Shown here in pieces: positions 1 to 64,000 of a stretch of 64,000 nucleotides of DNA. Source of the stretch: Sphaerotilus mobilis (lineage in GTDB: Bacteria > Pseudomonadota > Gammaproteobacteria > Burkholderiales > Burkholderiaceae_C); NCBI RefSeq assembly GCF_004216565.1, contig NZ_SGWV01000009.1, forward strand, positions 558,001 through 622,000. The letters are read 5' to 3'. Below the pieces are notes generated by a model. It worked only from the letters and a program-made list of their open reading frames with translations. It had not been told where the DNA came from and made no database searches. The translations under genes and the position numbers were made by a program. Position 1 is the stretch's first letter; the number at the start of each line of letters is the position of its first letter.

Positions 1-62
1 GGCGCCGGAGCGTCCTGATAATGCGAGATTCGCGGATCGCACCGCAGCAACTGGAAGGACGC

Positions 63-1463
63 ATGAGGCTCGAAGTCGTGATCATGGCTGCCGGCAAAGG
101 CACACGGATGAAGTCGGCGCGCCCGAAGGTGCTGCACCCGCTGGCGGGGCGACCCTTATTGCAGCATGTCCTGGCGATGGGTGCCGGGCTGGGTGCAGAT
201 CGCCTCATCACCATTACCGGTCACGGCGCCGAGCAGGTCGAGACGGCCATGCGCGCCGCCCTGCCCGAAGCCCCGCTGGCCTTTGTGCGACAGGAGCCGC
301 AGCTCGGCACCGGCCACGCCGTCCAGCAGGCCGTGCCCGAGCTGGCCGACCACGGCACCACCTTGATCCTCAACGGCGACGTGCCGCTGGTGCGGGCCGA
401 GACCGCCCGCGCGCTGGTCGCCGCCTGCGCTGGCGAGCGGCTGGCCTTGCTGACCGTCGAGCTGGCCGACCCGAGCGGCTACGGCCGCATCGTGCGCGAC
501 GTTGATCACCGCGAGCGCGTGCTCGCCATCGTCGAACACAAGGACGCCAGCCCCGCGCAACGCGCCATCAGCGAGGGCTACACCGGCATGATGGCCGTGC
601 CCACCGCGCACCTGAAGCGCTGGCTGGCCGCGCTGCGCAACGACAACGCGCAAGGTGAGTACTACCTCACCGACATCGTCGCCATGGCCGCCGCCGACGG
701 CGTGCCGGTGGTCGCGGCGCTCGCCACCAGTGAGACCGAGGTGCTGGGCGTCAACAGCCCCCTGCAGCTGTCCGAACTCGAACGCCGCTTCCAGCGCCAG
801 CAGGCCGAGGCCCTGATGGAAGCCGGCGTGCGCCTGATGGACCCGGCCCGCTTCGACCTGCGCGGCACGCTCAAGGCCGGCCGCGACGTCGCCATCGACG
901 TCAACTGCGTCTTCGAAGGCAGCGTCGAACTGGGCGACGAGGTCCAGATCGGCGCCAACTGCGTCATCCGCAACGCCCGCATCGCCGCCGGTGCCGTCAT
1001 CCACCCCTTCACCCACATGGATGGCGAGGCGGCTGGCGTCGAGGTCGGCGCGGGTTCGCTGATCGGGCCCTTCGCGCGGCTGCGTCCGGGCGCCAAGCTG
1101 GGCCGCGAGGTCCACATCGGCAACTTCGTCGAGGTCAAGAACAGCACGCTGGCCGATGGTGCCAAGGCCAACCACCTGGCCTACCTGGGCGACGCCACCG
1201 TGGGCGAGCGCGTCAACTACGGCGCCGGCAGCATCACCGCCAACTACGACGGCGCCAACAAGCACCGCACCACCATCGAGGCCGACGTGCATGTGGGCAG
1301 CAACTGCGTGCTGGTCGCGCCAGTGACGCTGGGTGCGGGCGCGACGATCGGCGGTGGCTCGACCATCACCAAGAACGTCGACGCCGGTGCGCTGGCCATT
1401 GGTCGGGGCAAGCAGGTCGCGCTGGCGGGCTGGAAGCGCCCGGCCAAGCAGAAGAAGGCTTGA
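63..1463 (+). CDS. glmU: Bifunctional UDP-GlcNAc pyrophosphorylase / glucosamine-1-phosphate acetyltransferase GlmU
   Basis: GlmU makes UDP-N-acetylglucosamine in the cytoplasm in two steps: acetylation of glucosamine-1-phosphate from acetyl-CoA, then uridylyl transfer from UTP. The product feeds peptidoglycan and LPS. The N-terminal uridylyltransferase half carries the nucleotide-binding loop AAGKGTRMKS at residues 9-18. From about residue 250 there is a left-handed beta-helix with the hexapeptide periodicity of an acyltransferase. I take the ATG at 63, which follows a GGAAGGA ribosome binding site. An upstream in-frame ATG at 21 would add 14 residues with no homology-like character. At 466 aa it is close to the usual ~456. 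It shares the window with glmS, the previous enzyme class of the same pathway. Confidence 0.97.
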   Translation: MRLEVVIMAAGKGTRMKSARPKVLHPLAGRPLLQHVLAMGAGLGADRLITITGHGAEQVETAMRAALPEAPLAFVRQEPQLGTGHAVQQAVPELADHGTTLILNGDVPLVRAETARALVAACAGERLALLTVELADPSGYGRIVRDVDHRERVLAIVEHKDASPAQRAISEGYTGMMAVPTAHLKRWLAALRNDNAQGEYYLTDIVAMAAADGVPVVAALATSETEVLGVNSPLQLSELERRFQRQQAEALMEAGVRLMDPARFDLRGTLKAGRDVAIDVNCVFEGSVELGDEVQIGANCVIRNARIAAGAVIHPFTHMDGEAAGVEVGAGSLIGPFARLRPGAKLGREVHIGNFVEVKNSTLADGAKANHLAYLGDATVGERVNYGAGSITANYDGANKHRTTIEADVHVGSNCVLVAPVTLGAGATIGGGSTITKNVDAGALAIGRGKQVALAGWKRPAKQKKA

Positions 1464-1492
1464 GCCGGATCGTGCAGCTGGCCGACACCGCC

Positions 1493-2128
1493 ATGACCCT
1501 GGGCATCGATCCCGTCTCCCGCGTCAACCGCGCCACGCCCGCCGAGGCAGCCCGGTCGCGCGGCCAGACCGGCGAACGGCCGCCGGCCGATCCGGCGCAG
1601 CGCCGGGCGGCGGCCCGCCCGCATCCGTCCGAGCCAGTTGCCGAGGTCGACAGCGTCGACACCGGCATCCTGTCCCGGCTGGGCACGGCGCACGACCACG
1701 ACGCGCTGCTGCCCTTCCCGATCGCCTTGCTGATGCCGACCCACTACGCCCGCCTGGGCGTGGCCGAAGGCGCCAGCACGGCCGAGATCGAGGCCGCCTG
1801 GCGGCGTCTGCGTCCGCCCGGCAGCGACGCGGCCAGCCACACCGCCCAGCGCAGCCTGACCTTGCAGGCCCTGCCCTGGCCGCAAGGCGCGGCGCTGGAG
1901 TCTCCGGCGGTGCGCGCCCGCCAGCGTGAGCTGGCCCATGCCGTGCTGGCCGATCCGGTGCGGCGGCAGGTCTATGACCGCTGGCTGGCCGAACACCGCA
2001 GCGCCATCACCCAGGCGCCGACCACCTCCGGCTGGACGGGCTGGCTGCACAGCGGCGGCGTGCACAAGCGCCTGGCGATCGTCGTCGGCGTGGTCGCCGT
2101 GGCGGCGCTGGCCTGGTTCATCGTCTGA
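1493..2128 (+). CDS. Tail-anchored J-domain-like protein lacking HPD
   Basis: Unnamed protein of 211 aa. The centre resembles a J domain: a YARLGV...GAS...EIEAAWRRL helix pair, then a helix ending in ADPVRRQVYDRWL, the usual end of a J domain. The diagnostic HPD tripeptide that stimulates Hsp70 ATPase is absent; the corresponding loop reads PPGSDAASH. The N-terminal ~75 residues are Pro/Arg/Ala-rich. The last ~18 residues (AIVVGVVAVAALAWFIV) form one membrane helix, so it is probably a tail-anchored inner-membrane protein with its body in the cytoplasm. It may be co-transcribed with glmU. An in-frame TTG at 1460 overlapping the glmU stop is an alternative start. Function unknown; a direct Hsp70 co-chaperone role is unlikely without HPD. 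Confidence 0.75.
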   Translation: MTLGIDPVSRVNRATPAEAARSRGQTGERPPADPAQRRAAARPHPSEPVAEVDSVDTGILSRLGTAHDHDALLPFPIALLMPTHYARLGVAEGASTAEIEAAWRRLRPPGSDAASHTAQRSLTLQALPWPQGAALESPAVRARQRELAHAVLADPVRRQVYDRWLAEHRSAITQAPTTSGWTGWLHSGGVHKRLAIVVGVVAVAALAWFIV

Positions 2129-2158
2129 TGCGGCCCGGGGCCGAGGCCCCCGCCGGCC

Positions 2159-2725
2159 TCAGCCGCGCGGCGCCGGCAGACTGACCGCCAGCCCGGCCTT
2201 GGCCCGGTGCACGCTGAAGAAGCAGCGCACATTGCGCACGTTGGCGTCGCTGTTGAACAGGCGCTGCGCCAGCGCCTGATAGGCCGCCATGTCGGCCACC
2301 TGAACGATCAGCACGAAGTCCGGCCCGCCGCTGGTGCGGTAGCACTGCTGCACGCCGGCATCGGCGGCCGCGCGGGCCTCGAAGGCGACGATGCGCTCGG
2401 CGCCTTGCGCATCCAGCGTGATCTCCACGACGGCGCTCAGGCCATGGCCCAGCGCCTCGGGCGACAGCACCGCGACGGTCCGCTCGATCACGCCGGCTTC
2501 CTGCAGGCGACGTTGCCGGCGCAGCGCCGTGGCCGGCGAGACATGGACGGCCTCGGCCAGCGCCTGGTTGGAGCGCGACGCGTCGCGCTGCAGCTCGTCG
2601 AGCAGGCGCAGGTCGATGGCGTCCAGTGGCAGCGGGCCGTCGGTCGTGGCCGATGTCACGGCCGGGGCGGAATTCTGTGCAGGGCTAGGGCTCACGTTGC
2701 AATCAACGATCAAGGATTCGCACAT
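2159..2725 (-). CDS. Lrp/AsnC-family transcriptional regulator
   Basis: This is a 188-aa Lrp/AsnC (feast/famine) regulator. The helix-turn-helix lies around residues 34-85 (LDAIDLRLLDELQRDASRSN..., recognition helix SPATALRRQRRLQEAG). An alpha-beta ligand/oligomerisation (RAM) domain follows, with the characteristic GGPDFVLIVQVADMAAYQ stretch. It would bind DNA as a dimer or octamer and respond to an amino acid. The first ~30 residues are poorly conserved-looking and the true start could be internal. It is divergent from glmS across a 163-bp gap holding two 30-bp-spaced direct repeats, so it may control itself or glmS. The ligand cannot be read from the sequence. Confidence 0.92.
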   Translation of the reverse strand: MCESLIVDCNVSPSPAQNSAPAVTSATTDGPLPLDAIDLRLLDELQRDASRSNQALAEAVHVSPATALRRQRRLQEAGVIERTVAVLSPEALGHGLSAVVEITLDAQGAERIVAFEARAAADAGVQQCYRTSGGPDFVLIVQVADMAAYQALAQRLFNSDANVRNVRCFFSVHRAKAGLAVSLPAPRG

Positions 2726-2756
2726 CGTCGCCCATTTCTTTCATGGACACAATGTG

Positions 2757-2800
2757 GTGACGAATCATTGCGCTGAGTCGTGAATTCTGACGATTCATTT
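2757..2800. promoter_or_regulatory. Direct repeats in the lrp-glmS intergenic region, candidate Lrp-type operator
   Basis: TGACGAATCATT at 2758-2769 and TGACGATTCATT at 2788-2799 match at 11 of 12 positions and are spaced exactly 30 bp, about three helical turns. They sit between the divergent Lrp-type gene and glmS. Phased, A/T-containing repeats are typical of Lrp-family binding, so this is a plausible autoregulatory operator. The assignment is inference from position and phasing only. Confidence 0.4.
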
Positions 2801-2888
2801 CTCGTGGCGATCGCTAGGATCGCGCCACCACTGCCGTACCTCAGGGTTTTCGGCAGTCCCTCTGCAACCTGAACAAGGACTTCCCCCC

Positions 2889-4754
<1,866 letters not shown>

Positions 4755-4762
4755 GTTTTGAG

Positions 4763-4783
4763 GCGGGCAATACCAGCCCGCTT
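4763..4783 (+). terminator. Weak hairpin terminator after glmS
   Basis: A GCGGGC / GCCCGC stem of 6 bp closes a 7-nt loop (4763-4781) and starts 8 nt after the glmS stop. Only TT follows, so intrinsic termination would be inefficient. It may be a Rho-assisted or vestigial terminator. Confidence 0.4.
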
Positions 4784-4888
4784 CGAACCCGCGACCCTGG
4801 CGATCACGTCAGGCTCGGCCCTGATCGGGGTGAGGTGTGCGAGAAAGCCGAGCGTCCAGCCCCGCCAGTCGCCACCGCTCGTCGCGCT

Positions 4889-4923
4889 CCCGCACCCGCA
4901 CCCGCACCCGCACCCGCACCCGC
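4889..4923 (+). repeat. Hexanucleotide tandem repeat (CCGCAC)n
   Basis: About five and a half perfect copies of a 6-bp unit, in non-coding DNA downstream of glmS. Likely a slippage-prone microsatellite. Confidence 0.85.
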
Positions 4924-5269
4924 TTCGGACAACTGAGGGCAGGTCGATGCTCATCGGCCCTGCCGGATGCCCCATCAATACAACCCGCTCTGCTTGCCGC
5001 CGACCGAGCCCTTGAAGCCGGATCAGATCCGGCATATCCGTGAGGCCTCGCGGGTCAGCCATGGGGTGAGTCCAACGGCCAAACATCCGCTGGCACCCCA
5101 AGGTTGCGATCAAGCGTTCACTGGGCTTTCGAAGTCCCGCCGAGCACCACCCGTAACCAGTTCAAGTTTTGTCCGCATCTCTGAGGCTCAGATTTGCAAC
5201 GGCCGGGACAGTACGGCGACGTGTCGACATCCTTGCGGCTTTGATCCCGCTGCCGCGATTTGCCATGCT

Positions 5270-7141
5270 TTATGCGCCACGACGCAACATGTGACCGATG
5301 TCTTCCAGCCATGACTTCATTTCTCCATCAGGGTCGACCTCAGCCAGCATCTGCGAGTCCATGGTAGGCAGGACCACGTCAGCCACCCATGCCTTCACTC
5401 GGCTATGTCCCCACTTGGAACCTACCGGGGCAAGCTGATTGAGCTGCGCCGAAAGCACAGCAGGTACGTCAGCATCAGGTCCGAATGGTGCGTCAAGTGC
5501 AAGCGGCAACTGCAACGCATTCGCGCATAGGTTAACGGCTTGGTGATGAATGAAGTTCTCCATCTCCCGCCGTGTCGTCGAGACGCCCTTACAAGTAGGC
5601 CTTCGATTTACCGCGTCAACCTTCGCTTGATGCTTGGCTGGCTCTGCCGCATTCGCATCCCGATCGTAGAGATGGAACTCGGGGCGATTGAGCATATGAA
5701 GCTTTGAGGCCCAAAGAGCCAGGTTGTTTGCTCCGCCTGCTGGAACAAAGACCAACTCGCCAGATATCTCAAGCGCATCCAAGTTCGGCACGGCATGACC
5801 ATGCGATATGAGGAGCTTGCTGAGATTCTTTAAAAACGAAACGTCGTAAACTCCTTCGACGATCACGAAAACCTTCACTGAGTGATCTGGCAGCACTCCC
5901 AAACTCGCTACGATGTCGGCGTTTACCGCGTCGTCACCACCGCACTGAATCGACCGGTGGCCTTTAGCATCCCGAGACAAAAATCGCAGGCTTGAGCTCG
6001 GAAGAGCGCGGGCCAAAGTGGGCGTATGTGTCGTCACAATGACCTGGTCGTTCCCGCAGGCCAACTGCTGAAGTGCGCGCATCAGCAACCGCTGGTTATG
6101 TGGATGCTGGCTGGTCTCAGGTTCCTCGATCGCATATATGGTCGACTGAGCGCCCTTATCCAAGATTGAACGCTCCACCTTGGCGCGGAAAAAGTTGAGA
6201 AGGATGAGGCGCCGGACACCACTACCTCGCTTATTCAGAGGAATCTCGTCGTCTCCGGTGATGCTCGCCTTGATCAACGAAGACCAATTCGGCCTTTCAA
6301 ACTTCGGGTCCAGTGTGGCTGCGACTCCTGGGTCCATCTCACGGAGCTTGCTTAGAGTGAGGGCCGCCACCTTTTTGACCTCTTGCTCAACGTGGGCCAT
6401 CACCGCCTGAAGCTGTGCGGCCTGTGCTGCAAGAGCGTCCTTGATTGCGATCTTGAGCGGGTCCTGGGCTTCTATATCCTGATCAGAACTTTGCCGGTCG
6501 CTTTTGAACAAGGCAAAAAGAGGCAAAGCGTTCTTCAGGCCATCCCATACCTTCGTCGCATTGCTCTTCTCATCAACTCCGTCGCCGAACAGAACCACGT
6601 CACATTCAGTCAGTGCCAGGCTCAGCACCTGATTGCGGATCGCTGTACGCAGCTCGTGCTTGACTGCCATGTTTACTGCCCTAGCCTCGATCCCAACTGC
6701 TACCGCCCTTGCCTTTAGTTCGTCAATCTTCAGGACGAGTAGGTCACTGGCGCCAGCAGTCGTCGGATGAACCGCCTTGACTCGGATCGTGGTCAGCTTT
6801 GGCTTTTCAATCGAACAGTTGAAGACCTTCGTGATTTCCAACTGACCCTGCGCGTTCAGCAGGAACTCGCCCGCAAGGCTGCTGCTCGCGGTCTCGTCCA
6901 AAACTATATTGGCTGGCAAGTCATCAAACACGCAAGTAATGGTGACTGCCCTGGCGTCCCCTCCCTTTGAGGCGTCGTTCTTGTCCAAGGCCTTGTCGTT
7001 GAAGAAGACGTCCAAGGCTTCGAGCAATGTCGACTTGCCAGCATCGTTTCGGCCGATCAGCGTCGTGAGGCCATCAAATCTGACAGAGAAAGGGGCCTTG
7101 TAGCCCCGAAAGTTTGAAAGAGTTAGTGCGCGCAGCTTCAT
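5270..7141 (-). CDS. OLD-family ATP-dependent endonuclease (AAA ATPase + TOPRIM)
   Basis: A 623-aa OLD-type protein: an SMC/ABC-like ATPase fused to a TOPRIM nuclease. Walker A GRNDAGKST is at residues 30-38. The signature-like segment is near 303-315, Walker B IEEPETSQHP near 338-347, and the switch-histidine segment VTTHTPTLA near 369. The TOPRIM part follows, with catalytic E429 (VIVEGVYD) and the DxD motif YDRDA at 492-496, so all metal-binding residues seem present. I choose the ATG at 7141 because GGAGGAG lies just upstream; the open frame extends further but without a better start. It is the last gene of the hsdM-hsdS-hsdR set (133 bp after hsdR). OLD nucleases act in anti-phage systems such as Gabija GajA, but no GajB-type helicase is adjacent. 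A defence accessory role is inferred. Confidence 0.9.
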   Translation of the reverse strand: MKLRALTLSNFRGYKAPFSVRFDGLTTLIGRNDAGKSTLLEALDVFFNDKALDKNDASKGGDARAVTITCVFDDLPANIVLDETASSSLAGEFLLNAQGQLEITKVFNCSIEKPKLTTIRVKAVHPTTAGASDLLVLKIDELKARAVAVGIEARAVNMAVKHELRTAIRNQVLSLALTECDVVLFGDGVDEKSNATKVWDGLKNALPLFALFKSDRQSSDQDIEAQDPLKIAIKDALAAQAAQLQAVMAHVEQEVKKVAALTLSKLREMDPGVAATLDPKFERPNWSSLIKASITGDDEIPLNKRGSGVRRLILLNFFRAKVERSILDKGAQSTIYAIEEPETSQHPHNQRLLMRALQQLACGNDQVIVTTHTPTLARALPSSSLRFLSRDAKGHRSIQCGGDDAVNADIVASLGVLPDHSVKVFVIVEGVYDVSFLKNLSKLLISHGHAVPNLDALEISGELVFVPAGGANNLALWASKLHMLNRPEFHLYDRDANAAEPAKHQAKVDAVNRRPTCKGVSTTRREMENFIHHQAVNLCANALQLPLALDAPFGPDADVPAVLSAQLNQLAPVGSKWGHSRVKAWVADVVLPTMDSQMLAEVDPDGEMKSWLEDIGHMLRRGA

Positions 7142-7274
7142 TTGCTCCTCCCAGAGCGCTTTTGTTGTGGCGACATGCCAAAAGAGCCATAGCTCAAAGT
7201 TCAATCGTTGCGTCAAACTTAGGTCGGCGCCAACAAGCATGCCGCCTGTTTTGGACGCCCAGGTGATTGCCCGC

Positions 7275-10200
7275 CTAGGCTGGTCCCGCCTCCGTGCCTG
7301 GCGGCCCAACGTCATCCGGCAGGCTAAGCGACAACACCCCGCGAATCAGGAAGTCCTTCAGCACCTTGTCAGCCCTGATCTTGACCTTGAAGGGCGGCAA
7401 TGCGGCACCTTCGATACGCTCAAAGTAGGCCTTGGCCGACGCCATGTTCACGGTTGCCCGCAGGTCGTCGAAGCGCCCGTACTCGTTGAGGTTGGCCTCG
7501 GTCACATGCGCGTCCAGCAAGGCTGCCAGCTTCGTAGCATCCACGCCCAGCGTCGCAACGACGGCCGCAAAGTCCTTGTTCTTGGCCCTGGCCTTGTAGT
7601 CCACCAAGTAGTCGCGGAAGGTCCGACTGGGGTCGATCTGCACATCGCCGCGCTGGATGTCATGCAAGAAGATCTCGGCGAATTTCTGATCCTCCTGAGA
7701 GAGCGAGGTGAATGACCGATGCAGTTCGGCCAAGGTTGCATCCCTGGACCCCCCGTCGCCACTCTCCAACTCCTTGAGGTACTTGGCAAAGCGCGAGTTC
7801 ATGTAGTCCGCGTCGATCTTGCCGGTGTCGATCTCGGTGATGTGGCTGTCGATGTCGAAGGGGATGCTCTCGCCCGCACCGCCACCGCCTGCCCCAAGCT
7901 CCTTGTAGCGCTGCAGCAGGGTCAGGTACTGCAGCTTCGAGAGGGCCACCGCAATCGACTGCTTGGGCTCGGTGTCGAACTCGTAGACCAACTTATCCCA
8001 GGTGAAGCCCTGAATCTTCGCGGCTTCCAGGATCGCGTTGAACCGGTTGAACTGCTTTGCAAAAGCCGCCCGCGCCGTCAAGTCATCCGGCAGCTTGGCA
8101 AAGTCAGCAATACCCGCCGCGCTGAAGATGGCGCTGATCTCGGTGAAGCAATCGTTCAAGCGCTCCAGGTTCCTGGGCAACTGATCGGCAAACAGGCCAA
8201 TGGGCTTGTCGCCGGAGTACAGCTTCACCGCCGCGTCCACGTTGCGCTTCATCGTGTGCGGCTTGCGGTAGTAGCGGACGGTGCCAAACGGCTTGTCTGG
8301 CCCGAAAAGCCGGTTGGTGCGGGAGAACGCCTGGATGATGTTTTCGTACTCCAGCAGCTTGTCGCAATACAGCGTGTTGACCCACTTCGAGTCGAAGCCG
8401 GTCAGCATCTGGTTCACGACGATCAGCAGATCCAGCCGCTTTTCGGGCTCGGCCTCGACGCGAAGGTAAGGCGCCTTGTGAGCCAGACGCGCAGCCAGAT
8501 CCTTCTTGAAGTTCGCGTGGGTGCCCATGTCGAACTTCTGCCCAAAGGTGGCGTTGTAGTCCTTGATGATTTCTTCCAGCCCTTCTGCCTTGAAGGCCGG
8601 ATCGGTGCTGCCGGTGTCGTCATCGCTGATGTGCGGATCGAACAGCGCGGTGATCTTCAGCGCGGGGCACTGCGCCTTCATGAGGCGGTAGTAGGTGATC
8701 GCCTCGGTGATGCTGCTGGTGGCAAAGATGGCGTGGAACTTCCCAGCCTGGCTCAGCACTTCCCAGTTGTCGGCGATGTCCTGCAGCACGGCTTGGTGGT
8801 GCTCGTCGCGCTCGTACTGCGCGTTCGGCAGGTAGTCTTCAATGCCGCGTTGGTACTCGCCCGCCGCGTCGCGGTGGCCCGCCATCGGCACTTCTTTCAT
8901 GTACCGGGTGAAGACTTTCTTCTTCGCGGCGTCTGCCAATGCTTCGGCCACGGTCGCCGCCTTGGCCCGCTCCAGGGCCACCGCCTGCCGCAGGTCGCGG
9001 TCTCGGTATGTCAGAACTTGGTAGGGGTCGAACCCCAGTACGTTCTTATCGCGGATGCCGTCGGCGATGCTGTAGCGGTGCAATTCGTCCCCAAAGACAT
9101 CCGTCGTGGTGTTGTCCTTGCGAACGTTCTCCTTGTGGATGGGCGTGCCGCTGAATCCGAAGAACACCGCCCCCGAGAAGCTCGCTTTGATGTCGACCAG
9201 CATGTCGCCAAAGGTGGAGCGGTGGCACTCGTCCACGATGAACACGATGCGCTTACCGCGCATGGTTTCCAGGTCGTGCGTCTTCAAGCCCTCGGCGTCG
9301 TCCGTGATCCGGCTCATCTTCTGGATGGACGTGACGATCAGGGTGTCCGCCGGCGCGGTGCTCTTCAGCGTCCTGACAAGCACACCGGTGTTCTCGGTGG
9401 CCTGCACCTGGTTGCTGTCACCGGCAAAGTCCCGGTAGGCCTTCAGCGTCTGTGTGCCCAGCTCCACCCGGTCCAGCAAAAACACCACCTTGTCGGCGTC
9501 TTTGGAGTTGGCGATGAGCTGGGCCGACTTGAAGCTCGTCATGGTCTTGCCCGAACCCGTGGTGTGCCAGATGTAGCCGCCTAGGCGGTTCGGGTTCTTC
9601 CAGTCGGTCTTGGCCACCTTGTCCGAAATGGCGTGTGCGGCGTAGTACTGGTAGCTGCGCATCACCTTCAACACACCGTCGGCCTCGTCGGCCACGGTGT
9701 AGAAGCCAATCAGCTGGTGCGCCATCGGGATGGACAGCAGGCTGGAGGTGAAGTTTTTCCAGTCGTTGATGTGCTCGTTGTTGAAGTCGGCCCAGTGGAA
9801 GGCGAAGTCCTTGTTGAACTTGCCGTCTGGCCCGGGGTTGGCGAAGTACAGAGCCTCGCTGGGTTCCATGGCCACAAAGATCTGAACCAGCGAGAACAGC
9901 CCGGTGAACATGCCTTCGCGCGCGTACTTCTGAATCTGGTTGTAGGCCTGGCTGACCGGCACACCGCTCTTCTTCAGCTCGATGTGGATCACCGGCATGC
10001 CATTGATGAGCAGCAGCAGATCACCCCGGCGGTCATGCTGCAGCTCTGAGGCGCGGGCGTAGCGCGGCTGCTGGGCGATCTGGTAGCGGCTTTGCCCAGC
10101 GGCAATCTCATGCCGGTCGTAGACCTTCAGGCTCACCTCTTTGCCGAAGTGCAGCGTGTCGGCCGGGTTGTCCCGCGTGATGGCCACCGTCTTGCCGTTG

Positions 10201-10454
10201 ATGAAGCCGTTCAGCTTCAGCGGTGTGCGCAGGGCGACGATCTGCTCCATCACCTGCTGCATCTCGCCGTCGGTCAGCGGCACCTCATTCAGCCGGTCCT
10301 TGCCACGGTTGTTTTCAAAGAGGATCTGCTTCCAGTTCGCCAGCAGGTCCGCCTCGCTGGGGCATTTGATGACCTCTAACTCACCCCACCCACGTTGACG
10401 GAGCTCATGGATGACTGCGGCTTCGAAGTCCGACTCTTTGGCAAAGATCGTCAT
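7275..10454 (-). CDS. hsdR: Type I restriction enzyme R subunit HsdR
   Basis: HsdR is the ATP-dependent DNA translocase and nuclease of a type I restriction complex (R2M2S). The N-terminal PD-(D/E)xK nuclease is visible as D145 (RRGDLLLLING), then E159-x-K161 in HIELKK. The helicase motor has Walker A HTTGSGKT at 297-304, the DECH box at 408-411 and a later helicase core with the FSRTNRLF motif. At 1059 aa it is a normal full-length subunit. It starts 15 nt after hsdS on the same strand, so hsdM, hsdS and hsdR are one operon. No frameshift is seen, so the enzyme is probably functional against DNA lacking the host methylation pattern. Confidence 0.96.
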   Translation of the reverse strand: MTIFAKESDFEAAVIHELRQRGWGELEVIKCPSEADLLANWKQILFENNRGKDRLNEVPLTDGEMQQVMEQIVALRTPLKLNGFINGKTVAITRDNPADTLHFGKEVSLKVYDRHEIAAGQSRYQIAQQPRYARASELQHDRRGDLLLLINGMPVIHIELKKSGVPVSQAYNQIQKYAREGMFTGLFSLVQIFVAMEPSEALYFANPGPDGKFNKDFAFHWADFNNEHINDWKNFTSSLLSIPMAHQLIGFYTVADEADGVLKVMRSYQYYAAHAISDKVAKTDWKNPNRLGGYIWHTTGSGKTMTSFKSAQLIANSKDADKVVFLLDRVELGTQTLKAYRDFAGDSNQVQATENTGVLVRTLKSTAPADTLIVTSIQKMSRITDDAEGLKTHDLETMRGKRIVFIVDECHRSTFGDMLVDIKASFSGAVFFGFSGTPIHKENVRKDNTTTDVFGDELHRYSIADGIRDKNVLGFDPYQVLTYRDRDLRQAVALERAKAATVAEALADAAKKKVFTRYMKEVPMAGHRDAAGEYQRGIEDYLPNAQYERDEHHQAVLQDIADNWEVLSQAGKFHAIFATSSITEAITYYRLMKAQCPALKITALFDPHISDDDTGSTDPAFKAEGLEEIIKDYNATFGQKFDMGTHANFKKDLAARLAHKAPYLRVEAEPEKRLDLLIVVNQMLTGFDSKWVNTLYCDKLLEYENIIQAFSRTNRLFGPDKPFGTVRYYRKPHTMKRNVDAAVKLYSGDKPIGLFADQLPRNLERLNDCFTEISAIFSAAGIADFAKLPDDLTARAAFAKQFNRFNAILEAAKIQGFTWDKLVYEFDTEPKQSIAVALSKLQYLTLLQRYKELGAGGGGAGESIPFDIDSHITEIDTGKIDADYMNSRFAKYLKELESGDGGSRDATLAELHRSFTSLSQEDQKFAEIFLHDIQRGDVQIDPSRTFRDYLVDYKARAKNKDFAAVVATLGVDATKLAALLDAHVTEANLNEYGRFDDLRATVNMASAKAYFERIEGAALPPFKVKIRADKVLKDFLIRGVLSLSLPDDVGPPGTEAGPA

Positions 10455-10469
10455 AGATGGGGCGTGGCC

Positions 10470-11699
10470 TCAGGCAAACATGCTTTCCTGGCAGGCCAAC
10501 TTGACCTGCTGCAGCTTCTTGATCTGGTTGGAGTGCCGAACAATGAGCTCATCTATTGAACGGAAGTAGGCAGCGATCCGCTCTTGCTCGCGCAGCTCGG
10601 GAAAGCTTACGGAGACTGATGAAATGTCCGCTCCTCTGACATGAACGACCGTCTTCCCTTGAGCTCTCCTCGCCAAGTCGTATTTGGGCTGTCCATGTGA
10701 AAGCGCCAGCGCCAAGAAATACGGATCTAGCCGCTCGCAAGGGCTGATGATGTTCAGATCGCCACCGATGATGATCCCACTTGCAAGAAGCGCGGAAGCC
10801 CTGGCGATGTCCTCGGAAGTCTCCCCTGACGCAGGAACGACTACTTCGTTCCCTTTGCTCTTGACCGTTCCCTTTCGGTCCTCAACAAACGTGTCAACCT
10901 GGGTGATGGCGGTTTGATAGTCCGTGTAGAGCCTACCGTAGAGCACGATTGGCGTGCCTGACGCCCTGAGATCACCTTTTGAAAACCCTGCCCCTTTCGA
11001 AAAGGTGCCGAGAGTCTTCATTTCTTCGCTCGACCATGCGCCCGAAAAGCCGTCAAAGCGAACCTCAGGAATCTTGTTGCCAGGTTTCGGAAACATCTTC
11101 TGCATGGTCGCCCGCTTAAGCACCACAAGCTTTTCATGCTTGTACTGATGCAAGGAGATCATTGAGTCGAGGTTCGAGAAGTAAGAGGCGATTTTGTGCT
11201 GCTCTGACACAGATGGGGCAGCGAACCGAACGCGAACAAACGAGTCCCAGTACAGTCGTTTTCTGAAGTCTGTGACTCCATAGGACAACCTGTTCATTTG
11301 GGCCACGACTTGGGGGCGCCTCAAGCCGCAGTCCATGAATAACGGATAGACGGTGTCGTCCGGGGCTGCTGTCAGATAGGCTGGGCTTACCATTCCCTCA
11401 GTCTTTGCAACGCCAAGCGCGCCCTGCCACGCGCGCATCATGTTCAATACGAGATCCCCTGCTTGAACGCGTTTGTAAAGCGACTTATCTTCGCTGCGGC
11501 GCACTTTCTTCCCAAGGGTTTCGTCACTCAGTTCACTATTCGAGATTCCGCTATGAATGGAAACCGACAGGATGGGCAGTGAGTCGTCGCCCCGTTCGTT
11601 TCGTTCTTTGTAAATCTGCCCAAGGTTCTTGGGCTCCCATGCCGCATCAAACCCCTTGAAGCGAATCTTCGGCACTCCGCCTGCAGTGTGATCGCTCAT
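10470..11699 (-). CDS. hsdS: Type I restriction-modification specificity subunit HsdS
   Basis: HsdS (409 aa) sets the bipartite DNA target of the complex and bridges the M and R subunits. It shows the expected duplicated layout. Target-recognition domain 1 spans about 10-165 and ends in SVSEQHKIASYFSNLDSMI, followed by a helical spacer. Target-recognition domain 2 starts at about residue 213 (IPEVRFDGFSGAWSS) and ends with the parallel LREQERIAAYFRSIDELIV segment and a second helix. The start lies 1 nt after the hsdM stop (TGAGATG), indicating translational coupling. The actual recognition sequence cannot be predicted from the sequence alone. Base composition is clearly lower in GC than flanking core genes. 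Confidence 0.95.
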   Translation of the reverse strand: MSDHTAGGVPKIRFKGFDAAWEPKNLGQIYKERNERGDDSLPILSVSIHSGISNSELSDETLGKKVRRSEDKSLYKRVQAGDLVLNMMRAWQGALGVAKTEGMVSPAYLTAAPDDTVYPLFMDCGLRRPQVVAQMNRLSYGVTDFRKRLYWDSFVRVRFAAPSVSEQHKIASYFSNLDSMISLHQYKHEKLVVLKRATMQKMFPKPGNKIPEVRFDGFSGAWSSEEMKTLGTFSKGAGFSKGDLRASGTPIVLYGRLYTDYQTAITQVDTFVEDRKGTVKSKGNEVVVPASGETSEDIARASALLASGIIIGGDLNIISPCERLDPYFLALALSHGQPKYDLARRAQGKTVVHVRGADISSVSVSFPELREQERIAAYFRSIDELIVRHSNQIKKLQQVKLACQESMFA

Positions 11700-11700
11700 C

Positions 11701-14298
11701 TCAGCCTCCAGACAGCAGAGTCTTCAGTTCCTCGATGCCCTTGAGATCGAAATTGTCGCCATCCAGTTCTCCGAGCATGCCCACCAGCGCTTCCTCGGCT
11801 TGCTGGATCTCGCGAGCGTTTTCTGCATAGGTGATCCGGTATTTCTCAACCAAGGCTTGCAGCTTGGTTACGAGGCTGGTCATCATCAGGCCAGGCAAGC
11901 AATGCAGCTCGTCCACCAGCGGCGTGAGCCACTTGGCTTCGAGCAGGGCATACACCTGCTCGTCGCTCAGCTTCTCAATGGTGGCCTTGGTCTTCAGGTG
12001 AAGCACAGAGGCGTCCTTCTTGATTGCCGCTTTCAGCGACTTCTCTTTGGCCAGCACTTTGGCTGCTTGAATGATCTTGGCTTCGTACGTGTCTGAGCCG
12101 AAATCACCCGAGACCTTGGCTTCGGCCGTCAACTCTTTGGCTTCCGCGGCTACGACCTTGGCGACGAACTTATCGCCTGCTTCATTGAAAGTGTCTTTGG
12201 CCTTGTCTTCCTCGCTGAAGCCTTCAAGCAGTTCTTCCAGCTGAGCGACCACATCGGCCAGTTCGACCTCCTTCTTCCGAAGGGCGTCCAACTCCTTTTT
12301 GTGGTGGGTCAGCTGCACCAGGTCAAAGGGCAGAATGCGGCCTTTCCAGCCGTCCTGCACTTCCACGTCCTTCCCGTCCTTCTTCTTGACGACGAAGTTC
12401 GGATCGACCACACGCGTGGCACCAAAGCCCTCGGTCTGAAGGACTTCCAGGTCCACAGAGATGGGCTGCCAGTGGTCATCGAGAACCTGGTAAGCCTGAT
12501 ACTTGTCGATGAGCGGCACCGTGCCGACCTTAGCCAGGCGGGCGAATAGCTCGTCACAGATCCGCGCCTCTTGGCGGGGAACCCGAAGCGTGAGCATCTT
12601 GCCGATCAGCTCGCTGTGCAGCCAGGGCTTGAAGCCGTCGAACGCGCGGGTGAAGGCGTCATTGAACTTCTTCACCTCAGGGTGCTGCTGCACTGCCGCA
12701 GCCAGGTCATCCGCCTTCGGCTGGGCGTAAGGCGTGCCGTCCAAAGTGAACAAGGCCGCGCGCAGATAGGGGAAGGCTTTCCAGAAGGCGGACAACGCAT
12801 CCAGTTCACTCAGCGGGATACCTCCGAACATCGAGGCGTACAAGTCCCAGCTCTCGGGCGGCTCGGACGAGTCCACGTACCGCGGAATGTTGAGGTTGTA
12901 GTCGTTGGCCTCGCCTTGCAGCTCGGTCTTGGGCACGAGGCGGCTGAAGCCGGGCACAGTGGCGCGGGCGATCACCACATCGGTGATCTTCTTGATGTCG
13001 CAAGCGCGGAGCTTGTTGTTCTTGCCCTCTTTGCCGAAGCCCTTGGAGGCGTCCACGAACAGCATATCGCTGCTCTCGCGCTTTTGCCTTAGCACGAGTA
13101 TGGCGGTCGGGATGCCGGTGCCGAAGAAGATGTTGGACGGCAAGCCGATTATGGTTTCGAGGTGGTCGTTCTCGATCAACTGCTTGCGGATGACGCCTTC
13201 CTCACCGCCCCGGAACAGCACGCCGTGCGGCAGGACGATGGCCATGATGCCGTTGGGCTTCAGGTGGTACAGGTCGTGCAGCAGGAAGGCGTAGTCGGCC
13301 TTGGACTTTGGGGCCACGCCGAAGCGGGCGTAGCGCGGGTCAGCCTCTTTGTGCAGGGGGTCCCATTTCTGGGAGTACGGCGGGTTCGATACCACCGCAT
13401 CCAGGTACAGCGGGTTGTAACTGTTAACTGGATCTTGCTCGTCGAAATACGGCCAGTCGTCTTCCAGCGTGTCGGCATTGCGAGTAACGATGTTGCCCGG
13501 GAGGATGCCGCGCATGACCAGGTTCATGCGCGTGAGGTTGTAGGTGTTCTCCTTCTGCTCTTGGGCGTAGTACTTGATGCTGTCTTTGTCGCCCATGTGC
13601 TTGGCGATGGCTTGGCCAATGTTGAGCAGCAGCGAGCCCGAGCCGCTGGTGGAGTCGTAGATCTGGATGGTCTCGCGGTCTTTCAGATGGTGCGCGATGA
13701 CCTCAGACATCAGCACGGATACCTCGTGCGGCGTGTAGAACTCACCAGCCTTTTTACCTGCATTGGCGGCAAACATGCCAATGAGGTACTCGTAGATGAA
13801 GCCGAGCACGTCGTAGCCCTGCTTGCCATCCATGGGGATGTCTTTGATCAGCTGCAGCAGATCACTGATCGCCTTGGTCTGCTTCGCAGCGGTGTCGCCG
13901 AGCTTGCTCAGGCCGGTTTCCAGCGTCTTGAAGATGCCGTCGAACAGTCGCTTGTGGTTGGGGTGGATCAGGCGGCTGAAGGCTGACAGGGCTTCGCGCA
14001 CGTCGGCGACGTCAAAGTCGCTCGTTTGGTCCAGCCAGGTCGAGAACAGGTGCTTGTGGGCAATGAAGTAGCCCAAGTTGGACTTGAAGTGATTGACCGT
14101 TTCCGTGTCGTCCTCGGTCACGGCAGCGAAGTCTTCGGCAGAGAACTCCTCTGCCTCGGCGAAGGCTACTAGCTTGTCAGAGAGGTACTTGTAGAAGATG
14201 AAGCCAAGGATGTAGTCCTTGTATTCGTTGGCCTCGATCTTCGAGCGCATCTGGTTGGCGGACTCCCAGATCTTGGATGCGAGCTGCTGTTTGTTCAC
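11701..14298 (-). CDS. hsdM: Type I restriction-modification DNA methyltransferase HsdM, with long C-terminal extension
   Basis: HsdM transfers a methyl group from S-adenosylmethionine to adenine in the target. An N-terminal helical HsdM_N domain (MNKQQLASKIWESANQMRS) leads to the N6-adenine methylase core: EFYTP at 186-190, SAM-binding motif I DSTSGSGSLLL at 215-225 and catalytic NPPY at 305-308. At 865 aa it is much longer than the common ~500-530 aa form. The extra ~330 C-terminal residues hold a Lys/Glu-rich, probably coiled-coil segment (about 640-790). The start is a GTG with only a weak ribosome binding site. Downstream are hsdS and hsdR in the same operon; upstream lies a small HTH gene that may control it. 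Confidence 0.95.
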   Translation of the reverse strand: MNKQQLASKIWESANQMRSKIEANEYKDYILGFIFYKYLSDKLVAFAEAEEFSAEDFAAVTEDDTETVNHFKSNLGYFIAHKHLFSTWLDQTSDFDVADVREALSAFSRLIHPNHKRLFDGIFKTLETGLSKLGDTAAKQTKAISDLLQLIKDIPMDGKQGYDVLGFIYEYLIGMFAANAGKKAGEFYTPHEVSVLMSEVIAHHLKDRETIQIYDSTSGSGSLLLNIGQAIAKHMGDKDSIKYYAQEQKENTYNLTRMNLVMRGILPGNIVTRNADTLEDDWPYFDEQDPVNSYNPLYLDAVVSNPPYSQKWDPLHKEADPRYARFGVAPKSKADYAFLLHDLYHLKPNGIMAIVLPHGVLFRGGEEGVIRKQLIENDHLETIIGLPSNIFFGTGIPTAILVLRQKRESSDMLFVDASKGFGKEGKNNKLRACDIKKITDVVIARATVPGFSRLVPKTELQGEANDYNLNIPRYVDSSEPPESWDLYASMFGGIPLSELDALSAFWKAFPYLRAALFTLDGTPYAQPKADDLAAAVQQHPEVKKFNDAFTRAFDGFKPWLHSELIGKMLTLRVPRQEARICDELFARLAKVGTVPLIDKYQAYQVLDDHWQPISVDLEVLQTEGFGATRVVDPNFVVKKKDGKDVEVQDGWKGRILPFDLVQLTHHKKELDALRKKEVELADVVAQLEELLEGFSEEDKAKDTFNEAGDKFVAKVVAAEAKELTAEAKVSGDFGSDTYEAKIIQAAKVLAKEKSLKAAIKKDASVLHLKTKATIEKLSDEQVYALLEAKWLTPLVDELHCLPGLMMTSLVTKLQALVEKYRITYAENAREIQQAEEALVGMLGELDGDNFDLKGIEELKTLLSGG

Positions 14299-14419
14299 GG
14301 TGGCTGATTCTTGATGTTGGTCGCCGACACGAAGGCGCTACTGCACGTTCAGCGCGGTGCGCCAGTCAGTCGGAGATGTGGAAAGACGAAGACGATGCAG
14401 TGCTGCCTGTAGCAAACGT

Positions 14420-14692
14420 TCAAGGCTGCTCAGGCGCTGAGCGCACATCGCCGGCCGCGGCGGGCACGTCCTCATCCCGGACGTAGGTCGCGATATCGCC
14501 GACCCCACAGCGGAAGAACTTGCACAAGGCATCGACGTTCGCGAGCGTGGCGTTGTAGCCCCTGACGTTCACCATCTTCGAGAGCGTGGTGCGGTGAATG
14601 CCGGTGGCCTGAGCCACCTCTAGCAGCTCGACACGCCGCCCTCGGCGGAAGGACTCGTCTGCCAACAGTTCGGTCAATCTGAGTCGGATCAC
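14420..14692 (-). CDS. Small Cro/CI-type HTH regulator next to hsdM
   Basis: A 90-aa XRE/Cro-CI-like regulator. The HTH is visible around VELLEVAQATGIHRTTLSKM with a following helix pair (ATLANVDALCKFFRCGVGDI), a layout common to phage and plasmid Cro-like repressors. I prefer the GTG start at 14692 because GAGGAG lies 6-11 nt upstream; an in-frame ATG at 14719 would add nine residues but has no clear ribosome binding site. It precedes hsdM on the same strand by 121 nt and could time expression of the restriction system in the way C proteins do. That function is inferred from position. The C-terminal tail is Ala/Pro-rich. Confidence 0.8.
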   Translation of the reverse strand: MIRLRLTELLADESFRRGRRVELLEVAQATGIHRTTLSKMVNVRGYNATLANVDALCKFFRCGVGDIATYVRDEDVPAAAGDVRSAPEQP

Positions 14693-14717
14693 GGGACTCT
14701 CCTCAGTAGTCAGATGC

Positions 14718-14750
14718 ATTCTAGGATTTGAACGTGTAGCGTTTGTGCTA
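14718..14750 (-). promoter_or_regulatory. Candidate promoter/operator of the HTH-hsdMSR operon
   Basis: On the minus strand TAGAAT (14723-14718) is a good -10 match about 25 nt upstream of the GTG start. The inverted repeat TAGC-N6-GCTA (14737-14750) lies just upstream, where an autoregulator could bind. No good -35 is seen. Assignment is tentative. Confidence 0.3.
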
Positions 14751-15303
14751 AGTACGGATCGTTCGCGTCGAATTCAGCAACACTTTTCCAGGCGATTTAC
14801 ATATGCCGTGTACCCGTAACACAAGCTGTGTGACGCAACAGGAAAGGAAACATGACTCCCGCTTTGAAATCGAGCCCTTTGGGCAACTGCGGCGCCTTGT
14901 CGCAGCCGGACCTATTCTGGAGAGCGATCAAAGCCGACGTAGCAATCGCTGCCTGGCGAGAGTGCGCCATTGGCATCTTGCCTGGCCCGAACGAGTTGCT
15001 AGACGCCTTTTGGCAGGCACGGGAACGGTTCTACAAGCGCAGCTGCTCAACACCAGCATGTCGACGGTCCCGGCCCGTGGGCTTGATGCCGAGGCCTGAA
15101 CGCCGTGATGCCCGATCGATGACTTGACAGCTATCAAGGCCCCGTCTCCGCCGCACAACACCCGACCCTGCCGCGCCCGGCCCAGACGCGCAGGAACGCC
15201 CGTCAAGGCGGAACGGTTTGCACGCTCGCCCCGTTCTTCACCCGGGACGTGGGGTTGTCGGAGGGCGAAAACCCAAAAGATCGCAGGGAGAATTGGCGCC
15301 GTC
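14720..15303. other. Island right junction, mostly without a recognised gene
   Basis: Apart from the doubtful 91-aa frame at 14852, nothing convincing is coded here. Base composition rises back to the genomic high-GC style after about 15130. No direct repeat shared with the left junction (4755-5270) was found by eye, and no integrase or tRNA is present. Confidence 0.45.
14852..15127 (+). CDS. Possible small hypothetical protein at the island edge
   Basis: A 91-aa open frame with a good ribosome binding site (GGAAAGGAAAC before the ATG). I recognise no family. Residues 19-63 (QPDLFWRAIKADVAIAAWRE... then LLDAFWQARERFYKR) could be a helical globular segment with two Cys. The C-terminal ~25 residues are Arg/Pro-rich and look like out-of-gene sequence. 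Third-position GC is lower than in core genes and similar to the neighbouring restriction genes, so it may be the last gene, or a remnant, of the transferred island. It could also be non-coding. Another frame, from 14803, overlaps it and is less likely. Confidence 0.35.
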   Translation: MTPALKSSPLGNCGALSQPDLFWRAIKADVAIAAWRECAIGILPGPNELLDAFWQARERFYKRSCSTPACRRSRPVGLMPRPERRDARSMT

Positions 15304-15732
15304 ATGTCGGCCCGTCCCGCTTCCCTTGCCCGCACCGCCTCGCCTGCCAGCCTCTGGCTGGTGCTGGTGATGCTGTGCGCGGCGCTCTTGCCGGATTGGG
15401 CGATGGCACTGCGGCCGGGTGGCGTGCCGGGGCCGGCCCTGTTGTGCGTGGCGGGCGTGTCGCCGGGCCAGGCCTGGGCGGTGCCGGCGGGGGATGCTGG
15501 GCAGGCCGATGCCGGGCAAGTCGATGCCGGTGACGAGACCGCCGCGTCGATGCCGCGTTGCAGCGCCTGCCTGCTGGCGGTGCTGGCGGGGCCGCCGGGC
15601 GTCGAACCCGATGACCTGCCGCGTCCGTTGGCCGTCACCTTGGTGGCGCTGCGGAGCGACGAGCGGCCACGGCTGGATTCGGGGCCGCTGCGCAACGCCG
15701 CAGCGCCGCGTGGGCCGCCTGGGGTGGCGTGA
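15304..15732 (+). CDS. DUF2946-like exported small protein
   Basis: A 142-aa protein with an N-terminal signal or anchor segment (ASLWLVLVMLCAALLPDWAMA). It has a low-complexity Asp/Ala/Gly stretch, a Cys pair in the MPRCSACLLAVL segment and a C terminus ending in AAPRGPPGVA. This pattern resembles the DUF2946 family, whose members are often encoded next to TonB-dependent, often copper-related, receptors. GGGAG lies about 15 nt upstream of the ATG at 15304. The frame is open further upstream but without a better start. It precedes the TonB receptor by ~150 nt and may be co-transcribed with it. A second member of the same type lies at 44169. A role in metal handling is an inference. Confidence 0.7.
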   Translation: MSARPASLARTASPASLWLVLVMLCAALLPDWAMALRPGGVPGPALLCVAGVSPGQAWAVPAGDAGQADAGQVDAGDETAASMPRCSACLLAVLAGPPGVEPDDLPRPLAVTLVALRSDERPRLDSGPLRNAAAPRGPPGVA

Positions 15733-15880
15733 GCTGGGTGGCGGCCCTGACCGCCACGACCAACCGCTGCTGAACGCCCCTGCCCTCGCATCCTGACGAG
15801 GCGGGGCGATGCCCCCCATTCCTGGCGCACGCCGGGCCCGAAGCGCGGCCCGGGCGCACGCCTTGCCCTGGCCAACGACC

Positions 15881-18052
15881 ATGCACACCCTCCGTCCCAT
15901 CGCCCACGCCGCCGCCATCGCTTGCGCCGGCCTGATCGCCCTCAGCCCTGCCGTCCAGGCCCAGACCGACGCCAGCGCGGGCAACGGCGCGACCTCGACC
16001 CTGCCCCGCGTCGACATCACCGGCGCCCGCGAGCGCTACCGCGCCGAGACCACCAGCGCCGGCACGCGCAGCCCGACGCCGACCGAACAGATTCCGCAGT
16101 CCATCGTCACGCTCAACCGCAACCTGCTGCAGGACCAGGGCTCGACCACGCTGAGCGACGCCCTGCGCAACGCCAGCAACGTCAACGCGGTGGACTCGCG
16201 CGACGCCTGGAACAGCAACTTCAAGGTGCGCGGCTTCAACGCGTCGACGGTGGTCGACGGGGTCGCGATGCCCGGCTACTTTGCCGGCTTCGAGAGCCTG
16301 TCGGCGGCCGACCGGATCGATGTCGTCAAGGGCCCGGCCGGCGCGCTCTACGGTGCCACCCAGGGCCAGGGGGGCACCACCAGCACCGGCGGCACGATCG
16401 CGTTGAGCACGCGAGCGGCCGATCCGCTGCGCACGGTCCGGGAGGTCGGCCTGCGCGTGGGCAGCTTCGACACCCGCGCGTTCAACCTCGACCTCAACCA
16501 GCCGCTGGCTGAAGACTGGGCCGTCCGCCTGGTCGGCGACGTCGGCCAGACCGGCTTCGAGACCGAGGGCCTGACCCAGCGCCACCGGGCCTGGGCGCCG
16601 TCCGTGACCTGGCAACCCGATGGCCGCACGCAGGTGGTCCTTCGCCTGCGTTCCCAGGACACCAAGGGGCAGGACTACAGCGGCTTGCCGCGCACCGGCA
16701 CGCTCGATACCACGCAGCTGACGCTGGCGCGCGACCACCTGATCGTCTCGCAGGGCCAGCCCGACAACACGCTCATGTCGCGAGGCGCCAACCTGCAGTG
16801 GACCGAACAGATCAACGAGGTCTGGAGCGGCCAGCTGCTGCTGTCGCGCCAGAGCGCGGAGATCGACCAGCGTGGTGTCTGGCTGGGTGACCCGCTCGTG
16901 TGCGGCTTCGGCGCAGCGACGCTGACCGGCAACTACGTCTGCGGCGCCCGGCTGTGGGACCGCTTCACGACCACCACCGTCTCGCCGGCCCTGACCGCGC
17001 GCTACCGCAGCGGTGCCGTGCAGCACACCGCCCAGGTCGGCCTGGACTGGGAGAAGACCCGCGACGAGGCCTTCATGGCCTTCCCCAACGGACTCGGCCC
17101 GCTGGACTTCTTCGCCTTCGCAAACCTGCCCAGCACGAGCTATCAGACCTGGGTCGAGCCGGTCGCGCCCGACCCGGCCGACCAGCGCAACACCTACCGT
17201 TCGCGCACGGTCTACCTGCAGGACCAGGTCGACGTCGGCGCCTGGCATGTGCTGGGCAGCCTGCGGCACACCGACATCCAGGTCACGGACGTCAACGCCA
17301 ACGCCTTCTTCGGCCATGACAACGTCACCCGCAACCGCACCCTCACGCCGCGTGCCGGCGTGGTGCGCGACTGGACCACCCAGGTGTCGACCTTCGCCAG
17401 TCTGTCCAAGGGCGTGAAGGTGCCCATCGGCAGCGTGTTCAGCACGCCACCCAAGCCGGAGACTTCGCTGCAGAAGGAGATCGGCCTGCGTCTGAAGGAC
17501 CTGGGTGGCCTGAGCGGATCGCTCGCCTGGTTTGACCTCGCGCGCGAGAACGTCGCGGTGGGCGACCCTGCGAATCCGGGCAAGTCGCGGCAGACCGGCC
17601 TGCAGCGCTCGCGCGGCATCGAGGCCGACCTGCGATGGCAGGCCAGCCCGGCCCTGACGTGGCTGGCCCAGGCCACGCGCATGAAGGCACGCATCGAGGA
17701 AGACACCACCGCCGCCAACGTCGGCAAGGTGTTGTTCAACGTGCCCGAGCGCAGCGCCCGCATCGCCGCCCGCCACGACTGGTTGCAGGGTCCTGCGGCC
17801 GGCCTGAGCGCTGGCCTGGGCCTGACGCACCACGGCCGACTGGCCGGTGACACGACCAACACCTACTTCACACCGGCCGCGACGCTGTGGGATGCGCAGC
17901 TCGGCTACCGCATGGGCGATGCCCGCTACGCGCTGCGCATCGACAACCTGGCCGACAAGAAGTACTTCGTGCCGTCGACCTACTTCGGCGGCGGTCAGGT
18001 GATCCCGGCACGGCCGCGCACCGTGCAGGCGAGCGCGACTTTCGCGTTCTGA
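15881..18052 (+). CDS. TonB-dependent siderophore-type outer-membrane receptor
   Basis: A 723-aa TonB-dependent receptor. The signal peptide is MHTLRPIAHAAAIACAGLIA...VQA. A plug domain follows (TPTEQIPQSIVTLNR, LSDALRNASNVN, FKVRGFNASTVVDGV, ADRIDVVKGPAGALYGA), then a 22-strand-type barrel ending in an aromatic residue (VQASATFAF). It has no N-terminal secretin-like signalling domain, so it is a transporter rather than a transducer. The plug features fit the FhuA/FpvA siderophore class. I take the ATG at 15881 because it begins the signal peptide; an upstream ATG at 15809 adds 24 unlikely residues. It lies between a DUF2946 gene and a DJ-1-like gene, probably one transcription unit. The substrate is unknown. 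Confidence 0.92.
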   Translation: MHTLRPIAHAAAIACAGLIALSPAVQAQTDASAGNGATSTLPRVDITGARERYRAETTSAGTRSPTPTEQIPQSIVTLNRNLLQDQGSTTLSDALRNASNVNAVDSRDAWNSNFKVRGFNASTVVDGVAMPGYFAGFESLSAADRIDVVKGPAGALYGATQGQGGTTSTGGTIALSTRAADPLRTVREVGLRVGSFDTRAFNLDLNQPLAEDWAVRLVGDVGQTGFETEGLTQRHRAWAPSVTWQPDGRTQVVLRLRSQDTKGQDYSGLPRTGTLDTTQLTLARDHLIVSQGQPDNTLMSRGANLQWTEQINEVWSGQLLLSRQSAEIDQRGVWLGDPLVCGFGAATLTGNYVCGARLWDRFTTTTVSPALTARYRSGAVQHTAQVGLDWEKTRDEAFMAFPNGLGPLDFFAFANLPSTSYQTWVEPVAPDPADQRNTYRSRTVYLQDQVDVGAWHVLGSLRHTDIQVTDVNANAFFGHDNVTRNRTLTPRAGVVRDWTTQVSTFASLSKGVKVPIGSVFSTPPKPETSLQKEIGLRLKDLGGLSGSLAWFDLARENVAVGDPANPGKSRQTGLQRSRGIEADLRWQASPALTWLAQATRMKARIEEDTTAANVGKVLFNVPERSARIAARHDWLQGPAAGLSAGLGLTHHGRLAGDTTNTYFTPAATLWDAQLGYRMGDARYALRIDNLADKKYFVPSTYFGGGQVIPARPRTVQASATFAF

Positions 18053-18066
18053 GCCTGACGGCATCC

Positions 18067-18092
18067 GGCGGACGGGCCGCAGCCGGTCCGCC
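18067..18092 (+). terminator. GC-rich hairpin after the TonB receptor
   Basis: GGCGGAC (18067-18073) pairs with GTCCGCC (18086-18092), 14 nt after the receptor stop. There is no T-run, so it may be a processing or Rho-dependent site rather than a true intrinsic terminator. Confidence 0.3.
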
Positions 18093-18181
18093 CGCCGGGT
18101 CACGTCCCAGACAAGCAACCCAAGGCACGCCGCGTCACACCGTGACGCACCGCGCCACACCACCCCGGACCTCCCGACACC

Positions 18182-19006
18182 ATGGACAACGAACGTCGAC
18201 ATTTCCTGCAGGCAGCGGCAGCGGCGCTGGCCGCCTCGCCCTGGCTGGCACAGGCCGCGCAACCCGCTGCGGCCGAGCCCGCGCCATCGCACGACATGAG
18301 CCACGTGCCCGCCCATTGGACCGGCAGCGAGCAGATCGGCATGCTGCTCTACCCCGGCTGCACGGCGCTGGACTTCGTCGGCCCGCAATACCTGTTTGCC
18401 AGCCTGATGGGGGCGACCGTGCACCACGTCGCGGCCACGCTGGAGCCGGTCACCAGCGACACCGGTCTGGGCCTGGTGCCCACCGTCACGCTGGCCGATT
18501 GCCCGCGTGACCTGGACGTGCTGTTCGTGCCGGGCGGCGGCCAGGGCACGCTGGCGGCGATGCGCGACGAGGCCCTGCTGGCCTTCGTGGCCGACCGCGG
18601 ATCTCGCGCCCGCTGGGTCACCAGCGTCTGCACCGGCTCGCTGGTGCTGGGCGCGGCCGGGCTGCTCAAGGGCTACCGCGCCACCAGCCACTGGGTCGCG
18701 CTGGGTTTGCTGGCCGAGGCCGGCGCCACCCCGGTCGACGAGCGGGTGGTGCGCGACCGCAACCGGCTGACGGGCGCGGGCGTCAGCGCCGGACTGGACC
18801 TGGGCCTGAGCCTGGTCGAGATCCTGCGCGATCGCCTCTATGCCCAGAGCGTGCAGCTGCTGGCCGAATACGCCCCACAGCCGCCGTTCAACGCCGGCAC
18901 GCCAAAAACGGCACCGGCCGAAGCCACGGCGCTGATGCGCGACATGTTCACCGGCTTCGTGCGCGACGGCCGGCAGATCCTGAAGGACCGCCGCTCACGC
19001 GGCTGA
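18182..19006 (+). CDS. Tat-exported DJ-1/PfpI-family protein (isonitrile hydratase-like)
   Basis: A 274-aa DJ-1/PfpI protein. The core resembles isonitrile hydratase/ThiJ proteins: IGMLLYPGCTALDFVGPQ, VLFVPGGGQGTL, and nucleophile elbow SVCTGSLVLGAAGLL with Cys150, followed by RATSHW with His170. Unusually for this mostly cytosolic family it begins with a twin-arginine-type signal (ERRHFLQAAAAALAASPWLAQA), so it is probably folded in the cytoplasm and exported to the periplasm. It is 129 nt downstream of the TonB receptor on the same strand. Its stop lies 13 nt from the convergent allophanate hydrolase stop. The reaction is unknown: isocyanide hydration or a protective or chaperone role are both possible. 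Confidence 0.85.
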   Translation: MDNERRHFLQAAAAALAASPWLAQAAQPAAAEPAPSHDMSHVPAHWTGSEQIGMLLYPGCTALDFVGPQYLFASLMGATVHHVAATLEPVTSDTGLGLVPTVTLADCPRDLDVLFVPGGGQGTLAAMRDEALLAFVADRGSRARWVTSVCTGSLVLGAAGLLKGYRATSHWVALGLLAEAGATPVDERVVRDRNRLTGAGVSAGLDLGLSLVEILRDRLYAQSVQLLAEYAPQPPFNAGTPKTAPAEATALMRDMFTGFVRDGRQILKDRRSRG

Positions 19007-19019
19007 GTCCGTCATCGGG

Positions 19020-20870
19020 TCAGACCGTCATCCCGCTCGCCCGCCAAGCCCGCCACCCCCCGAACTCGCTCACGTCCCGCGCCCCGGCCAGGCCGCTGGC
19101 CTCGCAGATGAAGCCGGGCACCTCGCTGCCGTCGGCCAGCAGGGTGCGGCCGATGCCGAGCGGGGCGGGGATGGCGGCGACGAAGCTGCCGAAGGCGGTG
19201 GCGGGGAGTTCCCAGACCTCGACCTCGATGGCGACGCCGCCCGGTGTCGCGCCGTCGGCGACGCGTTGCAGGCCGGGGCGCTTGCCGTCGGGCAGGGCGT
19301 AGAGGCGGTAGACCGGGGCGGTGTGGGTGGCCGCCACCAGGCGGGCGCCGCGTGAGGTGAGTTGGGGGTTGAGCGGCTGGCCCGACAGGTGGGCGCCGCA
19401 GACCGCCACGCGGACCTGGCCGGACGGTGTCTGGTTGGCCGGGGCCGCGAGCGCTGCAGCCGGCAAGGCGTGGCCGGTGGCGCCCAGCGTGGCGGCGGGG
19501 CCCGTCAACGTGGCCTGCCAGCGGGCGGCCAGGCGCAGCAGGGGCACGTCCTGATGGGCCGGGGCGAACAGGGTGATGCCGAAAGGGCGACCCGGCGCGC
19601 TGCCGTCGCCCGCCAGCCAGCCCGAGGGCAGGGCCACGGCGGCGCAGTCCAGCAGGTTCATGAAGTTGGTGTACGTGCCCAGCTCGCTGTTGCGCACGAT
19701 GGGCTCGGCCAGCATCGCGGCGATCGTCGGGTGGCCGGGCGCGGTGGGTGTCAGCACCGCGTCGACCTGAGACCAAACCACGTCGCAGCGGCGCTTGAGC
19801 GCCTGCAGGCGGATCTGCGCCGCGTAGGCGTCGGCCGCCAGCAGGGCCTTGCCGCCGAGCGTGATCTCGCGGGTGACGGGGAAGACGGCCTCGGGCTGGC
19901 GCTCGATGAAGTCGCGGATGGCACCGTAGCGTTCGGCCACCCAGGGGCCTTCGTAGAGCAGGCGGGCGGTCTCGTAGAAGGGCTCGAAGTCCAGCTCGAC
20001 CAGCTCGGCGCCGAGCGCGCGGGCCTGTTCGATCGCACGGTCGAAGGAGGCCGCGCAGCCCGCCTCGGTCCAGACCCGCTGATCGCCGCGCGGCACGCCC
20101 AGGCGCGGCCGCGGATCGGCACCCACGTCGTGGCCGTGCGGCAAGGCGGCGCGGCTGCAGGGGTCTTCGGCGTCGAAGCCTTGCGCGACGGCCAGCACGG
20201 CGGCGGCGTCGGCGGCGGTCAGGGCAAAGATCGAGACCACATCGAGCGTGCGGCAGGCCGGCACCACGCCCCGGGTCGACAGCAGGCCGCGGGTCGGCTT
20301 GAGGCCCACCAGCTGGTTGAAGGCGGCCGGCACGCGGCCCGAGCCGGCCGTGTCGGTGCCCAGGCTGAAGCTGACCTGGCCGAGCGCGACCGAGACCGCC
20401 GAGCCGGCGCTGGAACCGCCCGAGACATAGGCCGGATCGAAGGCATTGCGGCAGGCGCCGTGCGGCGAGCGGGTGCCGTTCAGGCCGGTGGCGAACTGGT
20501 CCAGGTTGGTCTTGCCGACGGGGATGGCGCCCGCGTCGACCAGGCGCTGCACGACCGGCGCGTGGGCATCCGGCGCATAGGCATAGGCGGGGCAGCCGGC
20601 GGTGGTCGGCAGGCCGGCCACGTCGATGTTGTCCTTGACCGCGAAGGGCACGCCCCACAGCGGCAGCGTGGCCGGATCGCGCGCCATCAGCGCCCGGGCC
20701 TGGGCGCGCAGCCGCTCGGGGTCGACGCGGCTGATCCAGGCGCGGTGGGCGTCCTCGTCCGAGGTGGCGGCGATGACCTGCTCGATCACGCCCAGCGGAT
20801 CGCGCCGGCCGGCGGCGTAGTCGGCGCGCAGGGTGGCCAGGTCCAGCGAAGGCCAAGAGGGCGTGTTCAT
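19020..20870 (-). CDS. atzF: Allophanate hydrolase
   Basis: Allophanate hydrolase splits allophanate to two NH3 and two CO2, the last step of guanidine (or urea) breakdown through a biotin carboxylase. The 616-aa protein has an amidase-signature domain with the Ser-cisSer-Lys triad visible: K79 (FAVKDNIDVAG), S153 (SGGSSAGS) and S177 (GTDTAGSGR). A C-terminal domain of about 150 residues is typical of AtzF. The ATG at 20870 overlaps the carboxylase stop by 4 nt (ATGA), so the two are translationally coupled. It is the last gene of the long minus-strand guanidine operon and convergent with the DJ-1-like gene. Confidence 0.95.
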   Translation of the reverse strand: MNTPSWPSLDLATLRADYAAGRRDPLGVIEQVIAATSDEDAHRAWISRVDPERLRAQARALMARDPATLPLWGVPFAVKDNIDVAGLPTTAGCPAYAYAPDAHAPVVQRLVDAGAIPVGKTNLDQFATGLNGTRSPHGACRNAFDPAYVSGGSSAGSAVSVALGQVSFSLGTDTAGSGRVPAAFNQLVGLKPTRGLLSTRGVVPACRTLDVVSIFALTAADAAAVLAVAQGFDAEDPCSRAALPHGHDVGADPRPRLGVPRGDQRVWTEAGCAASFDRAIEQARALGAELVELDFEPFYETARLLYEGPWVAERYGAIRDFIERQPEAVFPVTREITLGGKALLAADAYAAQIRLQALKRRCDVVWSQVDAVLTPTAPGHPTIAAMLAEPIVRNSELGTYTNFMNLLDCAAVALPSGWLAGDGSAPGRPFGITLFAPAHQDVPLLRLAARWQATLTGPAATLGATGHALPAAALAAPANQTPSGQVRVAVCGAHLSGQPLNPQLTSRGARLVAATHTAPVYRLYALPDGKRPGLQRVADGATPGGVAIEVEVWELPATAFGSFVAAIPAPLGIGRTLLADGSEVPGFICEASGLAGARDVSEFGGWRAWRASGMTV

Positions 20871-23800
20871 CGGGTCGATTCCTCGTCGTTCGTGTCGCCG
20901 CTGTTGCTGCTGTTGCCGGTGTCGCCAACGTCGCCGTTGTCGATCACGGCCACGGTCTGGCCCGCCGCGACCGCACCCCCTTCGCGGCACAACAGGCGGC
21001 GCAGCCGGCCGTCGCTGGGCGCGGCGATGGTGAATTCCATCTTCATGCTCTCGACCACCAGCAGCGGCTGGCCCTCGCGCACCGTCGCACCGGGCTCGAC
21101 CAGCAGCTTCCAGACGCTGCCGGGCACGGGGCTGGCGACCGCGCGGGCGCCGGGCGGCAGGGCCTCGTCGGGCTCGGTCGATGCGGCCCCATCGGCCTCG
21201 GCGACGTGTTCGGCCTGACCGGCCGCCGCCCAGCGTTCACGCTCGGCCGAGAAGGCGGCGCGCTGGGTGGTGCGGAAGGCGGCGATCGCGTCGGCCTGAT
21301 CGTCCAGAAAGGCCTGGTAGTCGCGCAGCGAGAAGCGCCCCGGTTCGGTCCGCAGCTTGTGGCGGCCGGCGGGGAAGTCGCGCCGGATGCGCGCCAGCTC
21401 CTCGCCGTCGACCGGGTAGAAGCGGATCTGGTCGAAGAAGCGCAGCAGCCAGGGCTGGCCGGGCTCAAAGTCGGTGGCGCCGTCGCGGGCGTCGCGCCAG
21501 CGGTTCCACATCTGCAGCGTGCGGCCGACGAACTGGTAGCCGCCCGGGCCTTCCATGCCGTAGACACACAGGTAGGCGCCGCCGATGCCCACGGCGTTCT
21601 CGGGCGTCCAGGTGCGCGCCGGGTTGTACTTGGTCGTCACCAGCCGATGGCGCGGGTCCAGCGGCGTGGCCACGGGCGCGCCCAGGTAGACATCGCCCAG
21701 GCCCAGCACCAGGTAGCGCGCGTCGAAGACGGTGCGGTAGACGTCGTCGATGTGGTCCAGCCCGTTGATGCGGCGGATGAACTCGATGTTGCTCGGGCAC
21801 CAGGGCGCGTCTGGGCGGACCGACTGCATGTATTTCTCGATCGCCAGCCGCGTGCTCGGGTCGTCCCAGGACAGCGGCAGCCAGACCGTGCGCGAGGGCA
21901 CCGACAGGTCGTCGGTCGGGCCCAGGGCGTCGTCCCGTTCGGCCAGCAGGGCGAGCAGGGCCTCGCGGTCCAGCACGCGCGGGTCGTGGTGGACCTGCAG
22001 GCTGCGGATGCCGGGCGTCAGGTCGATCACGCCGCGCAGGTCGCCGGCCTCGATGCGCGCTTCGAGCGAGCGCATCAGCGCATGGACCCGCAGGCGCAGC
22101 GCGATGTCGAGCACCGGCTCGCCGTATTCGAGCAGCAGGTAGCGGTCGCCCGACTGACGGATGACACGGGCGGGCCGGCCCGGTTCGCCCTCACGCCGCG
22201 ACAGGATGGCCGCTTGACCGGTCGGCGCAAGCGTCGCGGCCGGCAGTTCAGGCAAGGGCCCCTCCAGCGTCGCCAGCGCGGCATCGAGCTGCGCGTGCAG
22301 GCTCAGCGCCTGAGCCAGTGACAGCGGCACGAAGCGCAGCGTGTCGCCGGGGCGCAGCTGGCCGAGCTTCCAGCGCTCGCCGGCCACCACCACGGCGGGG
22401 CAGACGAAGCCGCCCAGGCTGGGGCCGTCGGGGCCCAGGATGACCGGCATGTCACCGGTGTAGTCGACCGCGCCGATGGCGTAGGCGTTGTCGTGCAGGT
22501 TGGACGGGTGCAGGCCGGCCTCGCCGCCGTCCGGCCGGGCCCAGGTCGGCTTCGGGCCGATCAGGCGCACCCCCGTGCGGCTGGAGTTGTGGTGGACCTG
22601 CCAGTCGGTGGCGTAGAAGGTGGCGATGTCCTCGGGCGTGAAGAAGTCGGGCGCGCCATGCGGCCCGTCCAGCACGCCGATGCGCCAGTGCCGGCCCGGT
22701 GCGGGCAAGGCCAGCGCCGGTGGCTCGAAGCGCGGCGCGTCGGGGCAGGCCGCGTCGTCGCCCACCGGCAGCAGGTCGCCGACCCGCAGGTGGCGCCCGC
22801 CGTGTCCGCCGAACTGGCCGAGCGTGAAGGTCGCGCGGCTGCCCAGGTAGGCCGGCACGTCGACGCCGCCGCGCACGGCCAGGCAGGCGCGCGCCCCGGC
22901 CTCCAGCGCGCCCAGGCGCAGCACGGCGCCGGCAGGCAACTCATGCGCCCGGCCAGTGGCCAGGGCGATGCGCCGGCCGTCGACCTCCAGCGTCATCGGC
23001 ATCGCCGCACCGGCCAGCGCCACGACCAGCGGCTGCAGGCAACGCAGCGTCGGACCGGCCAGCGTGCATTCGAGCGTGGCCGCATCGGCCGGGTTGCCGA
23101 CCAGCCGGTTGGCCAGGCGGTGGCCCAGCTCGTCCATCGGGCCGGACGGCGGCACGCCGACATGCCAGTAGCCCTGCCGGCCGGGCCAGTCCTGCACGCT
23201 GGTCATGACGCCGCCGTCGAGCACCTCCAGCGCACGCGGCATCGGCCGGAAGTCGGCCAGCGTCGCGGTGACGACGCGGCCCTGCTCGAACACCGGCGCG
23301 GCGACCAGCGCACGCAGGTAGCCGAGGTTGGTGGCGATGCCGCCCAGCCGGGTCTCGGCCAGCGCGGCGCGCAGCCGGGCCAGGGCATCGGTGCGGTCCC
23401 GGCCGGTGACGATCAGCTTGGCCAGCATCGGGTCGTAGTGCGGCGGCACATCGGTGCCACGGGCGACCCAGCCGTCGACGCGCACGCCGCTGGCGGGGTC
23501 CGGCCAGACCACCTCGGTCAGCAGCCCGGCGCTGGGCTGGAACTGGCGCGCCGGGTCCTCTGCATACAGCCGGACCTGGATCGCCGCGCCGCGCGGTTCC
23601 GGCGCCACCAGCTCGAAGGCGTCGCCGCGCGCGAGCTTGACCATCCACGCGACCAGGTCGACGCCGGTGACCTGCTCGGTGACGCCGTGTTCGACCTGCA
23701 GCCGGGTGTTGACCTCCAGGAAGTGGAAGGCGCCGCTGTCGGCATCGAGCACGAACTCGACCGTGCCGGCCGAGCGGTAGCTCACGGCCTGAGCCAGCCG

Positions 23801-24580
23801 GACCGCGCAGGCGCACAGGTCGGCGCGGGTGGCGGCGTCCAGGTGCGGCGCGGGCGTTTCCTCGACCACCTTCTGGTGACGGCGCTGGGCTGAGCAGTCG
23901 CGTTCGCCGAGCGCAATGACCTGGCCGCGCCCGTCGCCGAAGACCTGCACCTCGATGTGGCGGGCGCGGGTGATGAACTTCTCGACGTAGAGGCCGGCGT
24001 CCTTGAAGTTGGCCTGCGCCAGCCGCTGCACCGAGGCCCAGGCCTCGCCCAGCGCCGCTGCGTCGTCGACCCGGCGCATGCCGATGCCGCCGCCGCCGGC
24101 CGTGCTCTTGAGCATCACCGGGTAGCCGATGCGTTCGGCCGCGACACGCGCGGCATCGACGTCGGACAGCAGGCCGGTGCCGGGCAGCAGCGGCACGCCC
24201 AGTTCGGATGCCAGCGAGCGGGCCGTGTGCTTGAGCCCGAAGGCGCGCATCTGCGCCGGGCTCGGGCCGATGAAGGCGATGCCGGCGTCCTCGCAGGCCT
24301 GGGCGAAGGCCGGGTTCTCGCTCAGGAAGCCGTAGCCCGGGTGGATCGCACCGGCGCCGGTCTCGCGGGCGGCGGCCAGGATGCGCGCGCCGTCAAGGTA
24401 GCTCTGCGCCGCCGGGGCCGGGCCGATGCAGACGGCGGCATCGGCCAGGCGGACATGGGCCGCGTCCGCATCGGCCTCCGAATGCACCGCCACCGCACGC
24501 AGGCCCAGGTCCCGCAGCGTGCGGATGATGCGCACCGCGATCGCGCCGCGATTGGCGATGAGGACGGTGTCGAAACTCAT
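20867..24580 (-). CDS. Biotin-dependent urea/guanidine carboxylase
   Basis: A 1237-aa single-chain biotin carboxylase of the urea carboxylase family. In order: an ATP-grasp biotin carboxylase domain (~1-450, with KFITRARHIEVQVFGDG and FLEVNTRLQVEHGVTEQVTG), a KipA/KipI-like carboxyltransferase region (~460-1100), and a C-terminal biotinyl domain with VVESMKMEF, biotinyl Lys about 1180. Members next to DUF1989 pairs and guanidine riboswitches have been shown to be guanidine carboxylases making carboxyguanidine. The riboswitch 6.5 kb upstream makes guanidine the likely substrate here. The ATG at 24580 has AGGGG upstream. The last ~25 residues are an Asp/Gly/Asn/Ser tail encoded by imperfect short repeats. 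Confidence 0.93.
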   Translation of the reverse strand: MSFDTVLIANRGAIAVRIIRTLRDLGLRAVAVHSEADADAAHVRLADAAVCIGPAPAAQSYLDGARILAAARETGAGAIHPGYGFLSENPAFAQACEDAGIAFIGPSPAQMRAFGLKHTARSLASELGVPLLPGTGLLSDVDAARVAAERIGYPVMLKSTAGGGGIGMRRVDDAAALGEAWASVQRLAQANFKDAGLYVEKFITRARHIEVQVFGDGRGQVIALGERDCSAQRRHQKVVEETPAPHLDAATRADLCACAVRLAQAVSYRSAGTVEFVLDADSGAFHFLEVNTRLQVEHGVTEQVTGVDLVAWMVKLARGDAFELVAPEPRGAAIQVRLYAEDPARQFQPSAGLLTEVVWPDPASGVRVDGWVARGTDVPPHYDPMLAKLIVTGRDRTDALARLRAALAETRLGGIATNLGYLRALVAAPVFEQGRVVTATLADFRPMPRALEVLDGGVMTSVQDWPGRQGYWHVGVPPSGPMDELGHRLANRLVGNPADAATLECTLAGPTLRCLQPLVVALAGAAMPMTLEVDGRRIALATGRAHELPAGAVLRLGALEAGARACLAVRGGVDVPAYLGSRATFTLGQFGGHGGRHLRVGDLLPVGDDAACPDAPRFEPPALALPAPGRHWRIGVLDGPHGAPDFFTPEDIATFYATDWQVHHNSSRTGVRLIGPKPTWARPDGGEAGLHPSNLHDNAYAIGAVDYTGDMPVILGPDGPSLGGFVCPAVVVAGERWKLGQLRPGDTLRFVPLSLAQALSLHAQLDAALATLEGPLPELPAATLAPTGQAAILSRREGEPGRPARVIRQSGDRYLLLEYGEPVLDIALRLRVHALMRSLEARIEAGDLRGVIDLTPGIRSLQVHHDPRVLDREALLALLAERDDALGPTDDLSVPSRTVWLPLSWDDPSTRLAIEKYMQSVRPDAPWCPSNIEFIRRINGLDHIDDVYRTVFDARYLVLGLGDVYLGAPVATPLDPRHRLVTTKYNPARTWTPENAVGIGGAYLCVYGMEGPGGYQFVGRTLQMWNRWRDARDGATDFEPGQPWLLRFFDQIRFYPVDGEELARIRRDFPAGRHKLRTEPGRFSLRDYQAFLDDQADAIAAFRTTQRAAFSAERERWAAAGQAEHVAEADGAASTEPDEALPPGARAVASPVPGSVWKLLVEPGATVREGQPLLVVESMKMEFTIAAPSDGRLRRLLCREGGAVAAGQTVAVIDNGDVGDTGNSSNSGDTNDEESTR

Positions 24581-24665
24581 GACTGCCCCTCGCACGACGG
24601 GTACATCGGTCGATCCCCCGAGGGGATGCGGGCCGGCTTGGGAGCGGCCCGGCGCTCGGCCCGGG

Positions 24666-25334
24666 TCATGCTGTCTCCCCTTGCCAGAACAGGAACTCGA
24701 CCGGCGTCGGGTTGTAGGCGTTGCACGGGTTGTTGAGCTGCGGGCAGTTGGAGACCAGCATGTGCAGGTCCATGTGCGCGGTCAGCTCGACGTACTTGCC
24801 CGGCGCGCTGACGCCGTCGGCGAAGGTCAGGCGGCCGTCTGCCGTCACCGGCACGTTCATGAAGAAGTTGATGTTGGGCACCAGGTCGCGCTTGCCCAGG
24901 CCGACGTCGGCCTGCTGCAGCGCCAGCAGGTAGTTGTCGCGGCAGTTGTGCATGAACTTCTTCTGCAGCGCATAGCGCACGGTGTTGCTCTCGGCCGCGC
25001 AGGCGCCGCCGAGCGTGTCGTGGCGGCCGCAGGTGTCGGCGCTGATGGTCAGCATCGGCCGGCCCAGGTTGCTCATCAGCACCGAGCCGGTGGTCAGGTA
25101 GATGCCGCCCTGGGCCAGCAGCGTGTCGCTGGCGCTGTAGTGCTCCGCGAGGTCGTGGCGGGCGTAGAAGATGACGTCCACGGCCTGGTTGCCTTCGAGG
25201 TCGACGATGCGCAGCGTCTGGCCGGCATCGACGGTCGTGAACCACGGCTCGCCAGCGGCCTGACGGTGGCGGCGCACGGCGGCCTCGGGGGCCAGCGCGC
25301 TTTCCTGGAAACGCAGGGAGGTCGGTGCAGTCAT
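24666..25334 (-). CDS. DUF1989 protein, urea amidolyase-associated 2 / carboxyguanidine deiminase subunit
   Basis: A 222-aa DUF1989 protein long annotated as urea amidolyase-associated protein 2. Paired DUF1989 proteins have been shown to form carboxyguanidine deiminase (CgdAB), which turns carboxyguanidine into allophanate and ammonia. Visible family features are WFTTVDAGQTLRIVDLEGNQAVDV, HYSASDTL, the Cys/His-rich ISADTCGRHDTLGGACAAES segment and VPNINFFMNVPV. I use the ATG at 25334, preceded by AGGAG; the frame opens upstream without a better start. It lies between its paralogue (25361) and the carboxylase. Which of the two proteins is catalytic cannot be read here. Confidence 0.92.
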   Translation of the reverse strand: MTAPTSLRFQESALAPEAAVRRHRQAAGEPWFTTVDAGQTLRIVDLEGNQAVDVIFYARHDLAEHYSASDTLLAQGGIYLTTGSVLMSNLGRPMLTISADTCGRHDTLGGACAAESNTVRYALQKKFMHNCRDNYLLALQQADVGLGKRDLVPNINFFMNVPVTADGRLTFADGVSAPGKYVELTAHMDLHMLVSNCPQLNNPCNAYNPTPVEFLFWQGETA

Positions 25335-25360
25335 GCGTGGGCTCCTGGGGTCGACCGGGT

Positions 25361-26167
25361 TCAGCAAAGCGCGAACACGTCGCTGTTGTGCAGCGCACGG
25401 GCGCCTTCCGGGCGGTGCCGGCGGCAGACGTCGTCGGCCTCGGCCGGGCCGCGTCGCCAGGCGGCGATGCCGACCTTGCCGGGCGCATAGCCGGGCCGCA
25501 GGTCCAGCGGGTGCGGGGCGGTGCTGATGGCGACGATGACGTCCAGGTCCATGCGCAGCTCGACCGCGCCGCCGCGCACGACACGTTCGGCGTCGAAGGC
25601 AAAACGGCCGTGTTCATCGACCGTCACGCGGCTGAACAGGTTGACCGGCGCGATCTGGTCGCGCAGCGTCAGGCCGTGTTTGCCGGTCTCGATCAGCAGG
25701 CCGTCGCGGCCGCTGCGGTGCATCGCGTTGCGGTGCGTTTCATAGCGCTGCAGGCCGTGGCGGGCCTCCATCGTCGGCGTGTCCAGCAGGCCGCCGAAGG
25801 GGTCGTGCCAGCCCAGCGTGTCGTGCGTGAAGGACGCCAGCGCGCGGCCCATGTCGCTCATCAGCACATGGCCAGTGCTGTAGTGCGCGGTGTGCTGGGC
25901 CTTGAGGCTGTCGGGCATGTTGTAGCGCTCCAGCCGGTCGTGCGCGGCGTAGAGCACGACGGCGCAGTTGGCGCGCTCGTCCAGCGCGACGAAGCGCAGC
26001 GCCATGCCGCGGCTCAGGCGCCAGCTCCAGTGGCCGCCGCCGGGCACGATCTCGCTCCAGACCACGCGCTCGGCGGGCAGCTCGGGCGCAAAGCGTTGCC
26101 ACAGCGGCGGGGCGTCGATCGGCTGGGTCGGCGGCGGGTTGTCGAGGGTGTGCAGCGGTGCGGTCAT
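25361..26167 (-). CDS. DUF1989 protein, urea amidolyase-associated 1 / carboxyguanidine deiminase subunit
   Basis: A 268-aa DUF1989 paralogue of the next gene, equivalent to urea amidolyase-associated protein 1. Shared features are the WSWRLSRGMALRFVALDERAN strand pair, YNMPDSLKAQHTAHYSTGHVLMSDMGR, THDTLGWHDPFGG (conserved His/Asp in place of the Cys-rich loop) and IAPVNLFSRVTVDEHG. It is expected to pair with its neighbour as a heteromeric carboxyguanidine deiminase in the cytoplasm. It lies 33 nt downstream of the ABC ATPase gene and 27 nt upstream of the second paralogue, all on the minus strand. Confidence 0.92.
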   Translation of the reverse strand: MTAPLHTLDNPPPTQPIDAPPLWQRFAPELPAERVVWSEIVPGGGHWSWRLSRGMALRFVALDERANCAVVLYAAHDRLERYNMPDSLKAQHTAHYSTGHVLMSDMGRALASFTHDTLGWHDPFGGLLDTPTMEARHGLQRYETHRNAMHRSGRDGLLIETGKHGLTLRDQIAPVNLFSRVTVDEHGRFAFDAERVVRGGAVELRMDLDVIVAISTAPHPLDLRPGYAPGKVGIAAWRRGPAEADDVCRRHRPEGARALHNSDVFALC

Positions 26168-26200
26168 GGCGAGGGCAGGCGGGCGAGGGGCAGCGGGGGT

Positions 26201-27097
26201 TCAGCGGGTCTGGTCCAGCGTCGCGGCCTGCGAGAGCTGTTCGAGCAGCTCGTGGTCGGTCTGCAGGCCGGAGGTGGCGCGGATGCGCGCCAGCACCTCG
26301 CGCTTGAGCGCGACGAACTCGGGCGCGAGCTTCATGTCCTGGCTGCGGCGCGGCCCCAGCGGCACCGCGTGGATGCTGTCGATGCGGCCGGGGCGCGGCG
26401 CCATCAGCACGACGCGCTGGCCCAGGTAGAGGGCCTCTTCGACGTCGTGCGTGACGAAGACGATGGTGGTGCGTTCCAGCCGGTGCACATGCAGGATCAG
26501 GTCGTGCATGACCTCGCGGGTCTGTGCATCGAGCGCGCCGAAGGGCTCGTCCATCAGCAGCACCGGCGGGCGGCTCATCAGGGCGCGCGCGATCGCCACG
26601 CGCTGCTGCATGCCGCCGGACAACTGGCCCGGATAGGCGTGTGCGACATGCCCCAGCCCCATCAGGCGCAGCAGCGCATCGGCGCGGCCGGAGGCGGCCT
26701 CCACGTCGGCGCTGCTGCGGTCTTGTGTGTGCACGGCCAGGCGGCGGCTGAACTTGATGTTGTCGATCACCGTCAGCCACGGGTAGAGGCTGTAGTGCTG
26801 GAACACCATCGCCCGGTCCGGGCCGGGGCCGTCGACCGCCCGGCCATCGACCACCAGCTCGCCAGCGTCGTGGCTCTCCAGCCCGCCGATGGTGCGCAGC
26901 AGCGTCGACTTGCCGCAGCCCGAGGCGCCCACCAGCGTGACGAACTCGTTGGGCGCGATCGCTAGGTCGACCGCCTGCAGCGCGGTCATGCGGCTCGGGC
27001 CACGACCGTAGTGCTTCCACAGGCCGCTGCAGCGGATGTGGGCCTGGGCGTGTGCATCGGCCGCGCCTGCTGCCTGGGCGTGTTCGGGGTGGCTCAT
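26201..27097 (-). CDS. ABC transporter ATPase (nitrate/sulfonate/taurine type) of the guanidine operon
   Basis: The 298-aa ATPase powers uptake with the permease at 27127. Walker A is GASGCGKST, followed by Q-loop FQHYSLYPW, signature LSGGMQQRVAIARAL, Walker B VLLMDEPFGALD and H-loop VTHDVEEAL. It belongs to the SsuB/TauB class. The ATG at 27097 is chosen because it starts the recognisable domain about 30 residues later; the frame runs on upstream through the permease in another reading phase and is not coding. The gene starts 30 nt after the permease stop. The transported substrate is inferred to be guanidine or a guanidine-releasing compound from the riboswitch-led operon. Confidence 0.95.
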   Translation of the reverse strand: MSHPEHAQAAGAADAHAQAHIRCSGLWKHYGRGPSRMTALQAVDLAIAPNEFVTLVGASGCGKSTLLRTIGGLESHDAGELVVDGRAVDGPGPDRAMVFQHYSLYPWLTVIDNIKFSRRLAVHTQDRSSADVEAASGRADALLRLMGLGHVAHAYPGQLSGGMQQRVAIARALMSRPPVLLMDEPFGALDAQTREVMHDLILHVHRLERTTIVFVTHDVEEALYLGQRVVLMAPRPGRIDSIHAVPLGPRRSQDMKLAPEFVALKREVLARIRATSGLQTDHELLEQLSQAATLDQTR

Positions 27098-27126
27098 CGG
27101 GTGATCCAGTCGTTGGGCGTGACGGT

Positions 27127-27972
27127 TCAGTGCCGCACCACCAGCCAGGGGAAGGCCTTGCGGTGCAGCCAGCGCATGCCCTGGTCCATCGCCAGGCCGA
27201 TGGCGCCGATCAGCAAGATGCCGGCAAAGATCTGGTCGGTCTGCAGGTAGCGCTGGGCCTTCAGGATCGAATAGCCCAGGCCCGAGTTGGCGGCCACCAG
27301 CTCGGCCACCACCAGGTAGGTCCAGGCCCAGCCCATGGTGATGCGCAGCGTGTCCAGCAGGGCCGGCTTGGCCGAGGGCAGGATGACCTGTTCGAGCAGC
27401 TCGCGGCGGGTGGCGCCCATCGTCTGCGCGGCCTCGACCTGCGACATCGGCACGCGCTTCACGTCCTCGGCCACCATCAGCACCATCTGGAAGAAGGTGC
27501 CGATGAAGATCACCGCCACCTTCGAGCTTTCCTCGATGCCGAACCACAGCATCACCAGTGGGATGAAGGCCACCGCCGGCATGTAGCGGATGAAGTCGGT
27601 CAGCGGCTCCAGCAGCGCCTGCACGCCCCGGTAGCTGCCGATCAGCAGGCCCAGCGGCAGGGCCAGCACGGCCGACAGGGCCCAGCCGGTGACGACCCGG
27701 TAGACGCTGATGCCGACGTCGCCGGCCAGGTCGCCGTCGACGGCCCAGGCCAGCGCACGCTGCACCACGCTCCACGGCCCGGGCAGGAAGACCGGGTCAT
27801 TGCCCTCGCGCAGCGTCAGCCCGATCCAGCCCAGCAGCGGCAGCAGCAGGCCGAGCAGGGCCAGCAGCCAGTAGGCGGTCGGCGGGATCGCCTGCCGGAC
27901 CTGCCACAGCCGGGTCGGGCGGTGGCGGTCGGGCGGCGGGGTCAGGGCGGGTTCCATGGTGGGGCGGTCCAT
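27127..27972 (-). CDS. ABC transporter permease (SsuC/TauC type) of the guanidine operon
   Basis: A 281-aa inner-membrane permease with about six to seven membrane helices. The cytoplasmic EAA loop is visible as EAAQTMGATRRELLEQVILPSAKPAL, matching the coupling helix of the SsuC/TauC family. It starts 4 nt after the stop of the unknown gene at 27977, so the two are probably translationally linked. A second in-frame ATG lies 15 nt downstream and could be the real start. It works with the ATPase (26201) and the periplasmic binding protein (29851). Confidence 0.94.
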   Translation of the reverse strand: MDRPTMEPALTPPPDRHRPTRLWQVRQAIPPTAYWLLALLGLLLPLLGWIGLTLREGNDPVFLPGPWSVVQRALAWAVDGDLAGDVGISVYRVVTGWALSAVLALPLGLLIGSYRGVQALLEPLTDFIRYMPAVAFIPLVMLWFGIEESSKVAVIFIGTFFQMVLMVAEDVKRVPMSQVEAAQTMGATRRELLEQVILPSAKPALLDTLRITMGWAWTYLVVAELVAANSGLGYSILKAQRYLQTDQIFAGILLIGAIGLAMDQGMRWLHRKAFPWLVVRH

Positions 27973-27976
27973 GCCG

Positions 27977-28759
27977 TCAAGCGCCAGCGGGGTCGATCAG
28001 CACGGGCTGGTCGGCCGCTTCGAGCGCGCGCCAAGGGCCCAGGTCGCGCGGCGGCAGGCCTTCGAGCCAGGGCAAGGTCGAGCGCCGCACGCGCCAGTCG
28101 CCGTCCGGTCCGTCGACCTGTTCGGCCAGGCTGATCTCGCAGTCGGCGGCGGCGATCAGCGCGTTGCGGGCGATGGGCTGATCGGTGGCGACCGCGTGGC
28201 GCACCGTGCGCGTGCTGGCCGCGTCCAGCGCCCGGGCGCGCAAGGTGATCTGCCAGCGCCCGACGCGGATGCGCAGGCGCGTCAGGCGTGTGCCGGGTGG
28301 CTCATCGCATGAGCCTTCGGCAGACCAGCCAGGGCCGGTGTCCTCGGCGACCCAGCGCTCGTCGTAGTCGGCGGCCAGGCCCCACTCGTCCATGCCATCG
28401 GCATCGAAGCGCAGCGCGCCGACATCGGCGATGCGGCTCTCGGCATGGTCGATCAGGCGTTGCCAGCGGCAGCTCGCGACCGTGTCGCCGTCGACGCCCT
28501 CGACATGGGTCAGCCCCGCGAAGCCTTCCTGCGTCAGCAGCCAGCGCAGCTGCGGCGTGCTGCAGTCGGCCAGCGAGGCCACACCCGAGTAGTCGGGCCT
28601 TGCGGCCGGCACGCGCAGGTCGGCATGCCAGTGCGGCGTCTGCAGCCACCAGACGGCGGTGCTGCGGTCGTCCAGCGTCGCGCCGGTGCGGGCGGGCACC
28701 CGCAGGCGGGTGCGGCGCCAGAGGCCCTGGAGGCGGTCGGGAACGGGTTGCGCGCCCAT
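27977..28759 (-). CDS. Unrecognised protein inside the guanidine operon
   Basis: A 260-aa soluble protein without signal peptide or membrane helix, family not recognised with certainty. It begins MGAQPVPDRLQGLWRRTRL and is rich in Trp and Arg. Motif-like segments include VWWLQTPHWHADLRVPAARPD, QEGFAGLTHV and WGLAADYDERW. The pattern of alternating hydrophobic residues suggests a beta-rich, possibly lipocalin- or heme-binding-like fold, but this is only an impression. Its ATG is 1 nt after the desaturase-like stop (TGACATG) and its own stop is 4 nt before the permease start, so it is tightly coupled to both. It probably acts with the desaturase-like enzyme or on its product; no specific function can be assigned. 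Confidence 0.85.
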   Translation of the reverse strand: MGAQPVPDRLQGLWRRTRLRVPARTGATLDDRSTAVWWLQTPHWHADLRVPAARPDYSGVASLADCSTPQLRWLLTQEGFAGLTHVEGVDGDTVASCRWQRLIDHAESRIADVGALRFDADGMDEWGLAADYDERWVAEDTGPGWSAEGSCDEPPGTRLTRLRIRVGRWQITLRARALDAASTRTVRHAVATDQPIARNALIAAADCEISLAEQVDGPDGDWRVRRSTLPWLEGLPPRDLGPWRALEAADQPVLIDPAGA

Positions 28760-28760
28760 G

Positions 28761-29837
28761 TCAGACCGCCGTGAGGAAGGAGACACCGTAGGCACCGCGG
28801 AAACCATCCGCGCGGTCCCGGCCCGTGCCGACCGCGCCGTAGTCGTCGTCCAGCACGCGGCTCAGGCGGTGGCGGTGGTAGCTGCGCAGGTAGCGCGCCA
28901 TCGGCAGGGTCTGGGCATGGCCTTCGGCGTCGCCAGCGGCCTCGGGGTAGAGGGCGGCGTGCAGCGCGGGCAGGCGGTGCCAGGGCTCGACCGGGCGCTC
29001 ATGGTGGGCGTTGTGGAAGGCGAAGTTCAGCAGCAGCAGGTTGAGCCACGGCCAGCGCGTCGACACCAGGTTGCTGTAGGTGTTGTGCTGCTCGTAGGCG
29101 TGGTCACGCGGCGCGGCGCCGTCGGCCACCGGTGGCATCGGCGCGTGCAGGTCATTGGTCGCGAACGCCTCGTAGGTGTGCTGGTAGGCATCGGCATAAC
29201 GCAGCGCCGTAACCATCAGCAGCCAGGCGACGAGGTAGCCCAACAGCGCCCAGGGCGAGGCCCAGGCCAGCAGCGCGAACGCCGTCAGGCGCACGGCCAG
29301 CACGCCGATCACCCGTGCGCGCCGGTCACGCCGGTCATCGAGCAGGAAGGGCTGGACGATGACGTAGCCATGCATCAGCACCTCCACCGCCGGGATGTGG
29401 GCCCACTCGCAGGCCAGCACCAGGCGGCGCAGCCAGGCCGGGCCCTCGCGCAGGAAGCGGCGCACGTCGAAGGTGATGACGTCGGCCCGGTCGACGTGGT
29501 GGCGCATGTGCTTGTGGCGCAGATCGTCGAAGCGGGCATAGGCGCTGCCGGCCAGCCAGCCCATCGCCTCGCCCCAGCGCCGGTTGACGGCCGGCTTGCG
29601 GAAGATGCTGTGGTGGGCGAACTCGTGCAGGAAGTAGGCCGACAGGATCAGCGCGTGAGCCAGTCCCAGCGTGCCGAGGACCCGCAGCCAGCTGGGCCCG
29701 CTCACCAGCAGCGCGAGGCTGCCGGCCCAGCAGCTCAGCGTCCAGCCGAGCGCCAGCGTGTTGAGCAGGGCGCCATCGGCATGGCGCCAGAGCGAAGGCC
29801 GGCGCGCCGGCACCACGATCGCGTCGGACTTGCTCAT
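28761..29837 (-). CDS. Membrane fatty-acid desaturase/hydroxylase-like di-iron protein in the guanidine operon
   Basis: A 358-aa membrane protein of the fatty-acid desaturase/alkane hydroxylase superfamily. The three histidine clusters that bind the di-iron centre are present: HEFAHH (71-76), HKHMRHH (108-114) and HNAHH (275-279), with extra His at 246 and 251. About four to five hydrophobic helices separate them. Members use O2 to desaturate, hydroxylate or cleave C-H or C-N positions. Its place directly after the binding-protein gene (13 nt) in a riboswitch-controlled guanidine operon suggests it may oxidise an alkyl- or acyl-guanidine or another nitrogen compound so that free guanidine is released. 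That role is inference. A lipid-modifying role cannot be excluded. Confidence 0.9.
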   Translation of the reverse strand: MSKSDAIVVPARRPSLWRHADGALLNTLALGWTLSCWAGSLALLVSGPSWLRVLGTLGLAHALILSAYFLHEFAHHSIFRKPAVNRRWGEAMGWLAGSAYARFDDLRHKHMRHHVDRADVITFDVRRFLREGPAWLRRLVLACEWAHIPAVEVLMHGYVIVQPFLLDDRRDRRARVIGVLAVRLTAFALLAWASPWALLGYLVAWLLMVTALRYADAYQHTYEAFATNDLHAPMPPVADGAAPRDHAYEQHNTYSNLVSTRWPWLNLLLLNFAFHNAHHERPVEPWHRLPALHAALYPEAAGDAEGHAQTLPMARYLRSYHRHRLSRVLDDDYGAVGTGRDRADGFRGAYGVSFLTAV

Positions 29838-29850
29838 GGCGCGCGCCGGC

Positions 29851-30870
29851 TCAGGGGGCCAGGGCCTTGACGAACTGGGCGTCGAAGGTCGCCTCGGTCG
29901 GCGGGATCGTGGTGATCTGGCCCTTGTCCTTGAGGATCTTGCCGATCACCGCGCCGCTGGCGTAGTAGGACGTCGTGTCCGTCCCCGGCATGAAGGCGCG
30001 GCCCATCTCGGCCGGTGGGATGTTGTAGACGCCGGCCAGCTGTTCCTTGACCTCGGCGGGCTTCAGGCCCATGGCCTTGGCGATCAGCTTGTGGGCCTCG
30101 GCGGGCTTGGCCTTCATGTAGGCCAGGCCGTCGAGGTAGCCGGCGATGACGGCCTTGACGTCGGCCGGGCGGGCCTTGATCGTCTTCTCCGGGAACACCA
30201 GCACGTCGGCGATCAGGCCGGGCGCGTCCTTGGACGAGAACACCACCTTGAACTTCTTGCCGCCACCTTGCGACAGGATCTGCGACACGCTGGGCTCGTA
30301 GGTCACGCCCACGGGCACCTTGCCCGAGGCCATCGCGGCCGGGATCGCCTCGGGGGTCATGTTGACCGGCTTGATGTCCTTCTCGCTCAGGCCGGCCTTG
30401 GACATGGCATAGGCCAGCAGGAAGTCCGACGGCGACAGCGGATTGAACGCGACGGCCTTGCCCTTGAGGTCGGCCACGCTCTTGATGCTGGCGTCGCCCA
30501 GCATGGCGTCGCCGCCGTTGGAGTAGTCGATCGGCATGACGACCTTGGCCGAGCGGCCCTGGGCGACCTCGCCGATCACCTGGTCGTAGGTGGCGACCAC
30601 GCCGTCGACCGCGCCGCTGGCCATGCCGGGCAGCAGCAGGGCCGGATCGCTGAAGGTCTGCAGCTTGACCTTGACGTTGTGCTTCTTGAACAGGTCCAGC
30701 GCCTCGGCCACGTAGAAGGGCCCGTAGCCGATCCACACGGTGGTGCCGATCGAGACCGTGGCCGGCGCGGCCTGGGCGGCCGGGGCGAGCGTCAGGCCAA
30801 AGGAGGTGGCCAGCGCGAACGCCGCCAGGGTCGAGACGGTCGAGCGGCGGGTGCGGAGGATGTGGCGCAT
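29851..30870 (-). CDS. Periplasmic substrate-binding protein, first gene of the guanidine operon
   Basis: A 339-aa NMT1/SsuA-like periplasmic binding protein. A cleavable signal peptide (RRSTVSTLAAFALATSFGLT ... AAQA) precedes TVSIGTTVWIGYGPFYVAEAL, the usual first strand and ligand loop of this class. It should capture the ligand and deliver it to the permease at 27127. I take the ATG at 30870, with GGAG (minus strand of 30876-30879) as ribosome binding site; a TTG further upstream is less likely because it would include that site. It is the first gene after the guanidine-I riboswitch, whose downstream stem can cover this ribosome binding site. Confidence 0.94.
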   Translation of the reverse strand: MRHILRTRRSTVSTLAAFALATSFGLTLAPAAQAAPATVSIGTTVWIGYGPFYVAEALDLFKKHNVKVKLQTFSDPALLLPGMASGAVDGVVATYDQVIGEVAQGRSAKVVMPIDYSNGGDAMLGDASIKSVADLKGKAVAFNPLSPSDFLLAYAMSKAGLSEKDIKPVNMTPEAIPAAMASGKVPVGVTYEPSVSQILSQGGGKKFKVVFSSKDAPGLIADVLVFPEKTIKARPADVKAVIAGYLDGLAYMKAKPAEAHKLIAKAMGLKPAEVKEQLAGVYNIPPAEMGRAFMPGTDTTSYYASGAVIGKILKDKGQITTIPPTEATFDAQFVKALAP

Positions 30871-30874
30871 GTGA

Positions 30875-30968
30875 GGCTCCAAGCGTGGTGGATGACAAAA
30901 GCCGATGGATCGGGGAAGCCACCTCGCGTCGCGAGGGTCCTCCCGGGCTTTTGTCCCGCCGTGGAGCC
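30875..30968 (-). promoter_or_regulatory. Predicted expression platform that sequesters the ribosome binding site
   Basis: Two segments of the aptamer 3' side are complementary, in nested order, to segments downstream: GACAAAAGCC (30955-30946) with GGCTTTTGTC (30903-30894), a perfect 10-bp match, and GGCTCC (30968-30963) with GGAGCC (30880-30875), which contains the ribosome binding site of the first gene. Guanidine binding would hold GACAAAAGCC inside the aptamer and free the site. No T-run follows the inner stem, so translational rather than transcriptional control is favoured. Confidence 0.65.
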
Positions 30969-31073
30969 TGAGGTCCGTCGAAGCGCGTCAACGCTCCGGG
31001 CCTTGAGGCCGGTGGCTCTCGGACCAGACACCGGTCTGCATCGACCGGCCGGAACCCTAGCCACCCTGGTGGC
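30918..31073 (-). ncRNA. Guanidine-I riboswitch (ykkC class)
   Basis: Reading 5' to 3' on the minus strand, the conserved blocks of the ykkC/guanidine-I aptamer appear in order: CTAGGGTTCCGG (31060-31049), CTGGTCCGAGAG (31026-31015) and CACGGCGGGACAAAAGCCCG (30962-30943), which continues as GGAG. Between them, CCGGTC...GACCGG and a longer variable arm can form the peripheral stems. Flanking GCCACC (31073-31068) and GGTGGC (30923-30918) could close a basal stem. The class binds free guanidinium. It lies 48 nt upstream of the binding-protein start codon. The match to the known consensus is strong enough to name the class from sequence alone. Confidence 0.95.
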
Positions 31074-31104
31074 GACGTGAGGTCGCTTCCCGTTGCGGGG
31101 AGAT

Positions 31105-31120
31105 TGCAAGGTGCGTGCCC
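31105..31120 (-). promoter_or_regulatory. Sigma-54 (-24/-12) promoter of the guanidine operon
   Basis: Minus strand reads GGGCACGCACCTTGCA (31120-31105), with GG and GC exactly 10 nt apart and a close match to TGGCAC-N5-TTGCA. Transcription would start near 31094, some 20 nt upstream of the riboswitch. Sigma-54 control would put the operon under nitrogen (NtrC-type) regulation. I could not identify a convincing NtrC site by eye. Confidence 0.7.
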
Positions 31121-31223
31121 GCTGCTGCGGCCCCTGCCAAGGGCCGGCAGGCCTTGTTGCTGGTGCGGGCTGCGCCGCCTTGGTGCGTGGCGTGCGTCGG
31201 ATGCTGGCGCAGCGGGCGGTCGA

Positions 31224-31958
31224 TCAGCCCGCCGCGTGCCGCAGCAACTCGGCCACCAACGCGGCCGGCTCGGTCACCATGGGGCAATGGCCGGTGGCGA
31301 TCTCACGCACCTCGAAGCCGGGCAGGCCACGCACCCGCGTGCGCATCGCCGCGATGGTCGGGTAGGCCGGCGCGGTGCAGTCGATGAACAGGCGCGGCAG
31401 GCGAGCCCAGCGCGCGCCGTCAAAGGCCAGCGGGTCGCGGTAGGGTCCGAAGGGATGCGGCACCTGGCGGCGCAGGAGCCAGTCGCGGTCGGCGCCGGTG
31501 ATGCCGAAGTCGGCCGGGTCCGGCGGCGGCAGCGCGTGGTCGTTGGCGAGCGCCGCCGCCGTGCGCGAGGCGATCACCTCGGGGCTGTGCTGCTCGCCCC
31601 AGCCCTCGCCGGGCAGCGGCACCATCGCGTCGACATAGACGAGGCTGCGCACCCGGTCGGTCGCGCCGGCCAGCAGGCGGTCCGCCGCCCCGGTCACGAC
31701 CATGCCGCCGTAGCTGTGGCCGACCAGGATGACGCCGTGCAGCTCCTCGGCCTCGACCAGCGCCACGACGTCGTCAACATGGTCCTTCAGCCGGATGCCG
31801 GGCTGGCGCAGGTGCGCACGTTCGCCGTCGCCGGTCAGCGTCACCGCATGGACCTCGTGGCCGGCCGCACGCAGCGGTGCGAGCACGCGCCGCCAGATCC
31901 AGGCGCCGCCCCAGGCGCCGTGCACGAGGACGATGGGTGCGCGTGTCGGGTGCGTCAT
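31224..31958 (-). CDS. Alpha/beta hydrolase (esterase-like)
   Basis: A 244-aa alpha/beta-hydrolase of the small MES/salicylate-esterase-like class. HGAWGGAWIW forms the oxyanion region near residue 14, the nucleophile elbow is GHSYGG, and the late His is in EIATGHCPMVTEP; an Asp (FIDCTAPAY region) would complete the triad. It is cytosolic, without a signal peptide. The start at 31958 is the first ATG of the recognisable domain; the frame opens upstream through the divergent dehydrogenase gene and is not coding there. It is on the same strand as, but upstream of, the guanidine operon promoter. It is divergent from the dehydrogenase at 32043, sharing an 84-nt promoter region. Substrate unknown. 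Confidence 0.9.
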   Translation of the reverse strand: MTHPTRAPIVLVHGAWGGAWIWRRVLAPLRAAGHEVHAVTLTGDGERAHLRQPGIRLKDHVDDVVALVEAEELHGVILVGHSYGGMVVTGAADRLLAGATDRVRSLVYVDAMVPLPGEGWGEQHSPEVIASRTAAALANDHALPPPDPADFGITGADRDWLLRRQVPHPFGPYRDPLAFDGARWARLPRLFIDCTAPAYPTIAAMRTRVRGLPGFEVREIATGHCPMVTEPAALVAELLRHAAG

Positions 31959-32042
31959 GACGGGGCCTTCAGGGCTGGGGTGGGACCGGATTCTGGCGGC
32001 CCTAGACTGACCCGTCATCGACCCTCGACACAGGAGCGCGCC

Positions 32043-33119
32043 ATGAACCAACCCCATCGCATCGCCGTCATCCCGGGCGACGGCATCGGCCAGGAGGTGA
32101 TGCCCGAAGGCCTGCGCGTGCTGCGGGCCGCTGCCGAACGGCATGGCATCGCGCTGCAACTGACCGAGATCCCCTGGGCCAGCTGCGACTGGTATCTGCA
32201 GACCGGCCAGATGATGCCGGACGACTGGAAGGCACAGCTCGCCGGCATGGACGCCCTGTACTTCGGCGCGGTGGGCTGGCCGGCGACGGTGCCCGACCAT
32301 GTCTCGCTGTGGGGCTCGCTGCTGAAGTTCCGGCGCGAGTTCGACCAGTACGTCAACCTGCGCCCGGTGCGCCTGTTCGACGGCGTGCCCTGCCCTCTGG
32401 CCGGACGCCGGCCCGGCGACATCGACTTCCTGGTGGTGCGCGAGAACACCGAGGGCGAATACACCAACCTCGGCGGCGTGATGTTCGCCGGCACCGAGCG
32501 CGAGCTGGTGATCCAGGAATCGGTCTTCAGCCGGCATGGCACCGACCGGGTCCTGAAACATGCCTTCGAGCTGGCGATGCAGCGCCCGCGCCGCCATCTG
32601 ACGGTCGCCACCAAGAGCAATGGCATCGCCATCAGCATGCCGTGGTGGGACACCCGGGCGCGCGAGATGCACGCACGCTACCCGGAGGTGTCGGTGGATT
32701 TCCAGCACATCGACATCCTGTCCGCCCGCTTCGTGCTGCAGCCCGACCGCTTCGACGTGGTGGTGGCCAGCAACCTGTTCGGCGACATCCTCTCGGACCT
32801 CGGCCCGGCCTGCACCGGCACGATCGGCCTGGCGCCGTCGGCCAATCTCAACCCGGACCGACGCTTCCCCAGCCTGTTCGAGCCGGTCCACGGCTCGGCC
32901 CCGGACATCTTCGGCCGCCAGATCGCCAACCCGGTGGCGATGATCTGGTCGGGCGCGCTGATGCTGGACTTCCTCGGCCACCGCGCCGCCCACGACGACA
33001 TCGTGCGGGCGATCGAGCAGGTGCTGGCGACGGGCCCGCGCACGCCCGATCTGGGCGGCAGCGCGTCGACCTCGGAGATGGGCGAGGCGATCGCGCAGCG
33101 GGTGGGGATGGGGGCGTGA
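32043..33119 (+). CDS. Tartrate dehydrogenase / D-malate dehydrogenase (decarboxylating) family
   Basis: A 358-aa NAD-dependent beta-decarboxylating dehydrogenase of the isopropylmalate/tartrate/D-malate family. The start is VIPGDGIGQEVMPEG. The substrate- and metal-binding segments NLRPVRLF, VVRENTEGEYTNLGG and SNLFGDILSDLGP are present, as is the NAD-binding GSAPDIFGRQIANP. TtuC-like features (RENTEGEY followed by NLGG) favour tartrate or D-malate over isopropylmalate. AGGAG lies 8 nt upstream of the ATG. It is divergent from an alpha/beta hydrolase and followed by a strong symmetric terminator. Confidence 0.93.
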   Translation: MNQPHRIAVIPGDGIGQEVMPEGLRVLRAAAERHGIALQLTEIPWASCDWYLQTGQMMPDDWKAQLAGMDALYFGAVGWPATVPDHVSLWGSLLKFRREFDQYVNLRPVRLFDGVPCPLAGRRPGDIDFLVVRENTEGEYTNLGGVMFAGTERELVIQESVFSRHGTDRVLKHAFELAMQRPRRHLTVATKSNGIAISMPWWDTRAREMHARYPEVSVDFQHIDILSARFVLQPDRFDVVVASNLFGDILSDLGPACTGTIGLAPSANLNPDRRFPSLFEPVHGSAPDIFGRQIANPVAMIWSGALMLDFLGHRAAHDDIVRAIEQVLATGPRTPDLGGSASTSEMGEAIAQRVGMGA

Positions 33120-33156
33120 GCCGCAAGGGGTCGAACGCGATGTGTCGCCCCATGAA

Positions 33157-33180
33157 GAAAGCGGGCCGTAGCCCGCTTTC
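33157..33180. terminator. Bidirectional terminator hairpin between convergent genes
   Basis: A perfect 10-bp stem (GAAAGCGGGC / GCCCGCTTTC) with a CGTA loop. The A/T ends give a short T-run in both directions. It separates the dehydrogenase (plus) from the small secreted peptide gene (minus). Confidence 0.85.
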
Positions 33181-33206
33181 CAGATGATTCAAGGAAGTCC
33201 GAAGCT

Positions 33207-33353
33207 TTACTTCTTCTCTTCCATCTTCTTGCATTCGGCGCGCATGTCGTCCTTCTTGCAATCCTTCGGTGCGCTGCTGTGAGAACCAGCGAACGCAGTG
33301 ACAGATGCAGTGGCCATCAGCGCGGCAACCAACAGCGACAGGTACTTTTTCAT
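33207..33353 (-). CDS. 48-residue secreted Lys-rich peptide
   Basis: A small gene encoding 48 aa: a clear Sec signal peptide (MKKYLSLLVAALMATASVTAFA) followed by a short mature part (about 26 residues) rich in Lys, Glu and Asp with two Cys spaced eight residues apart (DCKKDDMRAECKKMEEKK). It has a plausible GAGG ribosome binding site and ends between a strong terminator and a TPR gene. Codon use is biased towards A/T at lysine codons but the frame is clean. I recognise no named family. A small periplasmic metal-binding or redox peptide, or a cleaved signalling peptide, are possible. Similar small proteins are often missed in annotation. Confidence 0.75.
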   Translation of the reverse strand: MKKYLSLLVAALMATASVTAFAGSHSSAPKDCKKDDMRAECKKMEEKK

Positions 33354-33446
33354 CTGTAAGGGGGTCCTCATGACAGGGGTTGAAGGGAAGAGACGCTTGC
33401 CGGCACATGGATCTTTTCCAGTGCCGTGTGGCTAATATAGCCACGG

Positions 33447-34685
33447 ATGAAAACCCAACCGATACCCACGATGGCGAAGGGTTTTCTTGCCCCGCTGATG
33501 ACGTGGCTGGTGGCCATGCTGCTGGCCTTGCCGGCGACGTCGGTGAAGGCCGCCCCGCGCACCCCCAGCGACGATGCCGAGGTGCTCGAACGCCTGCCGA
33601 TCCAGGCCGGTGCGCGTGCGCGCGGCGAGCTGGCGGCGCTGCGGCTGGCCGCCCGGCGCGAACCGGCCAGCATCGAAGCGGCCTTGCGGCTGGCCGAGTT
33701 CCTGTTCGCGCAGGCGCTGGCCCAGGGCGATCCGCGTCCGGTCGGGCAGGCCGAGGCCGAGTTGCGGCGGGTGGCCGGGCCGGCCGCCGAAGCGTCGGCC
33801 GCGTGGTTGAGCCTGCGCGGCCAGCTGCGCCAGTACCGGCATGACTTCGACGGTGCGCTGGCCGACCTGGCCGCCGCGCTGCGGCGCGATCCGACGCTGG
33901 CCGAAGCCCATTCCTGGCGCGGTGCGATCTACCTCGTCCAGGCCGACCTGGGTGCCGCCCGGGCCGAGTGCGAGGCGCTTGGCCGGCTCCAGCGCGACAT
34001 CCTTCGGGCCGGCTGCCTGGGCTTGGCGCAGGCCTATGGCGGCCAGCTCGCGCAGGCCGATCGCACGCTCGCGCAAGGCCAGGCCGATGCCGCCTTGACC
34101 GAGACGCAACAGTGGTTCCTGACCCGTCGTGGCGAGGTCGCCGGCTGGCGTGGCCTGCCGGTCGACGCCGAACGCCACTACCGCGCCGCGCAGCAGCTTG
34201 GTCTGGACGATGCTTACCGGCTCGCCGCCCATGCCGACTTCCTGCTCGACCAGGGCCGGCCGGCCGAGGTGCTGCGGCTGCTGGCGGGCTGGGACAACGC
34301 CGATCCGCTGCTGCTGCGCATCGCCGAGGCCGAGTCGGCGCTGAAGCTGCCCCAGCTGCAGGCCCGGCTGGACGCCCTCGCCGAACGGTTCGCCGCCGCC
34401 GGACAACGCGGCGACACCACCCACCGGGCCGAAGAGGCGCGCTACTGGCTGGGCCTGCGCGGCGACCCGGCGCGGGCGCTGGCGCTGGCCCGCGCCAACT
34501 ACACCGTCCAGCGCGAACCGCGTGACGCGCGGGTGCTGCTCGAATGTGCGCTCGCCGCCCGTGACCCGGCGGCCGCCGCACCCGCGATCGACTGGCTGCG
34601 CCGCAGCGGGTTCGAGGACGCCCGGCTGCGCGACCTGGCCCGGCGACTCGGTGCGACCGACCTGAAGCCGGTGGCCGGGTCATGA
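33447..34685 (+). CDS. Exported TPR-repeat protein
   Basis: A 412-aa protein with an N-terminal signal (KGFLAPLMTWLVAMLLALPA) and an alpha-helical body of tetratricopeptide-like repeats, e.g. YRHDFDGALADLAAALRRDP, LAEAHSWRGAIYLVQADLG and later repeats to the C terminus. It is probably periplasmic or membrane-attached and acts as a scaffold. It overlaps the HupE-like gene by 4 nt (ATGA at 34682), so the two are translated together and probably act together. Its partner is unknown. Confidence 0.85.
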   Translation: MKTQPIPTMAKGFLAPLMTWLVAMLLALPATSVKAAPRTPSDDAEVLERLPIQAGARARGELAALRLAARREPASIEAALRLAEFLFAQALAQGDPRPVGQAEAELRRVAGPAAEASAAWLSLRGQLRQYRHDFDGALADLAAALRRDPTLAEAHSWRGAIYLVQADLGAARAECEALGRLQRDILRAGCLGLAQAYGGQLAQADRTLAQGQADAALTETQQWFLTRRGEVAGWRGLPVDAERHYRAAQQLGLDDAYRLAAHADFLLDQGRPAEVLRLLAGWDNADPLLLRIAEAESALKLPQLQARLDALAERFAAAGQRGDTTHRAEEARYWLGLRGDPARALALARANYTVQREPRDARVLLECALAARDPAAAAPAIDWLRRSGFEDARLRDLARRLGATDLKPVAGS

Positions 34686-35830
34686 ACAGGCGCGCCCTGT
34701 TGCAGATCGTCCTGCTGCTGGCCGCCATGGCCGGATCCGGTGCGGCGCTGGCCCACAAGGCGAGCGATGCCTACCTGAGCCTGTCGGTCGACGGCGCCGT
34801 GGTCAGCGGCCAGCTTGACGTGGCGATGCGCGATGTCGACGTCGCCATCGGCCTGGATGCCGACGACGACGGCCAGATCACCTGGGGCGAGCTGCGCCAG
34901 CGCCGCGATGCCCTGGCCAGCTGGGCCCGGCGCCACCTGAGCCTGACGCGCGGCGAGACCGGCACCGACGCCTGCCAGCTGGACGTTGGCGCGCTGCAGG
35001 TCGACCAGCACACCGACGGCAGCTATGCGGTGTTGCCGCTGACCGGCCGTTGTCCGGTCGACACCGGCGCGCTGATGCTGGGCTACCGGCTGCTGTTCGA
35101 GCAGGATGCCCAGCACCGCGGCCTGGTCCGGCTGACGCTCGACGGCGCGGCCCGCTCGCTGGTGTTCTCGCCCGAACGGCCGGAGCAGCGCATCGACGCC
35201 ACCCCACCCTCGGTCTGGACCACCCTGCACCAGTACGTCGTCGAAGGCGTCTGGCACATCTGGCTGGGCTATGACCATGTGCTGTTCTTGCTGGCCCTGC
35301 TGCTGCCGGCCGTGTTGCTGTGGGACGGCGGGCGCTGGCAGGGCGTCGCCCGCATCGGTCATGCCGGGCGCGAGGTGCTGGCCGTCGTCACCGCCTTCAC
35401 GCTGGCGCACTCGGTGACGCTGAGCCTGGCCACGCTGGGCTGGATCTCGCTGCCGTCGCGCGCGGTCGAATCGGTCATCGCACTGAGCGTCGCGCTGGCG
35501 GCGGCCAACAACCTGCGTCCGACCGTGATGGGCCGACGCTGGCTGGCCGCCTTCGGATTCGGCCTGATCCACGGCTTCGGCTTCGCCAGCGTGCTGGCCG
35601 ACCTGGGCCTGCCGAGCGATGCGCTGTCGCTGTCGCTGGTGGGCTTCAACATCGGCGTGGAACTGGGACAGGTCGCGATCGTGGCGCTGTTCCTGCCGCT
35701 GGCCTTCCGGGCCCGCGACACGGCGTTCTACCGGCGCGTCGTGCTGACCGGTGGTTCGTGGCTGACGCTGGTGCTGGCGCTGGTGTGGCTGGTCGAGCGG
35801 GTCTTCGACCTGCGCATCCTCACGGCCTGA
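34682..35830 (+). CDS. HupE/UreJ-family membrane protein with an EF-hand-like loop
   Basis: A 382-aa membrane protein. After a signal peptide (LLQIVLLLAAMAGSGAALAH) comes a ~170-residue periplasmic domain. It includes a textbook 12-residue EF-hand calcium loop, DADDDGQITWGE at 59-70. The C-terminal half has about six helices with the HupE/UreJ-2 signatures: GVWHIWLGYDHVLFLLALLL, AFTLAHSVTLSLA and GFGLIHGFGFASVLADLGL, rich in His typical of nickel or other metal handling. HupE homologues are nickel transporters, but no hydrogenase or urease gene is in the window, so the metal is uncertain. It is co-translated with the TPR protein. Confidence 0.87.
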   Translation: MNRRALLQIVLLLAAMAGSGAALAHKASDAYLSLSVDGAVVSGQLDVAMRDVDVAIGLDADDDGQITWGELRQRRDALASWARRHLSLTRGETGTDACQLDVGALQVDQHTDGSYAVLPLTGRCPVDTGALMLGYRLLFEQDAQHRGLVRLTLDGAARSLVFSPERPEQRIDATPPSVWTTLHQYVVEGVWHIWLGYDHVLFLLALLLPAVLLWDGGRWQGVARIGHAGREVLAVVTAFTLAHSVTLSLATLGWISLPSRAVESVIALSVALAAANNLRPTVMGRRWLAAFGFGLIHGFGFASVLADLGLPSDALSLSLVGFNIGVELGQVAIVALFLPLAFRARDTAFYRRVVLTGGSWLTLVLALVWLVERVFDLRILTA

Positions 35831-35859
35831 GTCACGGCCTGAACTTGAGTTGAGTCAAG
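35821..35859 (+). repeat. Duplicated CACGGCCTGA and inverted CTTGA/TCAAG repeat between genes
   Basis: CACGGCCTGA occurs twice, 12 bp apart, across the HupE-like stop codon. It is followed by CTTGA-N6-TCAAG (35844-35859), a dyad reminiscent of MerR-family operators, 80 nt upstream of the AhpD-like gene. A regulatory role is possible but no -35/-10 pair with the long spacer was found. Confidence 0.3.
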
Positions 35860-35939
35860 CCTGACGCGCCACCGCCACGCTTCAATCCAGGCTCTCGCAG
35901 CCCAGGCTGACGCCCACCCGAGTCCCCCTCGCCCCCACC

Positions 35940-36347
35940 ATGAGCAGCTCTGCCGACACCCCCGCCCACTCACCCGCCACGTATCCCGCCCTGACCGCCT
36001 CGATCAGCGCCAGCCTCGCCAGGCTGCGCGCCGATGTGCCCGACACGATGCGCGGCTTTTCCGCCTTGGCTCAGGCCGCCACCAAGCCCGCTGCGCTCGA
36101 CAAGAAGACCAAGGAGCTGATCGCGATGGCGCTGTCGGTGGGCGCGCGCTGCGACCCGTGCATCGGCTTTCACGCCGAGACACTGGTCAAGCTCGGCACC
36201 ACCCGCGCCGAGCTGGAGGACATGCTCGGCATGTGCGTCTACATGGGCGGCGGGCCGTCGCTGATGTATGCCGCCAAGGCGCTGCAGGCCTACGAGGAAT
36301 TCGGAGGCGAAGGCCCCAAGCCGTCGGCATCCGCGCCGGCAGCTTGA
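35940..36347 (+). CDS. AhpD-like / carboxymuconolactone decarboxylase-family protein
   Basis: A 135-aa all-helical AhpD/CMD-family protein. The redox motif CDPC with the downstream His is present (C71, C74, H78 in the CDPCIGFHAE segment), matching peroxidase-partner AhpD rather than the cysteine-less decarboxylases. Members use the Cys pair to reduce peroxides or act as thiol oxidoreductases, usually as trimers or hexamers. It is a free-standing gene with 109 nt upstream; a candidate dyad lies there. The electron partner is not in the window. Confidence 0.93.
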   Translation: MSSSADTPAHSPATYPALTASISASLARLRADVPDTMRGFSALAQAATKPAALDKKTKELIAMALSVGARCDPCIGFHAETLVKLGTTRAELEDMLGMCVYMGGGPSLMYAAKALQAYEEFGGEGPKPSASAPAA

Positions 36348-36389
36348 GGCCTCGCGGCGCTGCGCCTGCGATGCGGGCGCAGCAGCGTC

Positions 36390-36439
36390 GGGTCTGCACG
36401 AAGACGCCGACTGCTTGGGCCGACGGCCTTTGCAGACCC
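36390..36439 (+). repeat. Inverted repeat GGGTCTGC / GCAGACCC upstream of the GGDEF-EAL gene
   Basis: An 8-bp perfect inverted repeat (36390-36397 and 36432-36439) spanning a 34-nt loop in the 160-nt gap before the GGDEF/EAL gene. It could be a leader structure or a binding site; nothing more can be said. Confidence 0.3.
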
Positions 36440-36507
36440 GGCTCGAACGGTCAAGATGCTTGCCTGACCTCTAGCAGTGGCGGCAGCGCCACGCGAACTT
36501 GCCAGCG

Positions 36508-38919
36508 ATGACCACCCCCACGCGCGACTTCTTTCGCGCCCTCTCGCCGATGCGCAGCGTGCGTGCACGCTTCTCGCTGGTGATGGCCCTGTCGGGGATC
36601 GTTTTCGGTTCACTGGTCACCGTCATCATGGAATGGCGCTGGGAACGCGCCACCCGGGCCGCCGTTCACGACACGCTGCACCTGACGGCGCACCGGATCG
36701 CCTCGTCGCTGGTCGATGACCTCGAGAACCGCCAGCTGGAGGTGATGCTGCTGGCCGACCTGATCCGCCAGTCGGCGCAGACCGATCTCGGCCACGTCCG
36801 CGCGTCCCTCGACCGCGTGAAAGGCCGTCAGACCGACTACGCCTGGCTGGGCTACACCAGCCGCGACGGGCTGGTGCTGGCCGCCAGCGGCGGTCTGCTC
36901 GAAGGCCGCGACGTGCACGAGCGACCCTGGTTCATGGGCGCCCTGCGCGGCCCCTTCATCGGCGACCCGCACCATGCCGTGTTGCTGGCGCCCCATCTGC
37001 CCCTGGCCGCCGACGGCGATCCGCCGCGTTTCGTCGATGTGGCCGTGCCGGTGCGCAATGCGGCCGGCGAGCTGCAGGGCGTGCTCGGCGCCCACCTGTT
37101 CTGGGACTGGGCCCAGGACATCGTGACGACCGCCCTGAAAGACCTCGACCCGCACGCCGACATCGAGATCCTGATCGCCAACCCGGCCGGCGAGCTGCTG
37201 ATGCGTCCGGCCAGCGTCAAGGCCAGCACGCTGGCGGCGCTCCAGGCCGATCCGGCCAGCGCCAGCGACCACCTCACCGCCAGCGCCCCGGTGCCCTTCC
37301 GCACCCCCGATGTCGCCCTCGGCTGGACGGTGGTGGCGCGAGAGCCGCTGCGCCACGCCTACGCCCCGATCGCCGAAAGCCGTCGTCTGATGGTGCTGCT
37401 GAGCGCGCTGGCCGCGCTGGTCTTCGGTGCCGTGGCCTGGCTGATTTCCGGCCGGGTGGTGCGCCCGATCGTCGAGCTGGCCGATGCGGCCCGGCTGCAT
37501 CAGCCCGCCGGCGCCGGTGCCGGGCCGGGCGGTGGGGCACGCGACGAGGCCGGTGTGCTCGGCGCGGTCATGCACCAGCTCGCCTTCCACGACGTGCTGA
37601 CCGGCCTGGCCAACCGGCGCCAGCTGAGCGAGCGGCTGGCCGCGGCGCTGGCCGCCAGCAGCGTCAGCACCACAAACACCGCCAGCACCACAAACACCGC
37701 CGCGCCGCCGGGCGATCCGCCGGGCTTCGGCGCGGTGCTGTTGTTCGACCTGGACGACTTCAGCGACGTCAACGACACCCGCGGCCACGAGGTCGGCGAC
37801 CAGCTGCTGATCGCGACCGCGCGCCGGCTGGCCGACAACGTGCGGCCCGGCGACACGCTGGCACGCATGGGCAGCGACGAGTTCGTGCTGCTGCTGCGCG
37901 GGCTCGGCCCTGACGAGGCCAGCGCCGCCCGGCGCGCCTGTGACGAGGCGCAGCGGCTGCTGGACCTGATCCGCAGGCCCATCGACCTGGCGGGCGAACA
38001 CGGCCATGTCAGCGCGTCGGTGGGCGTGCGCACCTTTGGCGCGGCGCCGCTGGGAGTGGCCGATGTGTTGCAGCAAGCCGAGGTGGCGATGTTCGAGGCC
38101 AAGCGCTCCGAGCACAGCCCGGTCTGCCTGTTCGACGCGTCGATGCAGACCGCGCTGGACGAACGTGTCCAGCTCGAAGACCGGCTTCGCCTGGCCATCC
38201 CCTCGCAGTTGCACGCGGTCCTGCAGCGCCAGGTCGACCAGGCGGGCACGGTCATCGGCGCCGAGCTGCTGTTGCGCTGGCAGCACCCGAGCCTGGGTCA
38301 GGTGTCACCGGCTCGCTTCATCCCGCTGGCCGAGGAGACCGGCCTGATCCTGCCGATCGGCCAGTGGGTGCTCGCCAGCGCCTGCCAGCTGATCGAGCGC
38401 TGGAGCCACGCGCCGCACACGCGTGGGCTGGTGCTGTCGATCAACGTCAGCGCCCGCGAGTTCAACCAGCCCGGCTACGTCGGACAGGTCGAACGGGCCC
38501 TGTCGGAACACCGCGCCGACCCGACGCGGCTGAAGCTCGAACTGACCGAGAGCGCACTGGCCGGCGACATCGACCGGGTGGTCGACACGATGCGCAGGCT
38601 GCGGGCGCTGGGGGTGCGTTTCGCGCTCGATGATTTCGGCACCGGCTTCTCGTCACTGGCCTATCTTCAGCGCATGCCGCTGGACCAGCTCAAGATCGAC
38701 CAGTCCTTCGTGCGCGCGCTGCCCGACAACGGCAACGACGCGACCATCGTGCGCAGCGTCATCGCGCTCGGCCGCGGCATGGGGCTGGACGTCATCGCCG
38801 AAGGCGTCGAGACCGCCGCCCAGCGCGACTTCCTGTGCGCCGCCGGCTGTGCCCATTTCCAGGGCTACCTGTTCGGCCGGCCCGAAGACATCGACACCTT
38901 CGAAGCCGGCTTGCGCTGA
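36508..38919 (+). CDS. Membrane c-di-GMP enzyme: Cache sensor + GGDEF (GSDEF) + EAL
   Basis: An 803-aa membrane signalling enzyme. Two membrane helices flank a ~240-residue periplasmic Cache-like sensor (AWLGYTSRDGLVLAASGGLL, VHERPWFMGALRG). A short HAMP-like linker then leads to a diguanylate cyclase domain with the active-site variant RMGSDEFVLL (GSDEF for GGDEF) and an EAL domain. In the EAL domain the signature is AELLLRW, but the other metal/catalytic residues are present (INVSAREFN, LELTESAL, DDFGTGFSSLAYL, IAEGVET, QGYLFGRP). It is therefore likely a phosphodiesterase whose GGDEF may be weakly active or regulatory. An 18-bp tandem duplication gives an inserted STTNTA repeat in the GGDEF domain. 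The ATG at 36508 is used; a TTG at 36499 is possible. Confidence 0.9.
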   Translation: MTTPTRDFFRALSPMRSVRARFSLVMALSGIVFGSLVTVIMEWRWERATRAAVHDTLHLTAHRIASSLVDDLENRQLEVMLLADLIRQSAQTDLGHVRASLDRVKGRQTDYAWLGYTSRDGLVLAASGGLLEGRDVHERPWFMGALRGPFIGDPHHAVLLAPHLPLAADGDPPRFVDVAVPVRNAAGELQGVLGAHLFWDWAQDIVTTALKDLDPHADIEILIANPAGELLMRPASVKASTLAALQADPASASDHLTASAPVPFRTPDVALGWTVVAREPLRHAYAPIAESRRLMVLLSALAALVFGAVAWLISGRVVRPIVELADAARLHQPAGAGAGPGGGARDEAGVLGAVMHQLAFHDVLTGLANRRQLSERLAAALAASSVSTTNTASTTNTAAPPGDPPGFGAVLLFDLDDFSDVNDTRGHEVGDQLLIATARRLADNVRPGDTLARMGSDEFVLLLRGLGPDEASAARRACDEAQRLLDLIRRPIDLAGEHGHVSASVGVRTFGAAPLGVADVLQQAEVAMFEAKRSEHSPVCLFDASMQTALDERVQLEDRLRLAIPSQLHAVLQRQVDQAGTVIGAELLLRWQHPSLGQVSPARFIPLAEETGLILPIGQWVLASACQLIERWSHAPHTRGLVLSINVSAREFNQPGYVGQVERALSEHRADPTRLKLELTESALAGDIDRVVDTMRRLRALGVRFALDDFGTGFSSLAYLQRMPLDQLKIDQSFVRALPDNGNDATIVRSVIALGRGMGLDVIAEGVETAAQRDFLCAAGCAHFQGYLFGRPEDIDTFEAGLR
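37666..37701 (+). repeat. 18-bp in-frame tandem duplication within the GGDEF domain
   Basis: AGCACCACAAACACCGCC is present twice in direct succession and encodes two STTNTA units in a loop of the GGDEF domain. The unit is conspicuously A-rich against the surrounding GC-rich coding sequence. Confidence 0.9.
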
Positions 38920-38999
38920 CCGGCACATGCCGCGTCGGCCTGTAGCGCGCGCGCCGATCACCGCGCCTCAGCGTGTCACGGCGTCAGCGACTCAGCGAC

Positions 39000-39611
39000 T
39001 CAGCGCGTCATCGGCAAGGCCAGCCCCATCGCCACGAACAGGCCGCCGCACACGCGGTTGAAGGCCTTGCCCACACGCTGCAGCAGCGAGCGGATGCGCT
39101 GGGCCAGCAGGGCGAGCAGCATCTCGACCAGCACCTCGACGACCACGAAGGTGGCCGTCATGACGATGAACTGGGCCAGCAGCGGACGCGACGGGTCGAT
39201 GAACTGCGGCAGGAAGGCGCCGTAGAACAGCAGCGCCTTGGGGTTGGACGCCGCCGTCAGCAGGCCCTGTCGGAACAGCGTCGCGCGGCGGGCGTCGGCC
39301 GGGCTGGTGTCGGCCTGCAGGTGGATCGGCGGGGCGCGCCAGAGCTGGATGCCCAGCCAGATCAGGTAGCCGCCGCCGACCAGCTTCAGCACCGTCAGCG
39401 CGTGGGCGCTGGCCTGCAGCAGGGCGCCGATGCCGAGCATCGACAGCGCGATCAGCGCCGCAAAGCCGACCGCCCCGCCAGCCACCGTCCAGGCGGTCTT
39501 GCGGTGGCCGTGCAGCGCGCCGTGGGTCATCACCAGCAGGCTGTTGGGGCCGGGCGTGAGCGACAGGCCGATGGCGGCGACGAGGTAGAGCAGCCAGGTG
39601 TGCAGCGACAT
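39000..39611 (-). CDS. LysE/RhtB-family amino-acid exporter
   Basis: A 203-aa inner-membrane exporter with about six helices. The LysE/RhtB N-terminal signature is visible as LYLVAAIGLSLTPGPNSLLVMTHGALHGHRK. Later segments GGYLIWLGIQLWR and FRQGLLTAASNPKALLFYGAFLPQF are typical. It would export homoserine, threonine or related amino acids, driven by the proton gradient. It is convergent with the GGDEF-EAL gene. The 80-nt gap contains a few repeats of AGCGACTC. The exact substrate cannot be deduced. Confidence 0.93.
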   Translation of the reverse strand: MSLHTWLLYLVAAIGLSLTPGPNSLLVMTHGALHGHRKTAWTVAGGAVGFAALIALSMLGIGALLQASAHALTVLKLVGGGYLIWLGIQLWRAPPIHLQADTSPADARRATLFRQGLLTAASNPKALLFYGAFLPQFIDPSRPLLAQFIVMTATFVVVEVLVEMLLALLAQRIRSLLQRVGKAFNRVCGGLFVAMGLALPMTR

Positions 39612-39646
39612 GGATGGGCCTGGTGGCGACGCCGGGTCCGGCGAGT

Positions 39647-40072
39647 TCAGCGGATCTTGAGGAAGGGCCGGTCGGTGTTGCGCGGCGCGGTCGGGCGTTC
39701 GCGGCGCGGCCCGGCGCCTCGGGCCGGACCCTTGGGACGCGGCGGGGCGTGATCGCCGCGCTTCTTCTCGCGCAGCATGAAGAGGTAGAGGCTCTCGACC
39801 TTCTCGCGCGCCCACGGCGTCTTGCGCAGGAACTTCAGGCTCGACGCCACGCTGGGCTCGCTGGTGAAGCAGCGCAGCGTGATGCGCTGGCCCAGGCCGG
39901 GCCAGCCGTAGTGCTCGGACAGTTCGGTGACGATGCGTTCGAGCGTCAGGCCATGCAGGGGGTTGCGGGCCTGGGCGGCGCTGGCCTCGTGGTCTTCGGG
40001 CGCATCGACCGGCAGGGCTTCGGGCAGGGTGGCCGGGTTCTCGTCCGGCGGCGGGACAGGCGTGTTGTTCAT
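39647..40072 (-). CDS. VF530-like (DUF2132) DNA-binding protein
   Basis: A 141-aa protein. Its centre (NPLHGLTLERIVTELSEHYG through LKFLRKTPWAREKVESLY) matches the small DUF2132/VF530 helical fold. The N-terminal ~35 residues and the Arg/Pro-rich C-terminal tail (RPKGPARGAGPRRERP) are extra and probably disordered; the basic tail would suit nucleic-acid binding. The ATG at 40072 is used; the frame is open upstream. It is upstream of the LysE gene on the same strand with a 35-nt gap, and downstream of the HxlR gene, so possibly transcribed with one of them. Function of the family is not established. Confidence 0.88.
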   Translation of the reverse strand: MNNTPVPPPDENPATLPEALPVDAPEDHEASAAQARNPLHGLTLERIVTELSEHYGWPGLGQRITLRCFTSEPSVASSLKFLRKTPWAREKVESLYLFMLREKKRGDHAPPRPKGPARGAGPRRERPTAPRNTDRPFLKIR

Positions 40073-40143
40073 GGTGCGGATGATCGCTGCTGGCCGGGCG
40101 TGCGGGGTCACGCCATCACTCATCCCACCACTCACCCCACCAC

Positions 40144-40557
40144 TCAGGCTACCTCGCGCTGCGCCTGCGCGGCCATCACGCGCGGCAGGTTGACCTCGAT
40201 CCAGTCCGACAGCAGGCGCACCTTCTCTGCCGCCTCCCGGCCCAGCGGGGTCAGGCTGTAGTCGACGTGCGGCGGCACCACGTCGTAGGCGATGCGCTCG
40301 ACCAGGCCGTCGCCTTCGAGCCATTGCAGCGTCTGCGCCAGCATCTTCTCGCTGACCCCGCCGATGCTGCGGCGCAGCTCGCTGAAGCGGTGGGTGCCGG
40401 TCTCCAGCACGATCAGCACCAGCACGCCCCAGCGGCTGGTGACGTGCTTGAGGACCTCGCGCGACGGGCAGGCCTCGGCCAGCAGGTTGCCACGGTGGGC
40501 ATCGAGCAAGGCGCTGGCGGCGGTGTCCTCGGAACGGCGGCGGCGGTGGGTCGTCAT
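40144..40557 (-). CDS. HxlR-family transcriptional regulator
   Basis: A 137-aa HxlR-type winged-helix regulator. The core has REVLKHVTSRWGVLVLIVLE, RFSELRRSIGGVSEKMLAQT and the wing VVPPHVDYSLTPLGREAAE. A single Cys near residue 30 (EACPSREVL) lies at the position where redox- or quinone-sensing HxlR proteins such as YodB or QorR carry their reactive cysteine. It is divergent from an NmrA-type quinone oxidoreductase-like gene. By analogy with ytfH/qorB pairs it likely represses that gene until a quinone or electrophile reacts with the cysteine. Confidence 0.92.
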   Translation of the reverse strand: MTTHRRRRSEDTAASALLDAHRGNLLAEACPSREVLKHVTSRWGVLVLIVLETGTHRFSELRRSIGGVSEKMLAQTLQWLEGDGLVERIAYDVVPPHVDYSLTPLGREAAEKVRLLSDWIEVNLPRVMAAQAQREVA

Positions 40558-40573
40558 GGGCGCTTACCTTCAG

Positions 40574-40615
40574 GTACGTACTTACGAAAAGTTTGTGGCT
40601 AACTTAAAGTGTGTA
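40574..40615. promoter_or_regulatory. Candidate HxlR operators between divergent genes
   Basis: GTACGTAC at 40574-40581 and the related AAGTGTGTACTCC at 40605-40617 share GTAC/TACTT half-sites. They sit in the 118-nt region between the HxlR and NmrA-type genes. HxlR regulators commonly bind GTAC-type palindromes, so these are reasonable operator candidates. Confidence 0.4.
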
Positions 40616-40675
40616 CTCCTTTCAACCCACGCGCAAGCCAGAGCGAGCGCAATCAGCCAGATCAGGACCCTCATC

Positions 40676-41521
40676 ATGACCATCGCCATCACCGGTGCCA
40701 CCGGCCAACTGGGCCGCCTCGTTGTCGAACAGCTCAAGGCCAAGGTACCTGCTTCGGACATCGTCGCGCTGGTGCGCAACACCGCCAAGGCCGCCGACCT
40801 GGGCGTGAGCGCCCGCGAGGCCGACTACAGCCGCCCGGACACCTTGCCGGCCGCGCTGGCCGGCGTCGACACCTTGCTGCTGATCTCCTCGTCCGAGGTC
40901 GGCCAGCGTGCCGCCCAGCACCGCGCCGTGATCGACGCGGCAAAGTCCGCAGGCGTGCGGCGCATCGTCTACACCAGCCTGCTGCGCGCCGACACGTCGA
41001 CGCTGAGCCTGGCTGCCGAACACGTCGAGACCGAGGCCATGCTGCGCGATTCGGGCATCGCCCACACGCTGCTGCGCAACAGCTGGTACATCGAGAACCA
41101 CACCGTCTCGGCCAAGGGCGCGGTCGAGGCTGGCGCCTTCATCGGCAGTGCCGGCGCGGGCCGCATCTCCGGCGCGACCCGGGCCGACTACGCCGCCGCT
41201 GCCGTCGCCGTGCTGACCAGCGCGGGCCACGAGGGCAAGACCTACGAGCTGGCCGGCGACGTGGCCTACACGCTGTCGGACCTGGCCGCCGAAATCTCGA
41301 CACAGTCCGGCAAGGCGATCCCCTACAAGGACCTGCCGCAGGCCGACTACGCCGCCGCACTGGCCAGCTTCGGCCTGCCGGGCTGGCTGGCCGGTGCGCT
41401 GGCCGAGTGGGACTTCGAGATCAGCAAGGGCGTGCTGTTCGACGACGGCCACGCGCTGTCGCGCCTGATCGGCCGCCCGACCACCCCGCTGGCCACCGCC
41501 GTGACGCAGGCGCTGCGCTGA
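40676..41521 (+). CDS. NmrA-like NAD(P)H:quinone oxidoreductase (QorB type)
   Basis: A 281-aa Rossmann-fold protein of the NmrA/QorB type. The N-terminal NADP-binding loop is GATGQLGRLVVEQL, followed by VRNTAKAADLGV and the later VDTLLLISSSEVGQR and RRIVYTSLL stretches. NADP-linked quinone reduction is the usual activity. The ATG at 40676 has AGGA upstream. It is divergent from an HxlR repressor, as in E. coli ytfG/ytfH, implying induction by quinones or electrophiles. Confidence 0.92.
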   Translation: MTIAITGATGQLGRLVVEQLKAKVPASDIVALVRNTAKAADLGVSAREADYSRPDTLPAALAGVDTLLLISSSEVGQRAAQHRAVIDAAKSAGVRRIVYTSLLRADTSTLSLAAEHVETEAMLRDSGIAHTLLRNSWYIENHTVSAKGAVEAGAFIGSAGAGRISGATRADYAAAAVAVLTSAGHEGKTYELAGDVAYTLSDLAAEISTQSGKAIPYKDLPQADYAAALASFGLPGWLAGALAEWDFEISKGVLFDDGHALSRLIGRPTTPLATAVTQALR

Positions 41522-41564
41522 GTCAGGCCGCCCTGAGCGGGCGGCTGGCAGGCGGGCAGTCTGG

Positions 41565-41582
41565 CGATCATTCCAATGATCG
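41565..41582. promoter_or_regulatory. Perfect palindrome, operator of the ArsR-rhodanese operon
   Basis: CGATCATT-CC-AATGATCG is a perfect 8+2+8 palindrome centred 22 nt before the start codon of the ArsR-type gene at 41596. It would overlap the core promoter. ArsR repressors typically bind such palindromes. Confidence 0.8.
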
Positions 41583-41595
41583 TTAGACTGTCTGC

Positions 41596-42255
41596 ATGAG
41601 AGACATCAAGGATCACCTCTACGCCCAGGTCGCCCGCATCGGCAAGGCGCTGGCCAGCCCGAAGCGGCTGGAGCTGGTCGAGCTGCTGTGCCAGGGCGAG
41701 AAGACGGTCGAGCAGCTGGCCGCGCAGTCGGCCGTCAGCGTCAAGCTGGCCAGCGCCCACCTCAAGGAACTGCGCCTGGCCCGGCTGGTCGACAGCCGCA
41801 AGGACGGCAAATACGTGCTCTACCGGCTGGCCGCCACCGATGTGGCGGACCTCTGGGTGGCCTTGCGGTCCCAGGCCGAGGCCCGGCTGGTCGAGCTGCA
41901 GGTCGCGCTGGCCCACCTGGTCGAACACGGCGACGAGCTGCAGGGCATGGACCGGCGCGCCATCCTGAGGGCGGCTGAATCGGGCGACGTGCTGGTGCTG
42001 GACGTGCGTCCGGAGGACGAGTACCACGCCGCCCACCTGCCCCATGCCCGCTCGCTGCCGCTGGACCAGCTGCGCGCCCGTCTGGCCGAGTTGCCGGCCG
42101 GGGTGCCGGTGGTGGCCTATTGCCGCGGCCCCTTCTGCCTGATGGCGCACGACGCCGTCGCGCTGCTGCGCGCCCGGGGCCACGAGGCCTATCACCTGAG
42201 CGAGGGCGTGGCCGAGTGGCGCGCCAGCGGCCTGGCGCTGGAAGTCGCTGCATGA
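41596..42255 (+). CDS. ArsR-family regulator fused to a rhodanese domain
   Basis: A 219-aa fusion. An ArsR winged helix (about 1-110; ASPKRLELVELLCQGEKTVE, recognition helix SVKLASAHLKELR) is joined to a rhodanese domain (about 115-215) with active-site loop CRGPFC (C176, C181) and the upstream LDVRPEDEYHAAHLPHAR. This architecture suggests a sensor that senses sulfane sulfur or persulfides, or traps sulfur at C176 and links it to DNA binding. Another Cys is at 32. A perfect palindrome lies just upstream, consistent with autorepression. It is translationally coupled by ATGA to the MFS gene and followed by a periplasmic rhodanese. Confidence 0.93.
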   Translation: MRDIKDHLYAQVARIGKALASPKRLELVELLCQGEKTVEQLAAQSAVSVKLASAHLKELRLARLVDSRKDGKYVLYRLAATDVADLWVALRSQAEARLVELQVALAHLVEHGDELQGMDRRAILRAAESGDVLVLDVRPEDEYHAAHLPHARSLPLDQLRARLAELPAGVPVVAYCRGPFCLMAHDAVALLRARGHEAYHLSEGVAEWRASGLALEVAA

Positions 42256-43529
42256 CACCGGGCGCCGCGCCGCACCGGGCACGTCGCCACGGCATCGGCG
42301 CCAACCGGGCCCAGTTCGCGCACCAGCTGCTGCAGGTGCTGCTGGTCGGCATGACGATCGGGATGATGCGCAACGTCGTGCCGGCGCTGGCCGAGTCCGA
42401 GTTCGGTGTGCCGCGCGGCGCGATGCTGCTGCTGGTGGCCTTCGTGGTCGCCTTCGGCGCCGTCAAGGGCGTGATGAACCTGGTGGCTGGTCGGCTGGCC
42501 GATCGCCACGGCCGCCGCCGTGTCCTGCTGGCCGGCTGGCTGGCGGCCTTGCCCATCCCCTGGATGCTGGCCTACGGCACGAGCTGGAACTGGGTTGTGG
42601 CTGCCACGCTGCTGTTGGGCCTCCAGCAGGGTCTGACCTGGTCGATGACGCAGACCGCCGCACTCGACCTGACCCGCCCGGACGAGCGTGGCCGTGTGAT
42701 CGGCCTGAACGAGTTCGCCGGCTACCTGGGCGTGGCGCTGGCCGGCGTCGCCACGGGTTATCTGGCCACCTGGCTGGGGCCGCGCGCGAGCCTGCTGACC
42801 TTTGGCGTCGGCGTGACCGGGCTGGCCACGCTGCTGGCTGCGTTCGCGGTGCGCGAGACCCTGCCGTGGGTTGTCGACACGACACACCAGCCGACGCTGT
42901 CAACCCGCGAGGTTTTCCTGCAGACGAGTTGGCGCGACCGCCGGTTGGCCGCGCTGTGCCAGGCCGGCCTGGTCGAGAAATTCGTCGATGCGCTGGTCTG
43001 GATCGTGTGGCCCGTCTGGCTGCACCGGCAAGGCGTCGACCTGCCGGGCATCGGCTGGATCGTCGGCGCCTATGGCCTCAGCTGGGGCGTGGCGCAATGG
43101 CTGACCGGCCGCCTGTCGGACCGGCTGGGCCGGCACCGCCTCAACGTCGGCGGCATGTGGCTGTGCGGCCTGGGCGTCGCGCTGATGCCGCTGGGTGCAG
43201 GCCCGCTGGGCTGGATCGCGGCGGCCACGCTGACCGGCCTGGGCATGGCCATGCTCTACCCCAACCTCAGCGCGGCGGTGGCCGATCTGGCGGCGCCGGC
43301 CTGGCGCGCCTCGGCCATCGGCATCTACCGCTGCTGGCGCGACCTCGGCTACGGCCTGGGCGCCCTCGGCCTGGGCGTGGCGGCCAGCCTCGGCGGCGAT
43401 CTCGAAAGCGCCTTTGTCTTTGTGGCCGCCTCGATGGCCGCATCGGCCCTGGTGCTGCAGCGCTGGGGCGAGGAATCCCACCCGCAGCTTCGTCCCCGAT
43501 CCACCGGACACCCTGGAGACCCATCGTGA
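42252..43529 (+). CDS. MFS transporter in a sulfur-related operon
   Basis: A 425-aa major facilitator with twelve predicted helices. The cytoplasmic loop 2-3 motif GRLADRHGRRRVLLAG is present and repeated after helix 8 (GRLSDRLGRHRLNVGG). It starts inside the ArsR-rhodanese stop (ATGA) and its own stop overlaps the GTG of the downstream rhodanese, so it is the middle of a three-gene coupled operon. The neighbours suggest it moves a sulfur compound or exports a thiol-reactive toxicant. The direction and substrate are unknown. Confidence 0.9.
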   Translation: MTPGAAPHRARRHGIGANRAQFAHQLLQVLLVGMTIGMMRNVVPALAESEFGVPRGAMLLLVAFVVAFGAVKGVMNLVAGRLADRHGRRRVLLAGWLAALPIPWMLAYGTSWNWVVAATLLLGLQQGLTWSMTQTAALDLTRPDERGRVIGLNEFAGYLGVALAGVATGYLATWLGPRASLLTFGVGVTGLATLLAAFAVRETLPWVVDTTHQPTLSTREVFLQTSWRDRRLAALCQAGLVEKFVDALVWIVWPVWLHRQGVDLPGIGWIVGAYGLSWGVAQWLTGRLSDRLGRHRLNVGGMWLCGLGVALMPLGAGPLGWIAAATLTGLGMAMLYPNLSAAVADLAAPAWRASAIGIYRCWRDLGYGLGALGLGVAASLGGDLESAFVFVAASMAASALVLQRWGEESHPQLRPRSTGHPGDPS

Positions 43530-44035
43530 GCACACCCCGCACCCACAACCTCACCCACCCTCGGACCCGGTCCCGGCTTCGTCACGCCCTGATCCTGGCC
43601 GTCGTCGCCAGCGTGACGGGCCTGGCCACGCCCCTGGCGGCGCAAGCCCAGCTCAGTCCGGCGGCGGCCGAATCGCTCGCGTCCTACTTCGACTTCATCG
43701 ACGCCAACGGCGGCACGCTGATGGCCGAGCAGATCCCTGCCGAGGACTACCGCCGCCTGCACGTGCTGGACGTGCGCGACGCCAGCCAGTACGCCGTCAG
43801 CCACATCCCGGGCGCGGTCAACATCGAATGGCGCCAGGTCTTCGCCGAACGCGCCCGCCTGCCCAAGGACCGGACGGTGCTCGTCTACTGCAACACCAGC
43901 TCGTTCGCCGCCCAGGTCGCGATGGCCCTGCGCATGGACGGCATGGAGAACGTGCGCGTGCTGCGCGGCGGCTACACCGAGTGGAAGGCGCGCGGCGGCA
44001 TGGACGCCCACGCGCGGGCGTCCCAAGCACGCTGA
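43526..44035 (+). CDS. Periplasmic rhodanese-like protein
   Basis: A 169-aa exported rhodanese. The signal peptide (ALILAVVASVTGLATPLAAQA) is followed by a single rhodanese fold with LHVLDVRDASQYAVSHIPG and active-site loop YCNTSS with Cys122. The start is GTG with GGAG upstream, overlapping the MFS stop by 4 nt. It would transfer sulfane sulfur in the periplasm, complementing the cytosolic ArsR-rhodanese sensor and the transporter encoded just upstream. Confidence 0.92.
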   Translation: MSTPRTHNLTHPRTRSRLRHALILAVVASVTGLATPLAAQAQLSPAAAESLASYFDFIDANGGTLMAEQIPAEDYRRLHVLDVRDASQYAVSHIPGAVNIEWRQVFAERARLPKDRTVLVYCNTSSFAAQVAMALRMDGMENVRVLRGGYTEWKARGGMDAHARASQAR

Positions 44036-44168
44036 GCGCGGTGCGGGCCGCGACACCACGGTCAGCCGGCGTCCACTTCATCACGATCCCGGCGCGGCCT
44101 TGCCCGCCTGCTTGAGCACGGTCAAGCCGCCCCTGGACGCGGCGACGGCGCTGCCTAGACTGGCGTCC

Positions 44169-44621
44169 ATGGTGTCCCGATCCAAACCCTTGCGCAGCCC
44201 GGCGTGGCGGCGTCTGGCCGTCCACATCGCCTGGTGGGCGGTGCTGGCGCTGGCGCTGCTGCCCACGCTGGTGCGCACGGTGGCGCACACGGGGGCCTTG
44301 ACCCAGGCGGGGCAGGTCCTGCCGATGGACCTGTGCGGGAGCCTGCGTGTGGCGGGTGCAGCGGGTGCAGCAGGTGCAGCGGTCGCTGCCCCGTCGCCCG
44401 CTGACACGCCGGCCGAAGGTGCCGCACACGCCACGCTGGATGCCTGTGCGATCTGCGTGCTGGCCGCCAGCGTCGCTGCCGTGCCGGTGCCGACCGAGGC
44501 CAGCCGTGCCGCGCCGGCGCCCCTGGCATCGGACCCCTTGCCGGCGCTGACACCGGCACGCCCTGTGTCACGCCTCGCCGCGTCGATCGCCCGACCACGC
44601 GGACCACCCCTGCGCGCCTGA
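44169..44621 (+). CDS. DUF2946-like exported protein
   Basis: A 150-aa protein of the DUF2946 type: N-terminal anchor (WWAVLALALLPTLVR), a Cys at LPMDLCGS, a CAIC pair near the middle (LDACAICVLAASVA) and a C terminus ending in RPRGPPLRA. The Cys arrangement could bind copper or another soft metal. It contains a short Gly/Ala repeat (VAGAAGAAGAAVAA) coded by a GCAGGTGCA-type repeat. It is probably followed in the same unit by a small membrane protein (44719). Similar to the protein at 15304. Function unproven. Confidence 0.7.
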   Translation: MVSRSKPLRSPAWRRLAVHIAWWAVLALALLPTLVRTVAHTGALTQAGQVLPMDLCGSLRVAGAAGAAGAAVAAPSPADTPAEGAAHATLDACAICVLAASVAAVPVPTEASRAAPAPLASDPLPALTPARPVSRLAASIARPRGPPLRA

Positions 44622-44718
44622 TCCCGCCCCGGTGAGGCGGACGCTCGCCGTCCGTCCTGTTCCCGCCTTGGGCGTGTTGCCGTCGTCGACGACGAGCCCG
44701 CCCGATCAGGAGTTCCCC

Positions 44719-45027
44719 ATGAAGACGCTCGACCGCGACCGGCCGCTCAGCCATCGCCAACGGATGACGCTGTTCGTCGCCGCCCATCTGAGCCTGCCCA
44801 TCCTGGCCTATGGCACGGCGCTCGCCATCGGCCACGGCCACGACATGCCGCCGGTGCCGGCCGGGACGCGCCAGGTGTCCACCGGGCAGACCGAACGGTC
44901 GATGCCCGACGTGGCACTTACCGTCGCCGCAGCCGATCGCGGCAGCGATGCCGCACCGGCGGGCCTGGATCAAGCCAAGCCCTGGCGCATCGACACCAGC
45001 GGCCGCATCAGCTGGCAGGTGCCCTGA
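44719..45027 (+). CDS. Small membrane protein of unknown function
   Basis: A 102-aa protein with one N-terminal hydrophobic segment (MTLFVAAHLSLPILAYGTALAIG) and a His-containing turn (HGHDMPPVP) after it; the rest is polar. AGGAG stands 7 nt upstream of the ATG. It lies 98 nt after the DUF2946 gene and directly before a strong terminator, so the two form a unit. I do not recognise a family. Confidence 0.7.
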   Translation: MKTLDRDRPLSHRQRMTLFVAAHLSLPILAYGTALAIGHGHDMPPVPAGTRQVSTGQTERSMPDVALTVAAADRGSDAAPAGLDQAKPWRIDTSGRISWQVP

Positions 45028-45079
45028 CCCCCCTGACCCCGTTCCCCTTCGTCGATGAATGATCGACACCCCCCGTTGG

Positions 45080-45107
45080 ACCCGGCCCCCTGCCGGGTCT
45101 TTTTTTT
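45080..45107 (+). terminator. Strong Rho-independent terminator
   Basis: ACCCGGC / GCCGGGT 7-bp stem with a 5-nt loop, followed by C and eight T. It ends the DUF2946-small membrane protein unit, just before the convergent ModA-like gene. Confidence 0.95.
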
Positions 45108-45113
45108 GCCGCC

Positions 45114-45818
45114 TCAGGCCGGGTCCATGCCGTGGCGCCGCTTGTCAGCGGCGCTGTCCGGCGAGGCGAGGAAGGTCAGCAAGGCGCGTGCGGCGTCGGC
45201 CTGGGTGGAACGTGTCGAGAGGGCGGCCGCGAAGGTGGTGACGATCTGGATCTCGCTGGGCAGGGCGCCCAGCACGGTGATGCCGGGCAGGGACATCAGC
45301 TCGCTGAGTTGCTGGAAGCCCAGCTCGACCTCGCCGCTGGCGACCAGCGAGCCCACCGGCACGCCGGGCGGCGGGGTGACGATGCGTGCGGCCAGCGATT
45401 CGGCCAGGCCCCAGCGCTCGAACAGCTGGGCCAGTTGCACGCCGCTCGGTCCGGTCGAATAGCCGATGGTGCGGGCAGCGGCCACCGCCGCGCGCACCGC
45501 TGCCTCGCTGCTCAGGTCCGGCTGCGGCGCGCCTTCACGCACGGCCACCGCCACGCCGGAATGCACCAGGTCGACCCGCGGCCCGGCCACGTGGCCATCG
45601 GCGATCAGGCCGTCGATGGCGTTGGACGCCAGCGCGACCAGGTCGAAGACCTCGCCCGCGCGCACCCGCTTGGCGGCGTCGACGCCACCCACCGCGACGC
45701 TCGTGACCATGTGGCCGGTTTCGCGTTCGAAGCGCGCCACCAGGTCGGCCAGCAAGGCCCGTGTGGCCATGGACGAGATCATCGTGAGGCTGGCGGTAGC
45801 GGCGGTCGAAGCGGTCAT
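45114..45818 (-). CDS. ModA-like substrate-binding-domain protein without signal peptide
   Basis: A 234-aa protein of the periplasmic-binding-protein-II class, with ModA-like segments (MISSMATRALLADLVARFE, FDLVALASNAIDGLI, GYSTGPSGVQLAQLFERW, VELGFQQLSELM). No signal peptide is present and no permease or ATPase gene is nearby, so it is probably cytosolic. It may bind a small oxyanion or serve as an enzyme or regulator. Similar orphan ModA-like proteins are common in Burkholderiales. Function unknown. Confidence 0.85.
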   Translation of the reverse strand: MTASTAATASLTMISSMATRALLADLVARFERETGHMVTSVAVGGVDAAKRVRAGEVFDLVALASNAIDGLIADGHVAGPRVDLVHSGVAVAVREGAPQPDLSSEAAVRAAVAAARTIGYSTGPSGVQLAQLFERWGLAESLAARIVTPPPGVPVGSLVASGEVELGFQQLSELMSLPGITVLGALPSEIQIVTTFAAALSTRSTQADAARALLTFLASPDSAADKRRHGMDPA

Positions 45819-45874
45819 GGCGATGCGGTCTGCAAGGTTGTCGATCGGCCGATTATCCCGATGCCATCGGCCCT

Positions 45875-46795
45875 TCAGGCGATCGACGCGGTGCCGGGCA
45901 CGTCGATCAGCCAGGTCGGCCGGTGACCGTCGCGCTCGCCCTTGGTCGGGTAGCCGAGCGGGTTGGCGACGACCCGGCAGCGGCCGGTCGAGCCGTCCGG
46001 GCGCGAGCCTTCGGCGACGAAGTCAATGGCGCAGTGCAGGTGGCCGTGCAGCCAGAGATCGGCTTGCGGCAGCAGCGCGTCCAGCGCGTTGCAGAAGCCG
46101 GCCGTGCCCGGTACCAGGCCGTAGCGCGGATCGGCGCAGCGCAGGCTGGGCGCGAAGTGGGTGACGACGACGGTGGGCTCGCCGTCCGGTCGCGGCGCGG
46201 CCAGGGCCTCGCGCAACCAGGTCTGGTCGGCCAGACCCAGTTCCCGCAGGGCGAGCGCCAGCATCGGCGTGCCGTCGGCGTCGCGGGTGGTGTGGCGACG
46301 CAGCCAGAAGTCGGCCGCCCGCAGCGCCTTGTCGCGCTGCTTGGCCTGCCGCACCGCCAGACTGTGCGCGGCGCCGGCCGCACCGCGCAGGTGAGCGCCC
46401 TTGGGCGGCGGCGCCGCCGCTTCCGCCGCCGCCAGGGCCTCGAAGTCGGTCCACAGCGTGCAGCCGATGAAGCGCACGCCATCGAGCACCAGCACCTCGC
46501 GGTCCAGCCAGATCAGCCCCAGCTCGTTGCACAGGCGGCGCAGGCGCGCGCGGGTCTCGATCAGCGGCAGCTCGTCGTATTCATGGTTGCCCGGCAGGTA
46601 GATCACCCGCCGCCACGGCCCACCGCGCAGCGGCGAAAACCGCGCCAGCCCGAAGTCGTCGCCGTCCAGCTTCGAGCCCGTCTGGTAGGACCCCACATCG
46701 CCCGCCAGCACCAGCACATCAGCCCCCGGCGCATGCGGCGGCTGGTAGCCAGGATCGGATTCGAGGTGCAGGTCGGAGAGGAGCTGGAGGCGCAA
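45875..46795 (-). CDS. Metallophosphoesterase
   Basis: A 306-aa calcineurin-like phosphoesterase. Metal-binding motifs occur in order: LSDLHLES (D-x-H), LAGDVG, LPGNHEY, VVTHFAPS and GHLHCAID. No signal peptide is present, so it acts in the cytoplasm. Substrates of this class range from cyclic nucleotides to diadenosine polyphosphates and phosphoproteins; nothing in the sequence settles the choice. It lies between the ModA-like gene and a REP-rich gap. Confidence 0.9.
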   Translation of the reverse strand: MRLQLLSDLHLESDPGYQPPHAPGADVLVLAGDVGSYQTGSKLDGDDFGLARFSPLRGGPWRRVIYLPGNHEYDELPLIETRARLRRLCNELGLIWLDREVLVLDGVRFIGCTLWTDFEALAAAEAAAPPPKGAHLRGAAGAAHSLAVRQAKQRDKALRAADFWLRRHTTRDADGTPMLALALRELGLADQTWLREALAAPRPDGEPTVVVTHFAPSLRCADPRYGLVPGTAGFCNALDALLPQADLWLHGHLHCAIDFVAEGSRPDGSTGRCRVVANPLGYPTKGERDGHRPTWLIDVPGTASIA

Positions 46796-46879
46796 GGCGT
46801 GGCTTTCAGTCAGATGGGCCCGGCAAGCCTAGCTCAGCCCTTGAATCGGCCCGCCGTCGTCACCCCTGGAGATGCAGCC

Positions 46880-47042
46880 CGGTAGGTCGGACACCCCGTG
46901 TCCGACGGGCTGGTGCCGATGGGCCTGTTCACCAACAACCCCGTTGAACGCGCCCATCGGACGGCCTTGGGCACCTTCGGCCGAAAGCCCCAACGCGTCT
47001 GCGGCCGCGAGCCTGTCGGACACGGGGTGTCCGACCTACCGG
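46880..47042. repeat. REPIN-like element, copy A
   Basis: The left REP starts with GTAG followed by GTCGGACAC-CCC-GTGTCCGAC (46882-46906). The right REP is the same in inverse orientation, ending in CTAC (47015-47039). About 110 bp between them also fold: CCGATGGGC pairs with GCCCATCGG, and GTTCA with TGAAC. A tetranucleotide GTAG before a palindrome, paired head to head, is the hallmark of REP doublets mobilised by RAYT (Y1 transposase) proteins. No RAYT gene is in the window. Confidence 0.85.
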
Positions 47043-47075
47043 GTGGTGTGGACGCGGTGGCCGGTGCGTGTTGCC

Positions 47076-47102
47076 GTTGGACCCGGGGTGCCCGATCGAC
47101 CG
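47076..47102. repeat. Degenerate REP-like motif
   Basis: GTTGGACCCGGGGTGCCCGA followed by TCGACCGGGC: a decayed relative of the inverse REP half, directly after REPIN copy A. Two further relatives lie at 47486-47510 and 47546-47572 after copy B, each preceded by a GGCCGGTGCG-type spacer. Confidence 0.65.
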
Positions 47103-47288
47103 GGCGGTGTGAATGCGGCGATCGGTGCGTGTTGCTGGGTCGGCAACGGTGGGCCACCGATGTCATGTTCGATGGGACATGCGCCGTGTTCATCGAGGCC
47201 GCCAGGCCTTGGATCGAGCCGTCACCTTCACCCGTCTGAGACGCCGCCATGGTCGGACGGCGACACCGCCCCGATCGGACACACCGCC

Positions 47289-47452
47289 CGGTAGGTCGGA
47301 CACCCCGTGTCCGACGGGCTGGTGCCGATGGGCCTGTTCACCAACAACCCCGTTTGAACGCGCCCATCAGATGGCCTTGGGCACCTTCGGCCGAAAGCCC
47401 CAACGCGGCTGCGGCCACGAGCCCGTCGGACACGGGGTGTCCGACCTACCGG
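47289..47452. repeat. REPIN-like element, copy B
   Basis: A second copy of the same element, about 407 bp downstream of the first, with the left REP at 47291-47315 and the right REP at 47425-47449. It differs by a few substitutions (for example GCCCATCAGATGGCC for GCCCATCGGACGGCC) and one extra T, so the inner palindrome is partly decayed. Confidence 0.85.
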
Positions 47453-47485
47453 GTGGTGTGGACGCGGCGGCCGGTGCGCGTTGCC

Positions 47486-47572
47486 GTCGGACCCGGGGTG
47501 TCCGACCTTCCGGTTGGCGTGAACGCTGCGGCCGGTGCGTGTTGCCGTCGGACCCGGGGTGCCCGATCGACC
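47486..47572. repeat. Two further degenerate REP-like motifs
   Basis: GTCGGACCCGGGGTGTCCGA continuing CCTTC (47486-47510), and GTCGGACCCGGGGTGCCCGA continuing TCGACC (47546-47572), repeat about every 60 bp with the same GCGGCCGGTGCG spacer. Confidence 0.65.
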
Positions 47573-47606
47573 GGGCGGTGTGAACCCGGCGACCAGCACG
47601 CCTTGC

Positions 47607-49088
47607 TCAGCCCGGCAGGCCCGGGGCGCCTGGCAAGAACACCGTCACCCGCAGGCCGCCCAGTGGGCTGGTGGACAGTGTCAGTTCGCCGCCGTACAGG
47701 GCGACCGATTCGCGCACGATGGCCAGGCCCAGGCCGTGGCCGGGGACTTGTTCGTCGGCGCGCACGCCGCGTTGCAGGACGGCCTCGCGCTGGGCGGCGT
47801 CCAGGCCGGGGCCGTCGTCGTCGACCTGCAGGCGCAGCCGCCCGGACGTGTCCCAGGCGGCGTCGATGACGACCCGCTGGCGGGCCCACTTGCAGGCGTT
47901 GTCGATCAGGTTGCCGAGCAGCTCCTGCAGGTCCTGCGGTTCGCCCAGGAAGGCCAACTCGGGCGGGTCGGCGTCCCAGTCGATGCGCAGCTCGCGGGCC
48001 TGATGGACACGCGCCATGACCCGGACCAGGCCATCGACCTGCGGCGCGACCGGCGTGCGCAGCCCGCTGCCACCGGCCAGCGCGGCGCTGCGGGCGCGGG
48101 CGAGGTGCCAGTCGACCTGACGGCGGGCGGTGTCGACCTGTTCGGCGACATGGCGGGCCAGCTCGCCGAGCGGGCCGTCGGCGGCCGCATGCGGCGCAGC
48201 CTGGTTGGCCAGAACGGCCAGCGGCGTCTTGACCGCATGGGCGAGGTTGCCGGCCTGGCTGCGGGCCCGGGCGATCCATTGCGACTGCCGTTCGAGCACC
48301 TGGTTGAAGTCGTCGATCAGCGGCTGGACCTCGGCCGGAAACGCCGCGCCAGCGTCGGGTGCGACCAGGCGTTGCTGGCGGCCGTCGCGCAGCTCGGCCA
48401 GTGCGCGCTGCAGGCCGCGCAAGGGCGCCAGGCCCAGCCGCACCTGGGCCAGCGCCGCCAGCATCAGCAGCAGGCCGAGCAGCGCCAGCGAGGCCGCCAG
48501 GCTGCCGATGAAGGGCCGGGTGGCGGCGTCGACCTCGGCTGCGTCGACCGCCACGATCAGGCGCCAGTGCGGCGTTGTGGCCAGCGTCGATGTGATCGGG
48601 TCCGGCCGGTCGACGTCCTCGTTGACCGGCACCGCATCGGGCGGCACGACCACCCGTTCGAGCACGATCAGCGCCGGCTCGAACGGGCCGGCGACGCGGT
48701 GCGCATGCAGCTCGCCCGGCGCGGGCGTGTCATCGGGCAAGGTCAGGGCGCTGTCCCACAGCGAGCGCGAGCGCGCCGCGCCGCGCCGCTCGGCCGTGTC
48801 GACCTGCCAGTACAGGCCGCTGGACGGACGCCGCCAGCGCGGGTCGAGCAGCGCACTGGCGTCGACCTGCGGGCTGCCGTCGGGGCTGCGTTCGACATGG
48901 CCGGTCAGCTGGTCGAGGTGCAGGCGCAGCATGGCCTCGGTCTGGCGTTCGACATGGCGGGCGAACAGCGCCGACAGGCCCCAGCCGGCCAGCAGCAAGG
49001 CGACACAGATGCCGGCCAGCGTCAGCGCCAGCAGGCGGGCGCGCAGCGAATCGCGCAAACGTCCGATGACCGACAGGCCCGTGTTCAT
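47607..49088 (-). CDS. Sensor histidine kinase (PhoQ/QseC-like)
   Basis: A 493-aa membrane kinase. Two membrane helices (about 20-42 and 195-215) flank a ~150-residue periplasmic sensor. Then follow a HAMP-like linker, the dimerisation helix with phospho-acceptor His284 (NLAHAVKTPLAVL) and an HATPase domain (LLGNLIDNACKWA, DDGPGLD, GHGLGLAIVRESV). It overlaps the response-regulator stop by 4 nt (ATGA), so both are made from one transcript with the PepSY gene upstream. The sensed signal is unknown; the cytochrome genes across the divergent promoter are the likely targets. Confidence 0.93.
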   Translation of the reverse strand: MNTGLSVIGRLRDSLRARLLALTLAGICVALLLAGWGLSALFARHVERQTEAMLRLHLDQLTGHVERSPDGSPQVDASALLDPRWRRPSSGLYWQVDTAERRGAARSRSLWDSALTLPDDTPAPGELHAHRVAGPFEPALIVLERVVVPPDAVPVNEDVDRPDPITSTLATTPHWRLIVAVDAAEVDAATRPFIGSLAASLALLGLLLMLAALAQVRLGLAPLRGLQRALAELRDGRQQRLVAPDAGAAFPAEVQPLIDDFNQVLERQSQWIARARSQAGNLAHAVKTPLAVLANQAAPHAAADGPLGELARHVAEQVDTARRQVDWHLARARSAALAGGSGLRTPVAPQVDGLVRVMARVHQARELRIDWDADPPELAFLGEPQDLQELLGNLIDNACKWARQRVVIDAAWDTSGRLRLQVDDDGPGLDAAQREAVLQRGVRADEQVPGHGLGLAIVRESVALYGGELTLSTSPLGGLRVTVFLPGAPGLPG

Positions 49089-49756
49089 CGGCCTTCCGGC
49101 GCGCCTTCAAGCCGGTAGCCGAGGCCGCGCACGGTCTCGATCAGGCCGGGCGGCAGCTTCTTGCGCAGCCGGCCGATGAAGACCTCGATGGTGTTGGAGT
49201 CGCGGTCGCTGTCCTGCGCGTAGAGGTGCTCGGTCAGCTCGGTGCGCGAGACCACCTGGCCGGCCCGGTGCATCAGGTAGGCCAGCAGCTTGTACTCGTG
49301 GCTGGTCAGCGTGACCGGCATGCCATCGATGGTGACCCGGCCGCTGCGGGTGTCCAGCGCGACGGGACCGCTGTGCAGCGTCGGGCTGGCCAGCCCGTTG
49401 GCGCGGCGGATCAGGGCCCGCACGCGGGCCAGCAGCTCTTCCATGTGGAAGGGCTTGGCGAGGTAGTCGTCGGCCCCGGCGTCGATGCCGGCGACCTTGT
49501 CGTGCCAGTGGTCACGCGCGGTCAGGATCAGCACCGGCAGCGTGCGAGCGGCGCTGCGCCAGCGCCTCAGCACGCTCAGGCCGTCGATCAGCGGCAGGCC
49601 TAGGTCCAGCACGGCGGCGTCGTAGGTCTCGACCTCGCCCAGGTGCTGGCCCTCGCGGCCATCGGCGGCGTGGTCGACCGTGTAGCCGGCCTCGGCCAGT
49701 GCGGCGCGCAGCTGCTGCGCCAGCGCGGCGTCGTCTTCGACCAGCAGGATCTTCAT
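49085..49756 (-). CDS. OmpR/PhoP-family response regulator
   Basis: A 223-aa response regulator: receiver domain (~1-115; acidic pair ED at 7-8, phospho-acceptor D51 in VLDLGLPLIDGL, the conserved Thr and Lys in LTARD and YLAKPF) and a winged-helix DNA-binding domain (~125-220; TSHEYKLLAYLMHRAGQVVS). It is 51 nt downstream of the PepSY gene and coupled by ATGA to the kinase. Likely regulates the adjacent PepSY and cytochrome genes. Confidence 0.95.
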   Translation of the reverse strand: MKILLVEDDAALAQQLRAALAEAGYTVDHAADGREGQHLGEVETYDAAVLDLGLPLIDGLSVLRRWRSAARTLPVLILTARDHWHDKVAGIDAGADDYLAKPFHMEELLARVRALIRRANGLASPTLHSGPVALDTRSGRVTIDGMPVTLTSHEYKLLAYLMHRAGQVVSRTELTEHLYAQDSDRDSNTIEVFIGRLRKKLPPGLIETVRGLGYRLEGAPEGR

Positions 49757-49807
49757 CGTTCGGGACTCGTGGTTGGGAGGGCGCGATCGATCTTGCCGCA
49801 GCGCCGC

Positions 49808-50176
49808 TCAACGGTCTTTTGCATGGCGCAAGGGTTCGGCGGTGCGGGCATCCAGCCTGACCTTGGTGACGCGGCCGTCGGCCTGCAGGAGCTTGATCTC
49901 GTAGTGCCAGCGGCCGCGGCGCTCCTCCAGCTCGACCTCCAACACCTGCGGCGCGGCCTGGCCGGCTGGCTGCTGGCGCTCCAGCGCCTCCAGCACCTTG
50001 CGCAGCGGCAGCACCTGACCGCTGGCCACGGCGGCGCGGGCGCGGTCATGGTCGTCATCGGCGCGGGCCGGCGGGGCGAGGCCGGTCAGGCACAGGGCGA
50101 CGGCCAGGACGCCAAGGGCCGCAACAGTCGGGCGGTGGCAAAAGGGCAGGTGGCAGAAGGGCAGGTGGCAAGGCAT
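49808..50176 (-). CDS. PepSY-domain periplasmic protein
   Basis: A 122-aa exported protein with a hydrophobic N-terminal segment (VAALGVLAVALCLTGLAPPARA) and a PepSY-like body (VLPLRKVLEALERQQ, VLEVELEERRGRWHYEIKLL, VRLDARTAEPLR). PepSY proteins often modulate a neighbouring kinase or protease. The chosen ATG lies in a 15-bp tandem repeat that codes LPFCHLPFCH; the real start could be slightly later. It heads the two-component operon and is divergent from the SHP gene. Confidence 0.85.
   Translation of the reverse strand: MPCHLPFCHLPFCHRPTVAALGVLAVALCLTGLAPPARADDDHDRARAAVASGQVLPLRKVLEALERQQPAGQAAPQVLEVELEERRGRWHYEIKLLQADGRVTKVRLDARTAEPLRHAKDR
50140..50174. repeat. 15-bp tandem repeat over the PepSY start codon
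   Basis: The unit GGGCAGGTGGCARAA occurs two and a half times, just at the N terminus of the PepSY gene. Copy-number changes would alter the N-terminal LPFCH repeats of the signal region without a frameshift. Confidence 0.75.
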
Positions 50177-50299
50177 GGGGCACCGATGCTGCGCAAGGGG
50201 CGATGAATCTCGCATGAATGCGGCCTTCAGGGTGGGTACAGCGGGGGTTCTCGAAGATGCCGTCCATCCCCTCATGCAGCCTGACCCAGGAGTCCCGAC

Positions 50300-50722
50300 A
50301 TGCAGATCTCCCGCACCCTTGCCCGCACCGGCCAGGTCTGGCTCGCCAGCCTGTGCCTGAGCGCCGGCCTGGTCGCCCCGGCCCTTGCCGGCGACACGAC
50401 GCCCGCCGCTGAGCTGGCCCGCTGGAACCAGGCCGCCGGCACGCCCGGACAGGCCGGCCGCGGTGAGGCTTTCTTCAACGCCACGCACGGCGGCGAGTGG
50501 TCCTGCGCCAGCTGCCACGGCAAGCCGCCGACGGCCACCGGCAAGCACGCCAGCACCGGCAAGGCGATCCAGCCGCTCGCCCCGGCAAAGAACGCCGAGC
50601 GCTTCACCGACGTCGCCAAGTCCGACAAGTGGTTCAAGCGCAACTGCAAGGACGTGCTCTCGCGCGAGTGCACCGCCGCCGAGAAGGCCGACGTGATGGC
50701 CTACCTGGTCAGCCTGAAGTGA
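50300..50722 (+). CDS. shp: Sphaeroides heme protein-type cytochrome c (DUF1924)
   Basis: A 140-aa exported class I cytochrome c of the SHP/DUF1924 type. A signal peptide (QVWLASLCLSAGLVAPALA) is followed by heme motif CASCH in the GEWSCASCHGKPPT segment. The C-terminal KWFKRNCKDVLSRECTAAEKA contains the Asn/Cys features expected of SHP, whose known member has an Asn heme ligand displaced on reduction and can bind O2 or NO. It is the first gene of a three-gene cytochrome set and divergent from the PepSY/two-component operon across 123 nt. Confidence 0.93.
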   Translation: MQISRTLARTGQVWLASLCLSAGLVAPALAGDTTPAAELARWNQAAGTPGQAGRGEAFFNATHGGEWSCASCHGKPPTATGKHASTGKAIQPLAPAKNAERFTDVAKSDKWFKRNCKDVLSRECTAAEKADVMAYLVSLK

Positions 50723-50736
50723 AACGGAGCCCCGCC

Positions 50737-51246
50737 ATGACCCACCCAGACCGCCTGAGCATCCGCCGCACACGGCTCACATCGGCCACCTTGCTGACGG
50801 CGCTGACAGCGGCCGGCTGGTTGGCCTTCGCCACGCCGGCTCTGGCCGACGGCAACCTGCTGCCGCGCACGCCGCTGAAGGCCTATGACGCCGAGTGCAC
50901 GGCCTGCCACATCGCCTTCCCGCCGGCGCTGCTGCCGGCCGGGTCCTGGACCCGGCTGATGGGCCGGCTCGACAACCACTACGGCAGCGACGCCGGGCTC
51001 GACCCCAAGACCACCGCCGAGATCAGCGCCTGGCTGCAACGCGAAGCCGGCACCGGCAAGCGCGCCCGCAGCGAACCGCCGGAGGACCGCATCACGCGCG
51101 CGGCCTGGTTCGAGCGCAAGCACGACGAGATCCGTGCCGACATCTGGAAACGCGCCTCGATCAAGAGCCCGGCCAACTGCGCCGCCTGCCACCAAGGTGC
51201 CGAACGCGGCGACTACGACGAAGACTCGGTGCGCATCCCGCGCTGA
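50737..51246 (+). CDS. Diheme cytochrome c (DHC-type)
   Basis: A 169-aa periplasmic diheme cytochrome with signal peptide and two CxxCH motifs: CTACH in the DAECTACHIAFPP segment and CAACH in NCAACHQGAERG. This matches DHC, the electron-transfer partner of SHP in other proteobacteria. It is 14 nt downstream of the SHP gene with GGAG upstream, and precedes a membrane cytochrome b that could pass it electrons from quinol. Confidence 0.92.
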   Translation: MTHPDRLSIRRTRLTSATLLTALTAAGWLAFATPALADGNLLPRTPLKAYDAECTACHIAFPPALLPAGSWTRLMGRLDNHYGSDAGLDPKTTAEISAWLQREAGTGKRARSEPPEDRITRAAWFERKHDEIRADIWKRASIKSPANCAACHQGAERGDYDEDSVRIPR

Positions 51247-51290
51247 GCACGTCCGCATCGTCCACAGGACCCACAGGACATCCACGCCCC

Positions 51291-52070
51291 ATGAACACCA
51301 CCGCACACCCCGCCGACCTCGGCCGCGCCGCCGCGCCCGCCGCCGCGCCTGCCGGCACCCGCACGCTGCGCCAGCGCCTGGTCACCGATGCGCCGACGCG
51401 CATGTTCCACGCCCTGTTCGCGCTCAGCTTCCTGGGTGCCTACCTGACCTCCGAGGGCGAGAAGCTGCGCGCCCTGCACGTCACGCTCGGCTACACGATG
51501 GCCGGCCTGCTGGTCGCCCGCGTGCTGTGGGGCCTGTTCGGCCCGCGCCACGCACGGCTCGCGCCGATGGTGCGCAAGCTCGCGGGCGTGCGTGGCTGGT
51601 TCGACCAGGCACGGCGCCATGCCCGCCCGGACCAGGTCCCGCGCAGCCACTGGGCGCTCGGCGCCAGCCTGGCAATGTCGGCCGCGCTGCTGGCGCTGAT
51701 GGCCTTCGTCGTGCCGCTGACGGCCAGCGGCTGGTCGGTCTACAACGACGTCGGCGGCGAGTGGCTGGAGGGCGTGCACGAGTTCTTCGGCAACGGCCTG
51801 CTGCTGCTGGTGCTGGCGCACCTGGGCCTGCTCGCGCTGGGCATCTGGCTGCGCCGCCGCAACCTGGCCATGCCGATGCTGAGCGGTCGTCAGGAAGGCG
51901 CTGGCCCGGATCTGGTCAAGCGCCCGCTGCGCGGTGTCGCGGCGCTGGTGTTGGTCGCCGTGCTGGCCTGGTGGACCTGGGCCTGGCTGGACTCGCCCAA
52001 GGGCCTGATCCCGCCGGGCGCGATCACGCAGCTGCTGCAGGACGGCGGCTCGCACGATGAGGACGACTGA
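51291..52070 (+). CDS. Cytochrome b561-family membrane protein
   Basis: A 259-aa membrane cytochrome b561 with four to five helices. Candidate heme-ligating histidines are RMFHALFAL, ALHVTLGY, VHEFFGNGL and AHLGLLAL. It likely feeds electrons from the quinone pool to the diheme cytochrome and then to SHP, completing the SHP-DHC-cytb set known from Rhodobacter and Shewanella. It lies 44 nt after the DHC gene on the same strand. Confidence 0.92.
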   Translation: MNTTAHPADLGRAAAPAAAPAGTRTLRQRLVTDAPTRMFHALFALSFLGAYLTSEGEKLRALHVTLGYTMAGLLVARVLWGLFGPRHARLAPMVRKLAGVRGWFDQARRHARPDQVPRSHWALGASLAMSAALLALMAFVVPLTASGWSVYNDVGGEWLEGVHEFFGNGLLLLVLAHLGLLALGIWLRRRNLAMPMLSGRQEGAGPDLVKRPLRGVAALVLVAVLAWWTWAWLDSPKGLIPPGAITQLLQDGGSHDEDD

Positions 52071-52109
52071 CGACTGACGCCGGACGTTCCGGCCATCAGA
52101 TCGTCAGGC

Positions 52110-53414
52110 TCATCGCGTGAGCCTGTCACCGCAGCCCGCAACCGCTTCGGGTTCGACCGGCATCGGCAGGCGCCGCGCCGCCGGGTCGTCGAGCGTGCGC
52201 AGGAAGGCGATCACGTCGGCGCGCTGGGCGGCGTTCCAGCCCAAGGGGCGCAGCAGCTCGCTGCCATCGGCGTGCAGGCGTTCGAGGTCCAGGTCGGCGT
52301 AGTGCCGCAGCATGTCGTCCAGGCTCGCGACCGAACCGTCGTGTGTGTAGGGCGGCGTGGCCGCGACATTGCGCAGCGAGGGGATGCGGAACTCGCCCAG
52401 ATTGCGCGGCTGGGCCCGCAAGGCCCGGGTGGTGAGGGCCGGATCGGCAGCGGTGGCAGCGGCTGATCCGTTGGTCGGCGGGTGTTGCGCCCAGGGACCG
52501 GTCAAGGTGTAGGGACTGGCCCGCAGCGCGTCGATGCCGGCCTCGCGGCCACGGTCGACCACACCGGGCGCGCTGAAGTGCGGCCGGCCGATGTCGGCGA
52601 ACTCGCCATGGCTCAAGCGCGGCCCGCCGTGGCACACGGTGCAGCCGCCCTCGCCGATGAACAGGCGCAGACCGCGCCGGGCAGCGGCCGGGTAAGCCGC
52701 CTCGGCCGGCCCATCGCCACGCAGTCGGGCATCGCGGAAATCGTCGAAGGCGGTGCGGCCGGACACCAGCGTCGCCAGCCAGGCGCCCATGGCCTGCGCC
52801 ACCTGCACCAGCGTGCGCTCGGCCGCAGCGGGCGTGCCGGCATCCGGCGGCGTGCCGAACACCGCGCGGTGGCGGCAGGCCAGCTCGGCATCGGCGGCGA
52901 TCTGCTTGGCGACATGGGTGGGCGTGGCGGCCATCTCGCGCGCATCGAGCAAGGGCCGTATGGCCTGCGACCAGAGGCTGTCGGCCGCGCCGTCCCAGCC
53001 CTGCCAGCGCTGCAGGCCGGCATTCCACAAGGACGGCGCATGGCGCGCCAGCACGACCCGGCCGACCGAGCGCGGCAGTCCGTCGGCCAGCGCCTGCGCG
53101 GGCTGGTGGCAGTCGATGCAGGCCAGCGAGCCATCGCCCGACAGGCGCCGGTCGGCGAACAGGCGACGGCCCAGCGCGATCGCGTCGGGCCGGCCGGACA
53201 CCGGGTTGCCGGCATCGCGCGGCGTGGCGGGTGGCCAGGGTCCGAGCGTGCGCAAGGCGGCCAGCTCCAGCGCCGCCTCGGCGTCGGCCAGCTCCGCCCG
53301 GCTTGCTGCGGCGGCGAGGCCGGTCGACAGCGACAACGCCAGCGCCAGGGCCAGGGCCAGCGCGACGGCCAGGGTCGCCAGCGTCCCGCGCACCCGGCGG
53401 GCCTCAGTCGACAT
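52110..53414 (-). CDS. Diheme cytochrome c peroxidase / MauG-like protein
   Basis: A 434-aa exported diheme peroxidase-family protein. The signal is an Ala/Leu repeat (VALALALALALSLSTGLAA). CIDCH is at 99-103 and CTVCH at 258-262. Residues typical of the family (ARHAPSLWNAG and the C-terminal FRIPSLRNVAATPPYTHDGSVASL) are present. It may reduce peroxide or catalyse a MauG-type oxidative modification. Its start overlaps the YtkA-like gene by 11 nt, so it is the last gene of an amidohydrolase/YtkA/MauG operon. Confidence 0.9.
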   Translation of the reverse strand: MSTEARRVRGTLATLAVALALALALALSLSTGLAAAASRAELADAEAALELAALRTLGPWPPATPRDAGNPVSGRPDAIALGRRLFADRRLSGDGSLACIDCHQPAQALADGLPRSVGRVVLARHAPSLWNAGLQRWQGWDGAADSLWSQAIRPLLDAREMAATPTHVAKQIAADAELACRHRAVFGTPPDAGTPAAAERTLVQVAQAMGAWLATLVSGRTAFDDFRDARLRGDGPAEAAYPAAARRGLRLFIGEGGCTVCHGGPRLSHGEFADIGRPHFSAPGVVDRGREAGIDALRASPYTLTGPWAQHPPTNGSAAATAADPALTTRALRAQPRNLGEFRIPSLRNVAATPPYTHDGSVASLDDMLRHYADLDLERLHADGSELLRPLGWNAAQRADVIAFLRTLDDPAARRLPMPVEPEAVAGCGDRLTR

Positions 53415-53835
53415 CGACCGACCGCACCAGGCGCTGCGGCGACTGGGCCGGCCCCAGGTCGAACAGCAGCCGCCAACGACCGGGCATGTGCAGCAGCAGG
53501 CCGTCGGCGCGGTAGCGGCCCGGGGCGGTCTGGCGCAGCTGGACGCGGTAGTTCAGGCCATGCCGATGCGCCGGCATGTCGGCCTCGACCTGCAGCAGCG
53601 CAGCCGCCGTGCCGCACAGCTCGATGTCCAGGCCGAAGGGCTCGCCCACCGGCAGCGGCCAGACCGTCGGCGCATGGGCCAGCTGCAGGCCGTTGGCCGC
53701 GATCACCGCCCGGCCGGGCTGCGGCAGCGTGTCGCCGCAGGCGGCCCGCGCCGGCAGGGCCGTCACCCCCAGCAAGACCCCCAGCCAGACCCCCAGCCTG
53801 ACCGCCCACCCTGGTGTCGATCGTGGCGGCGTCAT
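53404..53835 (-). CDS. YtkA-like exported protein
   Basis: A 143-aa exported protein with an Ig-like YtkA/FixH-type beta fold. It has a signal peptide (LGVWLGVLLGVTALPARA), a Cys pair (C33 and the Cys of IELCG) and the family stretch ADMPAHRHGLNYRV, where Met and His may bind copper, then YRADGLLLHMPGRWRLLFDL. It overlaps both neighbours (ATGA with the amidohydrolase, 11 nt with the MauG-like gene). Copper delivery or assembly of the peroxidase is a reasonable guess. Confidence 0.8.
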   Translation of the reverse strand: MTPPRSTPGWAVRLGVWLGVLLGVTALPARAACGDTLPQPGRAVIAANGLQLAHAPTVWPLPVGEPFGLDIELCGTAAALLQVEADMPAHRHGLNYRVQLRQTAPGRYRADGLLLHMPGRWRLLFDLGPAQSPQRLVRSVDVD

Positions 53836-54683
53836 GCCACCCCGCGCAGCAGCGACTCGGCGTTGCGCCAGCCGATCGCCTCGGCCTGGGCCGGCCGCAG
53901 CGACGCCAGCCAGCGGCGCGAACGCTCGGCGTGGTCGCCGATGACGTGCCAGCGTTCAGGCGTGAAGGTGTCGGTGCCGATGACGAAGCGGGTGCTGAAC
54001 TCGTCGAAGGCCTCGCGCCAGGCCGGCTCGATGCGATCGCCGTCGGCATGGTCGCCACGGAAGGCCAGGTCACACCACAGGCGCGGATGGCGTCGCAGCA
54101 TCGCGCGCACCGATTCGGGCCGCTCGAAGCCGGAATGGGCCCACAGCACGCGCGCCTCGGGCCACAGGGCGAACAGGCGCTCGACCGCGTCGATGTCCGA
54201 ATGCGCATGCAGGATCAGGCCGTGCTCGCGCGCCAGCGCGACCAGCCGGCGCGGCACCGGCAGCGCGGCTTCCTCGCCATAGAGGTGGAACTCGCCCAGG
54301 CCAACGTAGCGATGGCGCGCCAGGCGTTGCTCGACGTAGTCGACGATCAGCGGCTCGCGCACCCAGGTGGCGACATCCGCCCGGGTCCGGTAGGGGCGCA
54401 GCTGCGGCACGATCAGGTCGGGCGCGGCGGCGGCCAGCAGCTGCGTGCCACGGTCGTCCGACGACGACACGAAGGCCCCGCGCAGCCCGGCGGCCCGCAA
54501 CATTGCCACCGCCTGCTGCGGCGGCAGCAGCTCGACCGCGTCGTGGCTGTAGTGGATGTGGGCATCGAACAGCGGCATCGCGGCGCCGGCGGCACGGGCC
54601 GGGTGGGCGAGGAGGCCCAGCGGAGACAGCGCGGCCCCGGCCAGCAGGGCATGGAAGCGGCGGCGGGAAGTGGAGGCTGACAT
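53832..54683 (-). CDS. Tat-exported amidohydrolase-family protein
   Basis: A 283-aa TIM-barrel amidohydrolase. A twin-arginine signal (SRRRFHALLAGAALSPLGLL) precedes the metal-binding DAHIHYS, and later HAHSDIDAV, LWAHSGFERP and FVIGTDTF motifs, so the metal ligands (His, His, His, Asp) appear intact. It is exported, which is unusual. It is the first gene of the operon with the YtkA-like and MauG-like genes, divergent from a Sel1-repeat gene across 171 nt. The substrate is unknown. Confidence 0.88.
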   Translation of the reverse strand: MSASTSRRRFHALLAGAALSPLGLLAHPARAAGAAMPLFDAHIHYSHDAVELLPPQQAVAMLRAAGLRGAFVSSSDDRGTQLLAAAAPDLIVPQLRPYRTRADVATWVREPLIVDYVEQRLARHRYVGLGEFHLYGEEAALPVPRRLVALAREHGLILHAHSDIDAVERLFALWPEARVLWAHSGFERPESVRAMLRRHPRLWCDLAFRGDHADGDRIEPAWREAFDEFSTRFVIGTDTFTPERWHVIGDHAERSRRWLASLRPAQAEAIGWRNAESLLRGVA

Positions 54684-54854
54684 GGCGGACCTGTCTCGGT
54701 GATCACACAACACTGCACACAGCAGGGCGCCCGCAGCGGACGCGCGGTGATTGTGCGCAGCAGCGCCCGCCGCGTGCATCGGTGCGGCCACGAGCCCGCA
54801 CGGCTGGCTGGAACAATTCGCCCTCACCCCGGCCCCTTGTGAACGAGACCCCCC

Positions 54855-55286
54855 ATGCGCCCCTGGATCGCCCTTGCCCTGTCGACGCTGATCAACCTGT
54901 GCTGCTGGCCTGCCGCACACGCCGCAGAGCCGGTGCCGGCGGGCGAATCCGTGGCGGTCCTGCAAGGTCAGGCGGACCAGGGCGACCGCTCCGCCCGCAC
55001 CCGCCTGGCCCGCCGCTACGAGACCGGCGAGGGCGTGCCGCAGGACGTGGGCAAGGCCGCCCAGCTCTACGAACAGGCGGCGCACCTGGGCGACCCCGAT
55101 GCCCAGTTCGCGCTGGCGGCGATGTTCCGCGAGGGCCGTGGCGTCGAGCAGGACCGGCTGTTCAGCCTCGTCTGGCTGCGCAAGGCCGCCACCAATGGCC
55201 ACCCGCAAGCCCGCGCCATGGTCGGCTTGCCGCCGCTCGTGCCGCCGCCCGTGCCACCCGCGCCGGCCGCAGCGGCCAGCCGCTGA
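54855..55286 (+). CDS. Exported Sel1-repeat protein
   Basis: A 143-aa protein with a signal peptide (WIALALSTLINLCCWPAAHA) and three Sel1-like repeats: ARTRLARRYETGEGVPQDVG, AQFALAAMFREGRGVEQDRL and the shorter LVWLRKAATNGHPQARAM. The tail is Pro/Ala-rich. Sel1 proteins are adaptors for protein interaction. The stop codon lies in a 9-bp tandem repeat (CGCTGAAGC)3 that supplies three in-frame TGA codons. Confidence 0.85.
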   Translation: MRPWIALALSTLINLCCWPAAHAAEPVPAGESVAVLQGQADQGDRSARTRLARRYETGEGVPQDVGKAAQLYEQAAHLGDPDAQFALAAMFREGRGVEQDRLFSLVWLRKAATNGHPQARAMVGLPPLVPPPVPPAPAAAASR

Positions 55287-55308
55287 AGCCGCTGAAGCCG
55301 CTGAAGCC
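55281..55308 (+). repeat. 9-bp tandem repeat carrying successive in-frame stops
   Basis: CGCTGAAGC three times in tandem at the end of the Sel1 gene; each unit contains TGA in the reading frame, so slippage leaves termination intact. Confidence 0.85.
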
Positions 55309-55322
55309 CCACGTCCGGGCGC

Positions 55323-56162
55323 TCAGCCCGATCGGCCGGGCAACAGGGCGTCGATCGCCCGCAGGCCGGCCAGCGCGCCCATCGGCAAGCCCACGTCATC
55401 GGACAAGGCCACGGCCGACTCGCGCGGGTTGATCCGCACCAGCCGGCCGCCATGCCGGGTCACCACCCGCTGGCCGAAATGCCGCACCGACGGGATGTGC
55501 GTGCCCGCGCCCAGTTCCACCACCACCGGATGCCGCACGCCGGCCAGCCAGTCTTCCAGCCGCTCGGCCTGGGCCTCGAACTCGCGCTCGATCCACGCGC
55601 TGTCGCCAAACATCAGGATCGCCGGCCGCGCCAGCGCGCCGCAGTGCGGGCAAGTCGGCAAGGGTCCACGCCAGCGGCAAGCCGCCTCGTCGATGTCGGG
55701 CACCAGCCCGTCGGCCGACCAGGTCGCCAGCGAACAGGGGCGCGAGCACTGCAAGCGCCCGATCGCGCCGTGGCATTCATGGATCTGCGCCGGATCGACG
55801 CCCGCCCGCTGAAACTGCCCGTCGACGTTGCTGGTGTAGACAAACGCCCCGCCTGCCATCGCCGCCGCCCAACGCCGCAGGATCGCGAAGCCGTCATGCG
55901 GCACCGTGCGCCGATACAGCGCCAGCCGATGCCCGTAGAACCCCCAGGCCAGGGCCGGATCGCGCCGAAAGGTCTCCGGCGACGCCACCTCGGTGAATCG
56001 CAGGCCGCTTGCCCCCAGCGCCGGATACGCCCGCCAGAACCCACTGTCACCCCGGAAGTCCGGCAAGCCCGAATCGACCCCCATGCCCGCACCCGCCGCG
56101 ATGACCAGGGCGTTTGCCTGAGCGATGAGGTCGGCGGCACGGGAGATGGACAGATCGGTCAT
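55323..56162 (-). CDS. Sir2-family NAD-dependent protein deacylase
   Basis: A 279-aa sirtuin. The NAD-binding loop is GAGMGVDSGLPDFRGDSGFW, followed by YTSNVDGQFQRAG and catalytic His in HECHGAIGRLQC. A zinc site is likely from the Cys of LQCSRPC and PTCPHCG, and the C-terminal ELGAGTHIPSVRHFG matches the usual NAD-ribose region. GVDS in place of the usual AS(G/A)IS and YTSN for YTQN place it in a divergent bacterial branch. It lies convergent with the Sel1 gene and divergent from a small membrane protein. Confidence 0.9.
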   Translation of the reverse strand: MTDLSISRAADLIAQANALVIAAGAGMGVDSGLPDFRGDSGFWRAYPALGASGLRFTEVASPETFRRDPALAWGFYGHRLALYRRTVPHDGFAILRRWAAAMAGGAFVYTSNVDGQFQRAGVDPAQIHECHGAIGRLQCSRPCSLATWSADGLVPDIDEAACRWRGPLPTCPHCGALARPAILMFGDSAWIEREFEAQAERLEDWLAGVRHPVVVELGAGTHIPSVRHFGQRVVTRHGGRLVRINPRESAVALSDDVGLPMGALAGLRAIDALLPGRSG

Positions 56163-56301
56163 GACAGGCGCTTCGGCAAGGAGGTGCTGGCGATGTTGTC
56201 ATGCGAGGCGGCGGCGAGGAACCGGCCCCGGCAGACGCCAGACCGAGCGAGGTTGGCGGGGTGGGGTGGGCGGTGGGCGGTCCGGCGCGCGCGTTTTTTC
56301 T

Positions 56302-56326
56302 GGGTCGTCGATGTCGAAATCGACCC
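56302..56326. repeat. GGGTCG / CGACCC hairpin upstream of 56407
   Basis: A 6-bp stem with an inner short symmetry, just after a T-run in the 244-nt divergent region before the membrane protein gene. Possibly a regulator site; no more can be said. Confidence 0.25.
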
Positions 56327-56406
56327 GGCCCGGGTGTCATCCCCATGAGCAGCGAGAAGAGGAGCCATTCCGGCGCCTCGTCGCTGTCTCCTTGAAGGAG
56401 CGACAC

Positions 56407-56856
56407 ATGACGGCATACACACTCGACCCGCGCGGCATTCGCGCGCCTGCCTGGCTTTGGGCCATGGCCGCCCTTGGCGTGCTGTGGAATCTGTACGGCA
56501 TCTATCAGTTCGTGGGCACGCTCACACCGGAGGGCCGGTCGGCCATGGCGGCTGGCATGACGGCGGCGCAGGCGCAGATCTATTTTTCGCTGCCGGGCTG
56601 GATGACGGCTGGCTTTGCCGTCGGCGTCTTCGGGGGCTTGCTCGGGTCGATGGCTCTGCTCGTCCGCCCGGGCATGGCCCTGCCGGTCCTGGCCACGTCG
56701 CTGGCAGGCTATGTCGCGCTGTTTGCCGGCGACGTGCACTTCGGCGTCTTTGACGCCTTGCCGGGGCAGCTCGCGATCCTCGTGCTCGTCTTGGTTGTCG
56801 CCGCGGTCTTGTTCGCGACCGCTTGGGTGGCACGCGCGCGCGCCCTGCCCCGCTGA
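56407..56856 (+). CDS. Four-helix membrane protein
   Basis: A 149-aa inner-membrane protein with four hydrophobic helices (WLWAMAALGVLWNLYGIYQF; MTAGFAVGVFGGLLGSMALL; VLATSLAGYVALFAGDV; LAILVLVLVVAAVLFATAW). Many such proteins are annotated only as 'sugar transporter' or hypothetical, without support. AAGGAG lies upstream of the ATG. It is 49 nt before the YCII gene, so it may share a transcript with that gene and the sigma factor. Confidence 0.85.
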   Translation: MTAYTLDPRGIRAPAWLWAMAALGVLWNLYGIYQFVGTLTPEGRSAMAAGMTAAQAQIYFSLPGWMTAGFAVGVFGGLLGSMALLVRPGMALPVLATSLAGYVALFAGDVHFGVFDALPGQLAILVLVLVVAAVLFATAWVARARALPR

Positions 56857-56905
56857 AACCACCATCCGATCCGCTACGCTTTTCAAATCACTGAGGACCG
56901 ACACC

Positions 56906-57274
56906 ATGCAATACATGCTGCTTTTGAACGAGACCGAGAGCGAATTCGCCAAGCGCAACGATCCGGAACTGGCCGCCGGCTACTGGGGCGGCTGGAACGC
57001 CTTCATCGGGGCGATGGCGCAGGCAGGCGTCATCGTCAAGGGCGACGGCCTGCAGGGGCCTCACATGGCCACCACCGTGCGCATCCGCGACGGCAAGCGC
57101 GTCGTGCAGGACGGCCCGTTTGCCGACACCAAGGAGCAACTCGGCGGCTATTTCGTCATCGAGGTGCCCGACCTCGACGCGGCGCTGGCGTGGGCGGCGC
57201 GGGCGCCTTCGGCCGCCAGCGCCTCGGTCGAGGTGCGGCCGGTGTTGCCGCCGATGGCGCCGCCCAGCGCGTGA
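56906..57274 (+). CDS. YCII/DGPF-domain protein, partner of the ECF sigma factor
   Basis: A 122-aa YCII-family (DGPF) protein: MQYMLLLNETESEF, TTVRIRDGKRVVQDGPFADTK, YFVIEVPDLDAALAWA. Its stop overlaps the GTG start of the following sigma factor (GTGA). DGPF proteins are the conserved partners of ECF42-type sigma factors and are often in their regulon, possibly acting as small enzymes in stress or secondary metabolism. Confidence 0.9.
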   Translation: MQYMLLLNETESEFAKRNDPELAAGYWGGWNAFIGAMAQAGVIVKGDGLQGPHMATTVRIRDGKRVVQDGPFADTKEQLGGYFVIEVPDLDAALAWAARAPSAASASVEVRPVLPPMAPPSA

Positions 57275-58488
57275 GCGCACGACAGGCCGCCGAACAGGCG
57301 GCACGTCAGGCCTACGGCCGGCTGCTGGCCCTGCTGGTGGGCCGGTCGCGCGACATCGCAGCCTCCGAGGACGCGCTGTCGGAAGCCTTCCTCGCAGCGC
57401 TGCGGACCTGGCCCGACGATGGCGTGCCGGCCAATCCGCAAGCGTGGCTGCTGACGGCCGCGCGCAACAGCCTGCACAACATGCGCCGTCACCAGGGCGT
57501 GGTCGACGCCTCGGCGATCGATCTGGCCATCCTCCAGGACGAGGCCGAGCCGGAGGCGTCCGACCTGCCGGATGACCGGCTCAGGCTGTTGTTCGTCTGC
57601 GCCCATCCGGCCATCGACGCGGCTGTACGCACGCCGCTGATGCTGCAGACGGTCCTGGGGCTGGACGCCGGCCAGATCGCTGCGGCGTTCCTCGTCGCGC
57701 CGGCCACGATGGGTCAGCGGCTGGTGCGCGCCAAGGCCAAGATCCGCGATGCCGGCCTGCGCTTTGAACTGCCTGGCGCCGAAGACATGCCGGACCGGCT
57801 GGACGACGTGCTCGCCGCGATCTATGCCGCCTACGGCACCAGCTGGGACGCGGTGCCCGGTGCCGACACCGGACAGCAGGGCTTGATCGGCGAGGCGATC
57901 TTCTTGAGTCGCCTGCTGGTTGCCCTGCTGCCCGACCAGCCCGAAGCGCGAGGTCTGCTCGCGCTGATGCTGTACTGCGAAGCCCGTCGACCCGCTCGCC
58001 GGGCGGCCGACGGCGCCTTTGTGCCGCTCAAGCACCAGGACGCACGCCTGTGGCGCCGCGACCTGATCATCGAAGCCGAGGCGCATCTCACCACCGCTGC
58101 GCAACGCGGGGTCTTCGGCCGTTACCAGTGCGAAGCGGCCATCCAGTCGGTTCATGTGCAGACCCCGATCACGGGCCGCACGAACCACGAGGCGCTGGCC
58201 ACCCTCTACCGCCTGCTCGCGCAGCACAGCCCGACCGTGGGCGTGTTCGTGGCCCAGGCTGCCGCCCTGCTTGAGGCAGGCGATGCGACCGGCGCGGGCT
58301 TGCTGCTCTCGCGCCTGGCGCCGGGTGATGTCTCGACCTATCAGCCCTACTGGGTCACGTTGGCGCGGGTGGCCGCCGCCACGGGCCAACATGCCGTCGC
58401 ACAAGAGGCCCATGAACGCGCCGTCGGCTTGACGGAGGACCCGACGATCCGGGCCTACCTGCTCGCCAGCGTCCGTCCGGCGGATTGA
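57271..58488 (+). CDS. ECF42-type RNA polymerase sigma factor with C-terminal TPR-like extension
   Basis: A 405-aa ECF sigma factor. Regions 2 and 4 occupy about 1-165 (ASEDALSEAFLAALRTWP; DAGQIAAAFLVAPATMGQRLVRAKAKIR). The remaining ~230 residues are an all-helical TPR-like extension that in ECF42 proteins controls activity in place of an anti-sigma factor. It starts with GTG inside the YCII stop, and no anti-sigma gene is nearby. It is expected to direct the YCII operon and related genes. Confidence 0.88.
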   Translation: MSARQAAEQAARQAYGRLLALLVGRSRDIAASEDALSEAFLAALRTWPDDGVPANPQAWLLTAARNSLHNMRRHQGVVDASAIDLAILQDEAEPEASDLPDDRLRLLFVCAHPAIDAAVRTPLMLQTVLGLDAGQIAAAFLVAPATMGQRLVRAKAKIRDAGLRFELPGAEDMPDRLDDVLAAIYAAYGTSWDAVPGADTGQQGLIGEAIFLSRLLVALLPDQPEARGLLALMLYCEARRPARRAADGAFVPLKHQDARLWRRDLIIEAEAHLTTAAQRGVFGRYQCEAAIQSVHVQTPITGRTNHEALATLYRLLAQHSPTVGVFVAQAAALLEAGDATGAGLLLSRLAPGDVSTYQPYWVTLARVAAATGQHAVAQEAHERAVGLTEDPTIRAYLLASVRPAD

Positions 58489-58646
58489 TCCCGGCATCGA
58501 TCACGGCGCCCACGCCCGCATGACGGTTGCTGGCGACCGACACGGGGCGTCGCCGCCCGCATGCACGTGCAAGCTCACCGAAACGCGCCGTATCCATCGG
58601 CCCTTGGCCGCATCTGCCACCACAGGTGCATTCGAGAATCTGCCGC

Positions 58647-60242
58647 ATGCATGGTTCTCGATTTCCTTTGGCCCGGACCGGGATGAGCGGGCGGGCGCGG
58701 CGCGTCCTGGAGTGGCTTGCGCGCGCTGCGGGGGTCGGGCTGGTCGGTGCGGTGGTGTCGGTGCAGGCGGCGCCGGTCATGCCTGTTGCCGCCGTCACCG
58801 ACACCCCGGACACGCCGTCCCGCCTGTTCCGGGGTGAAGGCCTGGTCGTGCTCGACTACCAGAGCATCCACGTGCCCGGTGACGCGCCGATCGATCTGGG
58901 CGGCTTTCATGTCTTGAACCGGGTCAGCGAGCGGGTCTACCTGGGCATGGGGGCCTATGCGCCGCTGTTCAAGGGCGAATACGGCGGTTTCATGGCCTTT
59001 GACGTGGGCGTGCACCTGCAGCAGCCGCTGACGCAGCGGCTGTTTGCCACGGCCGGGCTGGCGGCGGGCGGTGGGGGCGGTGGGCGCAGTGCCGGGCACA
59101 GCCGCTTCCTGTCGGGCACTGGCGGCTATGTGAAGGGGCATGTCGGGCTCGGCTATGCCTTCCCGCAGGTGTCGGTCGGCCTGAACCTGGCGCAGATGCG
59201 CTTCAAGGATGCGGCGATCGACGACCGCTATGCCAACGTCTTCGTACAGTGGCCGTTTGCCTTTCTGGCCGGGCCTTATGACGCCCACGGCGAGGCGCTG
59301 ACGCCGCTGGAGGCGCGGCTGTCGGCCGGGCAGGCCCGCGAGAACATGCTGACGCTGTCGCTGGAGCAGTACCGGCAGCGCGATCCGCAGGGCTCGTTCA
59401 AGGGCACGCTGGGCACGGCGGACCTGCAGTACGCCCATTTCTTCGACCGCGACACCTACTGGTTCGCCGCGCTGGGTGTGGGCCATCGCGGCCGGCCGCT
59501 CTACAACCAGCTGCTGGGTGGACTGGGCCAGCGCGTCTGGCTGTCGCCGCGCACCAGCCTGTCTGCGCAACTGGGTGTCGGCTCGGGCGGGTATGCGCCC
59601 GATGTCATCGACACCGGCGCGGGCTTGCTGCTCTACCCGAAGGCAGCGGCCGAATATGCGCTCAGCCCGGACCTGGGTCTGGCGCTGTCGGCCGGCTACC
59701 TGACGGCACCGCGTGGCAGCTCGCGCAACCTGGCCTACGGGCTGGCGCTGAACTACCACGTCCGGCCGGCCGGACGGGCGGGCGATGCAGCGCCGGTCTT
59801 CCGGGCGTCGCGCTTCAGCCTGTTCCAGCAGACCGGGACGAACGTGCGCTACGGCGGCATCGACCGCGACCCGCTGCAGATGCTGGCCGCGCAGCTCGAC
59901 ACCCAGCTCAGCGAGCGCTGGTTCCTGCCGCTGCAGGCCAGCGTGGCGTGGAACGCCTACCTGACCTATCCCGGCTATGGCGAGTTGCTGGCGGGCATCG
60001 GCCTGCAGAACCGGCATGAGCCGGGCGAGCGGGTGCAGGTCTACGGTCAGCTGCTGGCCGGCACCAACCCGCACGGTCCGGCCTACAAGGCCGGCGCCGG
60101 CCTGCATGTGGACATCGGCGCGCCCTGGTCGCTGCACCTGTCGGCCGGACGCATCCACGCCCGTCACAGCGACGGCCGGCGCTTCCAGGCCGACAGCCTG
60201 GGCCTCGGCCTGGGCTACCGCTTCTCGACGCCCGGGCGCTGA
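58647..60242 (+). CDS. Outer-membrane beta-barrel-like protein
   Basis: A 531-aa protein with an N-terminal signal or anchor (GVGLVGAVVSVQAAPVM) and long stretches of alternating hydrophobic/aromatic residues with Gly turns (GGFMAFDVGVHLQQPLTQRL, RDTYWFAALGVGHRG, YALSPDLGLALSAGYLT), ending in LGLGYRFSTPGR. It probably forms one or two barrels in the outer membrane. A Gly run (AAGGGGGGRSA) is in an early loop. A second ATG at residue 13 is possible. No named family is recognised. It overlaps the convergent MOSC-fusion gene by about 28 nt at the 3' end. Confidence 0.8.
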   Translation: MHGSRFPLARTGMSGRARRVLEWLARAAGVGLVGAVVSVQAAPVMPVAAVTDTPDTPSRLFRGEGLVVLDYQSIHVPGDAPIDLGGFHVLNRVSERVYLGMGAYAPLFKGEYGGFMAFDVGVHLQQPLTQRLFATAGLAAGGGGGGRSAGHSRFLSGTGGYVKGHVGLGYAFPQVSVGLNLAQMRFKDAAIDDRYANVFVQWPFAFLAGPYDAHGEALTPLEARLSAGQARENMLTLSLEQYRQRDPQGSFKGTLGTADLQYAHFFDRDTYWFAALGVGHRGRPLYNQLLGGLGQRVWLSPRTSLSAQLGVGSGGYAPDVIDTGAGLLLYPKAAAEYALSPDLGLALSAGYLTAPRGSSRNLAYGLALNYHVRPAGRAGDAAPVFRASRFSLFQQTGTNVRYGGIDRDPLQMLAAQLDTQLSERWFLPLQASVAWNAYLTYPGYGELLAGIGLQNRHEPGERVQVYGQLLAGTNPHGPAYKAGAGLHVDIGAPWSLHLSAGRIHARHSDGRRFQADSLGLGLGYRFSTPGR

Positions 60243-60937
60243 GGCGGCGCAGCGGCGAGGGCCGCATCGGGGTCGACATCGACATCGACATCGACCTTGG
60301 CCTCGAACAGGCCCGCCCCATCCCACGGCTGACCGGACGTGGCCTGAGCGGCGGTGCGCACCCGCTCGCCGACCTCGGCCGGCAGTCCCGCCAGCACCCT
60401 CGGGAAGGCGCGGCAGTACGTCATCGCGACACCCGCCATGCCGGCGAGCTGGGCGTAACGGATCCAGCGCCCCGGCGGCACGGCGCGGGCCACGGCCAGC
60501 ACGCGCGCTCGCCAGTCGTCGCTGAACAGGTCCGCATCGGCCGGCAGGGCCGATCCGACCGGCAGGACCCGGTCGCCTGGGTGCATCGTCCCGCCGCGCA
60601 GCACGCGGGCCAGCATGCCGCGATGGCGGCCGATCACCGCAGACAGACCCGGCCGGTGCCGGTCCAGCCGCCCGCAGGGTTCGCAGGCGAAGGTCAGCCA
60701 GAGCAGCACCTCGTCGCCGACCTGCAGCAGCTCACCGGCGCGCCAGTCGTCGGTGCGGCCGGCCACCCGCAGGCTCTCGCCCAGCACGCCGTCGGCCAGC
60801 CCGAAGCGCTGGTAGGCCTCGTCCCCGGCGATCAGCACCTGGCGCGGCGAGTGCGCGCCGGCGTGGCGATCGGCGGCGATGCCGAGGCCGCTGAGGGCAC
60901 GGACGCTGGCAAGGGGCCGCGTCAGGGTGGTGTTCAC
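60215..60937 (-). CDS. MOSC-domain protein fused to an alkyltransferase-like (ATL) winged helix
   Basis: A 240-aa fusion. The N-terminal ~130 residues are MOSC-like (LSGLGIAADRHAG, ADGVLGESLRV, GDEVLLWLTFACEPCGRL, with the conserved Cys region), a domain that binds molybdenum-cofactor sulfur. Residues ~142-185 resemble the DNA-binding part of O6-methylguanine methyltransferase/ATL proteins (VLAVARAVPPGRWIRYAQLA then AGVAMTYCRAFPRVLAGLP), but the PCHR active-site motif is absent. The GTG start at 60937 overlaps the patatin stop (GTGA). The last ~25 residues include a DVDVDVD stretch from a 6-bp tandem repeat. Function unknown. Confidence 0.82.
   Translation of the reverse strand: MNTTLTRPLASVRALSGLGIAADRHAGAHSPRQVLIAGDEAYQRFGLADGVLGESLRVAGRTDDWRAGELLQVGDEVLLWLTFACEPCGRLDRHRPGLSAVIGRHRGMLARVLRGGTMHPGDRVLPVGSALPADADLFSDDWRARVLAVARAVPPGRWIRYAQLAGMAGVAMTYCRAFPRVLAGLPAEVGERVRTAAQATSGQPWDGAGLFEAKVDVDVDVDPDAALAAAPPQRPGVEKR
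60272..60296. repeat. GACATC hexanucleotide tandem repeat
   Basis: Four copies of a 6-bp unit in the 3' part of the MOSC-fusion gene, coding KVDVDVDVD. Unusual acidic tail near the convergent gene end. Confidence 0.8.
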
Positions 60938-62964
60938 AGGCCCGGCCTCACGGTCACCCTCGGCCGGGGTTCCGGTTGGTAGGGCTGCTCCCACCAGATC
61001 TGGGCCGTCTGGCGTTCGACGGCGCTGAGGCTGTCGAGCAGGGTGGCGAGGGCGGCGCGCTGCTCGTCGGCGAGCGGGGCGTCGTGGGGATCGTGGGGGT
61101 TGCGGGGGTTGCGGGAGTTTCGGAATGGGCTGGTGTGCCGGGCGGACTCGATCTGTTCGGCCAGTGGCGGGCTGTGCGGGGCGGATTCGGCCGCTTCGGT
61201 CAGGCCGGCCAGGCGCTGGCGCAGGCCGTCGGCGATCAGGTTCCAGCGGATCCAGCGGTGTTCGGACCAGCCCGGCGAGGGCTGGCCGTCGGTGCGTGGC
61301 AGGAAGGCGTCGAGCAGCAGCCCGGCGGCGCAGCGGCCGTAGGTCTGGCCCAGGCGCTGGATCTCGTCGCCACTGACACGCAGGTCCAGCTCGCCCTCGC
61401 CGCGCGCCAGCGAGATGCGCACGACCCGTTCGCGCACCCCGGGCATGCCGGTGAGGGTGTAGTCCTGCCAGCGGCGCGCGGTGTTGAGCACCTGGGCGAT
61501 GAAGGCGAAGACCGCCGCCAGCACGCCGCGTTCGGGCAGGTCCTGGCAATGGCTTTCGGCGCCTTCGCGGTGGCTGCGGGGCATCCAGACGTAGCCCTTT
61601 TGCTGGGTCACCGGACTCTGGATCATGGTCGCGTGCGGCGGCACCTGGCTGCCCAGGTCGGCGTCGTCGAGCAGGATGCCGAAGGTCGGCCAGCGCGGCA
61701 CGGCGGCGTCGAACAGGTGGATGGGGAAGTTGGCGCAGATCCCGCCATCGGAGAAGCGCACCCGGCGCCAGCAGCGCTGGTCGAGGTCCAGGCGCCAGGC
61801 CGGCACGGTCGAGAAGATGCCGGGGAAGCTCAGGCTCAGCCGCGAGGCGACGACCAGCGGCATGCGCTCGCGCGGCATCTGCAGCAGCGTCAGGCGTGGA
61901 CCGGCGGGCAGACCCGTGCAGACCGCTGCTGCGGCGCCCGGTTCGTAGGCCGCGCAGGTGTCGCGCAGCAGGTCGATGACGGCGCGCGGGAAATAGGCTT
62001 GCCACTCCTCCAGCGCGAAGTAGAGCGTGGCGCTGTCCTCGCCGTCGGCCAGCGGCAGCTCGTAGGGCCGGCCGTGGCTCAGGCAGGTGGTGACCATGCG
62101 CAGGTCGATCGATCGGCGGCGTGCGCCGGACGGATCGGCGGGCGGTGGCAGTTCGCCTTCGGGCGCCTCGGCCAGGTCGCGGAAGGTCATCGGCGTCTCG
62201 TCTGACAGGCGGCCGGCGGCCCATTGGATCGAGTCGTGCAGCCAGTCGGTCAGGCCCTTGCCGCTGTCGGGCTGACCCAGGCCGGTGCACAGGCCGAGGT
62301 GGTTGCCCAGCACGCCCTTGCGCAGGTCGCGGCAGAGCAGCGCGGCCAGCACGACCGCGCCGATCAGCAGGCTGCCGATCAGGCCCATGCCGGTCAGCGC
62401 GAAGGTGCGCGCCGTGGCCCAGCCACCGCCGCCGGCCAGCCATGCGCACAGGCCGGCGACGACGACCGCCAGCAGCAGCAGCGCGGTCAGGCCCAGCGCC
62501 AGCCCGTAGGAGCGCCACAGCTCGGGCAGCGCGGCGCGCACCCTTTGCACCCACGTCAGATCGGGCCGGGCGGTCGGGCTTGCGGCGAGGAACAGGCGCA
62601 GCAGCCGCACGCCGGCCGGGGTGTTGGGATGGAACAGCGACAGCAGCGTCGTCGGCGTCGCTTCCAGGTCCTGGGTGACCTCGTGGACCCGGCCGCGTGG
62701 GCGGGGCACGGCCTTGGCCAGCGTCTCGGGCACACGGGCCAGCACGTCGAAGCCGGCGTCCGAGCCAAGCCGGCGCTGGTATTCGGCGGCAGCGGCGATC
62801 GCAGCGGCGATCGCACCGACCGAGGTGCCGCCCAGGGCGTGAAAGCGGTAGTGCCGGGCCAGCTCGCAGACCGCTGTCGGGTAGAGCACGCCGCTGGTGA
62901 CGCCGCCGGTCAGCACCAGGTCGCAGAAGCGGTCAGCCGGTGGCGGCTCGATGGGGGCGTTCAT
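60934..62964 (-). CDS. Patatin-like phospholipase with membrane segments
   Basis: A 676-aa patatin-family lipase. The nucleophile motif is GTSVG (residues 46-50, Ser48) with an oxyanion-type Gly-rich start (VLTGGVTSGVLYPTAV). The catalytic-dyad Asp is in RFSDGGICANFPIHLF. Two hydrophobic segments near 150-210 (LTALLLLAVVVAGLCAWLAG; GLIGSLLIGAVVLAALL) suggest membrane attachment. A short NSRNPRNPHDPHD repeat lies near the C terminus. It is coupled by ATGA to the upstream peroxidase and by GTGA to the downstream MOSC fusion. Confidence 0.9.
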   Translation of the reverse strand: MNAPIEPPPADRFCDLVLTGGVTSGVLYPTAVCELARHYRFHALGGTSVGAIAAAIAAAAEYQRRLGSDAGFDVLARVPETLAKAVPRPRGRVHEVTQDLEATPTTLLSLFHPNTPAGVRLLRLFLAASPTARPDLTWVQRVRAALPELWRSYGLALGLTALLLLAVVVAGLCAWLAGGGGWATARTFALTGMGLIGSLLIGAVVLAALLCRDLRKGVLGNHLGLCTGLGQPDSGKGLTDWLHDSIQWAAGRLSDETPMTFRDLAEAPEGELPPPADPSGARRRSIDLRMVTTCLSHGRPYELPLADGEDSATLYFALEEWQAYFPRAVIDLLRDTCAAYEPGAAAAVCTGLPAGPRLTLLQMPRERMPLVVASRLSLSFPGIFSTVPAWRLDLDQRCWRRVRFSDGGICANFPIHLFDAAVPRWPTFGILLDDADLGSQVPPHATMIQSPVTQQKGYVWMPRSHREGAESHCQDLPERGVLAAVFAFIAQVLNTARRWQDYTLTGMPGVRERVVRISLARGEGELDLRVSGDEIQRLGQTYGRCAAGLLLDAFLPRTDGQPSPGWSEHRWIRWNLIADGLRQRLAGLTEAAESAPHSPPLAEQIESARHTSPFRNSRNPRNPHDPHDAPLADEQRAALATLLDSLSAVERQTAQIWWEQPYQPEPRPRVTVRPGL

Positions 62965-64000
62965 GGCCGGTCTCCGCAGATCGTGTCGAGCCCGAAGCGG
63001 GCCGGGTAGAGCAGGTAGAGCGTGCCGCGCGTGAGCACGCTCGGGCGGTCGAAGCGGGCCGACAGGACGCCGCCGTCGGGCAGCCAGATCTCCAACAGCG
63101 CGGCGGCGTTGTCGTGCTGCCCGATCAGCGGGTCACGGGCGGTGCCGACATGGTCCGTGCCCATCGGCACCTGCTGGGCCCAGGCGCCGAGCAGGTGCTC
63201 GAACTGGTCCTCGATGCTGGCGCAGAAGAACAGGCCGAGCAGGCCGACATCCGCCTCGCCGCGCCGGCCATAGGGCAGGCCGCGCCGCAGCACGACGCGG
63301 CGGCGCGGTGGCACGACCGGGTCGTCACGCGGGTTCATGCGGCGGATGTGCGAGCCATGGGCCGGACACGCGCGGTGCGCCGCGCCGTCGACGGGCGCGG
63401 CATGGGGCCGCTGCCATTCGGCGCGCGCGCCGTCCGGCTGGCGCGATGTGCCGGCGGGCGCGGGCAGTGGCTCGAACCAGCCATCGGCCGGCTGCATGGC
63501 CGATCCACCCGGCCAACGGCCACAGAACTGGGCCCGGATGTAGGCCTGCGCGACCGCCCCCGCATCCCGCGCCGCGAGGCCGGCGGCCAGGCGGCGGGCG
63601 TTCTCCGGAGCCAGTCCGGCGGCCATGGCACGCTGGAATCCGCCCAGGGCCGACAGCGCATTCGCCGCCTCGGCCACCTGGGCGTCGAAGGTGGCGACGT
63701 CCTGCCGCATCTTGCGCAGCACGCCGAAGCTGGCGCCGCGAAAGAAGTCGCTCGCCTCGGTCAGGCTGACATGCGGTTCCTCGCTGGGCGGCGGCGCTTG
63801 GCTGGCGTCCTGCCAGCGCAGGTCACGGAAGTCCCAGGGGTTGGCGCCGACCTCGTTGAGGTGGCCCAGCAGCAGCTCGCCCAGCGCGACCGGCTCGGGA
63901 TGCCGGCCCAGGCCGCCCTGCGGGCTGCGGCGGTCGACAAAGACCGGTCGGGCGATGCCGTCGCGGTAGCCGAAATGCTCGACCGCCACGGCGCTGCGGC
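62961..64000 (-). CDS. DyP-type peroxidase (5' end outside the window)
   Basis: The visible 3' part (about 345 codons) of a dye-decolorising heme peroxidase. The family motif GYRDGIARP (GxxDG, with the catalytic Asp) is near the window edge, followed by the proximal heme region HGSHIRRMNPR and RRVVLRRGLPYG, and the closing LGLLFFCASIEDQFEHL. The frame continues off the end, so the start is not seen. It overlaps the patatin gene by 4 nt (ATGA at 62961-62964). DyP enzymes oxidise dyes, lignin-like phenols or other substrates with H2O2, sometimes inside encapsulins, of which there is no sign here. Confidence 0.9.
   Translation of the reverse strand, partial: RSAVAVEHFGYRDGIARPVFVDRRSPQGGLGRHPEPVALGELLLGHLNEVGANPWDFRDLRWQDASQAPPPSEEPHVSLTEASDFFRGASFGVLRKMRQDVATFDAQVAEAANALSALGGFQRAMAAGLAPENARRLAAGLAARDAGAVAQAYIRAQFCGRWPGGSAMQPADGWFEPLPAPAGTSRQPDGARAEWQRPHAAPVDGAAHRACPAHGSHIRRMNPRDDPVVPPRRRVVLRRGLPYGRRGEADVGLLGLFFCASIEDQFEHLLGAWAQQVPMGTDHVGTARDPLIGQHDNAAALLEIWLPDGGVLSARFDRPSVLTRGTLYLLYPARFGLDTICGDRP

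Follow-up and report, generated by a model that had tools for sequence, protein, structure and literature searches.

The guanidine-I operon of Vreelandella boliviensis, described in 2025, holds two extra genes, MgdH and MgdL (PMC12508155). Methylguanidine is hydroxylated by MgdH, which is a 2-OG dioxygenase. MgdL, a hypothetical protein with a beta-barrel model, cleaves N-(hydroxymethyl)guanidine, a compound of unusual stability; it is reported to be narrow for this substrate and to require D49 and R51 (PMC12508155). Both guanidine switches are reported at this locus, the class-II switch binding methylguanidine and guanidine and the class-I switch guanidine only, and abiotic formation from creatinine is given as the only known origin of methylguanidine (PMC12508155).

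The operon presented here lies in a 64,000-nucleotide stretch of the Sphaerotilus mobilis genome (the window). It shares with V. boliviensis a guanidine-I switch, an ABC importer, CgdA/B, guanidine carboxylase, the allophanate hydrolase AtzF and an MgdL with D and R, but where V. boliviensis has the 2-OG dioxygenase MgdH the window has a membrane protein of the FA_desaturase family, and the pair of genes stands between the substrate-binding protein (SBP) and the permease rather than between carboxylase and AtzF. The SBP types also differ, and the guanidine-II switch reported in V. boliviensis has no match in the window operon (positions 19000 to 31400, E up to 1). The standard guanidine carboxylase operon has the same order of permease, ATPase, CgdB, CgdA, carboxylase and AtzF, whereas in place of its usual SBP the window has another SBP followed by the desaturase-family and MgdL-like genes. 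The guanidine-I switch and the guanidine pathway are an ordinary part of the locus, and it is the gene pair that makes the operon a variant, with a predicted unrelated replacement of MgdH and, in relatives, a link to creatinine. We found no prior report of a desaturase-family/MgdL guanidine operon or of a creatinine link in the open-licence papers, taken without the gene tables of the key earlier papers.

The riboswitch and the nine-gene operon

A reading of the sequence alone had placed a ykkC aptamer, with its three conserved blocks in order, at 30918-31073, and a covariance search bore this out: the Rfam match falls inside that interval, spans model positions 1-107 of 107 (E 6.2e-13) and lies well above the gathering threshold, with nothing unusual for its class (Table 1). 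It is the single copy found in the 4.65 Mb genome, with 67 nt between its end and the ATG at 30870 where the first gene starts. An alternative stem that takes in the 3' part of the aptamer is possible in the leader; its pairing is better than 195 of 200 shuffles in the window and 49 of 200 in the sister species (locus L033). Since the pairing is weak in the sister species, we claim neither transcriptional nor translational control, and a conserved terminator or ribosome-site mechanism was not demonstrable from the window leader and this comparison.

Behind the aptamer follow nine minus-strand genes that overlap or are separated by at most about 85 nt, in the order SBP, FA_desaturase family, MgdL-like, permease, ATPase, UAAP1 (DUF1989), UAAP2 (DUF1989), carboxylase and allophanate hydrolase. 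The sequence-only reading counted nine genes correctly and the seven that it named are present, but it missed the two between binding protein and permease. On the plus strand (15809-19006), two open reading frames judged from their translations alone, one TonB-dependent receptor-like (15809-18052) and one of DJ-1/PfpI type (18182-19006), converge on the end of the operon.

Table 1. Features of the guanidine-I operon, in window coordinates
Feature	Positions	Strand	Basis
Guanidine-I (ykkC) riboswitch aptamer	30938..31071	-	RF00442, 81.4 bits, gathering 63 (cmscan)
GGAG, likely ribosome-binding site of first gene	30877..30880	-	read from sequence
Periplasmic SBP, NMT1/SsuA type	29851..30870	-	PF09084
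FA_desaturase-family membrane protein, predicted N-alkylguanidine (methylguanidine) hydroxylase	28761..29837	-	PF00487 101 bits, cut-off 29.7
MgdL homologue, predicted N-(hydroxymethyl)guanidine lyase	27977..28759	-	homology; D and R kept
ABC permease	27127..27972	-	PF00528
ABC ATPase	26201..27097	-	PF00005; start codon chosen among options
UAAP1 / DUF1989, one carboxyguanidine deiminase subunit (CgdB here)	25361..26167	-	TIGR03425 310 bits, cut-off 206
UAAP2 / DUF1989, other carboxyguanidine deiminase subunit (CgdA here)	24666..25367	-	TIGR03424 333 bits, cut-off 285
Guanidine carboxylase (annotated family: urea carboxylase)	20867..24595	-	TIGR02712 1798 bits; Asp at guanidine/urea position
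Allophanate hydrolase (AtzF)	19020..20870	-	TIGR02713 777 bits, cut-off 511

NCBIfam and Pfam matches put carboxylase, CgdA, CgdB and AtzF together in this one operon. The motif GAVDYTGD of the window carboxylase aligns with GAINFTGD of the solved Kluyveromyces lactis urea amidolyase, whose Asn, counted along the alignment, falls at residue 1330, the number of the substrate-binding Asn in this yeast enzyme. At one active-site position guanidine carboxylases have Asp and urea carboxylases Asn (PMC12186494). We found Asp in all 12 of the sites recovered from 13 loci, window and V. boliviensis included (L107 being the sole locus without a recovered site), in a comparison that ran without a bacterial urea-specific control. 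This guanidine-type Asp at the carboxyltransferase position supports the earlier warning that a plain "urea carboxylase" label would mislead. The companion claim, that guanidine rather than urea is the substrate, agrees with the carboxylase pathway and its Asp but needs widening, because the swapped SBP type and the desaturase-family and MgdL-like genes make it probable that free guanidine is not the sole substrate of the operon and that an N-alkylguanidine is a further one.

The exchange of the SBP is visible within the genus. Four other species (L122-L125) carry aptamer, SBP, permease, ATPase, CgdB, CgdA and carboxylase, with AtzF visible in three of the four, and their proteins are 71-75% (permease), 74-78% (ATPase) and 81-88% (CgdA) identical to those of the window, as against merely 33-35% for the SBP. 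The window SBP is instead 57-69% identical to the SBPs of desaturase clusters at ten loci (L034-L040, L042, L044 and L102), and 49% identical to that of L103. It scores 113 bits against TIGR03427 (urea ABC transporter binding protein), below the cut-off of 334, which the standard SBPs of the genus also miss (168 and 160 bits). The window and one further genome (G002) have this other SBP type followed by the desaturase-family and MgdL-like genes, and no class-I aptamer was found in seven further genomes of the genus. On the simplest reading, SBP, desaturase-family gene and mgdL arrived as a block that displaced the usual SBP, from which it would follow that the imported substrate has probably changed.

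The desaturase-family protein and the MgdL homologue

The MgdL-like protein of the window is 39% identical to V. boliviensis MgdL over 132 aa (89.7 bits); we located the latter gene in its genome through the printed primer, and its product has D at residue 49 and R at residue 51. Both catalytic residues are present in the window protein as D63/R65 (276-aa numbering), and an upstream GTG/ATG choice would shift the start of the gene to 28807. A search of NCBIfam (E up to 0.001) places the protein in no family and Pfam offers no credible match, a profile search of solved structures with its alignment returned nothing at E up to 1, and plasmids gave no match.

We read 21 loci of the MgdL family, 16 of which keep both D and R (window, L052, L033-L036, L039, L041, L043, L102, L104 and L113-L117), a number enriched by construction since the search of the class used a profile of D/R sequences alone; the other five do not keep both (L031 and L047-L050). 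Among these five, L047 and L048 were searched for guanidine riboswitches and none was found, and L047-L050 show no operon homologue beyond a weak ATPase match in L047. For five of the 16 D/R loci the stretch read shows no riboswitch: L041 and L043 are short contigs of genomes that have the cluster, L115 has CgdA and CgdB, and L114 and L117 give no sign of guanidine genes save an MgdH relative in L114. The latter belongs to a second pair of MgdH relative (44-45%) and D/R-type MgdL at about 8798-10230 of L114, in a genome that also carries a standard MgdH/MgdL operon.

The desaturase-family protein has the boxes HExxH, HxxHH and HxxHH plus one further His, and shares its Pfam match and three histidine boxes with the FA_desaturase superfamily at large. 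Histidines 71, 75, 110, 113, 114, 220, 275, 278 and 279 are conserved in all 22 usable rows of its clade, window included (L108 gave no usable row). What sets the clade apart from the superfamily is its guanidine-linked gene contexts, without a match among solved structures (profile search, E up to 1). A single-sequence structure model of the protein was unusable at a mean pLDDT of 47, with 34 for the other model, and viral contigs hold no relative of either this protein or the MgdL-like one. The only plasmid match is a distant relative (30%) on Gloeothece verrucosa plasmid NC_014533.1 (L118, 8950-10529), which adjoins a gene annotated as ectoine synthase, with a halogenase and a 4-hydroxyphenylacetate 3-monooxygenase nearby; ectoine is a cyclic amidine.

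We followed the clade through two genome samples, 199 relatives and 369 genomes of the class, with at least two genomes common to both; counts of genomes and genes alike leave aside four weak matches (<25 bits) in the relatives. The clade occurs in 22 genomes, including one (G246) whose contig-end fragment (L112) stands outside the count of 23 genes, which are those with a readable surrounding stretch. Upstream of 15 of the 23, within 2.5 kb and on the same strand, lies a guanidine-I (RF00442) or guanidine-II (RF01068) aptamer: class I in the window, L033, L034, L035 (first copy), L036, L037, L038, L040, L042, L102, L103 and L104, and class II, directly upstream, in L105, L108 and L110. Given only 32 class-I aptamers in all among the 199 relatives (under stricter filters), this adjacency is far above chance, and the three genes directly behind class II fit methylguanidine as a substrate. 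Three more genes have a looser guanidine link, namely the second copy of L035, that of L044, which has a class-I aptamer some 11 kb upstream (same strand) and carboxylase genes between, and that of L107, on the same strand as a carboxylase operon. The remaining five (L045, L046, L106, L109 and L111) have no visible guanidine link, which counts against the reading preferred below. A lactonase-like metallo-beta-lactamase gene adjoins the desaturase-family gene in L104, L106, L107 and L108; in the last three it occurs without MgdL and may be a candidate for an alternative second step.

In the window, the desaturase-family gene stands directly before mgdL, at the place that MgdH occupies in V. boliviensis (L052), L113 and L116, where the stretch read has no desaturase-family gene. 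Fourteen genomes of the two samples have a D/R-type MgdL: eleven also have the clade, two have MgdH beside MgdL (G562 and G369), and in the last (G282) both the clade and a strong MgdH are missing, which speaks against the reading we prefer below. The clade and MgdL genes are not visibly one cluster in three of the eleven; in G166 and G411 they lie at different places, and for G070/G085 a shared cluster is undecidable from the contigs. MgdH at 45% identity or more was found in four genomes of the class sample, which that search covered, and the clade in none of these four. Eleven of the 22 clade genomes yielded no D/R-type MgdL, evidence against a strict pairing of the clade with MgdL.

None of the nine genes of the operon matches MgdH. 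Its best relative in the genome, a 2-OG-Fe(II) oxygenase 38% identical to it, is on another contig, and the presence of even this distant relative is a point against the preferred reading. The operon around it (G000:C5:248270-251140; L127, 7237-10449 and beyond) also has an NMT1-type binding protein, an ABC ATPase and a creatininase-family protein under the cut-off (108 bits), with flavodoxin-fold and Rieske (VanA_C) proteins nearby, and possibly serves the catabolism of another N-methyl compound.

Creatininase clusters in relatives

A longer cluster around a clade gene, as in L102 (5903-13641), runs from aptamer, SBP and desaturase-family gene through two short-chain dehydrogenases and an EamA transporter to creatininase, a biuret-hydrolase-like isochorismatase-family amidase, a lactonase-like metallo-beta-lactamase and MgdL. 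This order is kept in L034-L038, L040/L041, L042/L043 and L103, with members missing or cut at contig ends; EamA was not found in L034, L036, L038 and L103, nor MgdL in L037, L038 and L103, while L035 has extra genes and two desaturase-family genes. The creatininases reach 361 (L037), 352 (L102) and 356 (L103) bits against the TIGR04448 equivalog cut-off of 235. Eight of the 199 relatives have a creatininase above this cut-off, and in seven it is within the clade cluster (counting G142, where the cluster creatininase is a partial match), which connects creatinine with guanidine riboswitches; in the eighth (G064), which lacks a clade gene, the creatininase is preceded by a nucleobase-type permease gene. 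Among the relatives the clade occurs in 11 genomes, four of which, that of the window included, have no creatininase above cut-off.

Chemical oxidation of creatinine gives creatol and methylguanidine (PMC3775425). In the relatives, creatinine would undergo ring hydroxylation, dehydrogenation and ring opening by creatininase, and then amide cleavage to methylguanidine, which would be demethylated with the help of MgdL. Beyond creatol, the intermediates of the chemical route are an oxidised ring and its ring-opened form, and then methylguanidine. The proposed route would use most of the cluster genes and calls for two hydroxylation steps; a single desaturase-family gene is seen at most loci (two at L035). 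Taken as a whole, the clusters suggest an unreported route from creatinine to guanidine. The joint proposal, that a membrane diiron protein of the desaturase superfamily stands in for MgdH as the hydroxylase of a small, polar guanidinium compound and that the relatives' cluster oxidises creatinine stepwise to guanidine, is a tentative one, to which we give somewhat less than even odds.

Proposed function of the operon and its implications

From the aptamer, gene order, homologies, key residues and linkage, all of them observed, we infer every enzyme reaction, the substrates and the direction of the switch. The guanidine-I riboswitch would turn the operon on, and the ABC importer with its swapped binding protein would take up an N-alkylguanidine. 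The desaturase-family protein would hydroxylate the carbon next to the guanidine nitrogen, giving a stable hemiaminal that the MgdL homologue would cleave to guanidine and an aldehyde (formaldehyde in the case of methylguanidine); together the two proteins probably take a methyl or comparable group off guanidine compounds. The freed guanidine would double as inducer, and the carboxylase, the two DUF1989 proteins and AtzF would carry it to CO2 and ammonia.

We put the probability at about 0.6 that the riboswitch operon imports an N-alkylguanidine, most likely methylguanidine, together with probably guanidine, and converts them to ammonia with the desaturase-family protein in the place of MgdH. 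This reading draws on the homology of MgdL with its D and R, the desaturase-family gene at the MgdH position, the co-occurrence in 11 of 14 genomes, the histidine boxes, the riboswitch linkage of 15 of 23 clade genes, the cassette swap, the precedent of V. boliviensis and the carboxylase pathway with its Asp. Methylguanidine is preferred for the window because its short form (hydroxylase, MgdL and carboxylase pathway) corresponds at every step to the demethylation of methylguanidine. Weighing against the preferred reading are the characterised members of the FA_desaturase superfamily, which to our knowledge act on lipophilic substrates, and the lack of a redox partner among the nine genes in NCBIfam and Pfam searches.

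One observation against methylguanidine comes from a FastTree tree (midpoint root; topology alone), in which the desaturase-family protein and SBP of the window fall within those of the creatininase clusters. Together with the seven of eight genomes whose creatininase above cut-off is in such a cluster, this would accord with an SBP and desaturase-family protein that handle creatinine or creatine, the window operon being a shortened creatinine cluster with its other steps lost or elsewhere. We consider this unlikely, seeing that the best creatininase score in the window's genome is 108 bits against 235, that no dehydrogenase, amidase or lactonase-like gene is among the nine, and that MgdL of V. 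boliviensis is described as narrow for N-(hydroxymethyl)guanidine (PMC12508155).

The four other species of the genus that have the operon without the pair might be taken to mean that this is a plain guanidine operon in which both genes of the pair are passengers or unrelated in role, yet the pair has its own SBP type, keeps its catalytic residues and recurs behind guanidine riboswitches in distant genomes, and we hold this to be quite improbable. Least probable of all, and very much so, is a true lipid desaturase, induced by guanidine and shielding membranes from a chaotropic compound; the family name, the membrane character and the description of guanidine as chaotropic (PMC12186494) are in keeping with it, but the gene accompanies uptake and catabolic genes (MgdL, creatininase, amidase, dehydrogenases), and none of its neighbours was recognised as a lipid gene.

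Where guanidine and methylguanidine come from in nature is an open question. If the N-alkylguanidine reading is true, a new kind of enzyme frees guanidine from alkylguanidines, and "fatty acid desaturase" would be a misleading name in such operons. If the creatinine route of the relatives is also true, creatinine, a vertebrate waste product, would be linked to guanidine riboswitches, and their cluster would form methylguanidine and guanidine enzymatically, the type of source said to be missing.
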